Shown here one piece after another: positions 1 through 35,984 of a DNA stretch of 35,984 nucleotides (the first letter of the stretch is position 1; each line of letters opens with the position of its first letter). The position numbers were made by a program, and so were the translations under genes. The stretch is from contig JAJFFB010000136.1 of NCBI GenBank assembly GCA_021776925.1, forward strand, positions 1-35,984, written 5' to 3'. A model generated the notes under the pieces. That model saw only the letters and a program-made list of their open reading frames with translations, did not search any database and was not told the origin of the DNA. Source of the DNA: Planctomycetota bacterium. Lineage in GTDB: Bacteria; Planctomycetota; UBA1135.

Positions 1-31
1 TTCGATTCGGTCTTGGTTGTTGAAGTAGTTT

Positions 32-106
32 GTGACGGCTTGCTGGGGGTCGTCGGTGTCGCTGATGGGATTGGGTGACGGCTTGCTGGGTATCGTCGGA
101 GCCGCT
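32..106. repeat. Imperfect tandem duplication, two 32-bp copies
   Basis: Copies lie at 32-63 and 75-106, offset 43, and match at 28 of 32 positions; the first 16 bases (GTGACGGCTTGCTGGG) are identical. The gene-free stretch 1-189 also holds a 17-base near-repeat (1-17 and 203-219, one mismatch) and a 10-bp inverted repeat (45-54 with 143-152). No gene is supported on either strand in 1-189; the open frames there have no recognisable domain. Confidence 0.75.
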
Positions 107-110
107 AAAG

Positions 111-129
111 CGGCGGCGCAACGCCGCCG
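111..129 (-). terminator. GC-rich stem-loop downstream of the DUF6498 gene
   Basis: An 8-bp perfect stem (CGGCGGCG / CGCCGCCG) with a 3-base loop lies about 60 bases past the stop of the minus-strand gene. A 5-bp hairpin (GCCGC-TAAA-GCGGC, 101-114) overlaps it and would be mutually exclusive. There is no U-tract, so a role as terminator of the long catabolic operon is inference. Confidence 0.3.
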
Positions 130-189
130 AAGTCGCGGCTCAGACGACCCCCGCCCGCCTTCAGCCCATCCCTCCTTGGATTCAGAGGG

Positions 190-969
190 TCATTCGGGGG
201 GATTCGATTGGGTCTTGGTGGAATACTGAGGTGCCTTGGGGATCGATTGGATCGGTGGGTGGAACTGGGCGGTTCTTGCAGGCTTACCGTGGATGGAGCG
301 GCGGTGGGAGCGGAGGTCCAGGGTTGTTTTTAATAGGATCAGGATGAGGAGGGCGGGGAGTGGGGAGCCTAGGAGCATGATGAGGAAGCCGCCGAAGAGG
401 ATGCCTAGGTGGAGGACGACGATGCGGCCGTAGGGGGCGGCCATGATTTGGGGCAGGCTTTTGTGGGTGGAGCGGGAGCCGCGCAGGTCGTGGAGGATGA
501 AGGAAACCAGGTGGCTTAGGGCGAGCAGGGCGACGGCCCAGGCGAGGCTGTATTGGTGCAGGTAGTCGAGCAGGTTTTGCACGTTGGGCGGGTCCATGGT
601 TGGGCGGTGGGAGGAGAGGGGGCCGCTGCCGTTGTTGGGGGCGAATAGGAACAAGAGGAAGGCGCCGTGGACCAGGCAGAAAATGCCGTAGTGCACGGTG
701 AAGAAGGGCATCAGGAAGAGCTTGGCGGCGCGGGCGCCTGCGGGGACCGGGGCGCAGGCCATGCGCACGAGATTGATGGCGCCGACGATCAGGTTCTCGA
801 GCCAATAGAGAAAGAGGATGGGGAAGACTTCCCAGTCGAGGAAGACGGCCCCGGCAATGGGTGCCAGGTTGGCGGCGACCAGGAACTTGCCGCTGATCGC
901 AGCCGCCGGATTGGGGTTGGGGCCTGCTTGGACCGGCTGCGGGGCGACGGGCTGTTCCGCTGGGCTCAT
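190..969 (-). CDS. DUF6498-like multi-pass membrane protein
   Basis: A 259-residue inner-membrane protein of unknown function. Hydrophobic segments are visible around NLAPIAGAVFLDW, FPILFLYWLENLIVGAINL, FFTVHYGIFCLVHGAFLLF, SLAWAVALLALSHLVSFIL and VVLHLGILFGGFLIMLLG. The LYWLEN element followed by a second half with VHYG resembles DUF6498 proteins, recalled rather than searched. The C-terminal 35 residues are basic and probably cytoplasmic. The ATG at 969 was chosen because MSPAEQPV starts just after kynB; a frame open further upstream only overlaps kynB. A five-codon mini-ORF (966-983, MEPRR) ends with its TGA overlapping this ATG, so translation may be coupled. It is the last gene of the catabolic run, 23 bases after kynB, and its link to tryptophan use is positional only. 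Confidence 0.75.
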   Translation of the reverse strand: MSPAEQPVAPQPVQAGPNPNPAAAISGKFLVAANLAPIAGAVFLDWEVFPILFLYWLENLIVGAINLVRMACAPVPAGARAAKLFLMPFFTVHYGIFCLVHGAFLLFLFAPNNGSGPLSSHRPTMDPPNVQNLLDYLHQYSLAWAVALLALSHLVSFILHDLRGSRSTHKSLPQIMAAPYGRIVVLHLGILFGGFLIMLLGSPLPALLILILLKTTLDLRSHRRSIHGKPARTAQFHPPIQSIPKAPQYSTKTQSNPPE

Positions 970-992
970 CGGCGCGGTTCCATCACGCAGGC

Positions 993-1631
993 TCAGGCTG
1001 GGTGGTCCTGGAGCAGGACCGCACGCACGGGAGAGGCGTCGGCGTCTTCCAGTTTGAGCGGCAGGGCGATCAGGGTGTAGAGGCCGGGGTCGACGTGATC
1101 GAGGACCAGGCCTTCGAGGATCGCCATGTCGTGGTCGGCGACGGCGTTGTGGCTGGGCAGGACCTGGTCTTCCTGCGGATCGATCGAGGGGGTATCGATG
1201 CCGACCAGGACCACGCCGTGCGCGGCCAGGTGACGGATCAGGTCGGCGGAAAGGGAATTGAAATGGGGGTTCCAGTCCTCGGCGTCGGCGAAGCTGCCGG
1301 TGTGGAAGAGCACCCGCGGCGCACGCAGGGGGCCGTCCAGGTCGTCGATCTCGACGCGCGCGTCGGGCGGCAGGTCGACGCGCACCACCTGGCACGGTCC
1401 GTAGTAGAGCTCGAGACTGCGCGCGGCGATGCCAACGCCGCCGGCGCGGTAGTGAGCCGGTGCGTCGGCGTGCGCGCCGTCGTGCACGGTGGTCAGGATC
1501 GAGGACAGCGCCAGCGGGTCGCCGTCTTCCAGCTTCATCGACACGCGGCGCTCGAAGCCCTGGTCACCGGGCCATACCGCAATGCGCGGCGAGACCAGCG
1601 GGCTGATGTCAATCAGGCGGGAGGCGGGCAT
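993..1631 (-). CDS. kynB: Kynurenine formamidase (arylformamidase), cyclase family
   Basis: Hydrolyses N-formylkynurenine to kynurenine and formate, the second step of tryptophan breakdown, in the cytoplasm. The 212 residues match the usual length of bacterial KynB. The metal site motif VHDGAHADAPAHY (around residues 49-61) is the HxxxHxD pattern of the cyclase superfamily. The early WPGD, the GIDTPSIDPQE stretch and the C-terminal ALPLKLEDADASPVRAVL are typical of KynB itself. The gene lies 27 bases after the aminomuconate deaminase gene and about 6.9 kb from kynA, at the far end of the same run. An ATG overlapping the deaminase stop opens a short frame that terminates inside kynB (around 1609), so there is no exact coupling here. 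Identification is firm. Confidence 0.93.
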   Translation of the reverse strand: MPASRLIDISPLVSPRIAVWPGDQGFERRVSMKLEDGDPLALSSILTTVHDGAHADAPAHYRAGGVGIAARSLELYYGPCQVVRVDLPPDARVEIDDLDGPLRAPRVLFHTGSFADAEDWNPHFNSLSADLIRHLAAHGVVLVGIDTPSIDPQEDQVLPSHNAVADHDMAILEGLVLDHVDPGLYTLIALPLKLEDADASPVRAVLLQDHPA

Positions 1632-1658
1632 GGTGTTGCAAGGGCAGGGGCGCGGCGA

Positions 1659-2075
1659 TCATGCTTGCGCGATGACCTTGAACTCGATCGCAATCGGCGT
1701 CGGCAGGGCGCGGATGGCGAGGGTGGTGCGGGCCGCCTGGATCGATGCAAAGTACTCGGCGTAGACGCGGTTGTAGTCGGCGAAGTCACGATCCATGTCG
1801 ATCAAAAAGGCGGTGACGTCGAGCACCTTGTCGAGCGAGGAACCAGCCGCTTCGAGCACGGTGCGCACGTTCTCCAACGCCGCGCGGGTCTGCGCTTCAA
1901 TGTCGTAGAGCAGAGTATTGCCGTCGGCGTCGCGCACCGGCCCGCCTGGGATCGCGTCGCTGCCGGCCTGGCGCGGCCCGACGCCGGACAGGAACAGCAA
2001 CTCGCCGAACCGGCGGGCGTGGGGATAGGCCCCCACCGGGGCCGGCGCATCGTCGCTGTGGATCGGATCATTCAT
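1659..2075 (-). CDS. 2-aminomuconate deaminase, RidA/YjgF family
   Basis: Likely converts 2-aminomuconate to 4-oxalocrotonate with release of ammonia, as AmnD/NbaF does. The protein has 138 residues. Its N-terminal DDAPAPVGAYPHARR and LLFLSGVGPRQ are the hallmark of the aminomuconate deaminase branch of RidA proteins, and the FAxYNRVYAEYF stretch is typical of the trimeric RidA fold. The start is set at MNDPIHSD because the ATG overlaps the preceding dioxygenase gene by 8 bases; earlier codons in this frame only shadow that gene. Its presence beside the semialdehyde dehydrogenase means the route goes through 2-aminomuconate whatever the upstream chemistry. A general RidA deaminase is the alternative, but the N-terminal signature and context argue against it. 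Confidence 0.9.
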   Translation of the reverse strand: MNDPIHSDDAPAPVGAYPHARRFGELLFLSGVGPRQAGSDAIPGGPVRDADGNTLLYDIEAQTRAALENVRTVLEAAGSSLDKVLDVTAFLIDMDRDFADYNRVYAEYFASIQAARTTLAIRALPTPIAIEFKVIAQA

Positions 2076-2994
2076 GTCTGCCTGGGTCGTTCGGCGCCAG
2101 CACGTTGCGGTCGCCACGGAAGAACTCGGCGCCGTCTTCGTCGTACTCGAGGTCGCCGACGCTGGCCGCGGCGGGTTGCAGACCGACCAGAGCCGCCCCG
2201 GTCCCCCACACCGGCTGGTAGTCGAAAACCGTACCACGGTAGTGATTGTTCTCGCCGAGGGCGGCAGCCATCCACCACAGTGCTTTCATCTTGGAGTCGC
2301 CGTTGGCCTGGTGGCTGAACTCGCGCGCCAGCTGGCTGACGTCTTCCAGACGCCCGTCGCCGAGCAATTCCAGCAGCTTGCGGTTCCACTCGTCGTCCTT
2401 CTGCGAATGGATGCGGTCGTGGGCCGGATCGATCCAACGCGTGAACATGCGGTTGCTCAGCGCGCTGACGCCGAGCACCACCGCCTTGCGCCCGCTGGCT
2501 TCGACCGCGTCGCGCGCCGCCTTGCCCAGCACCAGGGTCTCGGCGCGGTCGGAGTACATGTTGCACGACACCACGCACGCCGGGATGCGGTTGTCCGGGT
2601 TGAGCAGGCGCAGCGCGGTGATGGTGCCGACGTCGATGGGAAAACCGCGATAGGCGACGGTGCGCGCGTGCAGGCCGCGGGCTTGCGCCTTGTCCAGGTA
2701 CTGCGCCGCGAAATCGGCGTCCATGCGCAGCTTGTAGTGCAGGCTGCCGTAGGAATGGAAGTCCTCGTCGACCACCCACCATTCGGGCTGCGGATCGGCC
2801 TGGATCTGGTGGCCGATGATCGACACCCAGCGGGTCGAGAACAGCAGCAGCAGATCGGCCTCGCTGGCTTCGATCTCGGCGCGCACGCGCGCGCAGCTGT
2901 CGCGCAAGGACGCCCAGCCGCGATTGGCATCCGGCGCCAGCAGCGGCAGCGGCTGGTTCGGCACCAGATAACCGGATAGAACCTGGCCGCTCAT
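2068..2994 (-). CDS. amnA: 2-aminophenol 1,6-dioxygenase-type alpha (non-catalytic) subunit
   Basis: Partner subunit of a class III (LigB-type) extradiol dioxygenase. The 308-residue protein resembles AmnA. It begins with a strand plus LVPNQPLPLL, where the catalytic subunit has APHPPHL, so the iron-binding histidine is missing. It keeps GFPIDVGTITALRLL in mid-protein and ends in a degenerate form of the GYGxxxGTGxA element (DYQPVWGTGAALVG), followed by about 35 extra residues. The start MSGQVLSG is preceded by GGAGG four bases upstream. A 13-codon mini-ORF beginning with the same MSGQV lies between amnB and this gene, its stop overlapping this ATG. It probably stabilises the beta subunit in an alpha2beta2 complex. 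The symbol is by analogy. Confidence 0.8.
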   Translation of the reverse strand: MSGQVLSGYLVPNQPLPLLAPDANRGWASLRDSCARVRAEIEASEADLLLLFSTRWVSIIGHQIQADPQPEWWVVDEDFHSYGSLHYKLRMDADFAAQYLDKAQARGLHARTVAYRGFPIDVGTITALRLLNPDNRIPACVVSCNMYSDRAETLVLGKAARDAVEASGRKAVVLGVSALSNRMFTRWIDPAHDRIHSQKDDEWNRKLLELLGDGRLEDVSQLAREFSHQANGDSKMKALWWMAAALGENNHYRGTVFDYQPVWGTGAALVGLQPAAASVGDLEYDEDGAEFFRGDRNVLAPNDPGRHE

Positions 2995-3034
2995 CGCTCC
3001 TCCGCCATAGCTGGGCGAACCTGGCCGCTCATCG
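2979..3034 (-). repeat. 18-bp direct repeat covering the amnA start codon
   Basis: The 18-mer CGATGAGCGGCCAGGTTC (minus strand) occurs at 3034-3017 and 2996-2979 without mismatch, offset 38. The first copy carries the amnB stop and a mini-ORF start, the second the mini-ORF stop and the amnA start. The offset is 2 modulo 3, the phase needed for stop-start overlap at both ends. Confidence 0.9.
2991..3032 (-). other. 13-codon relay mini-ORF between amnB and amnA
   Basis: Reads MSGQVRPAMAEER then TGA. Its ATG overlaps the amnB stop (ATGA) and its TGA overlaps the amnA ATG (ATGA). It contains GGAGGAG, the SD for amnA. A coupling role is inferred; the peptide itself need not matter. Confidence 0.55.
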
Positions 3035-3985
3035 GCTGAGGTCCCATTCGACCACCGCGTTGCCGGTACCGATGACGGTGCCGTAACCGTGCACCTGACC
3101 GGCGACCTCGGGGAAGTCCATCGCCGCGAGCAGCCAGCTGAGGCTGCCATCGCGGGTTTCGGCCACGCACTGATCGGTGAAATCGGGCATCTCGTCGAAG
3201 ACGCGCCGACTCTGCCCGCTCTCCATCAGCGCCAGGATGTGACGATCCCATGCGGCCTGGTTTTCATTGTGGATCGACTCGAAGGCCGGGTCCTCGGGAT
3301 CGGCCGGCTCGGTGGTGTAGTGGCGGTGGCTCAATGAGCACGAGGCCAGACACAAGGCGCTCTTGCCGCTGGCTTCGACCGCCGCGCGGGTAGCGCGGCC
3401 GAGGGCGAGCATTTCCTGGTCCCCGGCCTCGTTGCAGTAGTCGAAGGCGGTGCGCACCGAGGAAATCGCTACCACCGGAAGGTCCCCCGCCGGGCGCACC
3501 AGATGACAGGAGGTCAGGGTGCCGTAGTCGACGCGGAACTCGGGGTTGGTCATCATCTGGCAGCTCAGGCCGGCGTCGCGCGCGTGATCGTGAATCGACT
3601 GGGACAGGGCCACATCGACGTCGAGCTCATATTGGAAGCGGAACAGGTTGGGGAAGATCGGATCGACCGACAAACCGGAAAAGTGCGGAACGCCGAGGAA
3701 GTGGGTGCCGGTTCGAGTTTTCCAGTGCGGCGTGTGCACCACCAACACGTCGTAGACGCGTGCCTCCAGACTGGCGCGCAGGCGTTGGTAGCCGGCCAGC
3801 AGTTCCTGCCACGCGCCCGCCCCGCTGGAGCGCGGTTCGTTCTGCGGCGGATTGCTGGCGTAGACCAGATGCGGCGGATGCGGCGCCAGAATTCCACCGA
3901 CCACCGCACCGGATGGATGCTCCCCGCGCCGCACGGCGGCTTCGGCATCGGTTGCCGCTGGGGGGGAGTGGTCCGCAGAGCTCAC
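3029..3985 (-). CDS. amnB: 2-aminophenol 1,6-dioxygenase-type beta (catalytic) subunit
   Basis: Fe(II) extradiol ring-cleavage subunit of the LigB fold. In Pseudomonas AmnB the substrate is 2-aminophenol and the product 2-aminomuconate 6-semialdehyde. The 318 residues contain ILAPHPPHLVYASNPPQNEP (H36 matches the first iron ligand of AmnB), VVHTPHW with H84/H87, FRVDYGTLT and, near the end, GYGTVIGTGNAVVEWDL, almost as in AmnB. Compared with AmnB there is an N-terminal extension of about 23 residues. The start is GTG, overlapping the dehydrogenase stop as GTGA. Nothing else in the window is a ring-cleavage enzyme for 3-hydroxyanthranilate, so this enzyme should supply the ring fission for the operon. 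A related aminated substrate cannot be excluded. Confidence 0.87.
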   Translation of the reverse strand: MSSADHSPPAATDAEAAVRRGEHPSGAVVGGILAPHPPHLVYASNPPQNEPRSSGAGAWQELLAGYQRLRASLEARVYDVLVVHTPHWKTRTGTHFLGVPHFSGLSVDPIFPNLFRFQYELDVDVALSQSIHDHARDAGLSCQMMTNPEFRVDYGTLTSCHLVRPAGDLPVVAISSVRTAFDYCNEAGDQEMLALGRATRAAVEASGKSALCLASCSLSHRHYTTEPADPEDPAFESIHNENQAAWDRHILALMESGQSRRVFDEMPDFTDQCVAETRDGSLSWLLAAMDFPEVAGQVHGYGTVIGTGNAVVEWDLSR

Positions 3986-5382
3986 AGCTGCACCCACACG
4001 TTGCGATCCTGGGAGAAGAACTCCATCGAATAGCGCCCGCCTTCGCGGCCGACGCCGCTCTGTTTCATGCCGCCGAAGGGCGCGCGCAGATCGCGCGTAT
4101 TCCAATTGTTGATCCACACCATGCCGGCCTCGAGCCGCGCGGCGACGCGGTGCGCGCGGCCAAGGTCGCGGGTCCACAGCGATGCTGAAAGCCCGTAGTC
4201 GACTCCATTGGCCAGCGCCAGCGCCTGTTCGACGTCGCCGTCGGCGAAGGGATGCAGGCTGACCACCGGACCGAAGATCTCTTCCTGCGCGGTGCGGCTG
4301 TCGATCGCCAGGCCGGTGATCACGGTGGGCTGGTAGAAGGCGCCGCCATCCGGCCCACTGCGCTGACCGCCGCACAGAATGGCCCCCCCCTCATCTCGCG
4401 CCAGGGCGACGTAGGACTCGACCTTGTCGCGATGGGCGCAGCTGATCAGGGACCCGCTCTGGTGCCCCGGACGCCAGTCGGCGGTGGCGGCAACCAGCGC
4501 TTCGGCGAGGCGCTCGTGCAGCGACTCTTCGACGATGATGCGCGAACCGCACAGACACACCTGCCCCGCGTTGAAGAAGGCGGCGCGCGCGACACCGGTG
4601 ATCATGGCGTCGAAGTCGCAGTCGGCAAAGACCACGCTCGGGTTCTTGCCACCGAGTTCCAGGCTGACCTTTTTCAAAGCCCCCGCCGCTGCCGCGGCGA
4701 TGTGGCGTCCGGTCGCGGTGCCGCCGGTGAAGCTGACCGCCTTGACCTGCGGATGGCGGATCAGCGCTTCGCCGGCTTCATTGCCGAGGCCGTGCACCAC
4801 GTTGAGCAGGCCGGCGGGAGCGCCGGCCTCGCTGAAGCACTGCGCCAGCAGGGTGGCGCTGGTCGGCGTCATCTCGCTCGGTTTGGCGATCACCGCATTG
4901 CCCATCGCCAGCGCCGGGGCCGCTTTCCAGGTGAACAGGTGTGCGGGAAAATTCCACGGCGTGATCGTGGCCACGGTGCCCAGCGGCTGGCGCAGGGTGT
5001 AGTTGATTCCGTCCTCGGTGCCGTGGCAGGCGGTGGCGTCGGTGCGCACCGCGCTGGCGTAGAAACGCAGATTGGCGATCGCGCGCGGGATGTCCCCGTG
5101 GCGCGCCGCGCTCTCGAGCTTGCCGCTGTCGGCGGCCTCGGCCGCGGCGATCTCATCGATGCGCGCCTCGGCGGCGGCGGCCCAGGCTTCGAGCAGGTCG
5201 GCACGCTCGGCCACCGGCAGCACCGGAGCGGCCTCGGCGGCGGCCACCGCGGCGTCGACGTCGGCGGCGCCGCCGGCAGCGAGCTGACCGAGGAGGTCCC
5301 CGCTCTTGGGGTCGTGGTTATCGAGATAGCCACCCGTGGCGGGTGGATGGGCGCGGCCGCCGATCCAGTGGTCGAGTCTCAT
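3982..5382 (-). CDS. 2-aminomuconate 6-semialdehyde dehydrogenase (ALDH family)
   Basis: NAD-dependent oxidation of 2-aminomuconate semialdehyde to 2-aminomuconate. The 466-residue protein shows the ALDH landmarks in order: ITPWNFP with the catalytic Asn (about residue 150), KPSEMTP for the cofactor, FTGGTATG, LELGGKNP with the general-base Glu, and NAGQVCLCGSR with the nucleophilic Cys. The VCLCGSRI form is characteristic of the aminomuconate/hydroxymuconate semialdehyde branch (AmnC, NbaE, ALDH8A1). The C-terminal PFGGMKQSGVGREGG is also present. ATG at 5382 is preceded by GGAGG seven bases upstream and overlaps the asparaginase stop as ATGA. Its place directly before amnB, whose product it would use, supports the call. 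Confidence 0.88.
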   Translation of the reverse strand: MRLDHWIGGRAHPPATGGYLDNHDPKSGDLLGQLAAGGAADVDAAVAAAEAAPVLPVAERADLLEAWAAAAEARIDEIAAAEAADSGKLESAARHGDIPRAIANLRFYASAVRTDATACHGTEDGINYTLRQPLGTVATITPWNFPAHLFTWKAAPALAMGNAVIAKPSEMTPTSATLLAQCFSEAGAPAGLLNVVHGLGNEAGEALIRHPQVKAVSFTGGTATGRHIAAAAAGALKKVSLELGGKNPSVVFADCDFDAMITGVARAAFFNAGQVCLCGSRIIVEESLHERLAEALVAATADWRPGHQSGSLISCAHRDKVESYVALARDEGGAILCGGQRSGPDGGAFYQPTVITGLAIDSRTAQEEIFGPVVSLHPFADGDVEQALALANGVDYGLSASLWTRDLGRAHRVAARLEAGMVWINNWNTRDLRAPFGGMKQSGVGREGGRYSMEFFSQDRNVWVQL

Positions 5383-6503
5383 CGGTAGTCCTCCCAGTCG
5401 TAGAGGTAGCGTTCGCGGTCCGGATCCCATTCGTCCCAGGTCGGAATGGACCCAAGGCGCTCACCGAGCTCCGGCGGCACCACCCCGGGAACCAGGAAGG
5501 CTTTTTGCCGCTCGAGCGGATAGGGATTGCGCAATTCGATGCCGAGCACGCCGAGTACACCGCGCGCCAGATACCAGGTCGCCTGTGCGTTCCAGCCGTG
5601 GGCGATCTTGATCACCACGCCGAGGCCGTCGGGGTAGTCGGAATGTTCGATCGCCAGTCCGAGCAGGCCGTCGGCGCCTTCCTTGGCCAGCACGCGGCCG
5701 CCGCTGGTTTTGAGGATGGTCGAATCGAGGCGGTTGAAGCCGCCCACCAGATCCGGGTGGCGCTGCATCGCTTCCCAGATCCAGTCCTCGTCGCGCTGCT
5801 GCACCAGGCCGGCGTAGAGCAGCGCCAGCTCGCCGACGGTGTTGGCCATCGTCGGCAGGCCGCAGCCATCGCGCGCCAGGCGCAGCGGCCGCCAGTCGGC
5901 GCCGAGGAAACGGCGCACCTGTTCGAGATAGGCCTGGAAGAAGGGATGATGCGGCAGCATGTAGCCCGCCTGTTCCCAGCCGCGCGCCTTGCAGCCGGCG
6001 AGCAGCGCGGCGTGCTCCCCGGAGCAGGTATGGAACCAACGCCGCGGACGCCGTACCTGGCGACCGAACTGGATCAGCGGAACCGCCAGCGGGGTTTGCA
6101 TGAAACCGTGTTCTTCCGGCGGCAGGATCGACTGCGCCGCGGCGAGGTGCTGGGCGTCGCCGTTGTGGCTGGCTACTGATATGGCCTTCTGGCGCCAGTC
6201 GAAGGCCTGGTCAAGCACCTCGGTGAAGACCTTCATCATCAGCGGCTTCATCATGCTGCGGCCATAACACAGCACGTTGCCGCCGAAGGAATGGACCACG
6301 CGACCGGCTTCGCCGCCCTGGTCGAGCGAACCGCCGCGGCCGCCGACCGCCCACGCCACCGCGCCGTGGATGGTGGTCTCGCTAACCCCCGCGCGGCGGT
6401 AATCGACCAGTGGTTCCCATTCGACGTCACGCCCGGTGGCGATGCCGGGCTCTGCCACGCCGAGCGGGCTGGCGGGATAAAGCGACTCGCGCGGCGAAGT
6501 CAC
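5379..6503 (-). CDS. Asparaginase II-family hydrolase, atypical active site
   Basis: A 374-residue member of the asparaginase II family (Rhizobium etli type, PF06089). Family landmarks: RSMMK (S83, K86), ASHNGDAQH, TCSGEHAALLAGCKARGW and RDGCGLPTMANTVGELALLY (D212, C214). In the family as I know it the third motif is CSGKH, whose Lys is a metal or active-site residue in the ReAV structure; here it is Glu (E163). The start GTG has GGAGAG eight bases upstream and overlaps the stop of a 12-codon mini-ORF; an earlier start inside the LLM gene is possible. Lying between a flavin monooxygenase and a 2-aminophenol dioxygenase, it probably hydrolyses a beta-aspartyl ester or anilide to aspartate and 2-aminophenol. 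That substrate is inference; plain asparaginase activity is the alternative. Confidence 0.82.
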   Translation of the reverse strand: MTSPRESLYPASPLGVAEPGIATGRDVEWEPLVDYRRAGVSETTIHGAVAWAVGGRGGSLDQGGEAGRVVHSFGGNVLCYGRSMMKPLMMKVFTEVLDQAFDWRQKAISVASHNGDAQHLAAAQSILPPEEHGFMQTPLAVPLIQFGRQVRRPRRWFHTCSGEHAALLAGCKARGWEQAGYMLPHHPFFQAYLEQVRRFLGADWRPLRLARDGCGLPTMANTVGELALLYAGLVQQRDEDWIWEAMQRHPDLVGGFNRLDSTILKTSGGRVLAKEGADGLLGLAIEHSDYPDGLGVVIKIAHGWNAQATWYLARGVLGVLGIELRNPYPLERQKAFLVPGVVPPELGERLGSIPTWDEWDPDRERYLYDWEDYR

Positions 6504-6550
6504 GAAGCGCTCTCCGTAGTGCAGCGCGGCGCGGTCATGAAGCGATCTCC
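6489..6550 (-). repeat. 27-bp imperfect tandem duplication at the LLM/asparaginase junction
   Basis: Minus-strand copies at 6550-6524 and 6515-6489, offset 35, agree at 23 of 27 positions (GGAGA.CGCTTC.TGAC..CGCCGCGC). Each has its own SD-like GGAGA and start codon: ATG in the first, GTG in the second. The first also carries the LLM stop. Offset is 2 modulo 3. Confidence 0.85.
6500..6538 (-). other. 12-codon relay mini-ORF between LLM and asparaginase genes
   Basis: Reads MTAPRCTTESAS then TGA. ATG overlaps the LLM stop (ATGA); TGA overlaps the GTG of the hydrolase (GTGA). It fills the 31-base gap exactly. Confidence 0.5.
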
Positions 6551-7776
6551 ATATCGAAACGCGGTGCGACGCGCTCCATGAAGGCACTCATGTTGCGGAT
6601 AACCCGCGCGCTGTCGTGGTTGAAGAAATCGAACCACAACATCAGCCGGTCCGCGGGATGGAAGCGTTCGGCGATTTGCGCCGCGACCTCCTCGGCGTTG
6701 CCGACCAGCGCATTGTCGGCGGCGGCGAGCACCTTGTTGGGATCGATGGTGCCTTCCAGCGCCTTCCAGTACTCGGACAGCGCCGCGCGTGCCTCTTGGC
6801 GCGCCGCGTCGCTGCGCTGTGACGGGCTCAGTCCCTCTTCCTCATTGAGGAAGACGAAGGAGGTGCGCGGCATGAAATGCCGTTGCCAGCCACCTCCGTC
6901 CGGGTGGTAGCGCGCGCGCATCCGCTGATGGGTCTCTTCAATCACCTCGGGGCGGGTGATCGAAAGGTTGAAGACCTGGACCGGCAGGATCTGGTTCAGT
7001 TCGTCCTGCAGTGCGGGGTCGTGCGAGCCGACCACCAGTTGCAGCAGATCGCGGCGCCATTCCTGGGGCACGATCTTGAGGTGCTCGAAGTCGTAACGCC
7101 GCTCGATCGGAAGGACGGCGGGCGCTTCCCTCCCGTGTTGCTGACCATAGGCCTGGCATATCTTGAGCCAGCTTTCCTCCTCGCGGAAATCGGCGCGCTG
7201 CAACACCGTTTGCGGGCCATCGGCGCCGCACAGGGTTTCGCCCTTGAGCAGGCGCAGGAACAGGTGCGCGGCCTCGCGGAAGACCTTGCCCTTGAGCACC
7301 GGCCAGGCGGCTTCCTCGACCGCGTCGCGGGCGTCGAGGCCATAGGCGCGGTTCATGAAATCGAAACGCCCGCCGGCAAAACCGACGTGGATGCGGCGTT
7401 TTTCAGCGGCGTCGGCACCGTGCAGCGCACAGAAAGCAGCGATGCGCTCGGCGGCGGCCACCGGGCCACCGTTGCACAAAACGTTCATCACCGCGGAGCC
7501 GCACTCGATCCGCTGCGTGCGGCGGAACACCTGATGGGCGAGCTGCAGGAAGTCGACATTGAGTCCGACTTCGCCTTGCCAGTGCTGGACCACCGGACGC
7601 CGGTTGCGTTTCTGCACCTCGGTCGACAGGTGCGCCTCGGCCACCCACGCGGTGCCGTAGCCGAGCGCGTCGGCGGCCACCACCTGGTCAAAGAAATTGC
7701 GCAGCATCTGCGCTTCGCTCGGCAGCTCCCCCGCCACCGGAGTGTGGCTGATCGAGAAGAAGACGTCGAAATGCAT
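6535..7776 (-). CDS. Luciferase-like (LLM class) flavin-dependent monooxygenase
   Basis: A 413-residue bacterial-luciferase-family oxygenase that would use reduced FMN and O2. The N-terminal strand MHFDVFFSISHTP, the AADALGYGTAWVAEAHLS stretch (typical GFDSVWVAEHH position) and the later HVGFAGGRFDF are standard for the fold. The C-terminal ALVGNAEEVAAQIAERFHPADRLMLWFDF is the usual LLM end. Members include alkane sulfonate and nitrilotriacetate monooxygenases and type II Baeyer-Villiger monooxygenases. Sequence alone does not give the substrate. In this operon it replaces the FAD-dependent kynurenine 3-monooxygenase one would expect. A Baeyer-Villiger attack on the kynurenine ketone best explains the asparaginase-like and aminophenol genes that follow. 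No dedicated flavin reductase is recognised; the neighbouring SDR is a weak candidate. Confidence 0.85.
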   Translation of the reverse strand: MHFDVFFSISHTPVAGELPSEAQMLRNFFDQVVAADALGYGTAWVAEAHLSTEVQKRNRRPVVQHWQGEVGLNVDFLQLAHQVFRRTQRIECGSAVMNVLCNGGPVAAAERIAAFCALHGADAAEKRRIHVGFAGGRFDFMNRAYGLDARDAVEEAAWPVLKGKVFREAAHLFLRLLKGETLCGADGPQTVLQRADFREEESWLKICQAYGQQHGREAPAVLPIERRYDFEHLKIVPQEWRRDLLQLVVGSHDPALQDELNQILPVQVFNLSITRPEVIEETHQRMRARYHPDGGGWQRHFMPRTSFVFLNEEEGLSPSQRSDAARQEARAALSEYWKALEGTIDPNKVLAAADNALVGNAEEVAAQIAERFHPADRLMLWFDFFNHDSARVIRNMSAFMERVAPRFDMEIAS

Positions 7777-7784
7777 GGTCGTGA

Positions 7785-8576
7785 TCAGATGCCGTTAAGA
7801 CGCCCGCCGTCGACAGCGATGCTCTGCCCACGCAGATAGGCCGCATCTGGGGAGGCCAGAAATGCCACCAAGGCGGCGACCTCTTCGGGCCGGCCGAGCC
7901 GCTGTGCCGGCACGGTGGACAGCCACTCCTGCTCGATCTGATCCGGCCGCACCGAGCGCATTTCGGCCATCTGTTCCTTCAGGGACGCCAACCTGTCGGT
8001 GGCGGTGAACCCCGGCAGGACGTTGTTGATGGTGACCTCGGGAGGAAGCTCCTTGGACAGAGTCTTCGACCACGCTGCCATCGCCGCGCGGATGGTGTTG
8101 GAAACACCGAGGCCTGCGATCGGCTCTTTTACCGAGGTCGAAATGACGTTGATGATGCGGCCATACCCCGACTGGCGCATGCCGGGAAGCAGGCTGCGCA
8201 CCAGCAGGTGCGCGGACAGAACGTGCAGATGAAAGGCGCGGGTGAACTCTTCTTCGGCGGCATCCAGGATCGGGCCGCTGCGCGGGCCACCGGTGTTGTG
8301 GATCAGCACCTGCACCGCACCGACGTCGACCAGCAGCCGATCGACCGCAGCCTGCACCGACTGATGCAGCGACAGATCGCACTTGAGCGACCGCGCCACC
8401 GGCGCACCGGCTTGCTTCAGTGCCGGGACCAGTTCGTCGAGCTTGTCGCCGGAGCGCGCCAAGGCGGTCACCGTGGCGCCACGTGCGGCCAAGGCCAGAG
8501 CACTGGCGCGGCCGATGCCGGAACTGGCTCCACACACCAAGGCGTGGAGTCCTTCGAGGGATGAGGGGGATGCCAT
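7785..8576 (-). CDS. Atypical short-chain dehydrogenase/reductase lacking Tyr and Lys
   Basis: A 263-residue Rossmann-fold protein. The nucleotide-binding motif CGASSGIG (residues 15-22), CDL at 66-68, HNTGG (93-97, in place of NNAG) and the C-terminal LRGQSIAVDGG are clear SDR features. S146/S148 are near the catalytic Ser position. At the YxxxK position, however, the sequence reads GVSNTIRAAM: Tyr is replaced by S159 and Lys by R163. I recall a small SDR subgroup with SNTxRA at this place, so this is probably a lineage trait rather than decay. Its step is unknown; binding NAD(P)H for flavin reduction or acting on a pathway intermediate are guesses. ATG at 8576 follows kynA by 7 bases and has no SD. 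Confidence 0.82.
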   Translation of the reverse strand: MASPSSLEGLHALVCGASSGIGRASALALAARGATVTALARSGDKLDELVPALKQAGAPVARSLKCDLSLHQSVQAAVDRLLVDVGAVQVLIHNTGGPRSGPILDAAEEEFTRAFHLHVLSAHLLVRSLLPGMRQSGYGRIINVISTSVKEPIAGLGVSNTIRAAMAAWSKTLSKELPPEVTINNVLPGFTATDRLASLKEQMAEMRSVRPDQIEQEWLSTVPAQRLGRPEEVAALVAFLASPDAAYLRGQSIAVDGGRLNGI

Positions 8577-8583
8577 GAAAGGG

Positions 8584-9420
8584 CTAAGAGAAAAAGGAAT
8601 TGCGCACTTCCCACAGCTCGGGGAAGAAACGGTGATGGACACGTTGCTCAAGGAAGGCCTTGCCGGAGCTGCCGCCGGTGCCGATCTGTCCGCCGATCGT
8701 GCGCGAGACCATCAGGATGTGCACCGCGCGCCACTTGCTCACCAGCATGTCGAAATCGAGCAGCGCTTCGCACACCAGGATCCAGTGGTAGTTGTCGTCA
8801 GGCTCCTGGTAGAGCTGGTGCAGCACTTCAACCAGGCCCGGGTCGAGTTCGTGGGTGTGTCCGTCCTCGCCCTCGAGCAGGTGCGCTGGAACCGGGTAGC
8901 CGGCGGCGGCAATCGCGCGCAGGAACTCGTCGTAGACGCTCGGCGCCTGCCAGCGCGCGCGCAGCCGCTCGACGCCGAAGACGTCGTCTTCGAAGAACTG
9001 CAGGAAGAATTCCTCGCGCAGGCCGAAGGCGAATTCCATCTCGCGGAACTGCACCGACTGGAAACCGCTGCCGGTGCCGAGGCGCTCGCGGAAGCCGGCG
9101 AATTCGGCCGGCGTCAGGGTATGCAGCAGCTGGATCTGGTCGCACAGGCAGGACATGATCGCGTTGATGCGCTTGACCACCTTGAGCACCCGCGAGACCG
9201 AACCGGAGCGGAAGTAGCGCACCATCAGATCGGTTTCGTGCAGCATCTCCTTGAACCACAGCTCGAAGCTCTGGTGGATGATGATGAAGAACATCTCATC
9301 GTGGTGCGGCGGCTCGCTCTGCTGCTCCTGCAGCTGGAGCAATTGCGGCACCTGCAGGTAGGAGTTGTAGTTCAGCTCCTCCAGGGGAATGCGCCGGTAC
9401 TCGGTGGTGCGTTCCGTCAC
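8584..9420 (-). CDS. kynA: Tryptophan 2,3-dioxygenase
   Basis: Heme enzyme opening the indole ring of L-tryptophan to N-formylkynurenine, the entry step of the operon. The 278-residue length is normal. Conserved blocks: NYNSYLQVPQLL, HHDEMFFIIIHQSFELWFKEMLHE with the distal His, GSGFQSVQFREMEFAFG, and WRAVHILMVSRTIGGQIGTGGSSG with the proximal heme His and the GTGGSSG substrate loop. Translation starts at GTG 9420. A TATCCT hexamer 7 bases upstream of the start suggests a leaderless or nearly leaderless transcript. The gene is divergent from the EVE gene with only 23 bases between starts. As the first gene of the run, its promoter should drive the pathway; no regulator gene or operator palindrome is visible nearby. 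Confidence 0.95.
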   Translation of the reverse strand: MTERTTEYRRIPLEELNYNSYLQVPQLLQLQEQQSEPPHHDEMFFIIIHQSFELWFKEMLHETDLMVRYFRSGSVSRVLKVVKRINAIMSCLCDQIQLLHTLTPAEFAGFRERLGTGSGFQSVQFREMEFAFGLREEFFLQFFEDDVFGVERLRARWQAPSVYDEFLRAIAAAGYPVPAHLLEGEDGHTHELDPGLVEVLHQLYQEPDDNYHWILVCEALLDFDMLVSKWRAVHILMVSRTIGGQIGTGGSSGKAFLEQRVHHRFFPELWEVRNSFFS

Positions 9421-9427
9421 GGGCGCC

Positions 9428-9433
9428 AGGATA
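9428..9433 (-). promoter_or_regulatory. Putative -10 box of kynA
   Basis: Minus strand TATCCT, 4 of 6 to TATAAT, ends 7 bases before the GTG. No convincing -35. It overlaps the opposing -10 box of the EVE gene by two bases. Confidence 0.35.
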
Positions 9434-9437
9434 CAAT
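9432..9437 (+). promoter_or_regulatory. Putative -10 box of the EVE gene, leaderless spacing
   Basis: TACAAT, 5 of 6 to consensus, ends exactly 6 bases before the ATG at 9444, the geometry of leaderless mRNAs. The same hexamer serves as -10 of rpoZ in this window, and the HAD gene at 17049 has TAGAAT with identical spacing. Confidence 0.5.
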
Positions 9438-9443
9438 CGCCGC

Positions 9444-9851
9444 ATGGCCTACTGGCTGGTCAAGGAAGAGCCCGGCAAATACCCCTTTTCCCGCTTCCAG
9501 CAGGAGCGCGAAACGGCCTGGACCGGGGTGCGCAATTATCAGGCCCGCAACCATCTGCGCGCCATGCAAGCCGGCGATGAGGTGGTCTACTACCACACCG
9601 GCGGCGAGCGCCAGGCGGTCGGCCTGGCAACCGTGAGCGCGGCCGCCTACGCCGACCCCACCGCCCGCGAGGGCGACTGGTCGTGCGTCGACCTCACGGC
9701 CGGCAAGGAGCTGCCGCAGCCGGTACCGCTGAAGACCCTCAAGCAAGAGGCGTCGATGGCAAAGTGCCTGCTGGTGCGCAATTCCCGCCTCTCGGTCGTA
9801 CCTTTGTCCACCGCCGAATACCGGCTGATTCTCAAGCTCGCCCAGGCCTGA
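9444..9851 (+). CDS. EVE domain-containing protein
   Basis: A 135-residue PUA-like fold protein (EVE, PF01878) thought to bind modified bases in nucleic acids. The opening MAYWLVKEEPGKYPFSRFQ, then TAWTGVRNYQARNHLRAMQAGDEVVYYHTGGERQAVGLATV, and the terminal LSVVPLSTAEYRLIL are the standard EVE pattern, covering the whole chain. There is no SD; a -10 box six bases from the ATG suggests leaderless expression. It is followed after 3 bases by an rRNA methyltransferase gene, so the pair may share a transcript and a theme of RNA-base modification. The precise ligand is unknown. Confidence 0.92.
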   Translation: MAYWLVKEEPGKYPFSRFQQERETAWTGVRNYQARNHLRAMQAGDEVVYYHTGGERQAVGLATVSAAAYADPTAREGDWSCVDLTAGKELPQPVPLKTLKQEASMAKCLLVRNSRLSVVPLSTAEYRLILKLAQA

Positions 9852-9854
9852 ACG

Positions 9855-11039
9855 GTGCCCCTGTCCGCCCCCCCCAGCGCCGACGCGTGGGCCGTACTCG
9901 ACGGCCGCCCGCGCGGCCCGCGCATCTTCCGCAAAGACGTGCGCGTCGCCGGCAAGGACGCCGTCGCCGGTGGCCTGGTCGCGGTGCGCGGCCCGGAAAA
10001 CGAGCACTTCGGCTGGGCGCTGTGGCATCCGCGCTCACAGATCGCGCTGCGCTTTGTCAATCGCGCCGAACAGGCGCCGAGCGCAGAAGACCTGCGGGCA
10101 CTGGCGGTGGCGGCAGCCCAACGCCGCCTCGACGACCCCGAGATCCCCGACCAGGTGTGTCGCATCCTGCACGCCGAGGGCGACGGCTTCCCCGGGCTGG
10201 TGGTCGACCGTTACGGCCCCTTGCTGGTGGCCAAGGTCTACAGCCTGGGCTCCCTGCATTTGTTCGAACTGGTCCTGCCGGCGCTGCATGATTGCCTCGG
10301 TACCAGCGAGCACATGCTCGATTTCGACGAGTCCTCGGCGCGCGCCGAAAGCGAGAAACCGGTGGTCAAGCGCTCCAAGGGATTCCCTCAGCGCGTCAAG
10401 ATCGAGGAATCAGGGCTGCGCTATGAACTCGACTTCCTCGAGGGCCACAAGACCGGATTCTTCTGTGACCAGCGCGAGAACCGCGCGCGGGTGCGCGCCA
10501 TGGCGCACGGCAAACAGGTGCTCGACGTGTGCTGTTACACCGGTGGATTCGCCCTGTCCGCCGCCGCCGGCGAAGCCGAGGAAGTGCTGGCCCTCGACCT
10601 CGACGAAAAGGCCATCGCCCAGGCCAAGCGCAACGCCAACCTCAACGGCCCCGGCCTGGCGCGGCGCATCAAGTTCGTCCACGCCGACGCCTTCAGTTAT
10701 CTGCGCACCCTCGGCCACAACCGGCGCCGTTTCGATCTGATCGTGCTCGATCCGCCCAAGTTCATTCCCAACCGGCGTACCTGGGAAGAAGGCATCGCGC
10801 GCTATCACGACCTCAACAAGCTGGCGATCCCGCTGCTGGCGCAGGGGGGCACTCTGCTCAGCTGTTCGTGTTCAGGCCTGCTGCGCCCGATTGAATTCCA
10901 GGAGACCGTGCGCCGCTCGGCGCGCAACCGCCCGTTGGCGATCGTGCGCCAGACCGGTGCCGGCGCCGATCATCCGGTGCGCCTGGACTTCCCTGAAGGC
11001 CGTTATCTGAAGGCCTTGTGGATGACCGCAGCGGACTGA
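9855..11039 (+). CDS. Class I SAM-dependent rRNA (cytosine-C5) methyltransferase, RlmI-like
   Basis: A 394-residue protein with the architecture of RlmI: an N-terminal PUA-like domain (about residues 10-75), a linker with HAEGDGFPGLVVDRYG, and a C-terminal Rossmann methyltransferase. Visible motifs: GHKTGFFCDQRENR, VLDVCCYTGGFALSAA (SAM loop), EEVLALDLDEKAI (acidic ribose-binding end), DLIVLDPPKF (motif IV) and LLSCSCSG (motif VI with the candidate catalytic Cys). RlmI makes m5C1962 in 23S rRNA; the exact target here is inferred. The start GTG lies three bases after the EVE stop. It begins VPLSAPPSA, with a run of eight C residues near codon 5 (9868-9875). Confidence 0.87.
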   Translation: MPLSAPPSADAWAVLDGRPRGPRIFRKDVRVAGKDAVAGGLVAVRGPENEHFGWALWHPRSQIALRFVNRAEQAPSAEDLRALAVAAAQRRLDDPEIPDQVCRILHAEGDGFPGLVVDRYGPLLVAKVYSLGSLHLFELVLPALHDCLGTSEHMLDFDESSARAESEKPVVKRSKGFPQRVKIEESGLRYELDFLEGHKTGFFCDQRENRARVRAMAHGKQVLDVCCYTGGFALSAAAGEAEEVLALDLDEKAIAQAKRNANLNGPGLARRIKFVHADAFSYLRTLGHNRRRFDLIVLDPPKFIPNRRTWEEGIARYHDLNKLAIPLLAQGGTLLSCSCSGLLRPIEFQETVRRSARNRPLAIVRQTGAGADHPVRLDFPEGRYLKALWMTAAD

Positions 11040-11102
11040 ACCCCGCGACGTTGGACGTTTGACGCGCAGGCCCTCACGGCGCAGTCCGTTTGGCGCCGCC
11101 GA

Positions 11103-12707
11103 TTACAGACCTGGATCGTGGATCCAGCCTTGCAGTTCCGCCGGCGGGCGTGGGCCGTCGCCGCTTGCCGGGGGCTGAACCCGGCGCAGCACCAGCACCT
11201 CGTCGTGACCGTCGCCGTCGATGTCGCGCACGTGCAGGGCGTGAGGTGAGTCCCAATCGGGACCGAGCCGCGTTTCCCAGTCGGGAATGCGGTCGTGCCC
11301 GGCGGTAATCAGGGCCGAAGTGCGGCCGAGCACCCACTCGGTCAGAGTGGTGACGTCGACCTTCAGGTCCTTGCGGTCGGCAAAGGCGCGGCGCAGGAAT
11401 TCGGCGCTGGCGTTGCCGATCAAAGCATCGCTCGGCACCGCACCCAGCCACACCCCGAGGCGTCCGTCGCCCTCGAGCATGGCCAGATCGTCGCGCTTGC
11501 CGTCGCCATTGAAGTCGCCGACCCGCACCACCGCCTCGCGCATCTGCGACAGCTGCTCCTGGTTTTCATCGATCACCTTGAGCAGGCGCCCGCCTTCGAC
11601 CACGACCTTCTTCTGCTTGTACATGCGCGGATGGAAACTGCCGTCGCCCTTGCCGCGGAAGGCGTAGAAGTCGAAACGCAACCGGAAGGAGGTAATCAGG
11701 GAGAACGCCAGTTCAGCCAGGCCGAGATCTTGGACGCCGATCAGCACCAGGTCAGGAATGCCGTCGTCGTCGATCTGGGCGACCTTGGCGTAGAAAATGT
11801 TGCCGTCGAGCTTGACCGGTCTTTTCTTGTTGTCGAGGCTGACGCCCTGATCGCCGCCGAGAAAGATGCGCACCTTGCCGTTGGAAAGCACCAGCAGGTC
11901 CTGGATGCCATCACCGTTGAGGTCGGCCCACTCGTCGACGACGATGTACTTGAGCAGCTTGGTCAGGTTGGTCAGATCGAGGCTCTTTTCGCTGAAGTCC
12001 TGGCGGAAATCGTCGAGTTCGATCTCGACCGAAGCCTGTTCCGGAAAGCCACTCGCCCCGGCGACGTACTGGCTCACGCTGGTGTCGTGACGCACCAAAA
12101 GGTCGGGCCGGCCATCGCCGCTGATGTCTTCGGTATCGGGCTCCGGCACCGAGAGCGCGCGCTCATAGTGCTCAAGCAAGCCTTCGCCGCGCTCGCCGGT
12201 GGCCAGCGACAGGCGTGCCAGGCCCTCGACCTCGGGGCCGACGTGGAAACCGTCGGCGCTGCCGTGCCAGATGCGCACCGCTCCGGCACGCGGCAGGACC
12301 AGGTCGGGCCAGCCGTTGCCATCGAGATCGCGCACGAAGGCGGCGGTGTGCAAACCCATCGGCGGAGTGGCGTCGAGGCCGGTCAAGATCGCCGGGGCGA
12401 GTTCCAGCTCGCCTTCGCTCAGACGCACCGGGCGCAATTCCTTGCCGTCGACCAGGACCAGGAATTGTTCCACCCCGCTGCGGCCAAGATCGGCGACGGT
12501 CCACAGCGTTGCCCGCCCGGGCAGTTCCAACGGCGCGACCTCGGCGCCATGAAGCAGATGAGCCTTGCCGCCGCGCACCGCGACCATTTCCAGCGCACCA
12601 TCGCCGTCCAGATCGACCACCGCAATGTGGTCCGGCACGCTGCGGATGCGCACCGGTTCGGAGGCAGCCTGCAGGAGGGCGCAGCCTAGTAGCGCGGCGA
12701 TCATCAT
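11103..12707 (-). CDS. Secreted FG-GAP/VCBS-repeat protein
   Basis: A 534-residue protein with an N-terminal signal (MMIAALLGCALLQAASE). Repeats of the integrin-like type, each with a Ca-binding D.DGDG or DLNGDG loop, recur along the chain: VVDLDGDGALEMV, RDLDGNGWPDLVL, EDISGDGRPDLLV, ADLNGDGIQDLLVL, AQIDDDGIPDLVLI, GDFNGDGKRDDLAM and RDIDGDGHDEVLVL. They should form a beta-propeller in the periplasm or at the surface. The start ATGATG overlaps the stop of the neighbouring FG-GAP gene. With that gene, a PDZ lipoprotein and an ABC exporter-like pair it forms a five-gene run. Its role is not known. The gene-free gap to the convergent methyltransferase gene (11040-11102) holds only a weak 6-bp stem (11077-11098). 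Confidence 0.85.
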   Translation of the reverse strand: MMIAALLGCALLQAASEPVRIRSVPDHIAVVDLDGDGALEMVAVRGGKAHLLHGAEVAPLELPGRATLWTVADLGRSGVEQFLVLVDGKELRPVRLSEGELELAPAILTGLDATPPMGLHTAAFVRDLDGNGWPDLVLPRAGAVRIWHGSADGFHVGPEVEGLARLSLATGERGEGLLEHYERALSVPEPDTEDISGDGRPDLLVRHDTSVSQYVAGASGFPEQASVEIELDDFRQDFSEKSLDLTNLTKLLKYIVVDEWADLNGDGIQDLLVLSNGKVRIFLGGDQGVSLDNKKRPVKLDGNIFYAKVAQIDDDGIPDLVLIGVQDLGLAELAFSLITSFRLRFDFYAFRGKGDGSFHPRMYKQKKVVVEGGRLLKVIDENQEQLSQMREAVVRVGDFNGDGKRDDLAMLEGDGRLGVWLGAVPSDALIGNASAEFLRRAFADRKDLKVDVTTLTEWVLGRTSALITAGHDRIPDWETRLGPDWDSPHALHVRDIDGDGHDEVLVLRRVQPPASGDGPRPPAELQGWIHDPGL

Positions 12708-14212
12708 GGGCGACTCAGATAGATCTCCCAGTGGGAGTATTCGCGGACCAGCAGATCGCCGAGACCGTCGTGGTTCAGGTCGCGCACCTCGACCACGGCG
12801 GCGAGGGCATCGACCGGGATGGTGCGTACCGCGGGCCGGACTGCCAGGCGGCCGCCGCGGTAAAGCGGACGCACTTCGAGGTCACCGTTGCCGCTGTTCT
12901 CGAGCAGGTCCGGCAAGCCGTCGCCGTCGAAATCGGCCACCAGCGAGGGCACCACCGAGAAGGAATCGACGTCGCCGACCGCGTAGGAGCGCTCGTGGCT
13001 GAGCGCCGCCCGCGTGTCGAAGCCACTCTCGGTACCGCGGAAGACCTGCATGCTGTGACGGATGCGCGGATCGCGCAAGGTCAGACCGAGGTCGAGTTCC
13101 CACGCCGAGATGGCGATGTCGGTGAGACCGTCACCGTCCACGTCGCGCAGATAGGGACCCGCCCATCCCCCTTCGGCCTTGCGGAAGAAAGCCGGCTGAC
13201 CAAGCTGCGGCTGGTCGAGGACATCGAACCACAAACGCACCTGCCAGTCCGAACTGAGCCCCAGCCCGGAGTCGCTGCGCACCAGCAGCAAATCAGCAGA
13301 GGCGCCACCGCCGACGTGGCGCCAGTCGAGGATTTCAGTATTGGAACCTTTCCCGGGAGGCATCGGGATTTTGCGGTCGGGAGTGGCGCGGAAACTGGAG
13401 TCCTCTTTCTGCAGATAGATGCGGATCTGGCCGTCGCTGAGGAAACTCACGTCACCGCGGCCGTCGCCGTCGAGATCGTCGAGGACCAGGCGCGGCAGGG
13501 TGACCCGCGAGTAGAGCAAGGGCGGTTGTTCGATCACACCCACGCTCTCGTTGGGCACGAACAGCTCGCTCAACTGAGAACTGGACAAGGTCGCGCGCGC
13601 GCGGCCGCCAAACAGATCGCGCTGGGCAACAGGAGCACGCCCGTGCACCGGACGCCACAGGATTTCGCCCATCAGGCTGCCGTCTCCGTGCAGGATGCGG
13701 TAGCCCTCGCGCGTGGGCAGCGCGATTTCATCGAGTCCGTCTCCGTCGAGGTCGGCGACTTCCTTCCACGCCGGCAGATCATCCGCAGCAGGAAGATCGA
13801 GCAGCAACGGCACATCATGGATGCGCCGCGGCCGCCCCCCCCCAGATTGCAGGTACACCGCCTCGCGGGTGGTCAGGAGCAGCTCGGCGCCGGGAGATTC
13901 CTCGCTGCGGTCGAACTCGCCCACCGCCCAGGCCACCACCGCACGCGGCACCGGGTAGACGCGATCGGGCTCGGCCGCGTAACCGCCGCTGCGGCGCTGC
14001 AGGAAAAGCGCGACCAGGCGACGGCCATCGCGCACTCCAGCAAGCCAGATGTCGTCGAGCCCGTCGCCATCGGCGTCGGCGAACACGGTATCGACGATGG
14101 TTTCGGGAATGTCAACCAGGTAGCGACCGTAGCCGCCCTGTCGGTCCGCAGCAGCGGCGCTGGTGACCAGCGTCACCCCCATCAGCAGGGCAAGAGCAGG
14201 TTTTTGCATCAT
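12704..14212 (-). CDS. Secreted FG-GAP/VCBS-repeat protein
   Basis: A 502-residue paralogue-like neighbour of the preceding protein. Signal peptide MMQKPALALLMGVTLVTSAAAA with a likely AAA cleavage site. FG-GAP loops: ADADGDGLDDIWL, ADLDGDGLDEIAL, DDLDGDGRGDVSFL, RDVDGDGLTDIAI, ADFDGDGLPDLLE and RDLNHDGLGDLLV, suggesting a six- or seven-bladed propeller. ATG overlaps the stop of the PDZ gene (ATGA) and its own stop overlaps the next FG-GAP gene (ATGA), so the two are co-translated and perhaps stoichiometric. A run of nine C residues lies at 13835-13843 (plus strand). A longer frame extends upstream into the PDZ gene but lacks a signal peptide, so the internal start is preferred. Confidence 0.85.
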   Translation of the reverse strand: MMQKPALALLMGVTLVTSAAAADRQGGYGRYLVDIPETIVDTVFADADGDGLDDIWLAGVRDGRRLVALFLQRRSGGYAAEPDRVYPVPRAVVAWAVGEFDRSEESPGAELLLTTREAVYLQSGGGRPRRIHDVPLLLDLPAADDLPAWKEVADLDGDGLDEIALPTREGYRILHGDGSLMGEILWRPVHGRAPVAQRDLFGGRARATLSSSQLSELFVPNESVGVIEQPPLLYSRVTLPRLVLDDLDGDGRGDVSFLSDGQIRIYLQKEDSSFRATPDRKIPMPPGKGSNTEILDWRHVGGGASADLLLVRSDSGLGLSSDWQVRLWFDVLDQPQLGQPAFFRKAEGGWAGPYLRDVDGDGLTDIAISAWELDLGLTLRDPRIRHSMQVFRGTESGFDTRAALSHERSYAVGDVDSFSVVPSLVADFDGDGLPDLLENSGNGDLEVRPLYRGGRLAVRPAVRTIPVDALAAVVEVRDLNHDGLGDLLVREYSHWEIYLSRP

Positions 14213-15132
14213 TGTTCCCCATCGAAGGTCTGCAGTTCGGGACGGCCGGTTTCCCAGTGGAACAGGCTGAAAATGGACCAGTGCTTGACCGCACCGATGC
14301 GCTGGATCTTGAACAGGCTGAAAAAGATGAGGTCTCCGAGTTCGAAGGTCTCGCGGTTCTCTACGCGGTCGATGTCCCACCAGAACACCGGCCACAAGCC
14401 GAGGGTGTTCATGACCATCGGCGGGCTCCAGGTGCGCACTTCGATCTGGCGCGGTTCAGCGCCGTCGCGCTCTACCTGCAGGCGCACCACCTCGCCGGGT
14501 TGGAAGTTCTGCCGCAGGCGCCGCACGAAGTCGCTGGCCGATCCTGGATCGCGGCCTTCGAGGGCCACGATGCGGTCGCCGACTCGTACGCGGTGCTGAT
14601 GCAAGGGACTGTCTTCAGCCAGATGACTGACCACCGGGAAGGCGCCCTGGCCTTCCGAATCCATGAATGCAACACGCAGGAAGGAGCGGTCAACCGCGTA
14701 GAGCTTGCGCAGGCGGCTGCCGCCCTGTTGACCAACTTCGATGGTGGCCGACATGACCTGGTCGCCGCGTTGCACTTCGGCTTCGACAGTGGCGTTCAGT
14801 TGGATCGCTCGCAACAAGGCGGCCAAGCGGTCGGGGTCATCGGTCGGCGTGCCAGCGAAGCGCAGCAGCACGTCGCCGACGCGCAACCCGGCAACGGCTG
14901 CCGGTCCGCCCTCGACCAAGGAGGTCACGCGGACCCCGGGCAGATAGTCGAGCGACTCCAGGCTGGTGCCGCCGTTCGACTCGACCTCGACGCCGATCCA
15001 GCCCGATGCTGCGGTATCTTCGACCTGGGTGGCCTCGAGCGCGTAGAAACCCTTGGGCAACGGCAGCGGCTGGCGGTGCATGGAACACGCGCCGGTTGCG
15101 AGTACGAGTGACAGGAGAAGGAGGCGGATCAT
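14209..15132 (-). CDS. PDZ-domain lipoprotein
   Basis: A 307-residue lipoprotein: MIRLLLLSLVLATGACSMHRQ carries a lipobox with the Cys at residue 16. Two PDZ-like modules follow. The first contains GWIGVEVES, LPGVRVTSLVEGGPAAVAGLRVGDVLLRFAGTP; the second contains SHLAEDSPLHQHRVRVGDRIVALEGRDPGSASDFV. Both have the GDxI/L carboxylate-loop region of bacterial PDZ domains as in DegP or RseP, but there is no protease domain. The C-terminal part (IFFSLFKIQRIGAVKHWSIFSLF) is somewhat hydrophobic. It starts one base from the permease stop (TGATG). It may be a scaffold at the inner or outer membrane for the ABC system or for the two FG-GAP proteins. Function not known. Confidence 0.8.
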   Translation of the reverse strand: MIRLLLLSLVLATGACSMHRQPLPLPKGFYALEATQVEDTAASGWIGVEVESNGGTSLESLDYLPGVRVTSLVEGGPAAVAGLRVGDVLLRFAGTPTDDPDRLAALLRAIQLNATVEAEVQRGDQVMSATIEVGQQGGSRLRKLYAVDRSFLRVAFMDSEGQGAFPVVSHLAEDSPLHQHRVRVGDRIVALEGRDPGSASDFVRRLRQNFQPGEVVRLQVERDGAEPRQIEVRTWSPPMVMNTLGLWPVFWWDIDRVENRETFELGDLIFFSLFKIQRIGAVKHWSIFSLFHWETGRPELQTFDGEQ

Positions 15133-15983
15133 CACACAGGACGGCGGCGGAAGGCCCACCAGGCTCCGACGATGGTCAAGGCCAGCGCCGGCAGAGGGGC
15201 GACCCAGCCGGCGGCAACGACGGTGTCGAAGCTCTCAGCGTAGAAGTTGGAATAGCCTTCGGCAAAACCGGCCGCTTGTTCCAGGAAAGAATCCGGGCCG
15301 AGACCGGCGAGGGTGTCGAGGAACAACCACGGAGCCGCACTGCCCAGGGCCTCGTGCACCGCGCCGACGAGCAGGATCAGGCCGATGCCGCAGCCGGCGG
15401 CGAGGACTCCGCGGCGGAACAGGACTCCCAGCAGGGTGGCGAGGCCGGCCAGGGCCAGCAGCGACGGAATGGCGTGCAGGAGTGCCTGGGTCACCGGTCC
15501 CGAGATCTCGGCTTCTTCCAACATGATGAAACCATCATCCATGATCGCACCGGGATCAAACAGTAGCGCGGACATCCCCCAGGCCACGACGACAACCACC
15601 CCGTACAGCAGCAGAGCTAGGAACAGCGAGGAGAGCAGTCGCGCAAGGATCAGCGAAGATCTGGCGATGCCTCGGGTGAGCGGATCGCGTACGACGCCGA
15701 GGCTGATCTCGCGCGGCAGCCCGCCGGCGACCAGACCGATGACCAGGAGTTCAACGAAATACATCCCGGCGCGGCTGCCGTGGGCCAGGCGCGGCCAGAA
15801 GTTCCAGCCGGCAAGGTCGGCGAAAGGCTTACCGTCCGCCGCGGCTTCTGCTCGGAGAATCAGCAAGGAGGTAAAAATCTGCAACAGAGGAACCAGCGCC
15901 ACCAGCAGGATGGCCCAGCGCACCGCGCGACGATGCGTCAGCAGATAGAACTCGCCTCGCAGAGCACGCCACATGCCGTTCAA
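15132..15983 (-). CDS. ABC-2 type permease subunit
   Basis: A 283-residue integral membrane protein, the permease partner of the ATPase encoded just upstream. Six hydrophobic segments are visible, including AILLVALVPLLQIFTSLLI, MYFVELLVIGLVAGGL, LARLLSSLFLALLLYGVVVVVAWGM, LLALAGLATLLGVLF, VLAAGCGIGLILLVG and WVAPLPALALTIVGAWWAF. The element DPLTRGIARSSLILARLL resembles the coupling region of ABC-2 permeases. Two starts are possible. TTG at 15983 has GGAGG seven bases upstream and overlaps the stop of a mini-ORF; ATG at 15974 (MWRALRGE) sits 16 bases from that SD. TTG is preferred. The substrate is unknown. Confidence 0.8.
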   Translation of the reverse strand: MNGMWRALRGEFYLLTHRRAVRWAILLVALVPLLQIFTSLLILRAEAAADGKPFADLAGWNFWPRLAHGSRAGMYFVELLVIGLVAGGLPREISLGVVRDPLTRGIARSSLILARLLSSLFLALLLYGVVVVVAWGMSALLFDPGAIMDDGFIMLEEAEISGPVTQALLHAIPSLLALAGLATLLGVLFRRGVLAAGCGIGLILLVGAVHEALGSAAPWLFLDTLAGLGPDSFLEQAAGFAEGYSNFYAESFDTVVAAGWVAPLPALALTIVGAWWAFRRRPV

Positions 15984-16027
15984 GCTGCTTCCTCCATCTT
16001 CCACAAGCCGTTCACGCTGCTTCCTCC
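15969..16027 (-). repeat. 27-bp tandem duplication at the ABC ATPase/permease junction
   Basis: Minus-strand copies at 16027-16001 and 15995-15969, offset 32, agree at 25 of 27 positions (GGAGGAAGCAGC.TGAACGGC.TGTGG). Each holds an SD (GGAGG) and a start codon, GTG in the first and TTG in the second. The first also holds the ATPase stop. Offset is 2 modulo 3. Confidence 0.9.
15980..16015 (-). other. 11-codon relay mini-ORF between ABC ATPase and permease
   Basis: GTG start, reads (M)NGLWKMEEAA then TGA. GTG overlaps the ATPase stop (GTGA); TGA overlaps the permease TTG (TTGA). Confidence 0.5.
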
Positions 16028-16956
16028 GACGCCGGTCCCGCATCGCCCTGCAAGGCGCGGTGGAACACGTCGACCAACGAGGCACGATCGCGCGCGAACT
16101 CGAGCAGCCCGCAGTCGGCTTCCATCAGCTGGCGCACCATGGCCTCCAGATCAACCGCTCCGCTGACCCGGGCCTGGATCTCGTTTTTACCGGTCTGATC
16201 GGCGTGCTGCACCTCGGGGCTGCGGCGCAGGACCGCCAAAGCGCTTTCCGGCTGGCGGCAGTGCACGCGCAGACCATCGCCAGCCGCCGCCAGCAGTTCG
16301 CTGACTTCGCCCTCAAGGAGAGTGGTTCCGTCTTCGATCATGCCCACCCGCGTGCACACGTCTTCGACCTCGCGCAGGTGGTGGCTGGAGAGGACCACGG
16401 TGACCCCCTCGTCAAGCGCCAGTCGTCGGAACAATTTCAGCAATCCCTCGACGCCCTGAGGGTCGAGCCCGGAAAGCGGCTCGTCCATGATCAGCAACTG
16501 CGGCGCGCCGAGCAGCGCCCGCGCGACCGCGGCGCGCCGCGACTGACCGTGCGACAGTCGGTCGCCGCGATGGTGGCCACGATGGGCCAGGCCGACCAGT
16601 TCGAGCACCTGCTCCACGCTGCGTCCGTCCTGGATGCCGCCGCGGATGCGTGCCAGTTCCAGGTTCTGGAGCACCGAGAGAGAATCGTCAAGGCCAGGAG
16701 GATCCAAGGCCACGCCGAGTGCTTCGGGTAATTGATGCAGTTGCTGGCAGGCGACGCCAAACACCTGGCAGGATCCCTGGCGGAACGGCAACAGGCCAAG
16801 CAGACAGCGCATGGTCGTGGTCTTGCCAGCGCCGTTGCGGCCGAGCAGCCCGTAGAGATCCCCGCGTTCCACCCGCAGGTCCACGCCGCGGAGGACCTGG
16901 GTACGGCCGAGGCGGACCTGCAAGCCGGAAACCTGGATGGCGGGAACCGAAGACAT
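16012..16956 (-). CDS. ABC transporter ATP-binding protein
   Basis: A 314-residue ATPase of the ABC-2 exporter type. Walker A GRNGAGKTT (about residues 38-46), Q-loop region around residues 85-90, signature LSHGQSRRAAVARALLGAP (LSHGQ instead of LSGGQ), Walker B LLIMDEPLSGLDPQG and the H-loop SSHHLREVE are all present. A C-terminal domain of about 90 residues follows, as in the CcmA/NatA group. ATG at 16956 is directly preceded by GAGG, and TACAAC lies eight bases upstream of the start. It heads the run ATPase, permease, PDZ lipoprotein and two FG-GAP proteins. The gap to the permease is filled by a mini-ORF. Substrate unknown; export or membrane remodelling is likelier than uptake because no binding protein is present. 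Confidence 0.92.
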   Translation of the reverse strand: MSSVPAIQVSGLQVRLGRTQVLRGVDLRVERGDLYGLLGRNGAGKTTTMRCLLGLLPFRQGSCQVFGVACQQLHQLPEALGVALDPPGLDDSLSVLQNLELARIRGGIQDGRSVEQVLELVGLAHRGHHRGDRLSHGQSRRAAVARALLGAPQLLIMDEPLSGLDPQGVEGLLKLFRRLALDEGVTVVLSSHHLREVEDVCTRVGMIEDGTTLLEGEVSELLAAAGDGLRVHCRQPESALAVLRRSPEVQHADQTGKNEIQARVSGAVDLEAMVRQLMEADCGLLEFARDRASLVDVFHRALQGDAGPASEEAA

Positions 16957-17015
16957 CCTCGATGGTTGTACGCGTGCGCCCCTGCCGATGCATCGCTTTC
17001 TCTGGGCGGCCGGCC

Positions 17016-17042
17016 TTGATCCCTGCGGCGGCTTCCTAGAAT
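17016..17042 (+). promoter_or_regulatory. Putative promoter of the HAD gene, leaderless geometry
   Basis: TTGATC (17016-17021), a 15-base spacer and TAGAAT (17037-17042). The -10 ends six bases before the ATG at 17049, as in the EVE gene. The spacer is shorter than the optimum of 17. Confidence 0.4.
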
Positions 17043-17048
17043 CCGCTC

Positions 17049-17738
17049 ATGGCGGACGCGCTACGCATGGTGACCTTCGACTGTTTTGGCACCCTCATCG
17101 ACTGGAAGCTGGGGCAGAGACGGGTTCTGCAGGCCCTCCCCTCGCTGCGCCAACACCAGGACCGGATCGAGGAGATCCTGGAATTGCGCGAAGCGATCGA
17201 AATGAAAATGGAAGCCGGTGCGTGGATGCCCTACGCCAAGATCCTGGCGCTTTCGGTGGCCGAAGCCGTGCGCAACAGCTGTGCCGTGGAACTCAGTGAA
17301 CGCGAGCGCGGCGCCTTCGCCACCGGACAACTCGGCTGGCCGGCCTACGCCGAATCTCCAGCCGAATTGAAGCGCTTGAGCGCCCACCTGCCACTCGGCC
17401 TATTGTCCAACTGCGACGACGCGGTCCTGCGACTGTGCGCGCGCCGCCACCTCGATGCGCCTGTCCGCAGCTATATCTCCGCCGAATCGGTGCGCTCCTA
17501 CAAACCGGCGCCGACGCACTGGCATGCGCTGCTGAACGAGACCGGCTTCGAAGCCCACCAGGTTCTGCACGTGTCCTTCACTCGCGCCTATGACCTCGAG
17601 CCGGCGGCGCGCCTCGGCTTTCGTCTTGGCTTTTTACGCCGCTACCAGATGCCCACCCCCGCAGACATCGAATTCGCCTTCGTCGCTGAATCTCTGCAGG
17701 ACCTGGTCGACCAGGTTCTCGCCGAGCAGGCAGACTGA
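17049..17738 (+). CDS. HAD-superfamily hydrolase, haloacid dehalogenase-like
   Basis: A 229-residue cytoplasmic hydrolase. Motif I is TFDCFGTLIDW (residues 10-20), the form usual for type II haloacid dehalogenases and related phosphatases, with the nucleophile D12. Motif II is LLSNCDD, motif III ESVRSYKPAP with the Lys, and motif IV is weak: HVSFTRAYDLEPAARLGF, where the acidic residues are shifted. The ATG has no SD but a -10 box six bases upstream. It is a monocistronic gene, divergent from the ABC operon and convergent with the SPFH gene. Substrate not inferable. Confidence 0.85.
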   Translation: MADALRMVTFDCFGTLIDWKLGQRRVLQALPSLRQHQDRIEEILELREAIEMKMEAGAWMPYAKILALSVAEAVRNSCAVELSERERGAFATGQLGWPAYAESPAELKRLSAHLPLGLLSNCDDAVLRLCARRHLDAPVRSYISAESVRSYKPAPTHWHALLNETGFEAHQVLHVSFTRAYDLEPAARLGFRLGFLRRYQMPTPADIEFAFVAESLQDLVDQVLAEQAD

Positions 17739-17739
17739 G

Positions 17740-17768
17740 TCGCCGCGGACCGCTGGCGCTGGCGGCGA
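17740..17768. terminator. Stem-loop between convergent HAD and SPFH genes
   Basis: TCGCCGC and GCGGCGA form a 7-bp stem around a 15-base loop, in the 46-base gap between two convergent stop codons. It could serve either strand; no U-tract. Confidence 0.3.
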
Positions 17769-17784
17769 GCCGGAAGCGCAGGCC

Positions 17785-18774
17785 TTAGGTCGGCGGCGGC
17801 GGCGGCGCCATGCCACCGGCGGATGCCGGAACCTGGGCGAACATCTCGCGGATACCGCCGAGACTGGAAAGCACTCCGGTGGCCTCGAAGGGTAGGAAGA
17901 CGGTCTTGTCGCCGCGGTTGGAGGAGCCGCCGATCTCGTTCAGGGTGCTCAGGTACTTGACCGCGATCAGGTACTGCGAGGGGTTGATGTTCTCGCCGCG
18001 CAGAGCTTCAGCGACCAGGCTGATCGATTGGGATTCGCCCTCGGCACGCAGAATGTTGGACCTGCGGTCACCCTCGCCCTCGGCGATGGCGGCGTCGCGT
18101 TCGCCCTCGGCGCGCAGCACCTTGGAACGCTTGATACCCTCGGCTTCGAGGATCACGGCGCGGCGTTCGCGTTCGGCTTTCATCTGCATTTCCATCGCCT
18201 CGCGTACGGTGTGCGGCGGGTCGATGTCCTGGATCTCGACGCGATTGACCTTGACTCCCCACTTGTCGGTGGCCTCGTCGAGCACCGCCCGCATCTGCAT
18301 GTTGATGTCGTCGCGTGAGGTCAGGGTCTGGTCAAGGCCAAGATCACCGATGATGTTACGCAGCGTGGTCTGCGCCAACTTTTCGATCGCGTTGGGCAGA
18401 TTGGCAACCTCGTAGACCGCGCGTTTGGGGTCGGTGATCTGGTAATAAAGCAAACCATTGATCTCGATGACGACGTTGTCCGAGGTGATCACTGACTGCT
18501 TGGGAAAGTCGAACACCTGTTCACGAATGTCGACGCGCCTGGAATGGCTCTCCTGGATGATGTTGTGACCCTTCATGCTCGTGACCACGGTGCGCCACAT
18601 GATGGCGCGCGGCCGGTCGATCAGCGGAAAGATCAGATTGATGCCGGGTTGCAGAACGCCGTGGTACTTGCCCAGCCTTTCGATCACCATGACTTCGGCT
18701 TGATGCACGATTTTGAGCCCCAAGATCGCGACGACGATGACGAACAGAACCAGGGAGATGACGAACGGAAGCAT
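17785..18774 (-). CDS. SPFH/stomatin-like (paraslipin) membrane protein
   Basis: A 329-residue protein with one N-terminal membrane segment (MLPFVISLVLFVIVVAILGL) followed by an SPFH/band 7 domain. Recognisable parts are HQAEVMVIERLGKYHGVLQPGINLIFPLID, DVVIEINGLLYYQITDPKRAVYEV, TTLRNIIGDLGLDQTLTSRDDIN and the long coiled-coil rich in EREERR and AEGERDAAIAEGEGDRR. The tail is Pro-rich (GGMAPPPPPT). Such proteins oligomerise at the membrane and typically pair with NfeD. Here NfeD lies 25 bases upstream, and a Tricorn-like protease gene precedes it. Likely a membrane microdomain or protease-scaffold role. Confidence 0.92.
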   Translation of the reverse strand: MLPFVISLVLFVIVVAILGLKIVHQAEVMVIERLGKYHGVLQPGINLIFPLIDRPRAIMWRTVVTSMKGHNIIQESHSRRVDIREQVFDFPKQSVITSDNVVIEINGLLYYQITDPKRAVYEVANLPNAIEKLAQTTLRNIIGDLGLDQTLTSRDDINMQMRAVLDEATDKWGVKVNRVEIQDIDPPHTVREAMEMQMKAERERRAVILEAEGIKRSKVLRAEGERDAAIAEGEGDRRSNILRAEGESQSISLVAEALRGENINPSQYLIAVKYLSTLNEIGGSSNRGDKTVFLPFEATGVLSSLGGIREMFAQVPASAGGMAPPPPPT

Positions 18775-18799
18775 GGCAAAAAAAGTGGATCAAGCGGAT

Positions 18800-19303
18800 T
18801 CAGGCGGGTTCGACCTGCAGGGTGTTTCCTTCCACCCTGAGGACACGGACGTGGGCGCCGGCAGCGATGACCTCGGTGCAGGCCGCGTTCCATTCTTCGG
18901 ACTGGACCTTGACCCGGCCCGAATGATCCGGAGCGATGGCATCGGTGACCAGGCCGGTCTGGCCGATCAGGGCGTCGACGTTGGTCGGTTCACCCATGGC
19001 CTTGAAACGGCGCAGGAAGATCGGCCGGATCAACGCCAGGCCGATGGTGGTGCCGATCGCAAAGGCGCCGAGCTGCAACTGCAGGCTCCAGCCAAAAGCG
19101 GCGAACAGTGCAGCCAGGATGGAACCGGGAACGAAGGCGCCGAGCAGGAATCCTGCGGTCAGGACCTCGCCGATCAGCAGGACGGCGGTGACCACAACCC
19201 AGAATTCCCAGGAGGTGAAAACGTCGCTTTGCAGGAATTCTGAAAGCTGCTCGAAAAAGCTCTGTGAAGACTCTTGAAGCAGAAACATGACGATGGAGGT
19301 CAC
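18800..19303 (-). CDS. NfeD-family membrane protein (short form)
   Basis: A 167-residue protein with two or three hydrophobic segments (WEFWVVVTAVLLIGEVLTAGFLLGAF, GSILAALFAAFGW, LGAFAIGTTIGLALI) and a C-terminal OB-fold (LIGQTGLVTDAIAPDHSGRVKVQSEEWNAACTEVIAAGAHVRVLRVEGNTLQVEP), the usual NfeD end. It lacks the ClpP-like protease domain of long NfeD proteins. It is the classical partner of the SPFH protein encoded next. The GTG at 19303 is preferred because it overlaps the stop of a mini-ORF that fills the gap from the protease gene; ATG at 19288 is an alternative giving 162 residues. Confidence 0.87.
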   Translation of the reverse strand: MTSIVMFLLQESSQSFFEQLSEFLQSDVFTSWEFWVVVTAVLLIGEVLTAGFLLGAFVPGSILAALFAAFGWSLQLQLGAFAIGTTIGLALIRPIFLRRFKAMGEPTNVDALIGQTGLVTDAIAPDHSGRVKVQSEEWNAACTEVIAAGAHVRVLRVEGNTLQVEPA

Positions 19304-19323
19304 TGGAAGGGTGACTCAATCAC
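19300..19323 (-). other. 7-codon relay mini-ORF between protease and NfeD genes
   Basis: GTG start, reads (M)IESPFQ then TGA. GTG overlaps the protease stop (GTGA); TGA overlaps the NfeD GTG (GTGA). Confidence 0.4.
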
Positions 19324-22300
19324 TCTACGAGGGAAAGACCCACTTCGATAGCCTTTTCGAGCTGCCGATCCCGCCCGGCGGCGAAGTCTCCAGGCAGGTT
19401 CTCGACCGGGTAATCGGGAATACAGCCGTTCCATTCCATGTTGGTGCGCTGGGAATTATTGACGTACCAGCCGCGGAAGGGCATGCGCACGAAAGAACCG
19501 TCGAGCAGGCCCTGGCCGCCGGTGGAAATCACCGCGCCGAAGGTCTGTTTGCCGACCAACGGACCGCGGCCGAGGGTCTGGATCGCCCACGAAAAGATCT
19601 CGGCGTTGGAGTAGGAATTCTCATTGCACAGCACCACCACCGGCTTGTTCCAAGTGCCGAAGATGCGGCGCCCCTGGGGATAGCCGAGGCCTCCGCCACG
19701 AGGAATGGTGAGGGCGTGGTCGTTGACCATCAGCATGCTCAGCAGCATGTCGGTGGTCCAGCCACCGCCGTTCTCGCGCACGTCGATGACCAGTGCGTCT
19801 TTGCCGTCGCCGGCGGCGAACAGGTCGCGCTCGAAATCGATCAGGGGGCCGGTGCTCATGCCCTGAATGTGGACGTAGCCGAGCATGCCACCGGAACCGG
19901 TCTCGACGCGCTGGCGCAGGGTGCGCGTGCGCCGATCGTAGAGCAGCTGGCGCAGACTGCCGCTGGAGCCAGGCCGGATCACCACCTCACGCGCGGCGCC
20001 ATCGCCGCCCTGCACGGTCAATTGGGTCTCCTCTCCGACGGTGCCTTCCATCAGGCGGTCGAAGTTGCCGCCTGCCTGCACCGACATCCCGTCGACGGCG
20101 GTGATCACGTCGCCGTCGGCGAGACGGCTGTGCGCGCGCGCGGCGGGCCCGCCGTCGAGCACCTCGAGCACGCGCATTCCTGGTCCGGGGTAGCCGTGGT
20201 CCCAGATCACACCGAGTTCACCGGTTGAAGTGGAATCAGTTTCATTGGCGCGGCTGCTGCCGCTGCCGGTGAAGCCCATGTGACTGGAATTCAATTCGCC
20301 CAGCAACCAGTTCATGAACTCGTTGAAGTCTTCGGGTGCCGAACACGCCAGCAGTACCGGACGCCAGTGCTCCAAGGCGGCGCTCCAATCGATGCCGTGG
20401 AAACCGGTGTCGTAGAACCAGCGATCGAGAACCCGCCAGGCCTGCTCCATGACCGCCTCGCGCAAAGCGCGCCGATCTTCGCGGAAGCGCACCGAGAACT
20501 CATAGCTGGTCTCCTTGGAGCCGCGGGCGGTGATCTTGCCGCCCTTGACGTAGAACACCTCTTCTTCATGGGCGACCATGGATGAGACCGGACTGCTGCC
20601 CAGTTTTTCTGGATCGCGTTCGCGCACGTCGGTGGTAAAGAAACCGGTCTCGGCGCGGCTGCCGTTGGTCAGGCGGGTGCCGACGGTGGCGTTGTAGTAG
20701 ATCTTCTCTGATTCATGGTGCCAGCCGAGCACGGACTCGTTGCCTTCGCGGCGGGTGACGCGTTCGATCCGCTCTTGAAGGCGGGCGAAGTCGATGACCA
20801 CCGGCTCGACCTCGTCCTTCTCTTCTTCGTCTTCGGCTTCGTCTTCGTCTTCGTCGTCTTCGGCCTCCGGCTCCGGCTCCTGCCCCTGTCCGGCAGCGGC
20901 AGCGGCAGCAGCGGCGTTCGGTTCAGATTTCGGATCCTCCGGAGGTGCTGGATCCTTCTTTGGCGTGTCTTTCTTGGCCGCTCCTTTCTCGGCCTTCTTG
21001 GCCGCTTTTTTCTCAGCCTTTTTTGCCTTTTCGCGCGCCTCTTCGGCCTCCAGACGCTCGCGTTCGTTCATGTCCAGATCTTCACTGCGCAGCCACGCCA
21101 CCCACACGTCGGTCTCGTCATTGACCTGGCGGCGTGAGGTGAAGGCGATCTTGCGTCCGTCCGCGGACCAGACCGGCCCGGTGTCGTCGTCGGGGTGGCG
21201 GCTGAGGTTGTAGGGCTCGATGCCGAGGGTGCCTTCTTCGAGACCTTCGGTCACGCTGCGCACCAGGAAGATGTCGACGTTGAAATCGTCGTTGGAAACG
21301 GTGTACGCCAGCCACCCGGAGTCCGGCGACCAGTCGAAATCCGGCGAGTCATAACTCTCGACCAGCACGCGGCGCACCGCCAGGGTGTCGGGTTCGCCGA
21401 GGACAAAACGGCCGTTGCCCTGCACCCACACCAGGTGTTTGCCATCGGGCGACAACGACAGCATCGACTCGTCGGCCTCGGTTTCGGTCAGGCGTTCGAG
21501 CTCGAAACTGCGCGCGCGATAAAACGGCGTATCTTCGTCACCGGTGCGTGCGCGGTAGACCTCGCCGTTGCCGTCGCGTTCGCTGACGAACAACAGCGCT
21601 TTGCCATCGTCCGTCCACACCGGATTGTAGTCGGGGGCAGGATGGCTACTGACCCGCACCGCGCGGTCAATCTTTTCGTGCTTGCGCATCACGTAGACGT
21701 CGCCGCGTGCCTCGAAGGCGATCGATTCTCCATCAGGGGAAATGGCGAGATCGGAAGCACCACTGTCAACGGTAACCGTCGCCGAATCTGGAATCCCAGA
21801 GTCCCTGCCGCCGTAGACCGCGAGTTCGCGGGCCGAACCCGAAGCGGTGTCGATCAGGAGCAATCCAGTCGAAAACTCAGCGACCACGCGACGGCCGTCG
21901 GCACTCATGCTGGCGTAACGCAGGGTTCCGCGCGCACCTGGATGGAACACCGGTGCGGGGTCGCCACCCCCTGCGGGCACCCTCCACAGGCCGAGGTCGC
22001 GCCCGTCCTCATTGCCGCTACACGGCCGGTCGGAAAGGAAGAAGATAGAGCTGCCGTCGCCCCCCCACATCGGGTTGAGGTCGGAACCGTCAAACTCAGT
22101 CAGCATGCGGTGTTCGCCGCTGTCAACCTGGTAGACCCACAGCGCGTCGGAAGCCGAGCCCCGGTAGGCGCGCCGGCGCATATCGCCAGACCCACGTTGG
22201 TAACAGAGCATGCTTCCGTCAGGACTGGGAACCGTGCGGTTGGCGGGAAAATCGCCGAGCAACTGCGGAGTGCCGGCGCTCATGCCCACGGTCCAGACGC

Positions 22301-22778
22301 CGCGACTGCGGCCGTAACGGCTGTACCAGCGGTCGCGGGTGACCCCGACCAGCAAGTGGTCGTTGTCGAGCCAGCCGTCGAGCATTTCGGCGCTCGAATG
22401 CCAGGTCATGCGCTGGGCGACCCCACCGCCGGCGTCGATCATGAATACGTCGTAGCCGCCGTTGCGGGTCGAAAGAAAGGCGATGCGCTCGCCATCGGGC
22501 GACCACATGGGCCGGGTGTCATAGGCTGGATGCGCGGTCAGCCGGCGAGCCCGACCATCTTCGATCGAAGCCACCCACACGTCTCCCTGATGGCTATAGG
22601 CAATGCGGCTGCCGTCGGGCGACAACGAAGGCATGCGCGGCACCAAATGCTGGGGCGGAAGGCCTTCTTGAGGCGACAGCGCAGCGGCAACCGACCCTGC
22701 GGTTTCCGGGATCTGCGCCGGGAGAGCACAGGCGGCCAAGGAGACTGGAAGAACAGCCAGGAAGATGGAATGCAGCAT
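19320..22778 (-). CDS. Tricorn-like S41 protease lipoprotein with WD40/TolB-type propellers
   Basis: A 1152-residue lipoprotein; MLHSIFLAVLPVSLAACALP has a lipobox with Cys17. Residues about 40-560 carry repeated SPDGxxIAY/F blades of the PD40/TolB type (SPDGSRIAYS, SPDGERIAFLS, SPDGESIAFE, SADGRKIAFTS). A Lys/Ala/Glu low-complexity linker (about 575-665) follows. The last 400 residues are the Tricorn core: LDRWFYDTGFHGIDW, LNSSHMGFTG with the SH pair, a PDZ domain (GVIWDHGYPGPGMRVLEVLDGGPAARAHSRLADGDVI), VIDVRENGGG, the nucleophile in SYSNAEIFSWA and a terminal WNGCIPDYPVEN. The catalytic residues expected of Tricorn are present. It probably degrades peptides in the periplasm. The stop is linked to nfeD by a mini-ORF. 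Confidence 0.92.
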   Translation of the reverse strand: MLHSIFLAVLPVSLAACALPAQIPETAGSVAAALSPQEGLPPQHLVPRMPSLSPDGSRIAYSHQGDVWVASIEDGRARRLTAHPAYDTRPMWSPDGERIAFLSTRNGGYDVFMIDAGGGVAQRMTWHSSAEMLDGWLDNDHLLVGVTRDRWYSRYGRSRGVWTVGMSAGTPQLLGDFPANRTVPSPDGSMLCYQRGSGDMRRRAYRGSASDALWVYQVDSGEHRMLTEFDGSDLNPMWGGDGSSIFFLSDRPCSGNEDGRDLGLWRVPAGGGDPAPVFHPGARGTLRYASMSADGRRVVAEFSTGLLLIDTASGSARELAVYGGRDSGIPDSATVTVDSGASDLAISPDGESIAFEARGDVYVMRKHEKIDRAVRVSSHPAPDYNPVWTDDGKALLFVSERDGNGEVYRARTGDEDTPFYRARSFELERLTETEADESMLSLSPDGKHLVWVQGNGRFVLGEPDTLAVRRVLVESYDSPDFDWSPDSGWLAYTVSNDDFNVDIFLVRSVTEGLEEGTLGIEPYNLSRHPDDDTGPVWSADGRKIAFTSRRQVNDETDVWVAWLRSEDLDMNERERLEAEEAREKAKKAEKKAAKKAEKGAAKKDTPKKDPAPPEDPKSEPNAAAAAAAAGQGQEPEPEAEDDEDEDEAEDEEEKDEVEPVVIDFARLQERIERVTRREGNESVLGWHHESEKIYYNATVGTRLTNGSRAETGFFTTDVRERDPEKLGSSPVSSMVAHEEEVFYVKGGKITARGSKETSYEFSVRFREDRRALREAVMEQAWRVLDRWFYDTGFHGIDWSAALEHWRPVLLACSAPEDFNEFMNWLLGELNSSHMGFTGSGSSRANETDSTSTGELGVIWDHGYPGPGMRVLEVLDGGPAARAHSRLADGDVITAVDGMSVQAGGNFDRLMEGTVGEETQLTVQGGDGAAREVVIRPGSSGSLRQLLYDRRTRTLRQRVETGSGGMLGYVHIQGMSTGPLIDFERDLFAAGDGKDALVIDVRENGGGWTTDMLLSMLMVNDHALTIPRGGGLGYPQGRRIFGTWNKPVVVLCNENSYSNAEIFSWAIQTLGRGPLVGKQTFGAVISTGGQGLLDGSFVRMPFRGWYVNNSQRTNMEWNGCIPDYPVENLPGDFAAGRDRQLEKAIEVGLSLVE

Positions 22779-22800
22779 GGCCGCAGCAGCATAACCGAGC

Positions 22801-22833
22801 CGGCGGCAGGCTCCGCTTGGAAGCCTGCCGCCG
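22801..22833. other. 12-bp perfect stem-loop upstream of the protease gene
   Basis: CGGCGGCAGGCT pairs with AGCCTGCCGCCG around a 9-base loop, in the 82-base gap between the secreted repeat protein and the protease gene (both minus). No U-tract follows on the transcribed strand. It may attenuate or stabilise the intercistronic mRNA. TATGCT lies nine bases upstream of the protease ATG and could be a separate -10. Confidence 0.6.
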
Positions 22834-22860
22834 CAAAAAGGAACGGGCGAGGAAGCTGAA

Positions 22861-24336
22861 TCAGCCGTCGCCGCGCAAGCGCGCCAGGTAATGCAAGGTC
22901 ACCTCCTTGCCCATACCGAGCCCGCTGGGTGCCGACTGGCGCATGGTCGTCTCGCCCCCGGGGCCGCTCCACTCAAGGGGCAGCTCGCTCTGGCTCAGAA
23001 GGTCGACGTCGACTCTCTGCATGGGCAGCACCGAGGAGGAAAAGTCGGTCCCTCCCAGAGGCTGGCCTTCGGCGAGGTGCAGTGCACGGCTACCGGTCAC
23101 CGCGGCATTGGCCCAGCGCACCGAGACCTCGGAGTGGCTGATGCCACCGGGACCGGCCACCGCCAAGATGCGCCCGAACACGCCGCTCGCCGGGCGGCTG
23201 AAGTTCGGATCGGCAACGCGGGCGGATTGCGCGATCTCGACGTCCCATTGGACCAACGCGTCGAAGGCGGTTCCGCTGGCGAAGGTCAGGGGCAGTCCGG
23301 CGATTCCCGGTGACTCGAGCACCGGCATGCTCTCGCGGCCTTCGAACAAGCGTTCGAGGCGGTAGACCACCTCGGCCTGGCCGCTGGCGGCGGCGAGGAC
23401 CTCTTCAATTTGCAGCTCCCCATCGCCGGCGTGCAGCACGAACAAGCCTTCGCTGGAAGCCCAGTCGGCGGAGGTGATCAGGTCTTCCAGATAACCGTCC
23501 AGAGCCGGATCCAGAGCCAGCAACGGCAGGTCCAGGCACACCAGGCGGCCGGCGCGGTGCAGGCCGGAGGGAGCCTTGCCAACCACCTGGATTTCGAGGC
23601 TCATGCCACGTCCGCCCGGCAGACCGGGCAGCTTGATCGCTGCGCTGTTCTCACCGTCCAGCGGAATCACTCCGCCGAACTCGAGGAAGGACTGCGCCAG
23701 GCGGGTCTTGCCGCGAATCGCGGTATAGCCGGTATCCAGCGGCTGGTCATCGTCGGGCAGCTGGCTCAGACTCAGGGCGACCTCGGCCAGCCAGCCTTTG
23801 CCAGGCACCGGCACCAGCCGGACGCCGAAGGAGCTGCCTTCGAAGAGCAGACCATGGCGGGGCGCGGCGAGTACTGCGGACTGAGCGATCTCGACGTCGA
23901 ATTCGGTGACCACGTGGTGCCCGGTGGAGGCCGAGAAAACGGTGGGATTCACCGGCTGGATCGAACGCGTTGCGGAAGCCACGATGGCTCCCTGGGCGTC
24001 GTTCAGGCGGAAGTTGAACTTTACCGGCTGCGGCAGGCTGGCACGCAGCCAGGCTTCCATTTCGGGGGCGTCCCAGCCATTGGCCTCGGCGATGAATTCG
24101 GCGCGCTCACGTGCCGCGCGTAGGTAGCCCTGGGGGCCGTCGCCGTGCAGCCAACTGGGGTCGAGTGAGTACCACAGGGGGGATTCCAGCTCCTCGAGGT
24201 TCATGCCGAAGCCCTCGTGGAAGTATTCCATGTGGTTCGGCCCCAAAGGCATGGTCGGCATCGGAAGTCCTTGTGGCAGCAGGGTTTCCTGCACCGGGCA
24301 AGGTGTGGCGCAAAGCAGTAGTGAAGTCAGGATCAT
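22861..24336 (-). CDS. Secreted protein of unknown function with a repeated DVEIAQ module
   Basis: 491 residues with a short hydrophobic N-terminus (MILTSLLLCATPCPVQ), so probably exported. Two related modules of about 45 residues are visible: TEFDVEIAQSAVLAAPRHGL with GSSFGVRLVPVPGKGWLAEVALS in the middle, and VQWDVEIAQSARVADPNFSR with GVFGRILAVAGPGGISHSEVSV near the end. I recall DVEIAQ-type modules from large secreted proteins of planctomycetes, without a known activity. No enzyme motif, lipobox or membrane segment beyond the N-terminus. The ATG is preceded by AGGA. It is divergent from the hybrid kinase gene across a 112-base gap, and precedes the protease gene by 82 bases. Confidence 0.65.
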   Translation of the reverse strand: MILTSLLLCATPCPVQETLLPQGLPMPTMPLGPNHMEYFHEGFGMNLEELESPLWYSLDPSWLHGDGPQGYLRAARERAEFIAEANGWDAPEMEAWLRASLPQPVKFNFRLNDAQGAIVASATRSIQPVNPTVFSASTGHHVVTEFDVEIAQSAVLAAPRHGLLFEGSSFGVRLVPVPGKGWLAEVALSLSQLPDDDQPLDTGYTAIRGKTRLAQSFLEFGGVIPLDGENSAAIKLPGLPGGRGMSLEIQVVGKAPSGLHRAGRLVCLDLPLLALDPALDGYLEDLITSADWASSEGLFVLHAGDGELQIEEVLAAASGQAEVVYRLERLFEGRESMPVLESPGIAGLPLTFASGTAFDALVQWDVEIAQSARVADPNFSRPASGVFGRILAVAGPGGISHSEVSVRWANAAVTGSRALHLAEGQPLGGTDFSSSVLPMQRVDVDLLSQSELPLEWSGPGGETTMRQSAPSGLGMGKEVTLHYLARLRGDG

Positions 24337-24448
24337 CGGGGGGTTCCTCTCAGGAGTGTGCCCACTCTAAAGCTACAGCAGGGCCCGGTAACGCGCCGAT
24401 AGGAAGCTGGACCTGCCCGCTCCAGCAGTTTTCTACATCGCATCGACT

Positions 24449-26620
24449 TTGAAGTCCCTGCACCAAGCCCTCCGTCCCTACGCCAGCCGCCTGTCGGTGG
24501 ATTTGACGCAGGCGCTCTACCACCAAGAGCGCAGCGCCGTGATCGGCCACGCCGTCATGGTCCTGGTGATGACCTTCTTCCTTACCGGCAAGGTTCCGGG
24601 GTGGTTGGTCTGGGGCTGGCCCGGGGTGATGCTGGGCCTGATCGGGGCCCGCGCCTGGGTGGCGTGGAAATTCGAGCATCGCGGCGCGGTGACCGCCGGC
24701 GAGCGTGACCGCCGCGCCCACACGCTGATCGTTTTCGTGGTGGCGCTGGGCTGGACCAGCGGTTTCCTCGCCTGCCTGCAGTTCCTGGGCTCCACCCACC
24801 AAGCGATTTTCTTGTTGGTGCTGGCTGGACTCACCAACGCGGCGCTGGTGACTCTGTCGGCGCGCCTGTCGAGCTTCATCCTGTTCGCGGCGACGCTGTT
24901 GGTGCCCTCTTGCGTCGGCCTGGCGCTGACGGGTGGCGATGGTGTGTTCATGGCGGCCATGGGGGGCGGTTCGCTGCTGTTCAGCCTTTCCGGGGCCAAG
25001 AAGGCCCGCACCCTGACCTACCAGAACCTGCTGCAGAGGTATCGCAACGAAGAGATGGTCCAGGATCTGGCGCGCGCCAAAGCGGAAACCAGCAAGGCAT
25101 TACAGCGCTCGGAAACCGCCAACGAAATGAAGCGGGAGTTCCTGACCAACATGAGCCACGAGGTGCGCACGCCGATGAACGGCATCCTGGGCATGGCAGA
25201 ACTCCTATTGCAGAGCGATCTCCAGGAAGAGGAGCTTGACCTGCTGCGCGTGATCCAGCGCAGCGGACGCGATCTGCTGGCGATCCTGGATGACGTGCTC
25301 GACCTGTCCAAGATCGAAGGGGACCGATTGGAGCTGGTCAAGGAGCCCTTCGAACTCACCGAACTGCTCGACGACGTCGCCGATTTCCATGCCTTGACCG
25401 CGGCCGAAAAAGGGCTGGAGTTCCTGCATGAAATCCCGTTCAGCCTGCCCCCACGAACGATCGGCGACGCCGGGCGGTTGCGTCAGGTGCTCAACAACCT
25501 GCTCAGCAACGCGATCAAATTCACCGACCGCGGCTGCGTCAGCCTGAAGGTCGAGATGGGCATCGCCGAAGGCGTCCCGGTGGTGGATTTCACCGTGCAG
25601 GACGATGGCATCGGCATCCCCCAGGAGAGTCTGGCCGCGGTGTTCCACAGCTTCACCCAGGCGGATGGTTCGCATACGCGCCGCTTCGGCGGCACCGGCC
25701 TCGGGCTGACCATCACCAAGCGCCTGGTGGAATTGATGAACGGCAGAATCATGGTCGACAGCCAGGTCGGCAAAGGCACTGCCTTCCGCCTGCGCCTGCC
25801 CCTGGACATGGAAGGACGCGTGGGTGAGCAGGCGACCGGCAAGGTCCTGCTGGTGACCCGCCTGGAGAGGACCGCAACCACGCTCGCCCGGCGTTTGCGC
25901 ACCCTTGGTCTGGAAGCGCGTCCGGTGCGCGGCTTGGAGCGCTGCCTGCATGAACTGGACAGTCCGTCCAGCCAGGACGTTCCGATCACCCTGATGGTGG
26001 ATTCCCAGCTCCTCGAGCAGGACGATGCCGAGGGCGCCTGGCAGGCCAAGGTCCACGACCAAGGAGTGCGTCTGATCCTGCTGGCTGAGGCCGGCGCGGT
26101 AAGCGGACCGGGCAGCACGCCCAGCCTGCCGCGCCCCTTCCGCAGCGACGCGCTGCTGCGTCTGCTCGGTCAGAACCAAAGCAACGCCGCCGAATCCGGT
26201 GACAGCGGACCGCGCGTGCTCTCCAATCTCGGTGGCATGCGCATCCTTGTTGCCGAGGACAATCCGACCAACGCCCGCCTGGCCAAACGCATGCTGGAGC
26301 AGCTCGGCCAGGTGGTGGAAATCGCACGCGACGGCTCGGAAGCCGTGGAATGCTATCAGGCCTGGAATCCCGACCTGATTTTCATGGACGTGCAGATGCC
26401 CATCCTCGACGGCATAGAAGCCACCCGCCGCATCCGCTGCCTTCCTGGCGGTGACCAGATTCCGATCCTCGCCCTGACCGCCCACGCCATGAAGGGCTAC
26501 CGCGAGCGTTGCCTGGAATCCGGCATGGACGATTACTACACCAAACCCCTGCGCAAACGCGATCTGGAGGAGGCTCTGCACAAGTGGCAGGGTCCCGCCC
26601 AGGAACGTCGCCGTGCGTGA
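24449..26620 (+). CDS. Membrane hybrid histidine kinase with terminal receiver
   Basis: 723 residues. About six membrane segments occupy residues 30-175, with no large periplasmic sensor loop. A short coiled coil leads to HisKA (FLTNMSHEVRTPMNG, phospho-acceptor H237) and HATPase (N-box LNNLLSNAIKFTDRG, DDGIGIPQESL, GGTGLGLTITKRLVELMNG). Next comes a degenerate receiver-like region (about 460-580; KVLLVTRLERTATTLARRLRTLG, no phospho-Asp motif), then a true receiver (MRILVAEDNPTNARLAKRML, FMDVQMPILDG with D647, LALTAHAM, YTKPLRKRDLEEAL). The start is TTG (24449), with no SD; the next Met is inside the first membrane segment. It should sense a membrane cue and signal to the diguanylate cyclase encoded after it. 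In the 112-base gap before it I see no clear promoter beyond CTACAT ten bases upstream of the TTG. Confidence 0.92.
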   Translation: MKSLHQALRPYASRLSVDLTQALYHQERSAVIGHAVMVLVMTFFLTGKVPGWLVWGWPGVMLGLIGARAWVAWKFEHRGAVTAGERDRRAHTLIVFVVALGWTSGFLACLQFLGSTHQAIFLLVLAGLTNAALVTLSARLSSFILFAATLLVPSCVGLALTGGDGVFMAAMGGGSLLFSLSGAKKARTLTYQNLLQRYRNEEMVQDLARAKAETSKALQRSETANEMKREFLTNMSHEVRTPMNGILGMAELLLQSDLQEEELDLLRVIQRSGRDLLAILDDVLDLSKIEGDRLELVKEPFELTELLDDVADFHALTAAEKGLEFLHEIPFSLPPRTIGDAGRLRQVLNNLLSNAIKFTDRGCVSLKVEMGIAEGVPVVDFTVQDDGIGIPQESLAAVFHSFTQADGSHTRRFGGTGLGLTITKRLVELMNGRIMVDSQVGKGTAFRLRLPLDMEGRVGEQATGKVLLVTRLERTATTLARRLRTLGLEARPVRGLERCLHELDSPSSQDVPITLMVDSQLLEQDDAEGAWQAKVHDQGVRLILLAEAGAVSGPGSTPSLPRPFRSDALLRLLGQNQSNAAESGDSGPRVLSNLGGMRILVAEDNPTNARLAKRMLEQLGQVVEIARDGSEAVECYQAWNPDLIFMDVQMPILDGIEATRRIRCLPGGDQIPILALTAHAMKGYRERCLESGMDDYYTKPLRKRDLEEALHKWQGPAQERRRA

Positions 26621-26646
26621 TTGAAGCGACTCCCCGATTGAAATGA
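26617..26646 (+). other. 9-codon relay mini-ORF between kinase and cyclase genes
   Basis: GTG start, reads (M)IEATPRLK then TGA. GTG overlaps the kinase stop (GTGA); TGA overlaps the ATG of the cyclase (ATGA). It tiles the 22-base gap exactly. GATTGAA occurs twice, 17 bases apart. Confidence 0.5.
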
Positions 26647-27572
26647 AAATCCTCATTGCCGACGACGAGAGCACCATCCGCAAGGTGCTGGCAAAGACCC
26701 TTGCCAAAGAGGACTACGAGATCCTCACCGCCGCCGATGGCGAAGAGGCATGGAAGATCTATGACCAGGAACGCCCCGAACTCATCATCACCGACTGGCT
26801 GATGCCGGGAATCGACGGGGTCGAATTGTGCAAACGCATCCGCGGTGTCAATCGCGAGGGCTTACAGCCCTTCATCCTGATGCTCACCTCGCGCGATTCG
26901 AACAAGGACCTTGAAGTCGGCTTCAATGAAGCCGAAGCCGACGACTTCCTGAGCAAGCCGTGGCACCGCGTCGAACTACAGGCGCGCGTGCGCGTCGGCG
27001 CACGCACCATGGAAATGGCGCAGAAGCTCGAACGCATGGCGCTGACCGACACGCTCACCGGTCTCTACAACCGTCGTGCACTGGGCGATCTGCTGCGCAT
27101 CGACGAGGACCGGGCGATGCGCGCGCAGATGCCTCTCGGCATCTGCCTGGTCGACGTCGACCACTTCAAATTGGTCAACGACGATTATGGCCACCACGTC
27201 GGCGACCAGGTGCTGCGCATGGTCGCCGAAACCCTCAAGGGCTGTGTCCGTGCCGGTGACCACGTCGGCCGCTGGGGGGGTGAGGAATTCCTGATGATCC
27301 TGCCCAAGGCCGACATCATCCAGGCCGCCGAGGTCGCCGAACGCTGCCGCGCCACGCTGGCCGAACAGCGCGTGCGTACCGATGACGGCCACGTCGTCGG
27401 CGTGACCGCTTCCTTTGGCGTGGCTTCGGCCGACGGTGCCAGCCGGCCCGAAGTCATGGATCTGGTCGATCAGTCCGACAAGGCGCTTTACTGGGCCAAG
27501 GACTCGGGCCGCAACCGGGTCAAGATCTACGTCGAAAGCGCCGATCCCGACCTGCAGCGCCGGGCGTCCTGA
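26643..27572 (+). CDS. PleD-like response regulator diguanylate cyclase
   Basis: 309 residues: receiver domain (about 1-125; MKILIADDESTIRKVLAKTL, ITDWLMPGIDG with phospho-acceptor D51, MLTSRDS, FLSKPWHRVEL), linker helix, then a GGDEF domain beginning MALTDTLTGLYNRRAL. The active site reads GGEEF (about residue 214). RAGD five residues before it is a complete inhibitory I-site, so product inhibition by c-di-GMP is expected. DVDHFKLVNDDYGHHVGDQVL binds metal and nucleotide. It should make c-di-GMP on phosphorylation, most likely by the kinase encoded immediately before. The ATG is firm, though its only upstream signal is the mini-ORF that links it to the kinase gene. Confidence 0.95.
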   Translation: MKILIADDESTIRKVLAKTLAKEDYEILTAADGEEAWKIYDQERPELIITDWLMPGIDGVELCKRIRGVNREGLQPFILMLTSRDSNKDLEVGFNEAEADDFLSKPWHRVELQARVRVGARTMEMAQKLERMALTDTLTGLYNRRALGDLLRIDEDRAMRAQMPLGICLVDVDHFKLVNDDYGHHVGDQVLRMVAETLKGCVRAGDHVGRWGGEEFLMILPKADIIQAAEVAERCRATLAEQRVRTDDGHVVGVTASFGVASADGASRPEVMDLVDQSDKALYWAKDSGRNRVKIYVESADPDLQRRAS

Positions 27573-27654
27573 AGAAGCTCTGCACGACCGCCTCGACGCC
27601 TCGACGGCCGCAGCCACCTGGTCGCGTCTCGCCGCCCCACGGCGCGTAGAAGCT

Positions 27655-27736
27655 TAGCGCGTGCGGCGCTCAAGCTACATGCATACGAACCCTTGCGGTT
27701 TACCGCGTGCGGCGCAACAGCTGCACGCATACGAAC
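27655..27736 (-). repeat. 36-bp imperfect tandem duplication at the 3' end of the TauE/SafE gene
   Basis: Copies at 27655-27690 and 27701-27736, offset 46, agree at 30 of 36 positions; GCATACGAAC is identical at the ends. The right copy holds the last codons and TAA stop of the gene; the left copy is non-coding remnant. The rest of 27573-27699, between two convergent genes, shows no gene or clear terminator. Confidence 0.8.
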
Positions 27737-28491
27737 AGCAGGAAGCAGCCGAAGATCAGCGCCAGCAGCTTCGGTTCCAGGGCAAGATTGCGCAGGGCCA
27801 CCCCGGCAGCCGCGCCAAGCAAGGCCGTCGGCATCAGCGCGGTCACCGTGGGAGGGTCGATGCGCTGCTGGCGCAAGGCCACGCGGACTCCCTGAGCTGC
27901 GGTCGGCACCATCGCCAGCAAGCTGGTGGCCATCGCCTGGTGAAGGCTGATGCCACCCACTCCGAAGACCAGTCCGGGCACCACCACCACCCCCCCCCCA
28001 ACGCCGAAAAACACCGCGCAGAGGCCGGCGAGAACGCCGAAGACCGCCGCCGCCAACCACGCCAGAGGTGGAGTGCTGGCGGCAAGTCCGGAAAAACCTT
28101 CCTCAGGCCAGGCGCCGAGGATGCCCAGATTGCGCAGCGCGGCGTAAAGCACCAACAGGGCGAAGGCGAGCCGCAACGGACGCTCGCGCAGGTGCGGAAG
28201 TGCGCGGCCGGCGAGCAGGGCTCCGGCCTGGCCGCCCACCGCGACCACCGCCGCGGTGACCCACAACAGGTTTTCCGGGGCGACCACCACCTCGGTTAGC
28301 ACGCCGATCAACGCCACCGGCAGCACCACCGCGAGCGCGCTGCCAAAGGCCCGCTTCAGCGGAACGCCAGAAAGGACCAGCGCCGGGCCGATGACCAGAC
28401 CGCCGCCGATCCCGAGCATGCCCGACAATAAACCGGAGAGCGCACCGAGCAGCGCCAGCAGGCCGGGGCGCAAAGCAGGCGCGCCGCTCAA
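27700..28491 (-). CDS. TauE/SafE family anion exporter or permease
   Basis: 263 residues with about eight membrane segments (LLALLGALSGLLSGMLGIGGGLVIGPALV, ALAVVLPVALIGVLTEVVV, TAAVVAVGGQAGALLAG, AFALLVLYAALRNLGIL, AWLAAAVFGVLAGLCAVFFGVGGGVVVVPGLVF, LLAMVPTAAQGVRVAL and the final LLALIFGCFLLFVCVQLL). The two SGMLGIGGG and CAVFFGVGGG half-signatures are typical of the family. Family members move sulfite, sulfoacetate or other organosulfur anions; the substrate here is unknown. TTG start overlaps the hldE stop (TTGA). A run of ten G residues in the coding strand (27990-27999) encodes the second GGG. The link to LPS genes may only be operonic. Confidence 0.87.
   Translation of the reverse strand: MSGAPALRPGLLALLGALSGLLSGMLGIGGGLVIGPALVLSGVPLKRAFGSALAVVLPVALIGVLTEVVVAPENLLWVTAAVVAVGGQAGALLAGRALPHLRERPLRLAFALLVLYAALRNLGILGAWPEEGFSGLAASTPPLAWLAAAVFGVLAGLCAVFFGVGGGVVVVPGLVFGVGGISLHQAMATSLLAMVPTAAQGVRVALRQQRIDPPTVTALMPTALLGAAAGVALRNLALEPKLLALIFGCFLLFVCVQLLRRTR
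27990..27999 (-). other. Ten-base G homopolymer inside the TauE/SafE gene
   Basis: A run of ten C on the plus strand, read as GGG codons in frame. A single-base slip would truncate the transporter. Confidence 0.7.
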
Positions 28492-29945
28492 GCGTCGCGG
28501 ATCCTTTCGACGATGGCCGAGGTGCTGCGGCCGGGGACCAGATCAATCAACTGCACCTCGCCACCGCGGGAGCGCACGAACTCGGCACCGACCACACCCT
28601 TGGCTGCGTAGTCTGCGCCCTTGGCCAACACCTGCGGGCACACCTGTTCGATCAGGCTCTGCGGGGTGTCTTCGGCGAAGGCGATCACCAGGTCGACGCA
28701 CTCCAGCGCGGCCAGCACCTCGACGCGGTCGTGCAGAGGGTTGATGGGTCGCTCCGGACCCTTCAGGCGGCGCACCGAGGCGTCGTCGTTGAGGCCCACC
28801 ACCAGCGCATCACCGAGGCGTCGAGCTTCGCGCAGATAGCGCACGTGGCCGGCGTGCAGGATGTCGAAGCAGCCGTTGGTAAAGACCACGCGGCGCCCCT
28901 CGGCGGTCAGCGCGGCGAGAGCGCCGGCGAGTTCTTCCCCTTCGCCTGCAGCGACGAACTTGCCGCCGAGGACTTCGGCGCGCAGATGGTGCAGCAATTC
29001 CTGCCGTCCGACCACCGTGGTGCCAACCTTGGACACCGCCAGGCCAGCCGCAGCGTTGGCCAGGCGCACCGAATCTGTCCAGTCCATGCCCGCCGCCAAC
29101 CCCACGGCGAGCGAAGCGATCACCGTGTCGCCAGCACCGGTGACGTCGTAGACCTGGCGCGCTGCAGTGGGCAGATGCAGACCCTTTTCCCCTTGGCGCA
29201 GCAGGTAAATCCCTTCTTCACCGAGAGTGATGAGCAGCGCGTCGAGTTGTGATCGCGCGCGCAACTCTTCACCGGCGGCGGCCAGGCTGGCCAGGTCCGG
29301 CAGTGCGCGACCCGCGGCGGTCTCGGCCTCGGCGCGGTTCGGGGTGACCACGGTGGCGCCGCGGTAACGGGTGAGGTCGCGGTGCTTGGGATCGACCAGG
29401 CTCGGCACCCCCCGGCGCTGGGCCTCGGCCAGCACCCGGCGCAGGATCTCGTCGCTGAGGATGCCCTTGCCATAATCCGACAGAATCAGGGCATCCCATT
29501 TGGCCGCGCACAAGCGCTCGCACAGCAGCTGCTGCTGTTGCGGGTCGAGTGCCCGCGCGTCTTCACGGTCGACGCGCAGCATCTGCTGATTGCGTGCCAT
29601 GATCCGGATCTTCTGGATCGTCGGGCGCTGCGCATCGATCAACAAGCCTTCGGCCTGGGCTCCCAGCGCGCGCAGGCCGTCGGCGACCTCACGCCCGGCG
29701 GCGTCGTCGCCGACCACGCCGAAACACAACGCCTCCGCACCCAGACCGCAGACGTTGGCAGCGACGTTGCCGGCACCGCCAAGGCGATGGTCTTCGCGGG
29801 AGGCGTGTACCACCGGCACCGGTGCCTCGGGCGATACGCGGCTCGCATCTCCCCACACGTAACGGTCCAGCATCAGGTCGCCGAGCACCGCAATGCGCGG
29901 CTTGCCGAGCTGTTGCAGGCGGGAGATCAGGTTGCGCTCAGGCAT
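28488..29945 (-). CDS. hldE: Bifunctional heptose-7-phosphate kinase / heptose-1-phosphate adenylyltransferase
   Basis: 485 residues, two domains in the usual order. The N-terminal ribokinase-type domain (about 1-325) phosphorylates D-glycero-beta-D-manno-heptose 7-phosphate: IAVLGDLMLDRYVWGDASRVSPEAPVPVV, RLGGAGNVAANV and VYDVTGAGDTVIASLAVGLAAG with the catalytic Asp. The C-terminal cytidylyltransferase-like domain (about 345-485) adenylates the resulting 1-phosphate: VFTNGCFDILHAGHVRYLREA contains the HxGH motif, and VVGLNDDASVRRLKG and PGRSTSAIVERI follow. The products feed ADP-heptose for the LPS inner core. ATG overlaps the acyltransferase stop by 8 bases. Function is firm. Confidence 0.95.
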   Translation of the reverse strand: MPERNLISRLQQLGKPRIAVLGDLMLDRYVWGDASRVSPEAPVPVVHASREDHRLGGAGNVAANVCGLGAEALCFGVVGDDAAGREVADGLRALGAQAEGLLIDAQRPTIQKIRIMARNQQMLRVDREDARALDPQQQQLLCERLCAAKWDALILSDYGKGILSDEILRRVLAEAQRRGVPSLVDPKHRDLTRYRGATVVTPNRAEAETAAGRALPDLASLAAAGEELRARSQLDALLITLGEEGIYLLRQGEKGLHLPTAARQVYDVTGAGDTVIASLAVGLAAGMDWTDSVRLANAAAGLAVSKVGTTVVGRQELLHHLRAEVLGGKFVAAGEGEELAGALAALTAEGRRVVFTNGCFDILHAGHVRYLREARRLGDALVVGLNDDASVRRLKGPERPINPLHDRVEVLAALECVDLVIAFAEDTPQSLIEQVCPQVLAKGADYAAKGVVGAEFVRSRGGEVQLIDLVPGRSTSAIVERIRDA

Positions 29946-30900
29946 CGGCTGCCAAATCCTCAGGACGGGTGCGGTAGCGGTCGTGCACCCACAAGTATTG
30001 CCGCGGATGGCGGCGGATGACAGTCTCCAGCGCCTGATGCATCCTCAGAGTGAGCTGGTAGACCGCGTCGTCGCTCGCCGGCACCGCGGGGCCGTGCGCA
30101 TGGATCAGCTGGCAACCGACGCTGAAATGCCCGAGCCTGTTGTGCTGACGCAAACACCAGCACACCAGCAGCGGTGCCCCGGCGCGCAGGGCCAGTGCCG
30201 CGGCGGCGCGTTCGGTGGCGGCTGGATAGCCGAACCAGGGCACGAAGATCGGCGCCAGGCGTGCGTTCTGGTCGGTGGTGAGGATCACCGCACCACCGCC
30301 CTTCATGTGGCGCAGCATGTGCCGCACCGCGCCGCGACGCGGGAACAGTTCGGTGCCCCAGCCGGCACGCGCGGCGACCAGCTTGCGGCCGACGTAATAG
30401 TTGTTGGGCATGCGCATCGGGAAGCCGGGACGCAGCCCGATCGAGGCAGCGGCCGGCCCGAAGGCTTCGAAACCACCGAGGTGTGCCTGCACCAGCACCG
30501 CCGACTGTTCACGCACCGATTGCAACAGCTCACGCGCCCCGGGCTCAAACTCGAAATTGGCCTCCAGGTCTGTCCCGCGCAGGCGCTGCAGCACCACCAA
30601 GGTCTCGGCAACGGTGCGGCCCAGGTGCCCGATCGAATCCTTGAGAATGCGGTCACGCTCGCGTGGGTCGAGTCCGGGCATGGCCTGGTCGAGGTGAAAG
30701 CGGCCGACGCGGCGCCGCCGACTGTCCCACCACGCCAGGCGTGCCAGGCCGGCGGCGAAGGCCAGGGCAGGGCGCGCCGGCAATAGGCGCACCACCAGCA
30801 TCGCGCCGCGCGCCGGCAGCGACATCAGCCACGGCCAGGCGCCGGGCCGATATTTCCAGCGAGCGCTGACCGAGCGCCGCCAATCGCGGATCCAGGTCAC
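29938..30900 (-). CDS. Lipid A biosynthesis (LpxL-type) acyltransferase
   Basis: A 320-residue membrane-associated acyltransferase of the LpxL/HtrB family, adding a secondary acyl chain to lipid A. The catalytic HxxxxE is VQAHLGGFEAFG. The downstream block PMRMPNNYYVGRKLVAARAGWGTELFPRRGAVRHMLRHMKGGGAVILTTDQN, with FVPWFGYPAATERAAAALALRAGAPLLV, is characteristic, although the Asp-Gln-Asn replaces the usual DQ. A hydrophobic anchor lies near residues 18-50. The start is GTG (MTWIRDWRR), preceded by GGGAGGG and overlapping the lpxK stop as GTGA. It is not possible to tell which acyl position it serves. A frame open upstream lies within lpxK. Confidence 0.88.
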   Translation of the reverse strand: MTWIRDWRRSVSARWKYRPGAWPWLMSLPARGAMLVVRLLPARPALAFAAGLARLAWWDSRRRRVGRFHLDQAMPGLDPRERDRILKDSIGHLGRTVAETLVVLQRLRGTDLEANFEFEPGARELLQSVREQSAVLVQAHLGGFEAFGPAAASIGLRPGFPMRMPNNYYVGRKLVAARAGWGTELFPRRGAVRHMLRHMKGGGAVILTTDQNARLAPIFVPWFGYPAATERAAAALALRAGAPLLVCWCLRQHNRLGHFSVGCQLIHAHGPAVPASDDAVYQLTLRMHQALETVIRRHPRQYLWVHDRYRTRPEDLAADA

Positions 30901-31940
30901 CGCGCCGCCCTCCCGTCGGGGTCGTGCGCGGACCACAAGGGTTCGATGTGGGCGGCGCGCACCGGCAGGTAGAAACGATTCAAGCGTTCTTCCCATTCCT
31001 CGCCGCCGCGCCAGAACTCCCATTCGGCCACCACCTCCCAGACGTTGGCGGGGGCGAATGGGCGCAGCTTGACGCCGTCTTTTTCGGTCACCAGCACCTG
31101 CGCATGGCGGTCCCAACGGCGGACATCTGCGGCGCACCAGGCGTGGTGGTCGCGCCGCCAGTCGGTGGCCACCACCTGCACCCCGGCGGCGACACACAAG
31201 GCCTGAAAGGACTCTGGATTGCCGATGCCGGCGGCCAGGCAAGCGGGCGCGCCGTGCAGCTCCGCCAGCTGCCGGCAGACGTCGTCGTGCAGCCGCCGGA
31301 TCTGGTCGATGCGCATGCCCCCCTCCAGCCGCGGCAGGATGTCGAGGCCGCTGCGCACCTGGTCGACCCGCCGCCAGATGCGCTCACGGCAGGCGGCGTC
31401 GACCAGTTCGGCGCGCGACATCACCACCAGGTCGGCGCGGCGCAAGGCCCGAGCGCCTTCGCGGAACAGGCCCGCCGGCAGGCACGGGCCGAAGGGCCGG
31501 GTGGCGTCGAGCACCACCACGTCGAGGTCGCGCTGCAGGCGCAGGTGCTGGAAGCCGTCGTCGAGCAAGATGACTTCAGCCCCCCCCTCCTGCTGCAGAC
31601 GGCGCAGGCTGGCGCGCCGGTCGCTGCCCTCGTACAGCTTCACTTTGGGGTGGCGCCGTTCGAGGATGCGCCCCTCATCGCCGCCGTAGCCGCGCGACAG
31701 GACCGCGACCTCGGCGCCGTAACGGCACAGCCATTCCACCCCGTGCAACAGCAAGGGAGTCTTGCCGGTGCCGCCCACGGCGAGGTTGCCGATCGACAGC
31801 GTCGGCATCGGCGCGCGCGTCGAACGCAGCCAGCCGCGGCGAAAGGCCGCCACCCGCAAGGCCGCCACGGCAGCGTAGAGCCAGCCCAGCGGGGCCAGAA
31901 AAAAAGACTGCAGCCGTGGACCGAGCGCGCGGCGTGTCAT
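30897..31940 (-). CDS. lpxK: Tetraacyldisaccharide 4'-kinase
   Basis: Phosphorylates the 4' position of the lipid A disaccharide at the inner membrane. The 347 residues begin with a hydrophobic anchor (FFLAPLGWLYAAVAALRVAAF) followed by the P-loop in TLSIGNLAVGGTGKTPLLLHGVEWL, near-identical to the family. Also present: VLSRGYGG, VILLDDGFQHLRLQRDLDVVVLDATRPFG (the DGFQH motif), PAGLFREGARALRRADLVVMSRAE and VLVTEKDGVKL. ATG overlaps the sulfatase-fold gene stop (ATGA). A run of eight C lies at 31580-31587 (plus strand). A firm identification. Confidence 0.95.
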   Translation of the reverse strand: MTRRALGPRLQSFFLAPLGWLYAAVAALRVAAFRRGWLRSTRAPMPTLSIGNLAVGGTGKTPLLLHGVEWLCRYGAEVAVLSRGYGGDEGRILERRHPKVKLYEGSDRRASLRRLQQEGGAEVILLDDGFQHLRLQRDLDVVVLDATRPFGPCLPAGLFREGARALRRADLVVMSRAELVDAACRERIWRRVDQVRSGLDILPRLEGGMRIDQIRRLHDDVCRQLAELHGAPACLAAGIGNPESFQALCVAAGVQVVATDWRRDHHAWCAADVRRWDRHAQVLVTEKDGVKLRPFAPANVWEVVAEWEFWRGGEEWEERLNRFYLPVRAAHIEPLWSAHDPDGRAAR

Positions 31941-33313
31941 GGCCGGTACCAGACATGACCATTGAGTGCCGCGCGCAGACCCTTCAGGTCGGCCGCATAG
32001 GCCGGATCCTGACTGAGATCGTGGATCTCGGCGGGATCGTCGATCAGGTTGAAGAGCTGCACCTGCCCGCTATCCAGGTCCAGCACCAGCTTGCGTCCGG
32101 CCTCTTGTATCCCACGTTTGCGGATCGGCCCGCCCGCACCGCTTTTCACCGGCAGGAAATCGACCTCAAAGAAGACCTGCTGGGGGGGGGGCGGATGGTC
32201 GCCGTCGCGCAGCCAGGGCGCGCGGCTGGTGCCACGACCGAGCGGAACCGGCAGGTCGCACAGATCCAGCAGGGTGGCATAGAGATCGCGCTGCGACATC
32301 AGCCCGGTGCGCACCCCGTGCAGCTCCTCCGCCGGCCACCAAAGCACCAGCGGCAGGTCAATCTGCTCGAAGTGCAGAGTGCGGGTGTGCCCGATGTAGC
32401 CGCGCTCGGCGAGCTCCTCGCCGTGGTCGGAAGTCACCACCACCAGGGTGTTGTCCAATTCGCCGAGGGTGGCGAGATGATCCAGGACCTGACCCAGGGC
32501 TCGATCCACTTCGGCGATCTCTTCGTCGTAATAGGCGCCGAGCTGCGCACGGTCGCGCTCGCTGGCCGACGCCGCGTGTTGGCGGTAGTCCGCTTGATCA
32601 AGCCCCCCCCGCACCCAGCCGCGGTAGCCCGGCTCGGCGAAGGAAAACTCTGGCTGGTCCTCGTAAGAGGTGTGTGGATCGAAGAAATGCAGGTTGAGGA
32701 ACCACGGGCCCTGTTTGGCTGCGGCCTGGTCGAGCCAATCCTGGCCCAGGCGCGCGACCTCGTCGGCGCTGCTGCCGCGATGCGGGTCAGGCTTGCGCGC
32801 CGGCGCGTCCTGATAGAAATCGAAGCCTTCGTCGAAGCCGCGCTCCTCCCGCAGCAGGAAGTTCGACATCACGCAGGCTGTGGCATAGCCCGCCCGGCGC
32901 ATTTCGCTGGCCAGGGTGTGCGCATCACGCAGCTCAGCCTTCTTGCCACTCATGCGCATCACGCCGTGAGCCGCGGGTGGGAGACCGGTGTAGAGCGTGG
33001 CCACCGAGGGCATGGTCCAGGAGGTCACTCCGATCAGCCCGTCGACGCGCACTCCAGAGGCGGCGAGGGCGTCGATGCGCGGAGAGGTCGGGTGCGCCTG
33101 GTGCCCGTAGCAGCCGAGATGGTCCTGGCGCAGCGTATCGATCACCACCAGCAGCAGGTTGGGGGGCGGCGCGGAGGACTGACCGCTGCATGCCCCACCG
33201 CCCCACAGCAGCAAGACCAGCAGCAGGATCAGGAACAGCAGCAGGACCCACAACGGGCGCCGCCAGGCGTCGGTCCTGGAAGGAGGCAGCAGCCGGGCGA
33301 AACGAAGCGGCAC
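31937..33313 (-). CDS. Sulfatase-fold (PF00884) membrane-anchored enzyme with Thr at the nucleophile position
   Basis: 458 residues. One strong membrane anchor (residues 20-37), possibly processed at GGGAC, then an alkaline-phosphatase/sulfatase superfamily domain: NLLLVVIDTLRQDHLGCYG with metal ligand D59, VTSWTMPSVATLYTG, and VVTSDHGEELAERGYIGHTRTLHFEQIDLPLVLWWP with the DH ligands. Classical sulfatases have C/S-x-P-x-R; here T100-M-P-S-V104, so no formylglycine can form and the Arg is missing. Thr is the nucleophile of phosphoethanolamine and phosphoglycerol transferases of this superfamily. Next to lpxK and an LpxL-type gene, a lipid A or envelope phospho-transferase or hydrolase is plausible. 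GTG start, no SD; the long frame upstream overlaps the divergent coiled-coil gene and is rejected. Ten-C run at codons for PPPP. Confidence 0.82.
   Translation of the reverse strand: MPLRFARLLPPSRTDAWRRPLWVLLLFLILLLVLLLWGGGACSGQSSAPPPNLLLVVIDTLRQDHLGCYGHQAHPTSPRIDALAASGVRVDGLIGVTSWTMPSVATLYTGLPPAAHGVMRMSGKKAELRDAHTLASEMRRAGYATACVMSNFLLREERGFDEGFDFYQDAPARKPDPHRGSSADEVARLGQDWLDQAAAKQGPWFLNLHFFDPHTSYEDQPEFSFAEPGYRGWVRGGLDQADYRQHAASASERDRAQLGAYYDEEIAEVDRALGQVLDHLATLGELDNTLVVVTSDHGEELAERGYIGHTRTLHFEQIDLPLVLWWPAEELHGVRTGLMSQRDLYATLLDLCDLPVPLGRGTSRAPWLRDGDHPPPPQQVFFEVDFLPVKSGAGGPIRKRGIQEAGRKLVLDLDSGQVQLFNLIDDPAEIHDLSQDPAYAADLKGLRAALNGHVWYRP
32182..32191 (-). other. Ten-base C homopolymer inside the sulfatase-fold gene
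   Basis: A run of ten G on the plus strand, read as Pro codons. An eight-base G tract lies further upstream in the gene (32603-32610). Slippage would shift the frame before the C-terminal quarter. Confidence 0.7.
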
Positions 33314-33340
33314 GACGGTTATTGAAGACGAATGGGCGCA

Positions 33341-33362
33341 AGGAGGCCCGCACCGGCCTCCT
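33341..33362. promoter_or_regulatory. 8-bp palindromic stem between divergent genes
   Basis: AGGAGGCC and GGCCTCCT pair perfectly around the loop CGCACC, in the 64-base gap between the sulfatase-fold gene (starts 33313, minus) and the coiled-coil gene. It contains the only strong SD-like sequence (AAGGAGG) on the plus strand, too far (15 bases) from the first ATG and locked in the stem. TATGAT (33362-33367), overlapping its last base, could be a -10 for the plus gene. It may be an operator or an SD-masking hairpin. Confidence 0.4.
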
Positions 33363-33377
33363 ATGATAAAGACTGCG

Positions 33378-34649
33378 ATGTCAAAGCCGAACGGCCGCGC
33401 CGCCGAGTCCCTGGAATCGGCACTCCTCCTGATCAGCAGAGAGCCTGCTGCACTCGAGGCCCTGCTGCAACACGTGGTGCCGCCCACGCGTCTGCAGCAG
33501 CTGGCGAGGTCTGCGGGTTCGCGGCGGCCGGGCAAGCTCAGCGCCGCCTCGCAGGTCGGAGACGCCGTTACACGCAGTAGCCGCATGCGCCAGGACCTGG
33601 TGCAGGCGCTGCTGGACGGCATGCCCGCCCCCGGCGACCAGGAGCAAGAGGCCTCCTTGCCCAGTTGCGACGAGCTGAGCGGCGCGCGCGCACGCACCTT
33701 GCCCGCTGACGAGCGCCTGATGGCTTTGCGCCGGCACCTGGTCGACGATGACCCGGATTCGTGGCAGGCGGCTTGTGACCTGCTGCTCGACTGGCAGGAG
33801 TGGCTGCCCCCCCATCCCCAGGAACCGCCTGAGGAAAGGCCCGCCTTCGCTGCTCCCGAGCGCGCCAGCCGGGCAGAAAAGAAGGACGAGCTGCTGCGCA
33901 TGGCCCGCGCCGAGATTTCCAGCCTGGAGCAACGTCTGAGCCAGGAACGTCGGCGCAAAGAAGAATTGCACCACCGGCTCGATGAAGCTCTGTCCGAGGC
34001 ACGCCAGGAGCACCAGCGCGCCGCCGACATCAAACAGCGCCTGTCACGCCTGGCCGCGGTTAGCGACCGCGAGGCGGCGCTCGAACATGAGGCCAGCCAA
34101 TTGCGCCATGCCCGTGGCATCCTGCTGCAGAAGCAGGAACTGCTGCAAGAAGAACGCGATGACCTGCGCGGGGTACTGGAGGACTACGACCGCTTCTTCC
34201 AGAACACCGAAGAGGAGGTTCCTTCGTTCCGCGACCGCCCTCTCACCAGTCACGAGAGGACCTTGGTGGAACGTTTGCAGCAACGCGACGCCCAGGGCAT
34301 AGCGGCCTTCCGCATTCTGGTGGTCGGCGGCGGCGAGCCGCAGTACCGCCACCATGACAAGCTGCAGGAATATGCAGAAGTGGTCGGCTTCCGCGGCTCC
34401 TGGCGGATGGCAGAATACGTTTCCTGGCACAAGGAATTGGACACCTTGCGCAATGATCTGCAATCACGCTTCGACGCGCTGGTGATCCTGCATTGGAACC
34501 GCACCACCTTTACCCGGCACGCACGCGAAATCTGCCACCGGAGCGGCAACAAGCCGTGCGTGACCTGCCATTACGAGGGATTCACCAACCTGCGCGAATC
34601 GCTGCAGACCTGCCTCGATCAACTCCTGTCAGGCGAGAGCCGCGGCTGA
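33378..34649 (+). CDS. Coiled-coil protein with C-terminal DUF2325-like domain
   Basis: 423 residues from ATG 33378 (MSKPNGRAAE); an ATG at 33363 would add five residues (MIKTA). If TATGAT at 33362 is the -10, only the second start would be transcribed, so it is preferred. The N-terminal 150 residues have no recognised domain. Residues about 170-290 form a long coiled coil (SLEQRLSQERRRKEELHHRLDEALSEARQEH and HARGILLQKQELLQEERDDL). The last 105 residues resemble DUF2325: FRILVVGGGEPQYRHHDKLQEY, a DALVILHWNRTTFTRHAREICHRSGNKPCVTCHYEGFTNLRESL end with conserved Cys and His. DUF2325 is of unknown role. Cytoplasmic, monocistronic. Confidence 0.72.
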   Translation: MSKPNGRAAESLESALLLISREPAALEALLQHVVPPTRLQQLARSAGSRRPGKLSAASQVGDAVTRSSRMRQDLVQALLDGMPAPGDQEQEASLPSCDELSGARARTLPADERLMALRRHLVDDDPDSWQAACDLLLDWQEWLPPHPQEPPEERPAFAAPERASRAEKKDELLRMARAEISSLEQRLSQERRRKEELHHRLDEALSEARQEHQRAADIKQRLSRLAAVSDREAALEHEASQLRHARGILLQKQELLQEERDDLRGVLEDYDRFFQNTEEEVPSFRDRPLTSHERTLVERLQQRDAQGIAAFRILVVGGGEPQYRHHDKLQEYAEVVGFRGSWRMAEYVSWHKELDTLRNDLQSRFDALVILHWNRTTFTRHAREICHRSGNKPCVTCHYEGFTNLRESLQTCLDQLLSGESRG

Positions 34650-34674
34650 GCGCTGGTTCCTCTCACCCATCCTG

Positions 34675-34841
34675 TTAACAAACCGTGGACAAAGCCATTC
34701 CGCCCCACGGCGGCGTCTTTCTCCCCTGGGCGGCGTCAGCAGAACCCGCCCCTATCCACGAATAGGGGCCGAACCAGCTTCCTTGCCAGGGGACAAACCC
34801 ACTCGCCATGGCACGAAAGCACTTTATCCACGGCTTGTTAA
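34675..34841. repeat. 20-bp inverted repeat (18/20) around a 127-base gene-free core
   Basis: TTAACAAACCGTGGACAAAG at 34675-34694 faces TTAACAAGCCGTGGATAAAG (34841-34822, minus strand). The right arm contains the rpoZ stop codon. Each arm holds a DnaA-box-like 9-mer: TTATCCACG at 34824-34832 (8 of 9 to TTATCCACA) and CGTGGACAA at 34684-34692 (7 of 9). A third, CTATCCACG (34752-34760, 7 of 9), lies in a central hairpin. No target-site duplication flanks the arms. The interval 34650-34837 separates two convergent genes. Confidence 0.75.
34748..34769. terminator. 8-bp stem-loop between convergent genes
   Basis: GCCCCTAT and ATAGGGGC pair perfectly around a six-base loop (CCACGA). It sits about 100 bases after the coiled-coil gene and 69 bases after rpoZ, and could terminate either; no U-tract. 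Confidence 0.4.
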
Positions 34842-35065
34842 GCCAGGGTCGGCTTTTCTTCTTCGATCTCTTCCTGTAGTTCGATCAGCTCGCGTTCGCA
34901 CTCGACCAGGGCAATCTCGACCGGGTTCTCGATGCCCTCGAGTTCGGCGTCGAACAGCGGCGCGTCGCCCCGCACCAGCTGGCGGACCCGCTTCTGAAGG
35001 AGGACGGTCCGATGAAAGGAGCCGTTGACGAAGCGCTGCAGGCGCTGGGGCAGGGTGAGATCCAT
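34838..35065 (-). CDS. rpoZ: DNA-directed RNA polymerase omega subunit
   Basis: A 75-residue protein matching the omega core: RFVNGSFHRTVLLQKRVRQLVRGDAPLFDAELEGIENPVEIALVECERELI aligns with the usual N(R)F..V..A.KRARQL..G..P.......NKPT.IAL.EI..G.I pattern. The acidic Glu-rich tail (ELQEEIEEEKPTLA) is also common in omega. Omega binds beta-prime and aids polymerase assembly. The conserved N-terminal variant is somewhat divergent (NGSFHRT in place of NRFELV), so a misassignment is possible but unlikely. It has its own promoter, partly inside the HAD gene stop, and a 5' UTR of about 20 bases with no SD. In many bacteria rpoZ lies with gmk and spoT; here it does not. Confidence 0.78.
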   Translation of the reverse strand: MDLTLPQRLQRFVNGSFHRTVLLQKRVRQLVRGDAPLFDAELEGIENPVEIALVECERELIELQEEIEEEKPTLA

Positions 35066-35092
35066 GGTGTTTCGCGAATAATGCGACCGGAG

Positions 35093-35120
35093 ATTGTACC
35101 TGCGGGGCTGGCCGGGTCAA
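35093..35120 (-). promoter_or_regulatory. Sigma70-type promoter of rpoZ
   Basis: Minus strand TTGACC (35120-35115), a 16-base spacer and TACAAT (35098-35093). Both hexamers are 5 of 6 to consensus, the best promoter in the window. The -35 overlaps the stop of the HAD gene. Transcription should start about 20 bases before the rpoZ ATG. Confidence 0.7.
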
Positions 35121-35545
35121 GGTGCCGGGTTGGCCAGCAGCTGCTCTGCCTCGTTCCAGTCGTGGAATGAGCCCTCGCTGCCTGGCATCAGCGCCTGGCC
35201 CTCCAGGCATGCCTGCAGGAAGGGCAGCCCGGCCAGCGCGGCGGCGCGCAGATCGGAGGGCGCGTCGCCGAGCACCACCCCACGGCCGAGGCGGGCGCGC
35301 AATTCGGCGAACACCGGACCCTTGTCGGTGCAGCCGATGACTTCGTCGGCTTCCAGGCCGACGCGCTCAACGTCGGCTTCGATGTGGCGCTGGTAGGCAC
35401 GGCTGACCACGCACACCCGGCAGCCGGCGGCGCGCAGGCGCTGCAGCACCTCGAGGCTGCGCGGGAAGGCCGGCTGGTCGAAAAAGGAGACCACCGTTCC
35501 ATTCCAGTCGACCGCGACGAAAGCGGGCAGGACGCTGCGGGGCAT
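35117..35545 (-). CDS. Small HAD-superfamily phosphatase-like hydrolase
   Basis: 142 residues, a minimal HAD core without a large cap. Motif I is FVAVDWNGTVVSFFD: nucleophile D13, with Asn at the second acidic position (DxN), a form also seen in phosphoglycolate phosphatase-like HADs (DWNGTL). Motif II is VCVVSRAY, motif III lies in CTDKGPVFAEL (Lys), and motif IV is GVVLGDAPSDLRAAALAGLPFLQA. Substrate unknown. ATG 35545 has no SD. It precedes rpoZ but that gene has its own promoter. A stem-loop separates it from the barrel gene upstream. Confidence 0.82.
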   Translation of the reverse strand: MPRSVLPAFVAVDWNGTVVSFFDQPAFPRSLEVLQRLRAAGCRVCVVSRAYQRHIEADVERVGLEADEVIGCTDKGPVFAELRARLGRGVVLGDAPSDLRAAALAGLPFLQACLEGQALMPGSEGSFHDWNEAEQLLANPAP

Positions 35546-35563
35546 CGCGGGAGTCTAACGACT

Positions 35564-35588
35564 ACAGCCGCAGCGGAACTGCGGCTGT
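35564..35588 (-). terminator. 10-bp stem-loop downstream of the barrel gene
   Basis: ACAGCCGCAG pairs perfectly with CTGCGGCTGT around a five-base loop, about 95 bases after the stop of the minus-strand barrel gene and 19 bases before the HAD start. No U-run on the minus strand. The gap 35546-35681 holds no gene. Confidence 0.5.
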
Positions 35589-35681
35589 TTGGAATGAGGG
35601 TGGCGGCTTTTCGACAGGATCTGCCACTGCCCCAAGACCTGGCCCGAACGCCGAGCCGGACTCAGATCAGAAACAGGGCCG

Positions 35682-35984
35682 CTAGAAGCGGATGCCCACC
35701 TGGGCGAAGATCCAGCTCACGTCCTGGTTGCCAATGGCGCCCACCGCAGCGGTGTCGCCGGCGACGAATTGGGAAACGCCGCCCCAGAAGAACGCGTTCT
35801 GGCCGATGTTGCCCTTGACGCCGAGGTCGACCTCGGTGCCGAGGAAGCTTTCGCCGGTGGCGTCGTCTTCGGCCAGGGACAGCAGGTGCAGATCGCCGTA
35901 CCAGTTCCAGTTGTCGTCGATCGGGCCGGCGGTGCGCAGGATGATGTCGCTGAGGTTGGTCCAGGTCACCAGGTCGGCATGGCC
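35682..35984 (-). CDS. Outer-membrane beta-barrel protein, C-terminal fragment (alginate-export-like)
   Basis: Only the last 100 residues are visible; the gene runs off the right edge. The sequence alternates polar and hydrophobic residues in strand-sized units (NWNWYGDLHLLSLAE, SFLGTEVDLGVKGNIG, NAFFWGGVSQFVAGD, VSWIFAQVGIRF) and ends in Phe, as BAM-targeted barrels do. The HADLVTWTNLSDIILRTAGPI stretch and TEVDLGVKG recall alginate-export/porin-like barrels of PF13372, by recall only. The first residue seen is not a start. Confidence 0.6.
   Translation of the reverse strand, partial: GHADLVTWTNLSDIILRTAGPIDDNWNWYGDLHLLSLAEDDATGESFLGTEVDLGVKGNIGQNAFFWGGVSQFVAGDTAAVGAIGNQDVSWIFAQVGIRF

Follow-up and report, generated by a model that had tools for sequence, protein, structure and literature searches.

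Gene content of the Planctomycetota locus

The window considered here, meaning the whole 35,984-nucleotide stretch of DNA that we analyzed, comes from Planctomycetota contig JAJFFB010000136.1 and carries a run of nine same-strand genes on the minus strand between about positions 993 and 9420. Listed from the kynA end, these are:

8584..9420, minus strand: kynA, tryptophan 2,3-dioxygenase (~278 aa, GTG start; PF03301, 183.9 bits against a cut-off of 34.9)
7785..8576, minus strand: atypical SDR, candidate flavin reductase or other accessory (PF13561/PF00106)
6535..7776, minus strand: LLM (luciferase-like) flavin monooxygenase, predicted kynurenine Baeyer-Villiger monooxygenase (413 aa)
5379..6503, minus strand: Asn2, asparaginase-II-family (class 3) hydrolase, predicted to release L-aspartate (374 aa)
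3982..5382, minus strand: 2-aminomuconate 6-semialdehyde dehydrogenase (best solved structure 4u3w_A, 424 bits)
3029..3904, minus strand: amnB-like, catalytic beta subunit of 2-aminophenol 1,6-dioxygenase (8ihg_A, 328 bits)
2068..2994, minus strand: amnA-like, alpha subunit of 2-aminophenol 1,6-dioxygenase (7txy_A, 199 bits; PF02900)
1659..2075, minus strand: RidA-fold 2-aminomuconate deaminase (best solved structure 6izh_A, 90.1 bits; runner-up 81.7)
993..1631, minus strand: kynB, kynurenine formamidase (4cog_A, 173 bits; TIGR03035, 209.1 bits)

All nine genes score above the gathering cut-off of a Pfam family (from kynB to kynA: Cyclase, Ribonuc_L-PSP, LigB, LigB, Aldedh, Asparaginase_II, Bac_luciferase, SDR, and Trp_dioxygenase), with E-values of 1.1e-46 for Asparaginase_II, 2.9e-10 for Bac_luciferase, and 7e-54 for Trp_dioxygenase. 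Together with the matches to solved structures, these assignments bear out a preliminary description of this DNA, which had placed all nine genes in a single minus-strand run. NCBIfam models also point to KynB and KynA, with scores under the strict equivalog cut-offs for both KynB (TIGR03035, cut-off 223.05 bits) and KynA (TIGR03036, 260.2 bits against 390.7). The ATG of the dehydrogenase gene overlaps the stop codon of the gene before it. The long open reading frame first given for the asparaginase-like gene begins too early, the gene itself running from about 6503 to 5379, and the start codon of the amnB-like gene is uncertain (a GTG near 3904, or one further upstream).

Gene linkage and co-occurrence across genomes

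Our comparison covered 80 LLM loci, the best of 291, drawn from public genomes. The SDR was present in 73 of the 80 and lay directly upstream of LLM in 66 of 78 testable loci, while Asn2 lay directly downstream in 60 of 71; the retention of both adjacencies indicates a gene arrangement beyond chance. Chance clustering is likewise ruled out by conservation over phyla and by the 294-genome table described below. AmnB and Asn2 were also found in genomes where neither adjoins LLM, and 23 of the 80 loci, each bearing an archaeal title, contained a KASIII-like gene. Plasmid records held relatives of KynA (125 records, every one below 60% identity) and of Asn2 (79 records, all below 60% identity and matching over less than 80% of the query, so that none belongs to the Asn2 clade).

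In a phylum sample of 294 genomes, LLM was found in 15, AmnB in 12, and the Asn2 clade in 12; the AmnB and Asn2 genomes are the same 12, and all carry LLM and KynA. Eleven genomes matched the Asn2 clade profile at 708–760 bits, with the next match outside the clade at 110 bits, and the Asn2 of genome G114 consists of two contig-end fragments (500 and 159 bits). Fisher tests, uncorrected for relatedness among these 12 genomes from six families, gave 1.4e-21 for Asn2 with AmnB and 6.6e-19 for LLM with AmnB. KynA was present in 136 of the 294 genomes, and among these a kynureninase-like gene (E ≤ 1e-20) occurred in 1 of 15 LLM-positive versus 107 of 121 LLM-negative genomes, a contrast that rests on matches mostly under the NCBIfam cut-off: counting only those above it, the proportions were 1/15 and 26/121 (not significant, P 0.30). 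A number of the E ≤ 1e-20 matches share a contig with KynA and are a few kb or less away from it (e.g., G050, G054, G065, G130, G134, and G210). None of the 12 AmnB/Asn2 genomes had a kynureninase-like gene at E ≤ 1e-20, and none was among the 32 of 294 genomes with a TIGR01814 (kynureninase) match over the cut-off. The sole LLM-positive exception, G150, has a divergent LLM (44% identity). Large genomes were scored by their best first-pass candidates (six per genome in the LLM and Asn2 searches, up to 22 for kynurenine monooxygenase, KMO), so a weak extra copy may be missed.

The kynurenine pathway is textbook chemistry, and kynureninase is the standard kynurenine-cutting enzyme in catabolism. 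We extended the search to 50 LLM genomes spanning several phyla and including marine archaea (49 picked from the 80 loci for spread, plus G000), of which 47 carried KynA, 47 AmnB (at least 49% identity), and 49 Asn2. TIGR01814 exceeded its cut-off in none of the 50, including the genome of the window, versus 2 of 14 control genomes; sub-cut-off matches occurred in eight, the strongest in G020. KMO was likewise found in none of the 50 at E ≤ 1e-10, and no 3-hydroxyanthranilate dioxygenase (3-HAO) scored over its cut-off, a search that lacks a positive control since the 14 control genomes also had none. At E ≤ 1e-60, KMO was present in 1 of 58 LLM genomes (G150) versus 15 of 16 contrast genomes chosen as the top-ranked ones in the kynureninase search; six of the 15 phylum-sample LLM genomes other than G000 are loci genomes by their coordinates and were not recounted in this search. 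Asn2 was found in none of these 16 kynureninase-positive contrast genomes. We also looked for a kynureninase, KMO, or 3-HAO outside the locus, and the 4.59 Mb, 87% complete assembly to which the window belongs yielded none.

The preliminary description had seen no kmo, kynU, or haao gene at the locus and had tied LLM and the hydrolase to AmnB; the former observation extends to the rest of the assembly and to the other LLM genomes, and the latter to a near-perfect co-occurrence across phyla. Because LLM, KynA, AmnB, and Asn2 co-occur where kynureninase, KMO, and 3-HAO were not detected, there is good support for a kynureninase-free connection between kynurenine and 2-aminophenol. The comparative evidence shows KynA accompanied by two other proteins, in the place of kynureninase, in a number of lineages from sea and soil, among them archaea. 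None of the open-access papers listed in our literature searches dealt with kynurenine cleavage to 2-aminophenol.

Predicted cleavage of kynurenine by LLM and Asn2

The modeled fold of LLM is that of luciferase and type II Baeyer-Villiger monooxygenases, and Baeyer-Villiger oxidation of kynurenine is the best-fitting chemistry predicted for it. Like the type II enzymes acting on 3,6- and 2,5-diketocamphane, LLM has a luciferase-like TIM barrel and is predicted to be an FMN two-component enzyme, but it shares only 14% identity with 3,6-DKCMO in a structural alignment, and its predicted substrate is an aryl ketone amino acid, unlike theirs. The two-step logic, in which an aryl ketone becomes an aryl ester and then a phenol, is that of 4-hydroxyacetophenone degradation; that route relies on a type I, FAD-dependent enzyme plus an esterase, whereas here LLM would act with an asparaginase-family hydrolase.

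By fold and profile, Asn2 is a class 3 asparaginase (PF06089), and its solved relatives are asparaginases. Across 60 sequences S83, K86, S112, C160, D212, and C214 are invariant and K274 is conserved in at least 90%; these are the class 3 equivalents of Ser48-Lys51, Ser80-Lys263, Cys135, Asp187, and Cys189, so that the residues whose mutation abolished class 3 asparaginase activity are kept. Asn2 differs from the Rhizobium etli class 3 L-asparaginases ReAV and ReAIV in its genomic partners, in the replacement of the zinc ligand Lys138 by Glu163 (invariant in the 60 sequences), and in invariant stretches of its own, such as QFGRQVRR, which may form an aryl pocket.

We propose that the nine genes encode a kynureninase-free tryptophan catabolism, a reading to which we assign a probability of roughly 60%. 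By family assignment, KynA would open the indole ring and KynB would strip the formyl group. Using FMNH2 and O2, LLM would place an oxygen atom between the ketone of kynurenine and its 2-aminophenyl ring to give the 2-aminophenyl beta-ester of aspartate, which could rearrange to N4-(2-hydroxyphenyl)asparagine by an O-to-N acyl shift. Asn2 is predicted to release L-aspartate from either compound, its class 3 Ser-Lys machinery forming a beta-aspartyl-enzyme as 2-aminophenol is expelled. AmnBA would cleave the ring of 2-aminophenol, with the dehydrogenase and deaminase leading towards 4-oxalocrotonate. The Baeyer-Villiger split had been put forward in the preliminary description; its kynureninase-free route stood up to the genomic tests, while the oxygen insertion itself we infer, and ring-hydroxylation variants would reach the same end products.

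The better of these variants, though unlikely in our judgment, makes LLM a kynurenine 3-hydroxylase replacing KMO. 3-Hydroxykynurenine is itself a 2-aminophenol, and AmnBA would cleave its ring, after which Asn2 would take the beta-aspartyl group off the ring-opened beta-imino ketone by retro-Claisen hydrolysis to give aspartate and 2-aminomuconate semialdehyde, standing in for both kynureninase and ACMS decarboxylase. The gene set, end products, and beta-aspartyl-enzyme intermediate are the same, and the co-occurrence data fit equally well; moreover, a conserved Arg in the AmnB of LLM genomes, at a position occupied by Trp or Leu in the three solved enzymes, could hold a carboxylate. Against this, 90 of 103 family-conserved AmnB positions are identical in two solved aminophenol dioxygenases (8ihg and 3vsg), and Baeyer-Villiger, C-S, and C-N chemistry is more typical of LLM enzymes than aromatic ring hydroxylation. 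The LLM relative of G150 also adjoins a KMO-like gene and is therefore unlikely to be there merely to repeat the KMO reaction.

In a second variant, which we consider very improbable, LLM would hydroxylate C3 and Asn2 would then hydrolyze the aryl-carbonyl C-C bond of 3-hydroxykynurenine before ring cleavage. The same genes would serve and AmnBA would receive its expected substrate, 2-aminophenol, along with free aspartate, but an asparaginase-type site would have to expel an aryl carbanion-like leaving group from a ring activated by the ortho amino group alone, and we know of no precedent for such hydrolysis in the asparaginase family. Less probable still is that Asn2 is an ordinary L-asparaginase and LLM serves another purpose, with an unrecognized kynureninase cleaving kynurenine and 2-aminophenol arising by decarboxylation of 3-hydroxyanthranilate: the solved relatives of Asn2 and the eight sub-cut-off TIGR01814 matches would suit it, but the Asn2 clade is separate (complete copies score 708–760 bits and other matches of that profile no more than 110), invariably carries Glu in place of Lys138, and pairs one to one with AmnB in the 294 genomes, and the 50 LLM genomes yielded neither a kynureninase over the cut-off nor a KMO at E ≤ 1e-10 to make the 3-hydroxy compound.

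The Baeyer-Villiger reading offers a likely function for two clades, one named 'asparaginase' in sources (Asn2; best 120 matches listed at least 69% identical) and the other named only 'LLM class oxidoreductase' or luciferase (LLM; best 120 matches listed at least 64% identical), for which we found no link to kynurenine in the literature or sources examined. The broader proposal, that Planctomycetota, Myxococcota, Acidobacteria, and Marine Group II archaea share a third tryptophan-consuming route in which an LLM Baeyer-Villiger enzyme and a repurposed asparaginase convert kynurenine to aspartate and 2-aminophenol, and an SDR without Tyr-Lys acts as flavin reductase, we regard as evenly balanced.

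Predicted lower pathway and the conserved SDR

Entry through KynA and KynB is common to this route and the kynureninase pathway, and the predicted exit is that of the 3-hydroxyanthranilate branch, which leaves via 2-aminomuconate semialdehyde dehydrogenase and 2-aminomuconate deaminase. The two differ in between, with aspartate here versus alanine as the predicted side-chain product and 2-aminophenol versus (hydroxy)anthranilate as the predicted ring product. The ring-cleaving pair has the LigB fold, and its best solved structures are a beta and an alpha subunit, respectively (8ihg_A and 7txy_A), which by family assignment makes AmnBA a probable 2-aminophenol 1,6-dioxygenase; the alpha subunit is non-catalytic in the known enzymes.

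2-Aminophenol has so far been known mainly as a pollutant intermediate, and the route, if true, would provide a natural biological source. AmnBA, the semialdehyde dehydrogenase, and the deaminase are homologous to those of the amn pathway (Pseudomonas AP-3, B. xenovorans LB400, and the Actinobacteria ARO microcompartment); here, unlike in that pathway, a tryptophan upper pathway is joined to AmnBA. Neither tryptophan nor kynurenine is mentioned in the main text of either PMC3790839 or PMC10470539. The latter, the ARO microcompartment study, expects a natural upstream source of 2-aminophenol, which it could not name for its own locus (PMC10470539). Our pathway is a candidate for a source of this kind.

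None of the nine genes encodes a classical flavin reductase, unlike in type II Baeyer-Villiger systems. The SDR, which the preliminary description left without a step, proved to be a conserved member of the gene set, and since it is kept next to LLM or KynA it should have a role; it could conceivably be an NAD(P)H:FMN reductase serving LLM. Its nucleotide-binding GASSGIG motif is kept, while YxxxK is replaced by S-N-x-x-R, which is present in nearly all 73 orthologues (L030 has G-N, and L057 has X at the Arg); YxxxK occurs in none. The closest solved structure, 5va8, is named simply as an SDR. Inspection by eye of the seven loci without an adjacent SDR revealed no consistent substitute reductase upstream of LLM. 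At locus L045, a classical SDR lies upstream of LLM.

The nine-gene run and the middle of the predicted pathway

The nine families that the preliminary description placed in one minus-strand run are present in the window, and Pfam confirmed the family of each gene. The run and its neighbors are as follows.

9420 to 993, minus strand: nine genes with overlaps or short gaps between them, in the order kynA (tryptophan 2,3-dioxygenase), SDR (atypical short-chain dehydrogenase/reductase), LLM (luciferase-like flavin monooxygenase), Asn2 (asparaginase-II-family hydrolase), ALDH (2-aminomuconate semialdehyde dehydrogenase), amnB-like and amnA-like (2-aminophenol 1,6-dioxygenase beta and alpha), RidA (2-aminomuconate deaminase) and kynB (kynurenine formamidase)
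9444-11039, plus strand (EVE gene): EVE-domain protein and PUA plus SAM-methyltransferase protein, adjoining kynA
11103-14395, minus strand: two adjacent FG-GAP repeat genes

Family and profile matches identify KynA and KynB as the upper half of the run. The lower half is a predicted 2-aminophenol meta-cleavage module: the two LigB-fold proteins matched, respectively, the beta subunit (328 bits) and the alpha subunit (199 bits) of 2-aminophenol-type 1,6-dioxygenases, ALDH matched 2-aminomuconate 6-semialdehyde dehydrogenase (424 bits), and the first match of the RidA protein was 2-aminomuconate deaminase. SDR, LLM and Asn2 are the sole members left between kynurenine and 2-aminophenol.

The preliminary description had LLM act on kynurenine as a Baeyer-Villiger enzyme, with the hydrolase then freeing aspartate and 2-aminophenol. 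A conserved, kynureninase-free link between kynurenine and the 2-aminophenol pathway is well supported (probability about 0.85). Baeyer-Villiger oxidation followed by aspartyl hydrolysis is the best single mechanism for this link and somewhat favored overall, the remaining probability falling to ring-hydroxylation variants with identical end products and to unforeseen schemes. One ring-hydroxylation rival, in which the dioxygenase cleaves a carboxylate-bearing substrate, draws its chief argument from AmnB: across 28 beta subunits (27 loci plus the window), a conserved Arg lies between two His, where the solved 2-aminophenol (8ihg) and 2-amino-5-chlorophenol (3vsg) enzymes have Trp and 7txy has Leu. 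Of 103 AmnB positions at least 90% conserved, 90 are identical in both 8ihg and 3vsg. Among the papers listed in searches of an open-access library, none was found to describe a kynureninase-free route from kynurenine to 2-aminophenol; this library leaves out bioRxiv and most subscription papers.

Conservation and genomic context of LLM

A single scan of genome contigs with an LLM alignment (A1) identified 291 relatives. Analysis was confined to the best 80, and contig borders cut off many of these loci. Their record titles include Planctomycetota, Myxococcota, Deltaproteobacteria, Acidobacteria, Latescibacterota, Silvanigrellales and Proteobacteria, along with archaeal Thermoplasmata and marine Euryarchaeota (Poseidoniales, Thalassarchaeaceae); two titles, Klebsiella (L034) and Acidimicrobiaceae (L053), are apparently misplaced. 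Among these best 80 of 291 loci, SDR occurs in 73/80 (45-79% identity), Asn2 in 67/80, KynA in 25/80 and KynB in 22/80, with ALDH in 62/80, AmnB and AmnA in 27/80 each and RidA in 23/80. SDR lies immediately upstream of LLM in 66/78 testable loci, and Asn2 immediately downstream in 60/71. Relatives of the window's two FG-GAP genes are near LLM in 9/80 and 8/80 loci, and relatives of its EVE and PUA plus SAM-methyltransferase genes occur in 6/80 and 10/80 loci.

Genome-wide searches covered 50 LLM carriers (the window genome and 49 of the 80 loci genomes, hand-picked for spread) and 14 control genomes. Tryptophan dioxygenase was found in 47/50 carriers (all except G036, G043 and G044) vs 2/14 controls, Asn2 in 49/50 (not found in G020), and AmnB in 47/50 (not found in G041, G043 and G045); the AmnB matches range from 49 to 100% identity and are clearly distinct from the alpha subunit. 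Asn2 and AmnB can be encoded elsewhere in the genome when missing from the LLM locus (for example L042, L043, L046, L058 and L070). Kynureninase over cut-off occurred in 0/50 carriers vs 2/14 controls, with weaker matches (E<=0.001) in 8 carriers, the best in G020 (235.5 vs 246.4 bits cut-off). 3-Hydroxyanthranilate dioxygenase over cut-off was likewise found in 0/50, with weak matches in three, a search without positive control because none of the 14 controls had any. Kynurenine 3-monooxygenase (KMO) at E<=1e-10 was absent from 56/58 LLM genomes (the 50 plus eight from the phylum sample below), the matches being two in G150 and one weak in G093 (6.7e-13); the query was positive in 15/16 contrast genomes, chosen among those that ranked highest for kynureninase. 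The whole-genome check proposed earlier found no kynU or haao over cut-off, and no kmo at E<=1e-10, in the window genome or the other 49.

An unbaited test used 294 genomes sampled evenly across the phylum, in which LLM occurred in 15, KynA in 136, and AmnB and the Asn2 clade in 12 each, the clade being set apart from all other matches of its profile, which reached <=110 bits. The AmnB and Asn2 genomes were the same 12/12, all with LLM and KynA and spread over six families; AmnB was present in 12/15 genomes with LLM vs 0/279 without. Kynureninase-like genes occurred in 115 of the 294 genomes at E<=1e-20 and in 32 over cut-off. Among KynA-positive genomes, they occurred at E<=1e-20 in 1/15 with LLM vs 107/121 without (P 1.3e-10, relatedness ignored), and at the strict cut-off in 1/15 vs 26/121 (not significant, relatedness ignored).

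Exceptions, SDR and the archaeal variant

Three genomes of the phylum sample depart from this pattern.

L110:4957-7580, G150: divergent LLM (44% identity) in an apparent two-gene unit with a second KMO-like gene (35% to PfKMO)
L111:398-1627 and L112:6786-8009, G189 and G232: LLM genes (58-60% identical) without the other eight nearby

G150 has a complete kynureninase route, with KynA, kynureninase and KMO grouped on a contig other than that of its LLM. G189 and G232 have LLM and KynA; the 294-genome searches found kynureninase, Asn2 and AmnB in neither of them. Their LLM genes, that of G189 beginning 398 bases from a contig end, represent a variant not accounted for by the nine-gene set.

SDR retains the Gly-rich nucleotide-binding motif and has lost the Tyr and Lys of YxxxK (S-N-x-x-R instead). 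Since hydride transfer to flavin is possible without this pair, and Pfam revealed no classical flavin reductase among the nine window genes, a putative flavin reductase is the simplest guess for SDR. Speaking against this role, SDR remains with KynA in L024, L046 and L052, where LLM is kilobases distant.

Two further genes mark mainly archaeal loci.

L048:8445-9182, representative of 25 loci: formyltransferase-fold gene (PF00551) just upstream of SDR
L062:13881-14879, and 22 further archaeal loci: FabH-like (KASIII) gene directly after ALDH, with NAVCAG and IPHQAN motifs

The 25 loci with the formyltransferase-fold family directly upstream of SDR (24 archaeal-titled plus L053, among the best 80 of 291) yielded no KynB relative. 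All 25 genes share N-x-H-P and D-N-G-x-D-T-G elements, and the family may be a candidate N-formylkynurenine deformylase of a fold different from that of KynB.
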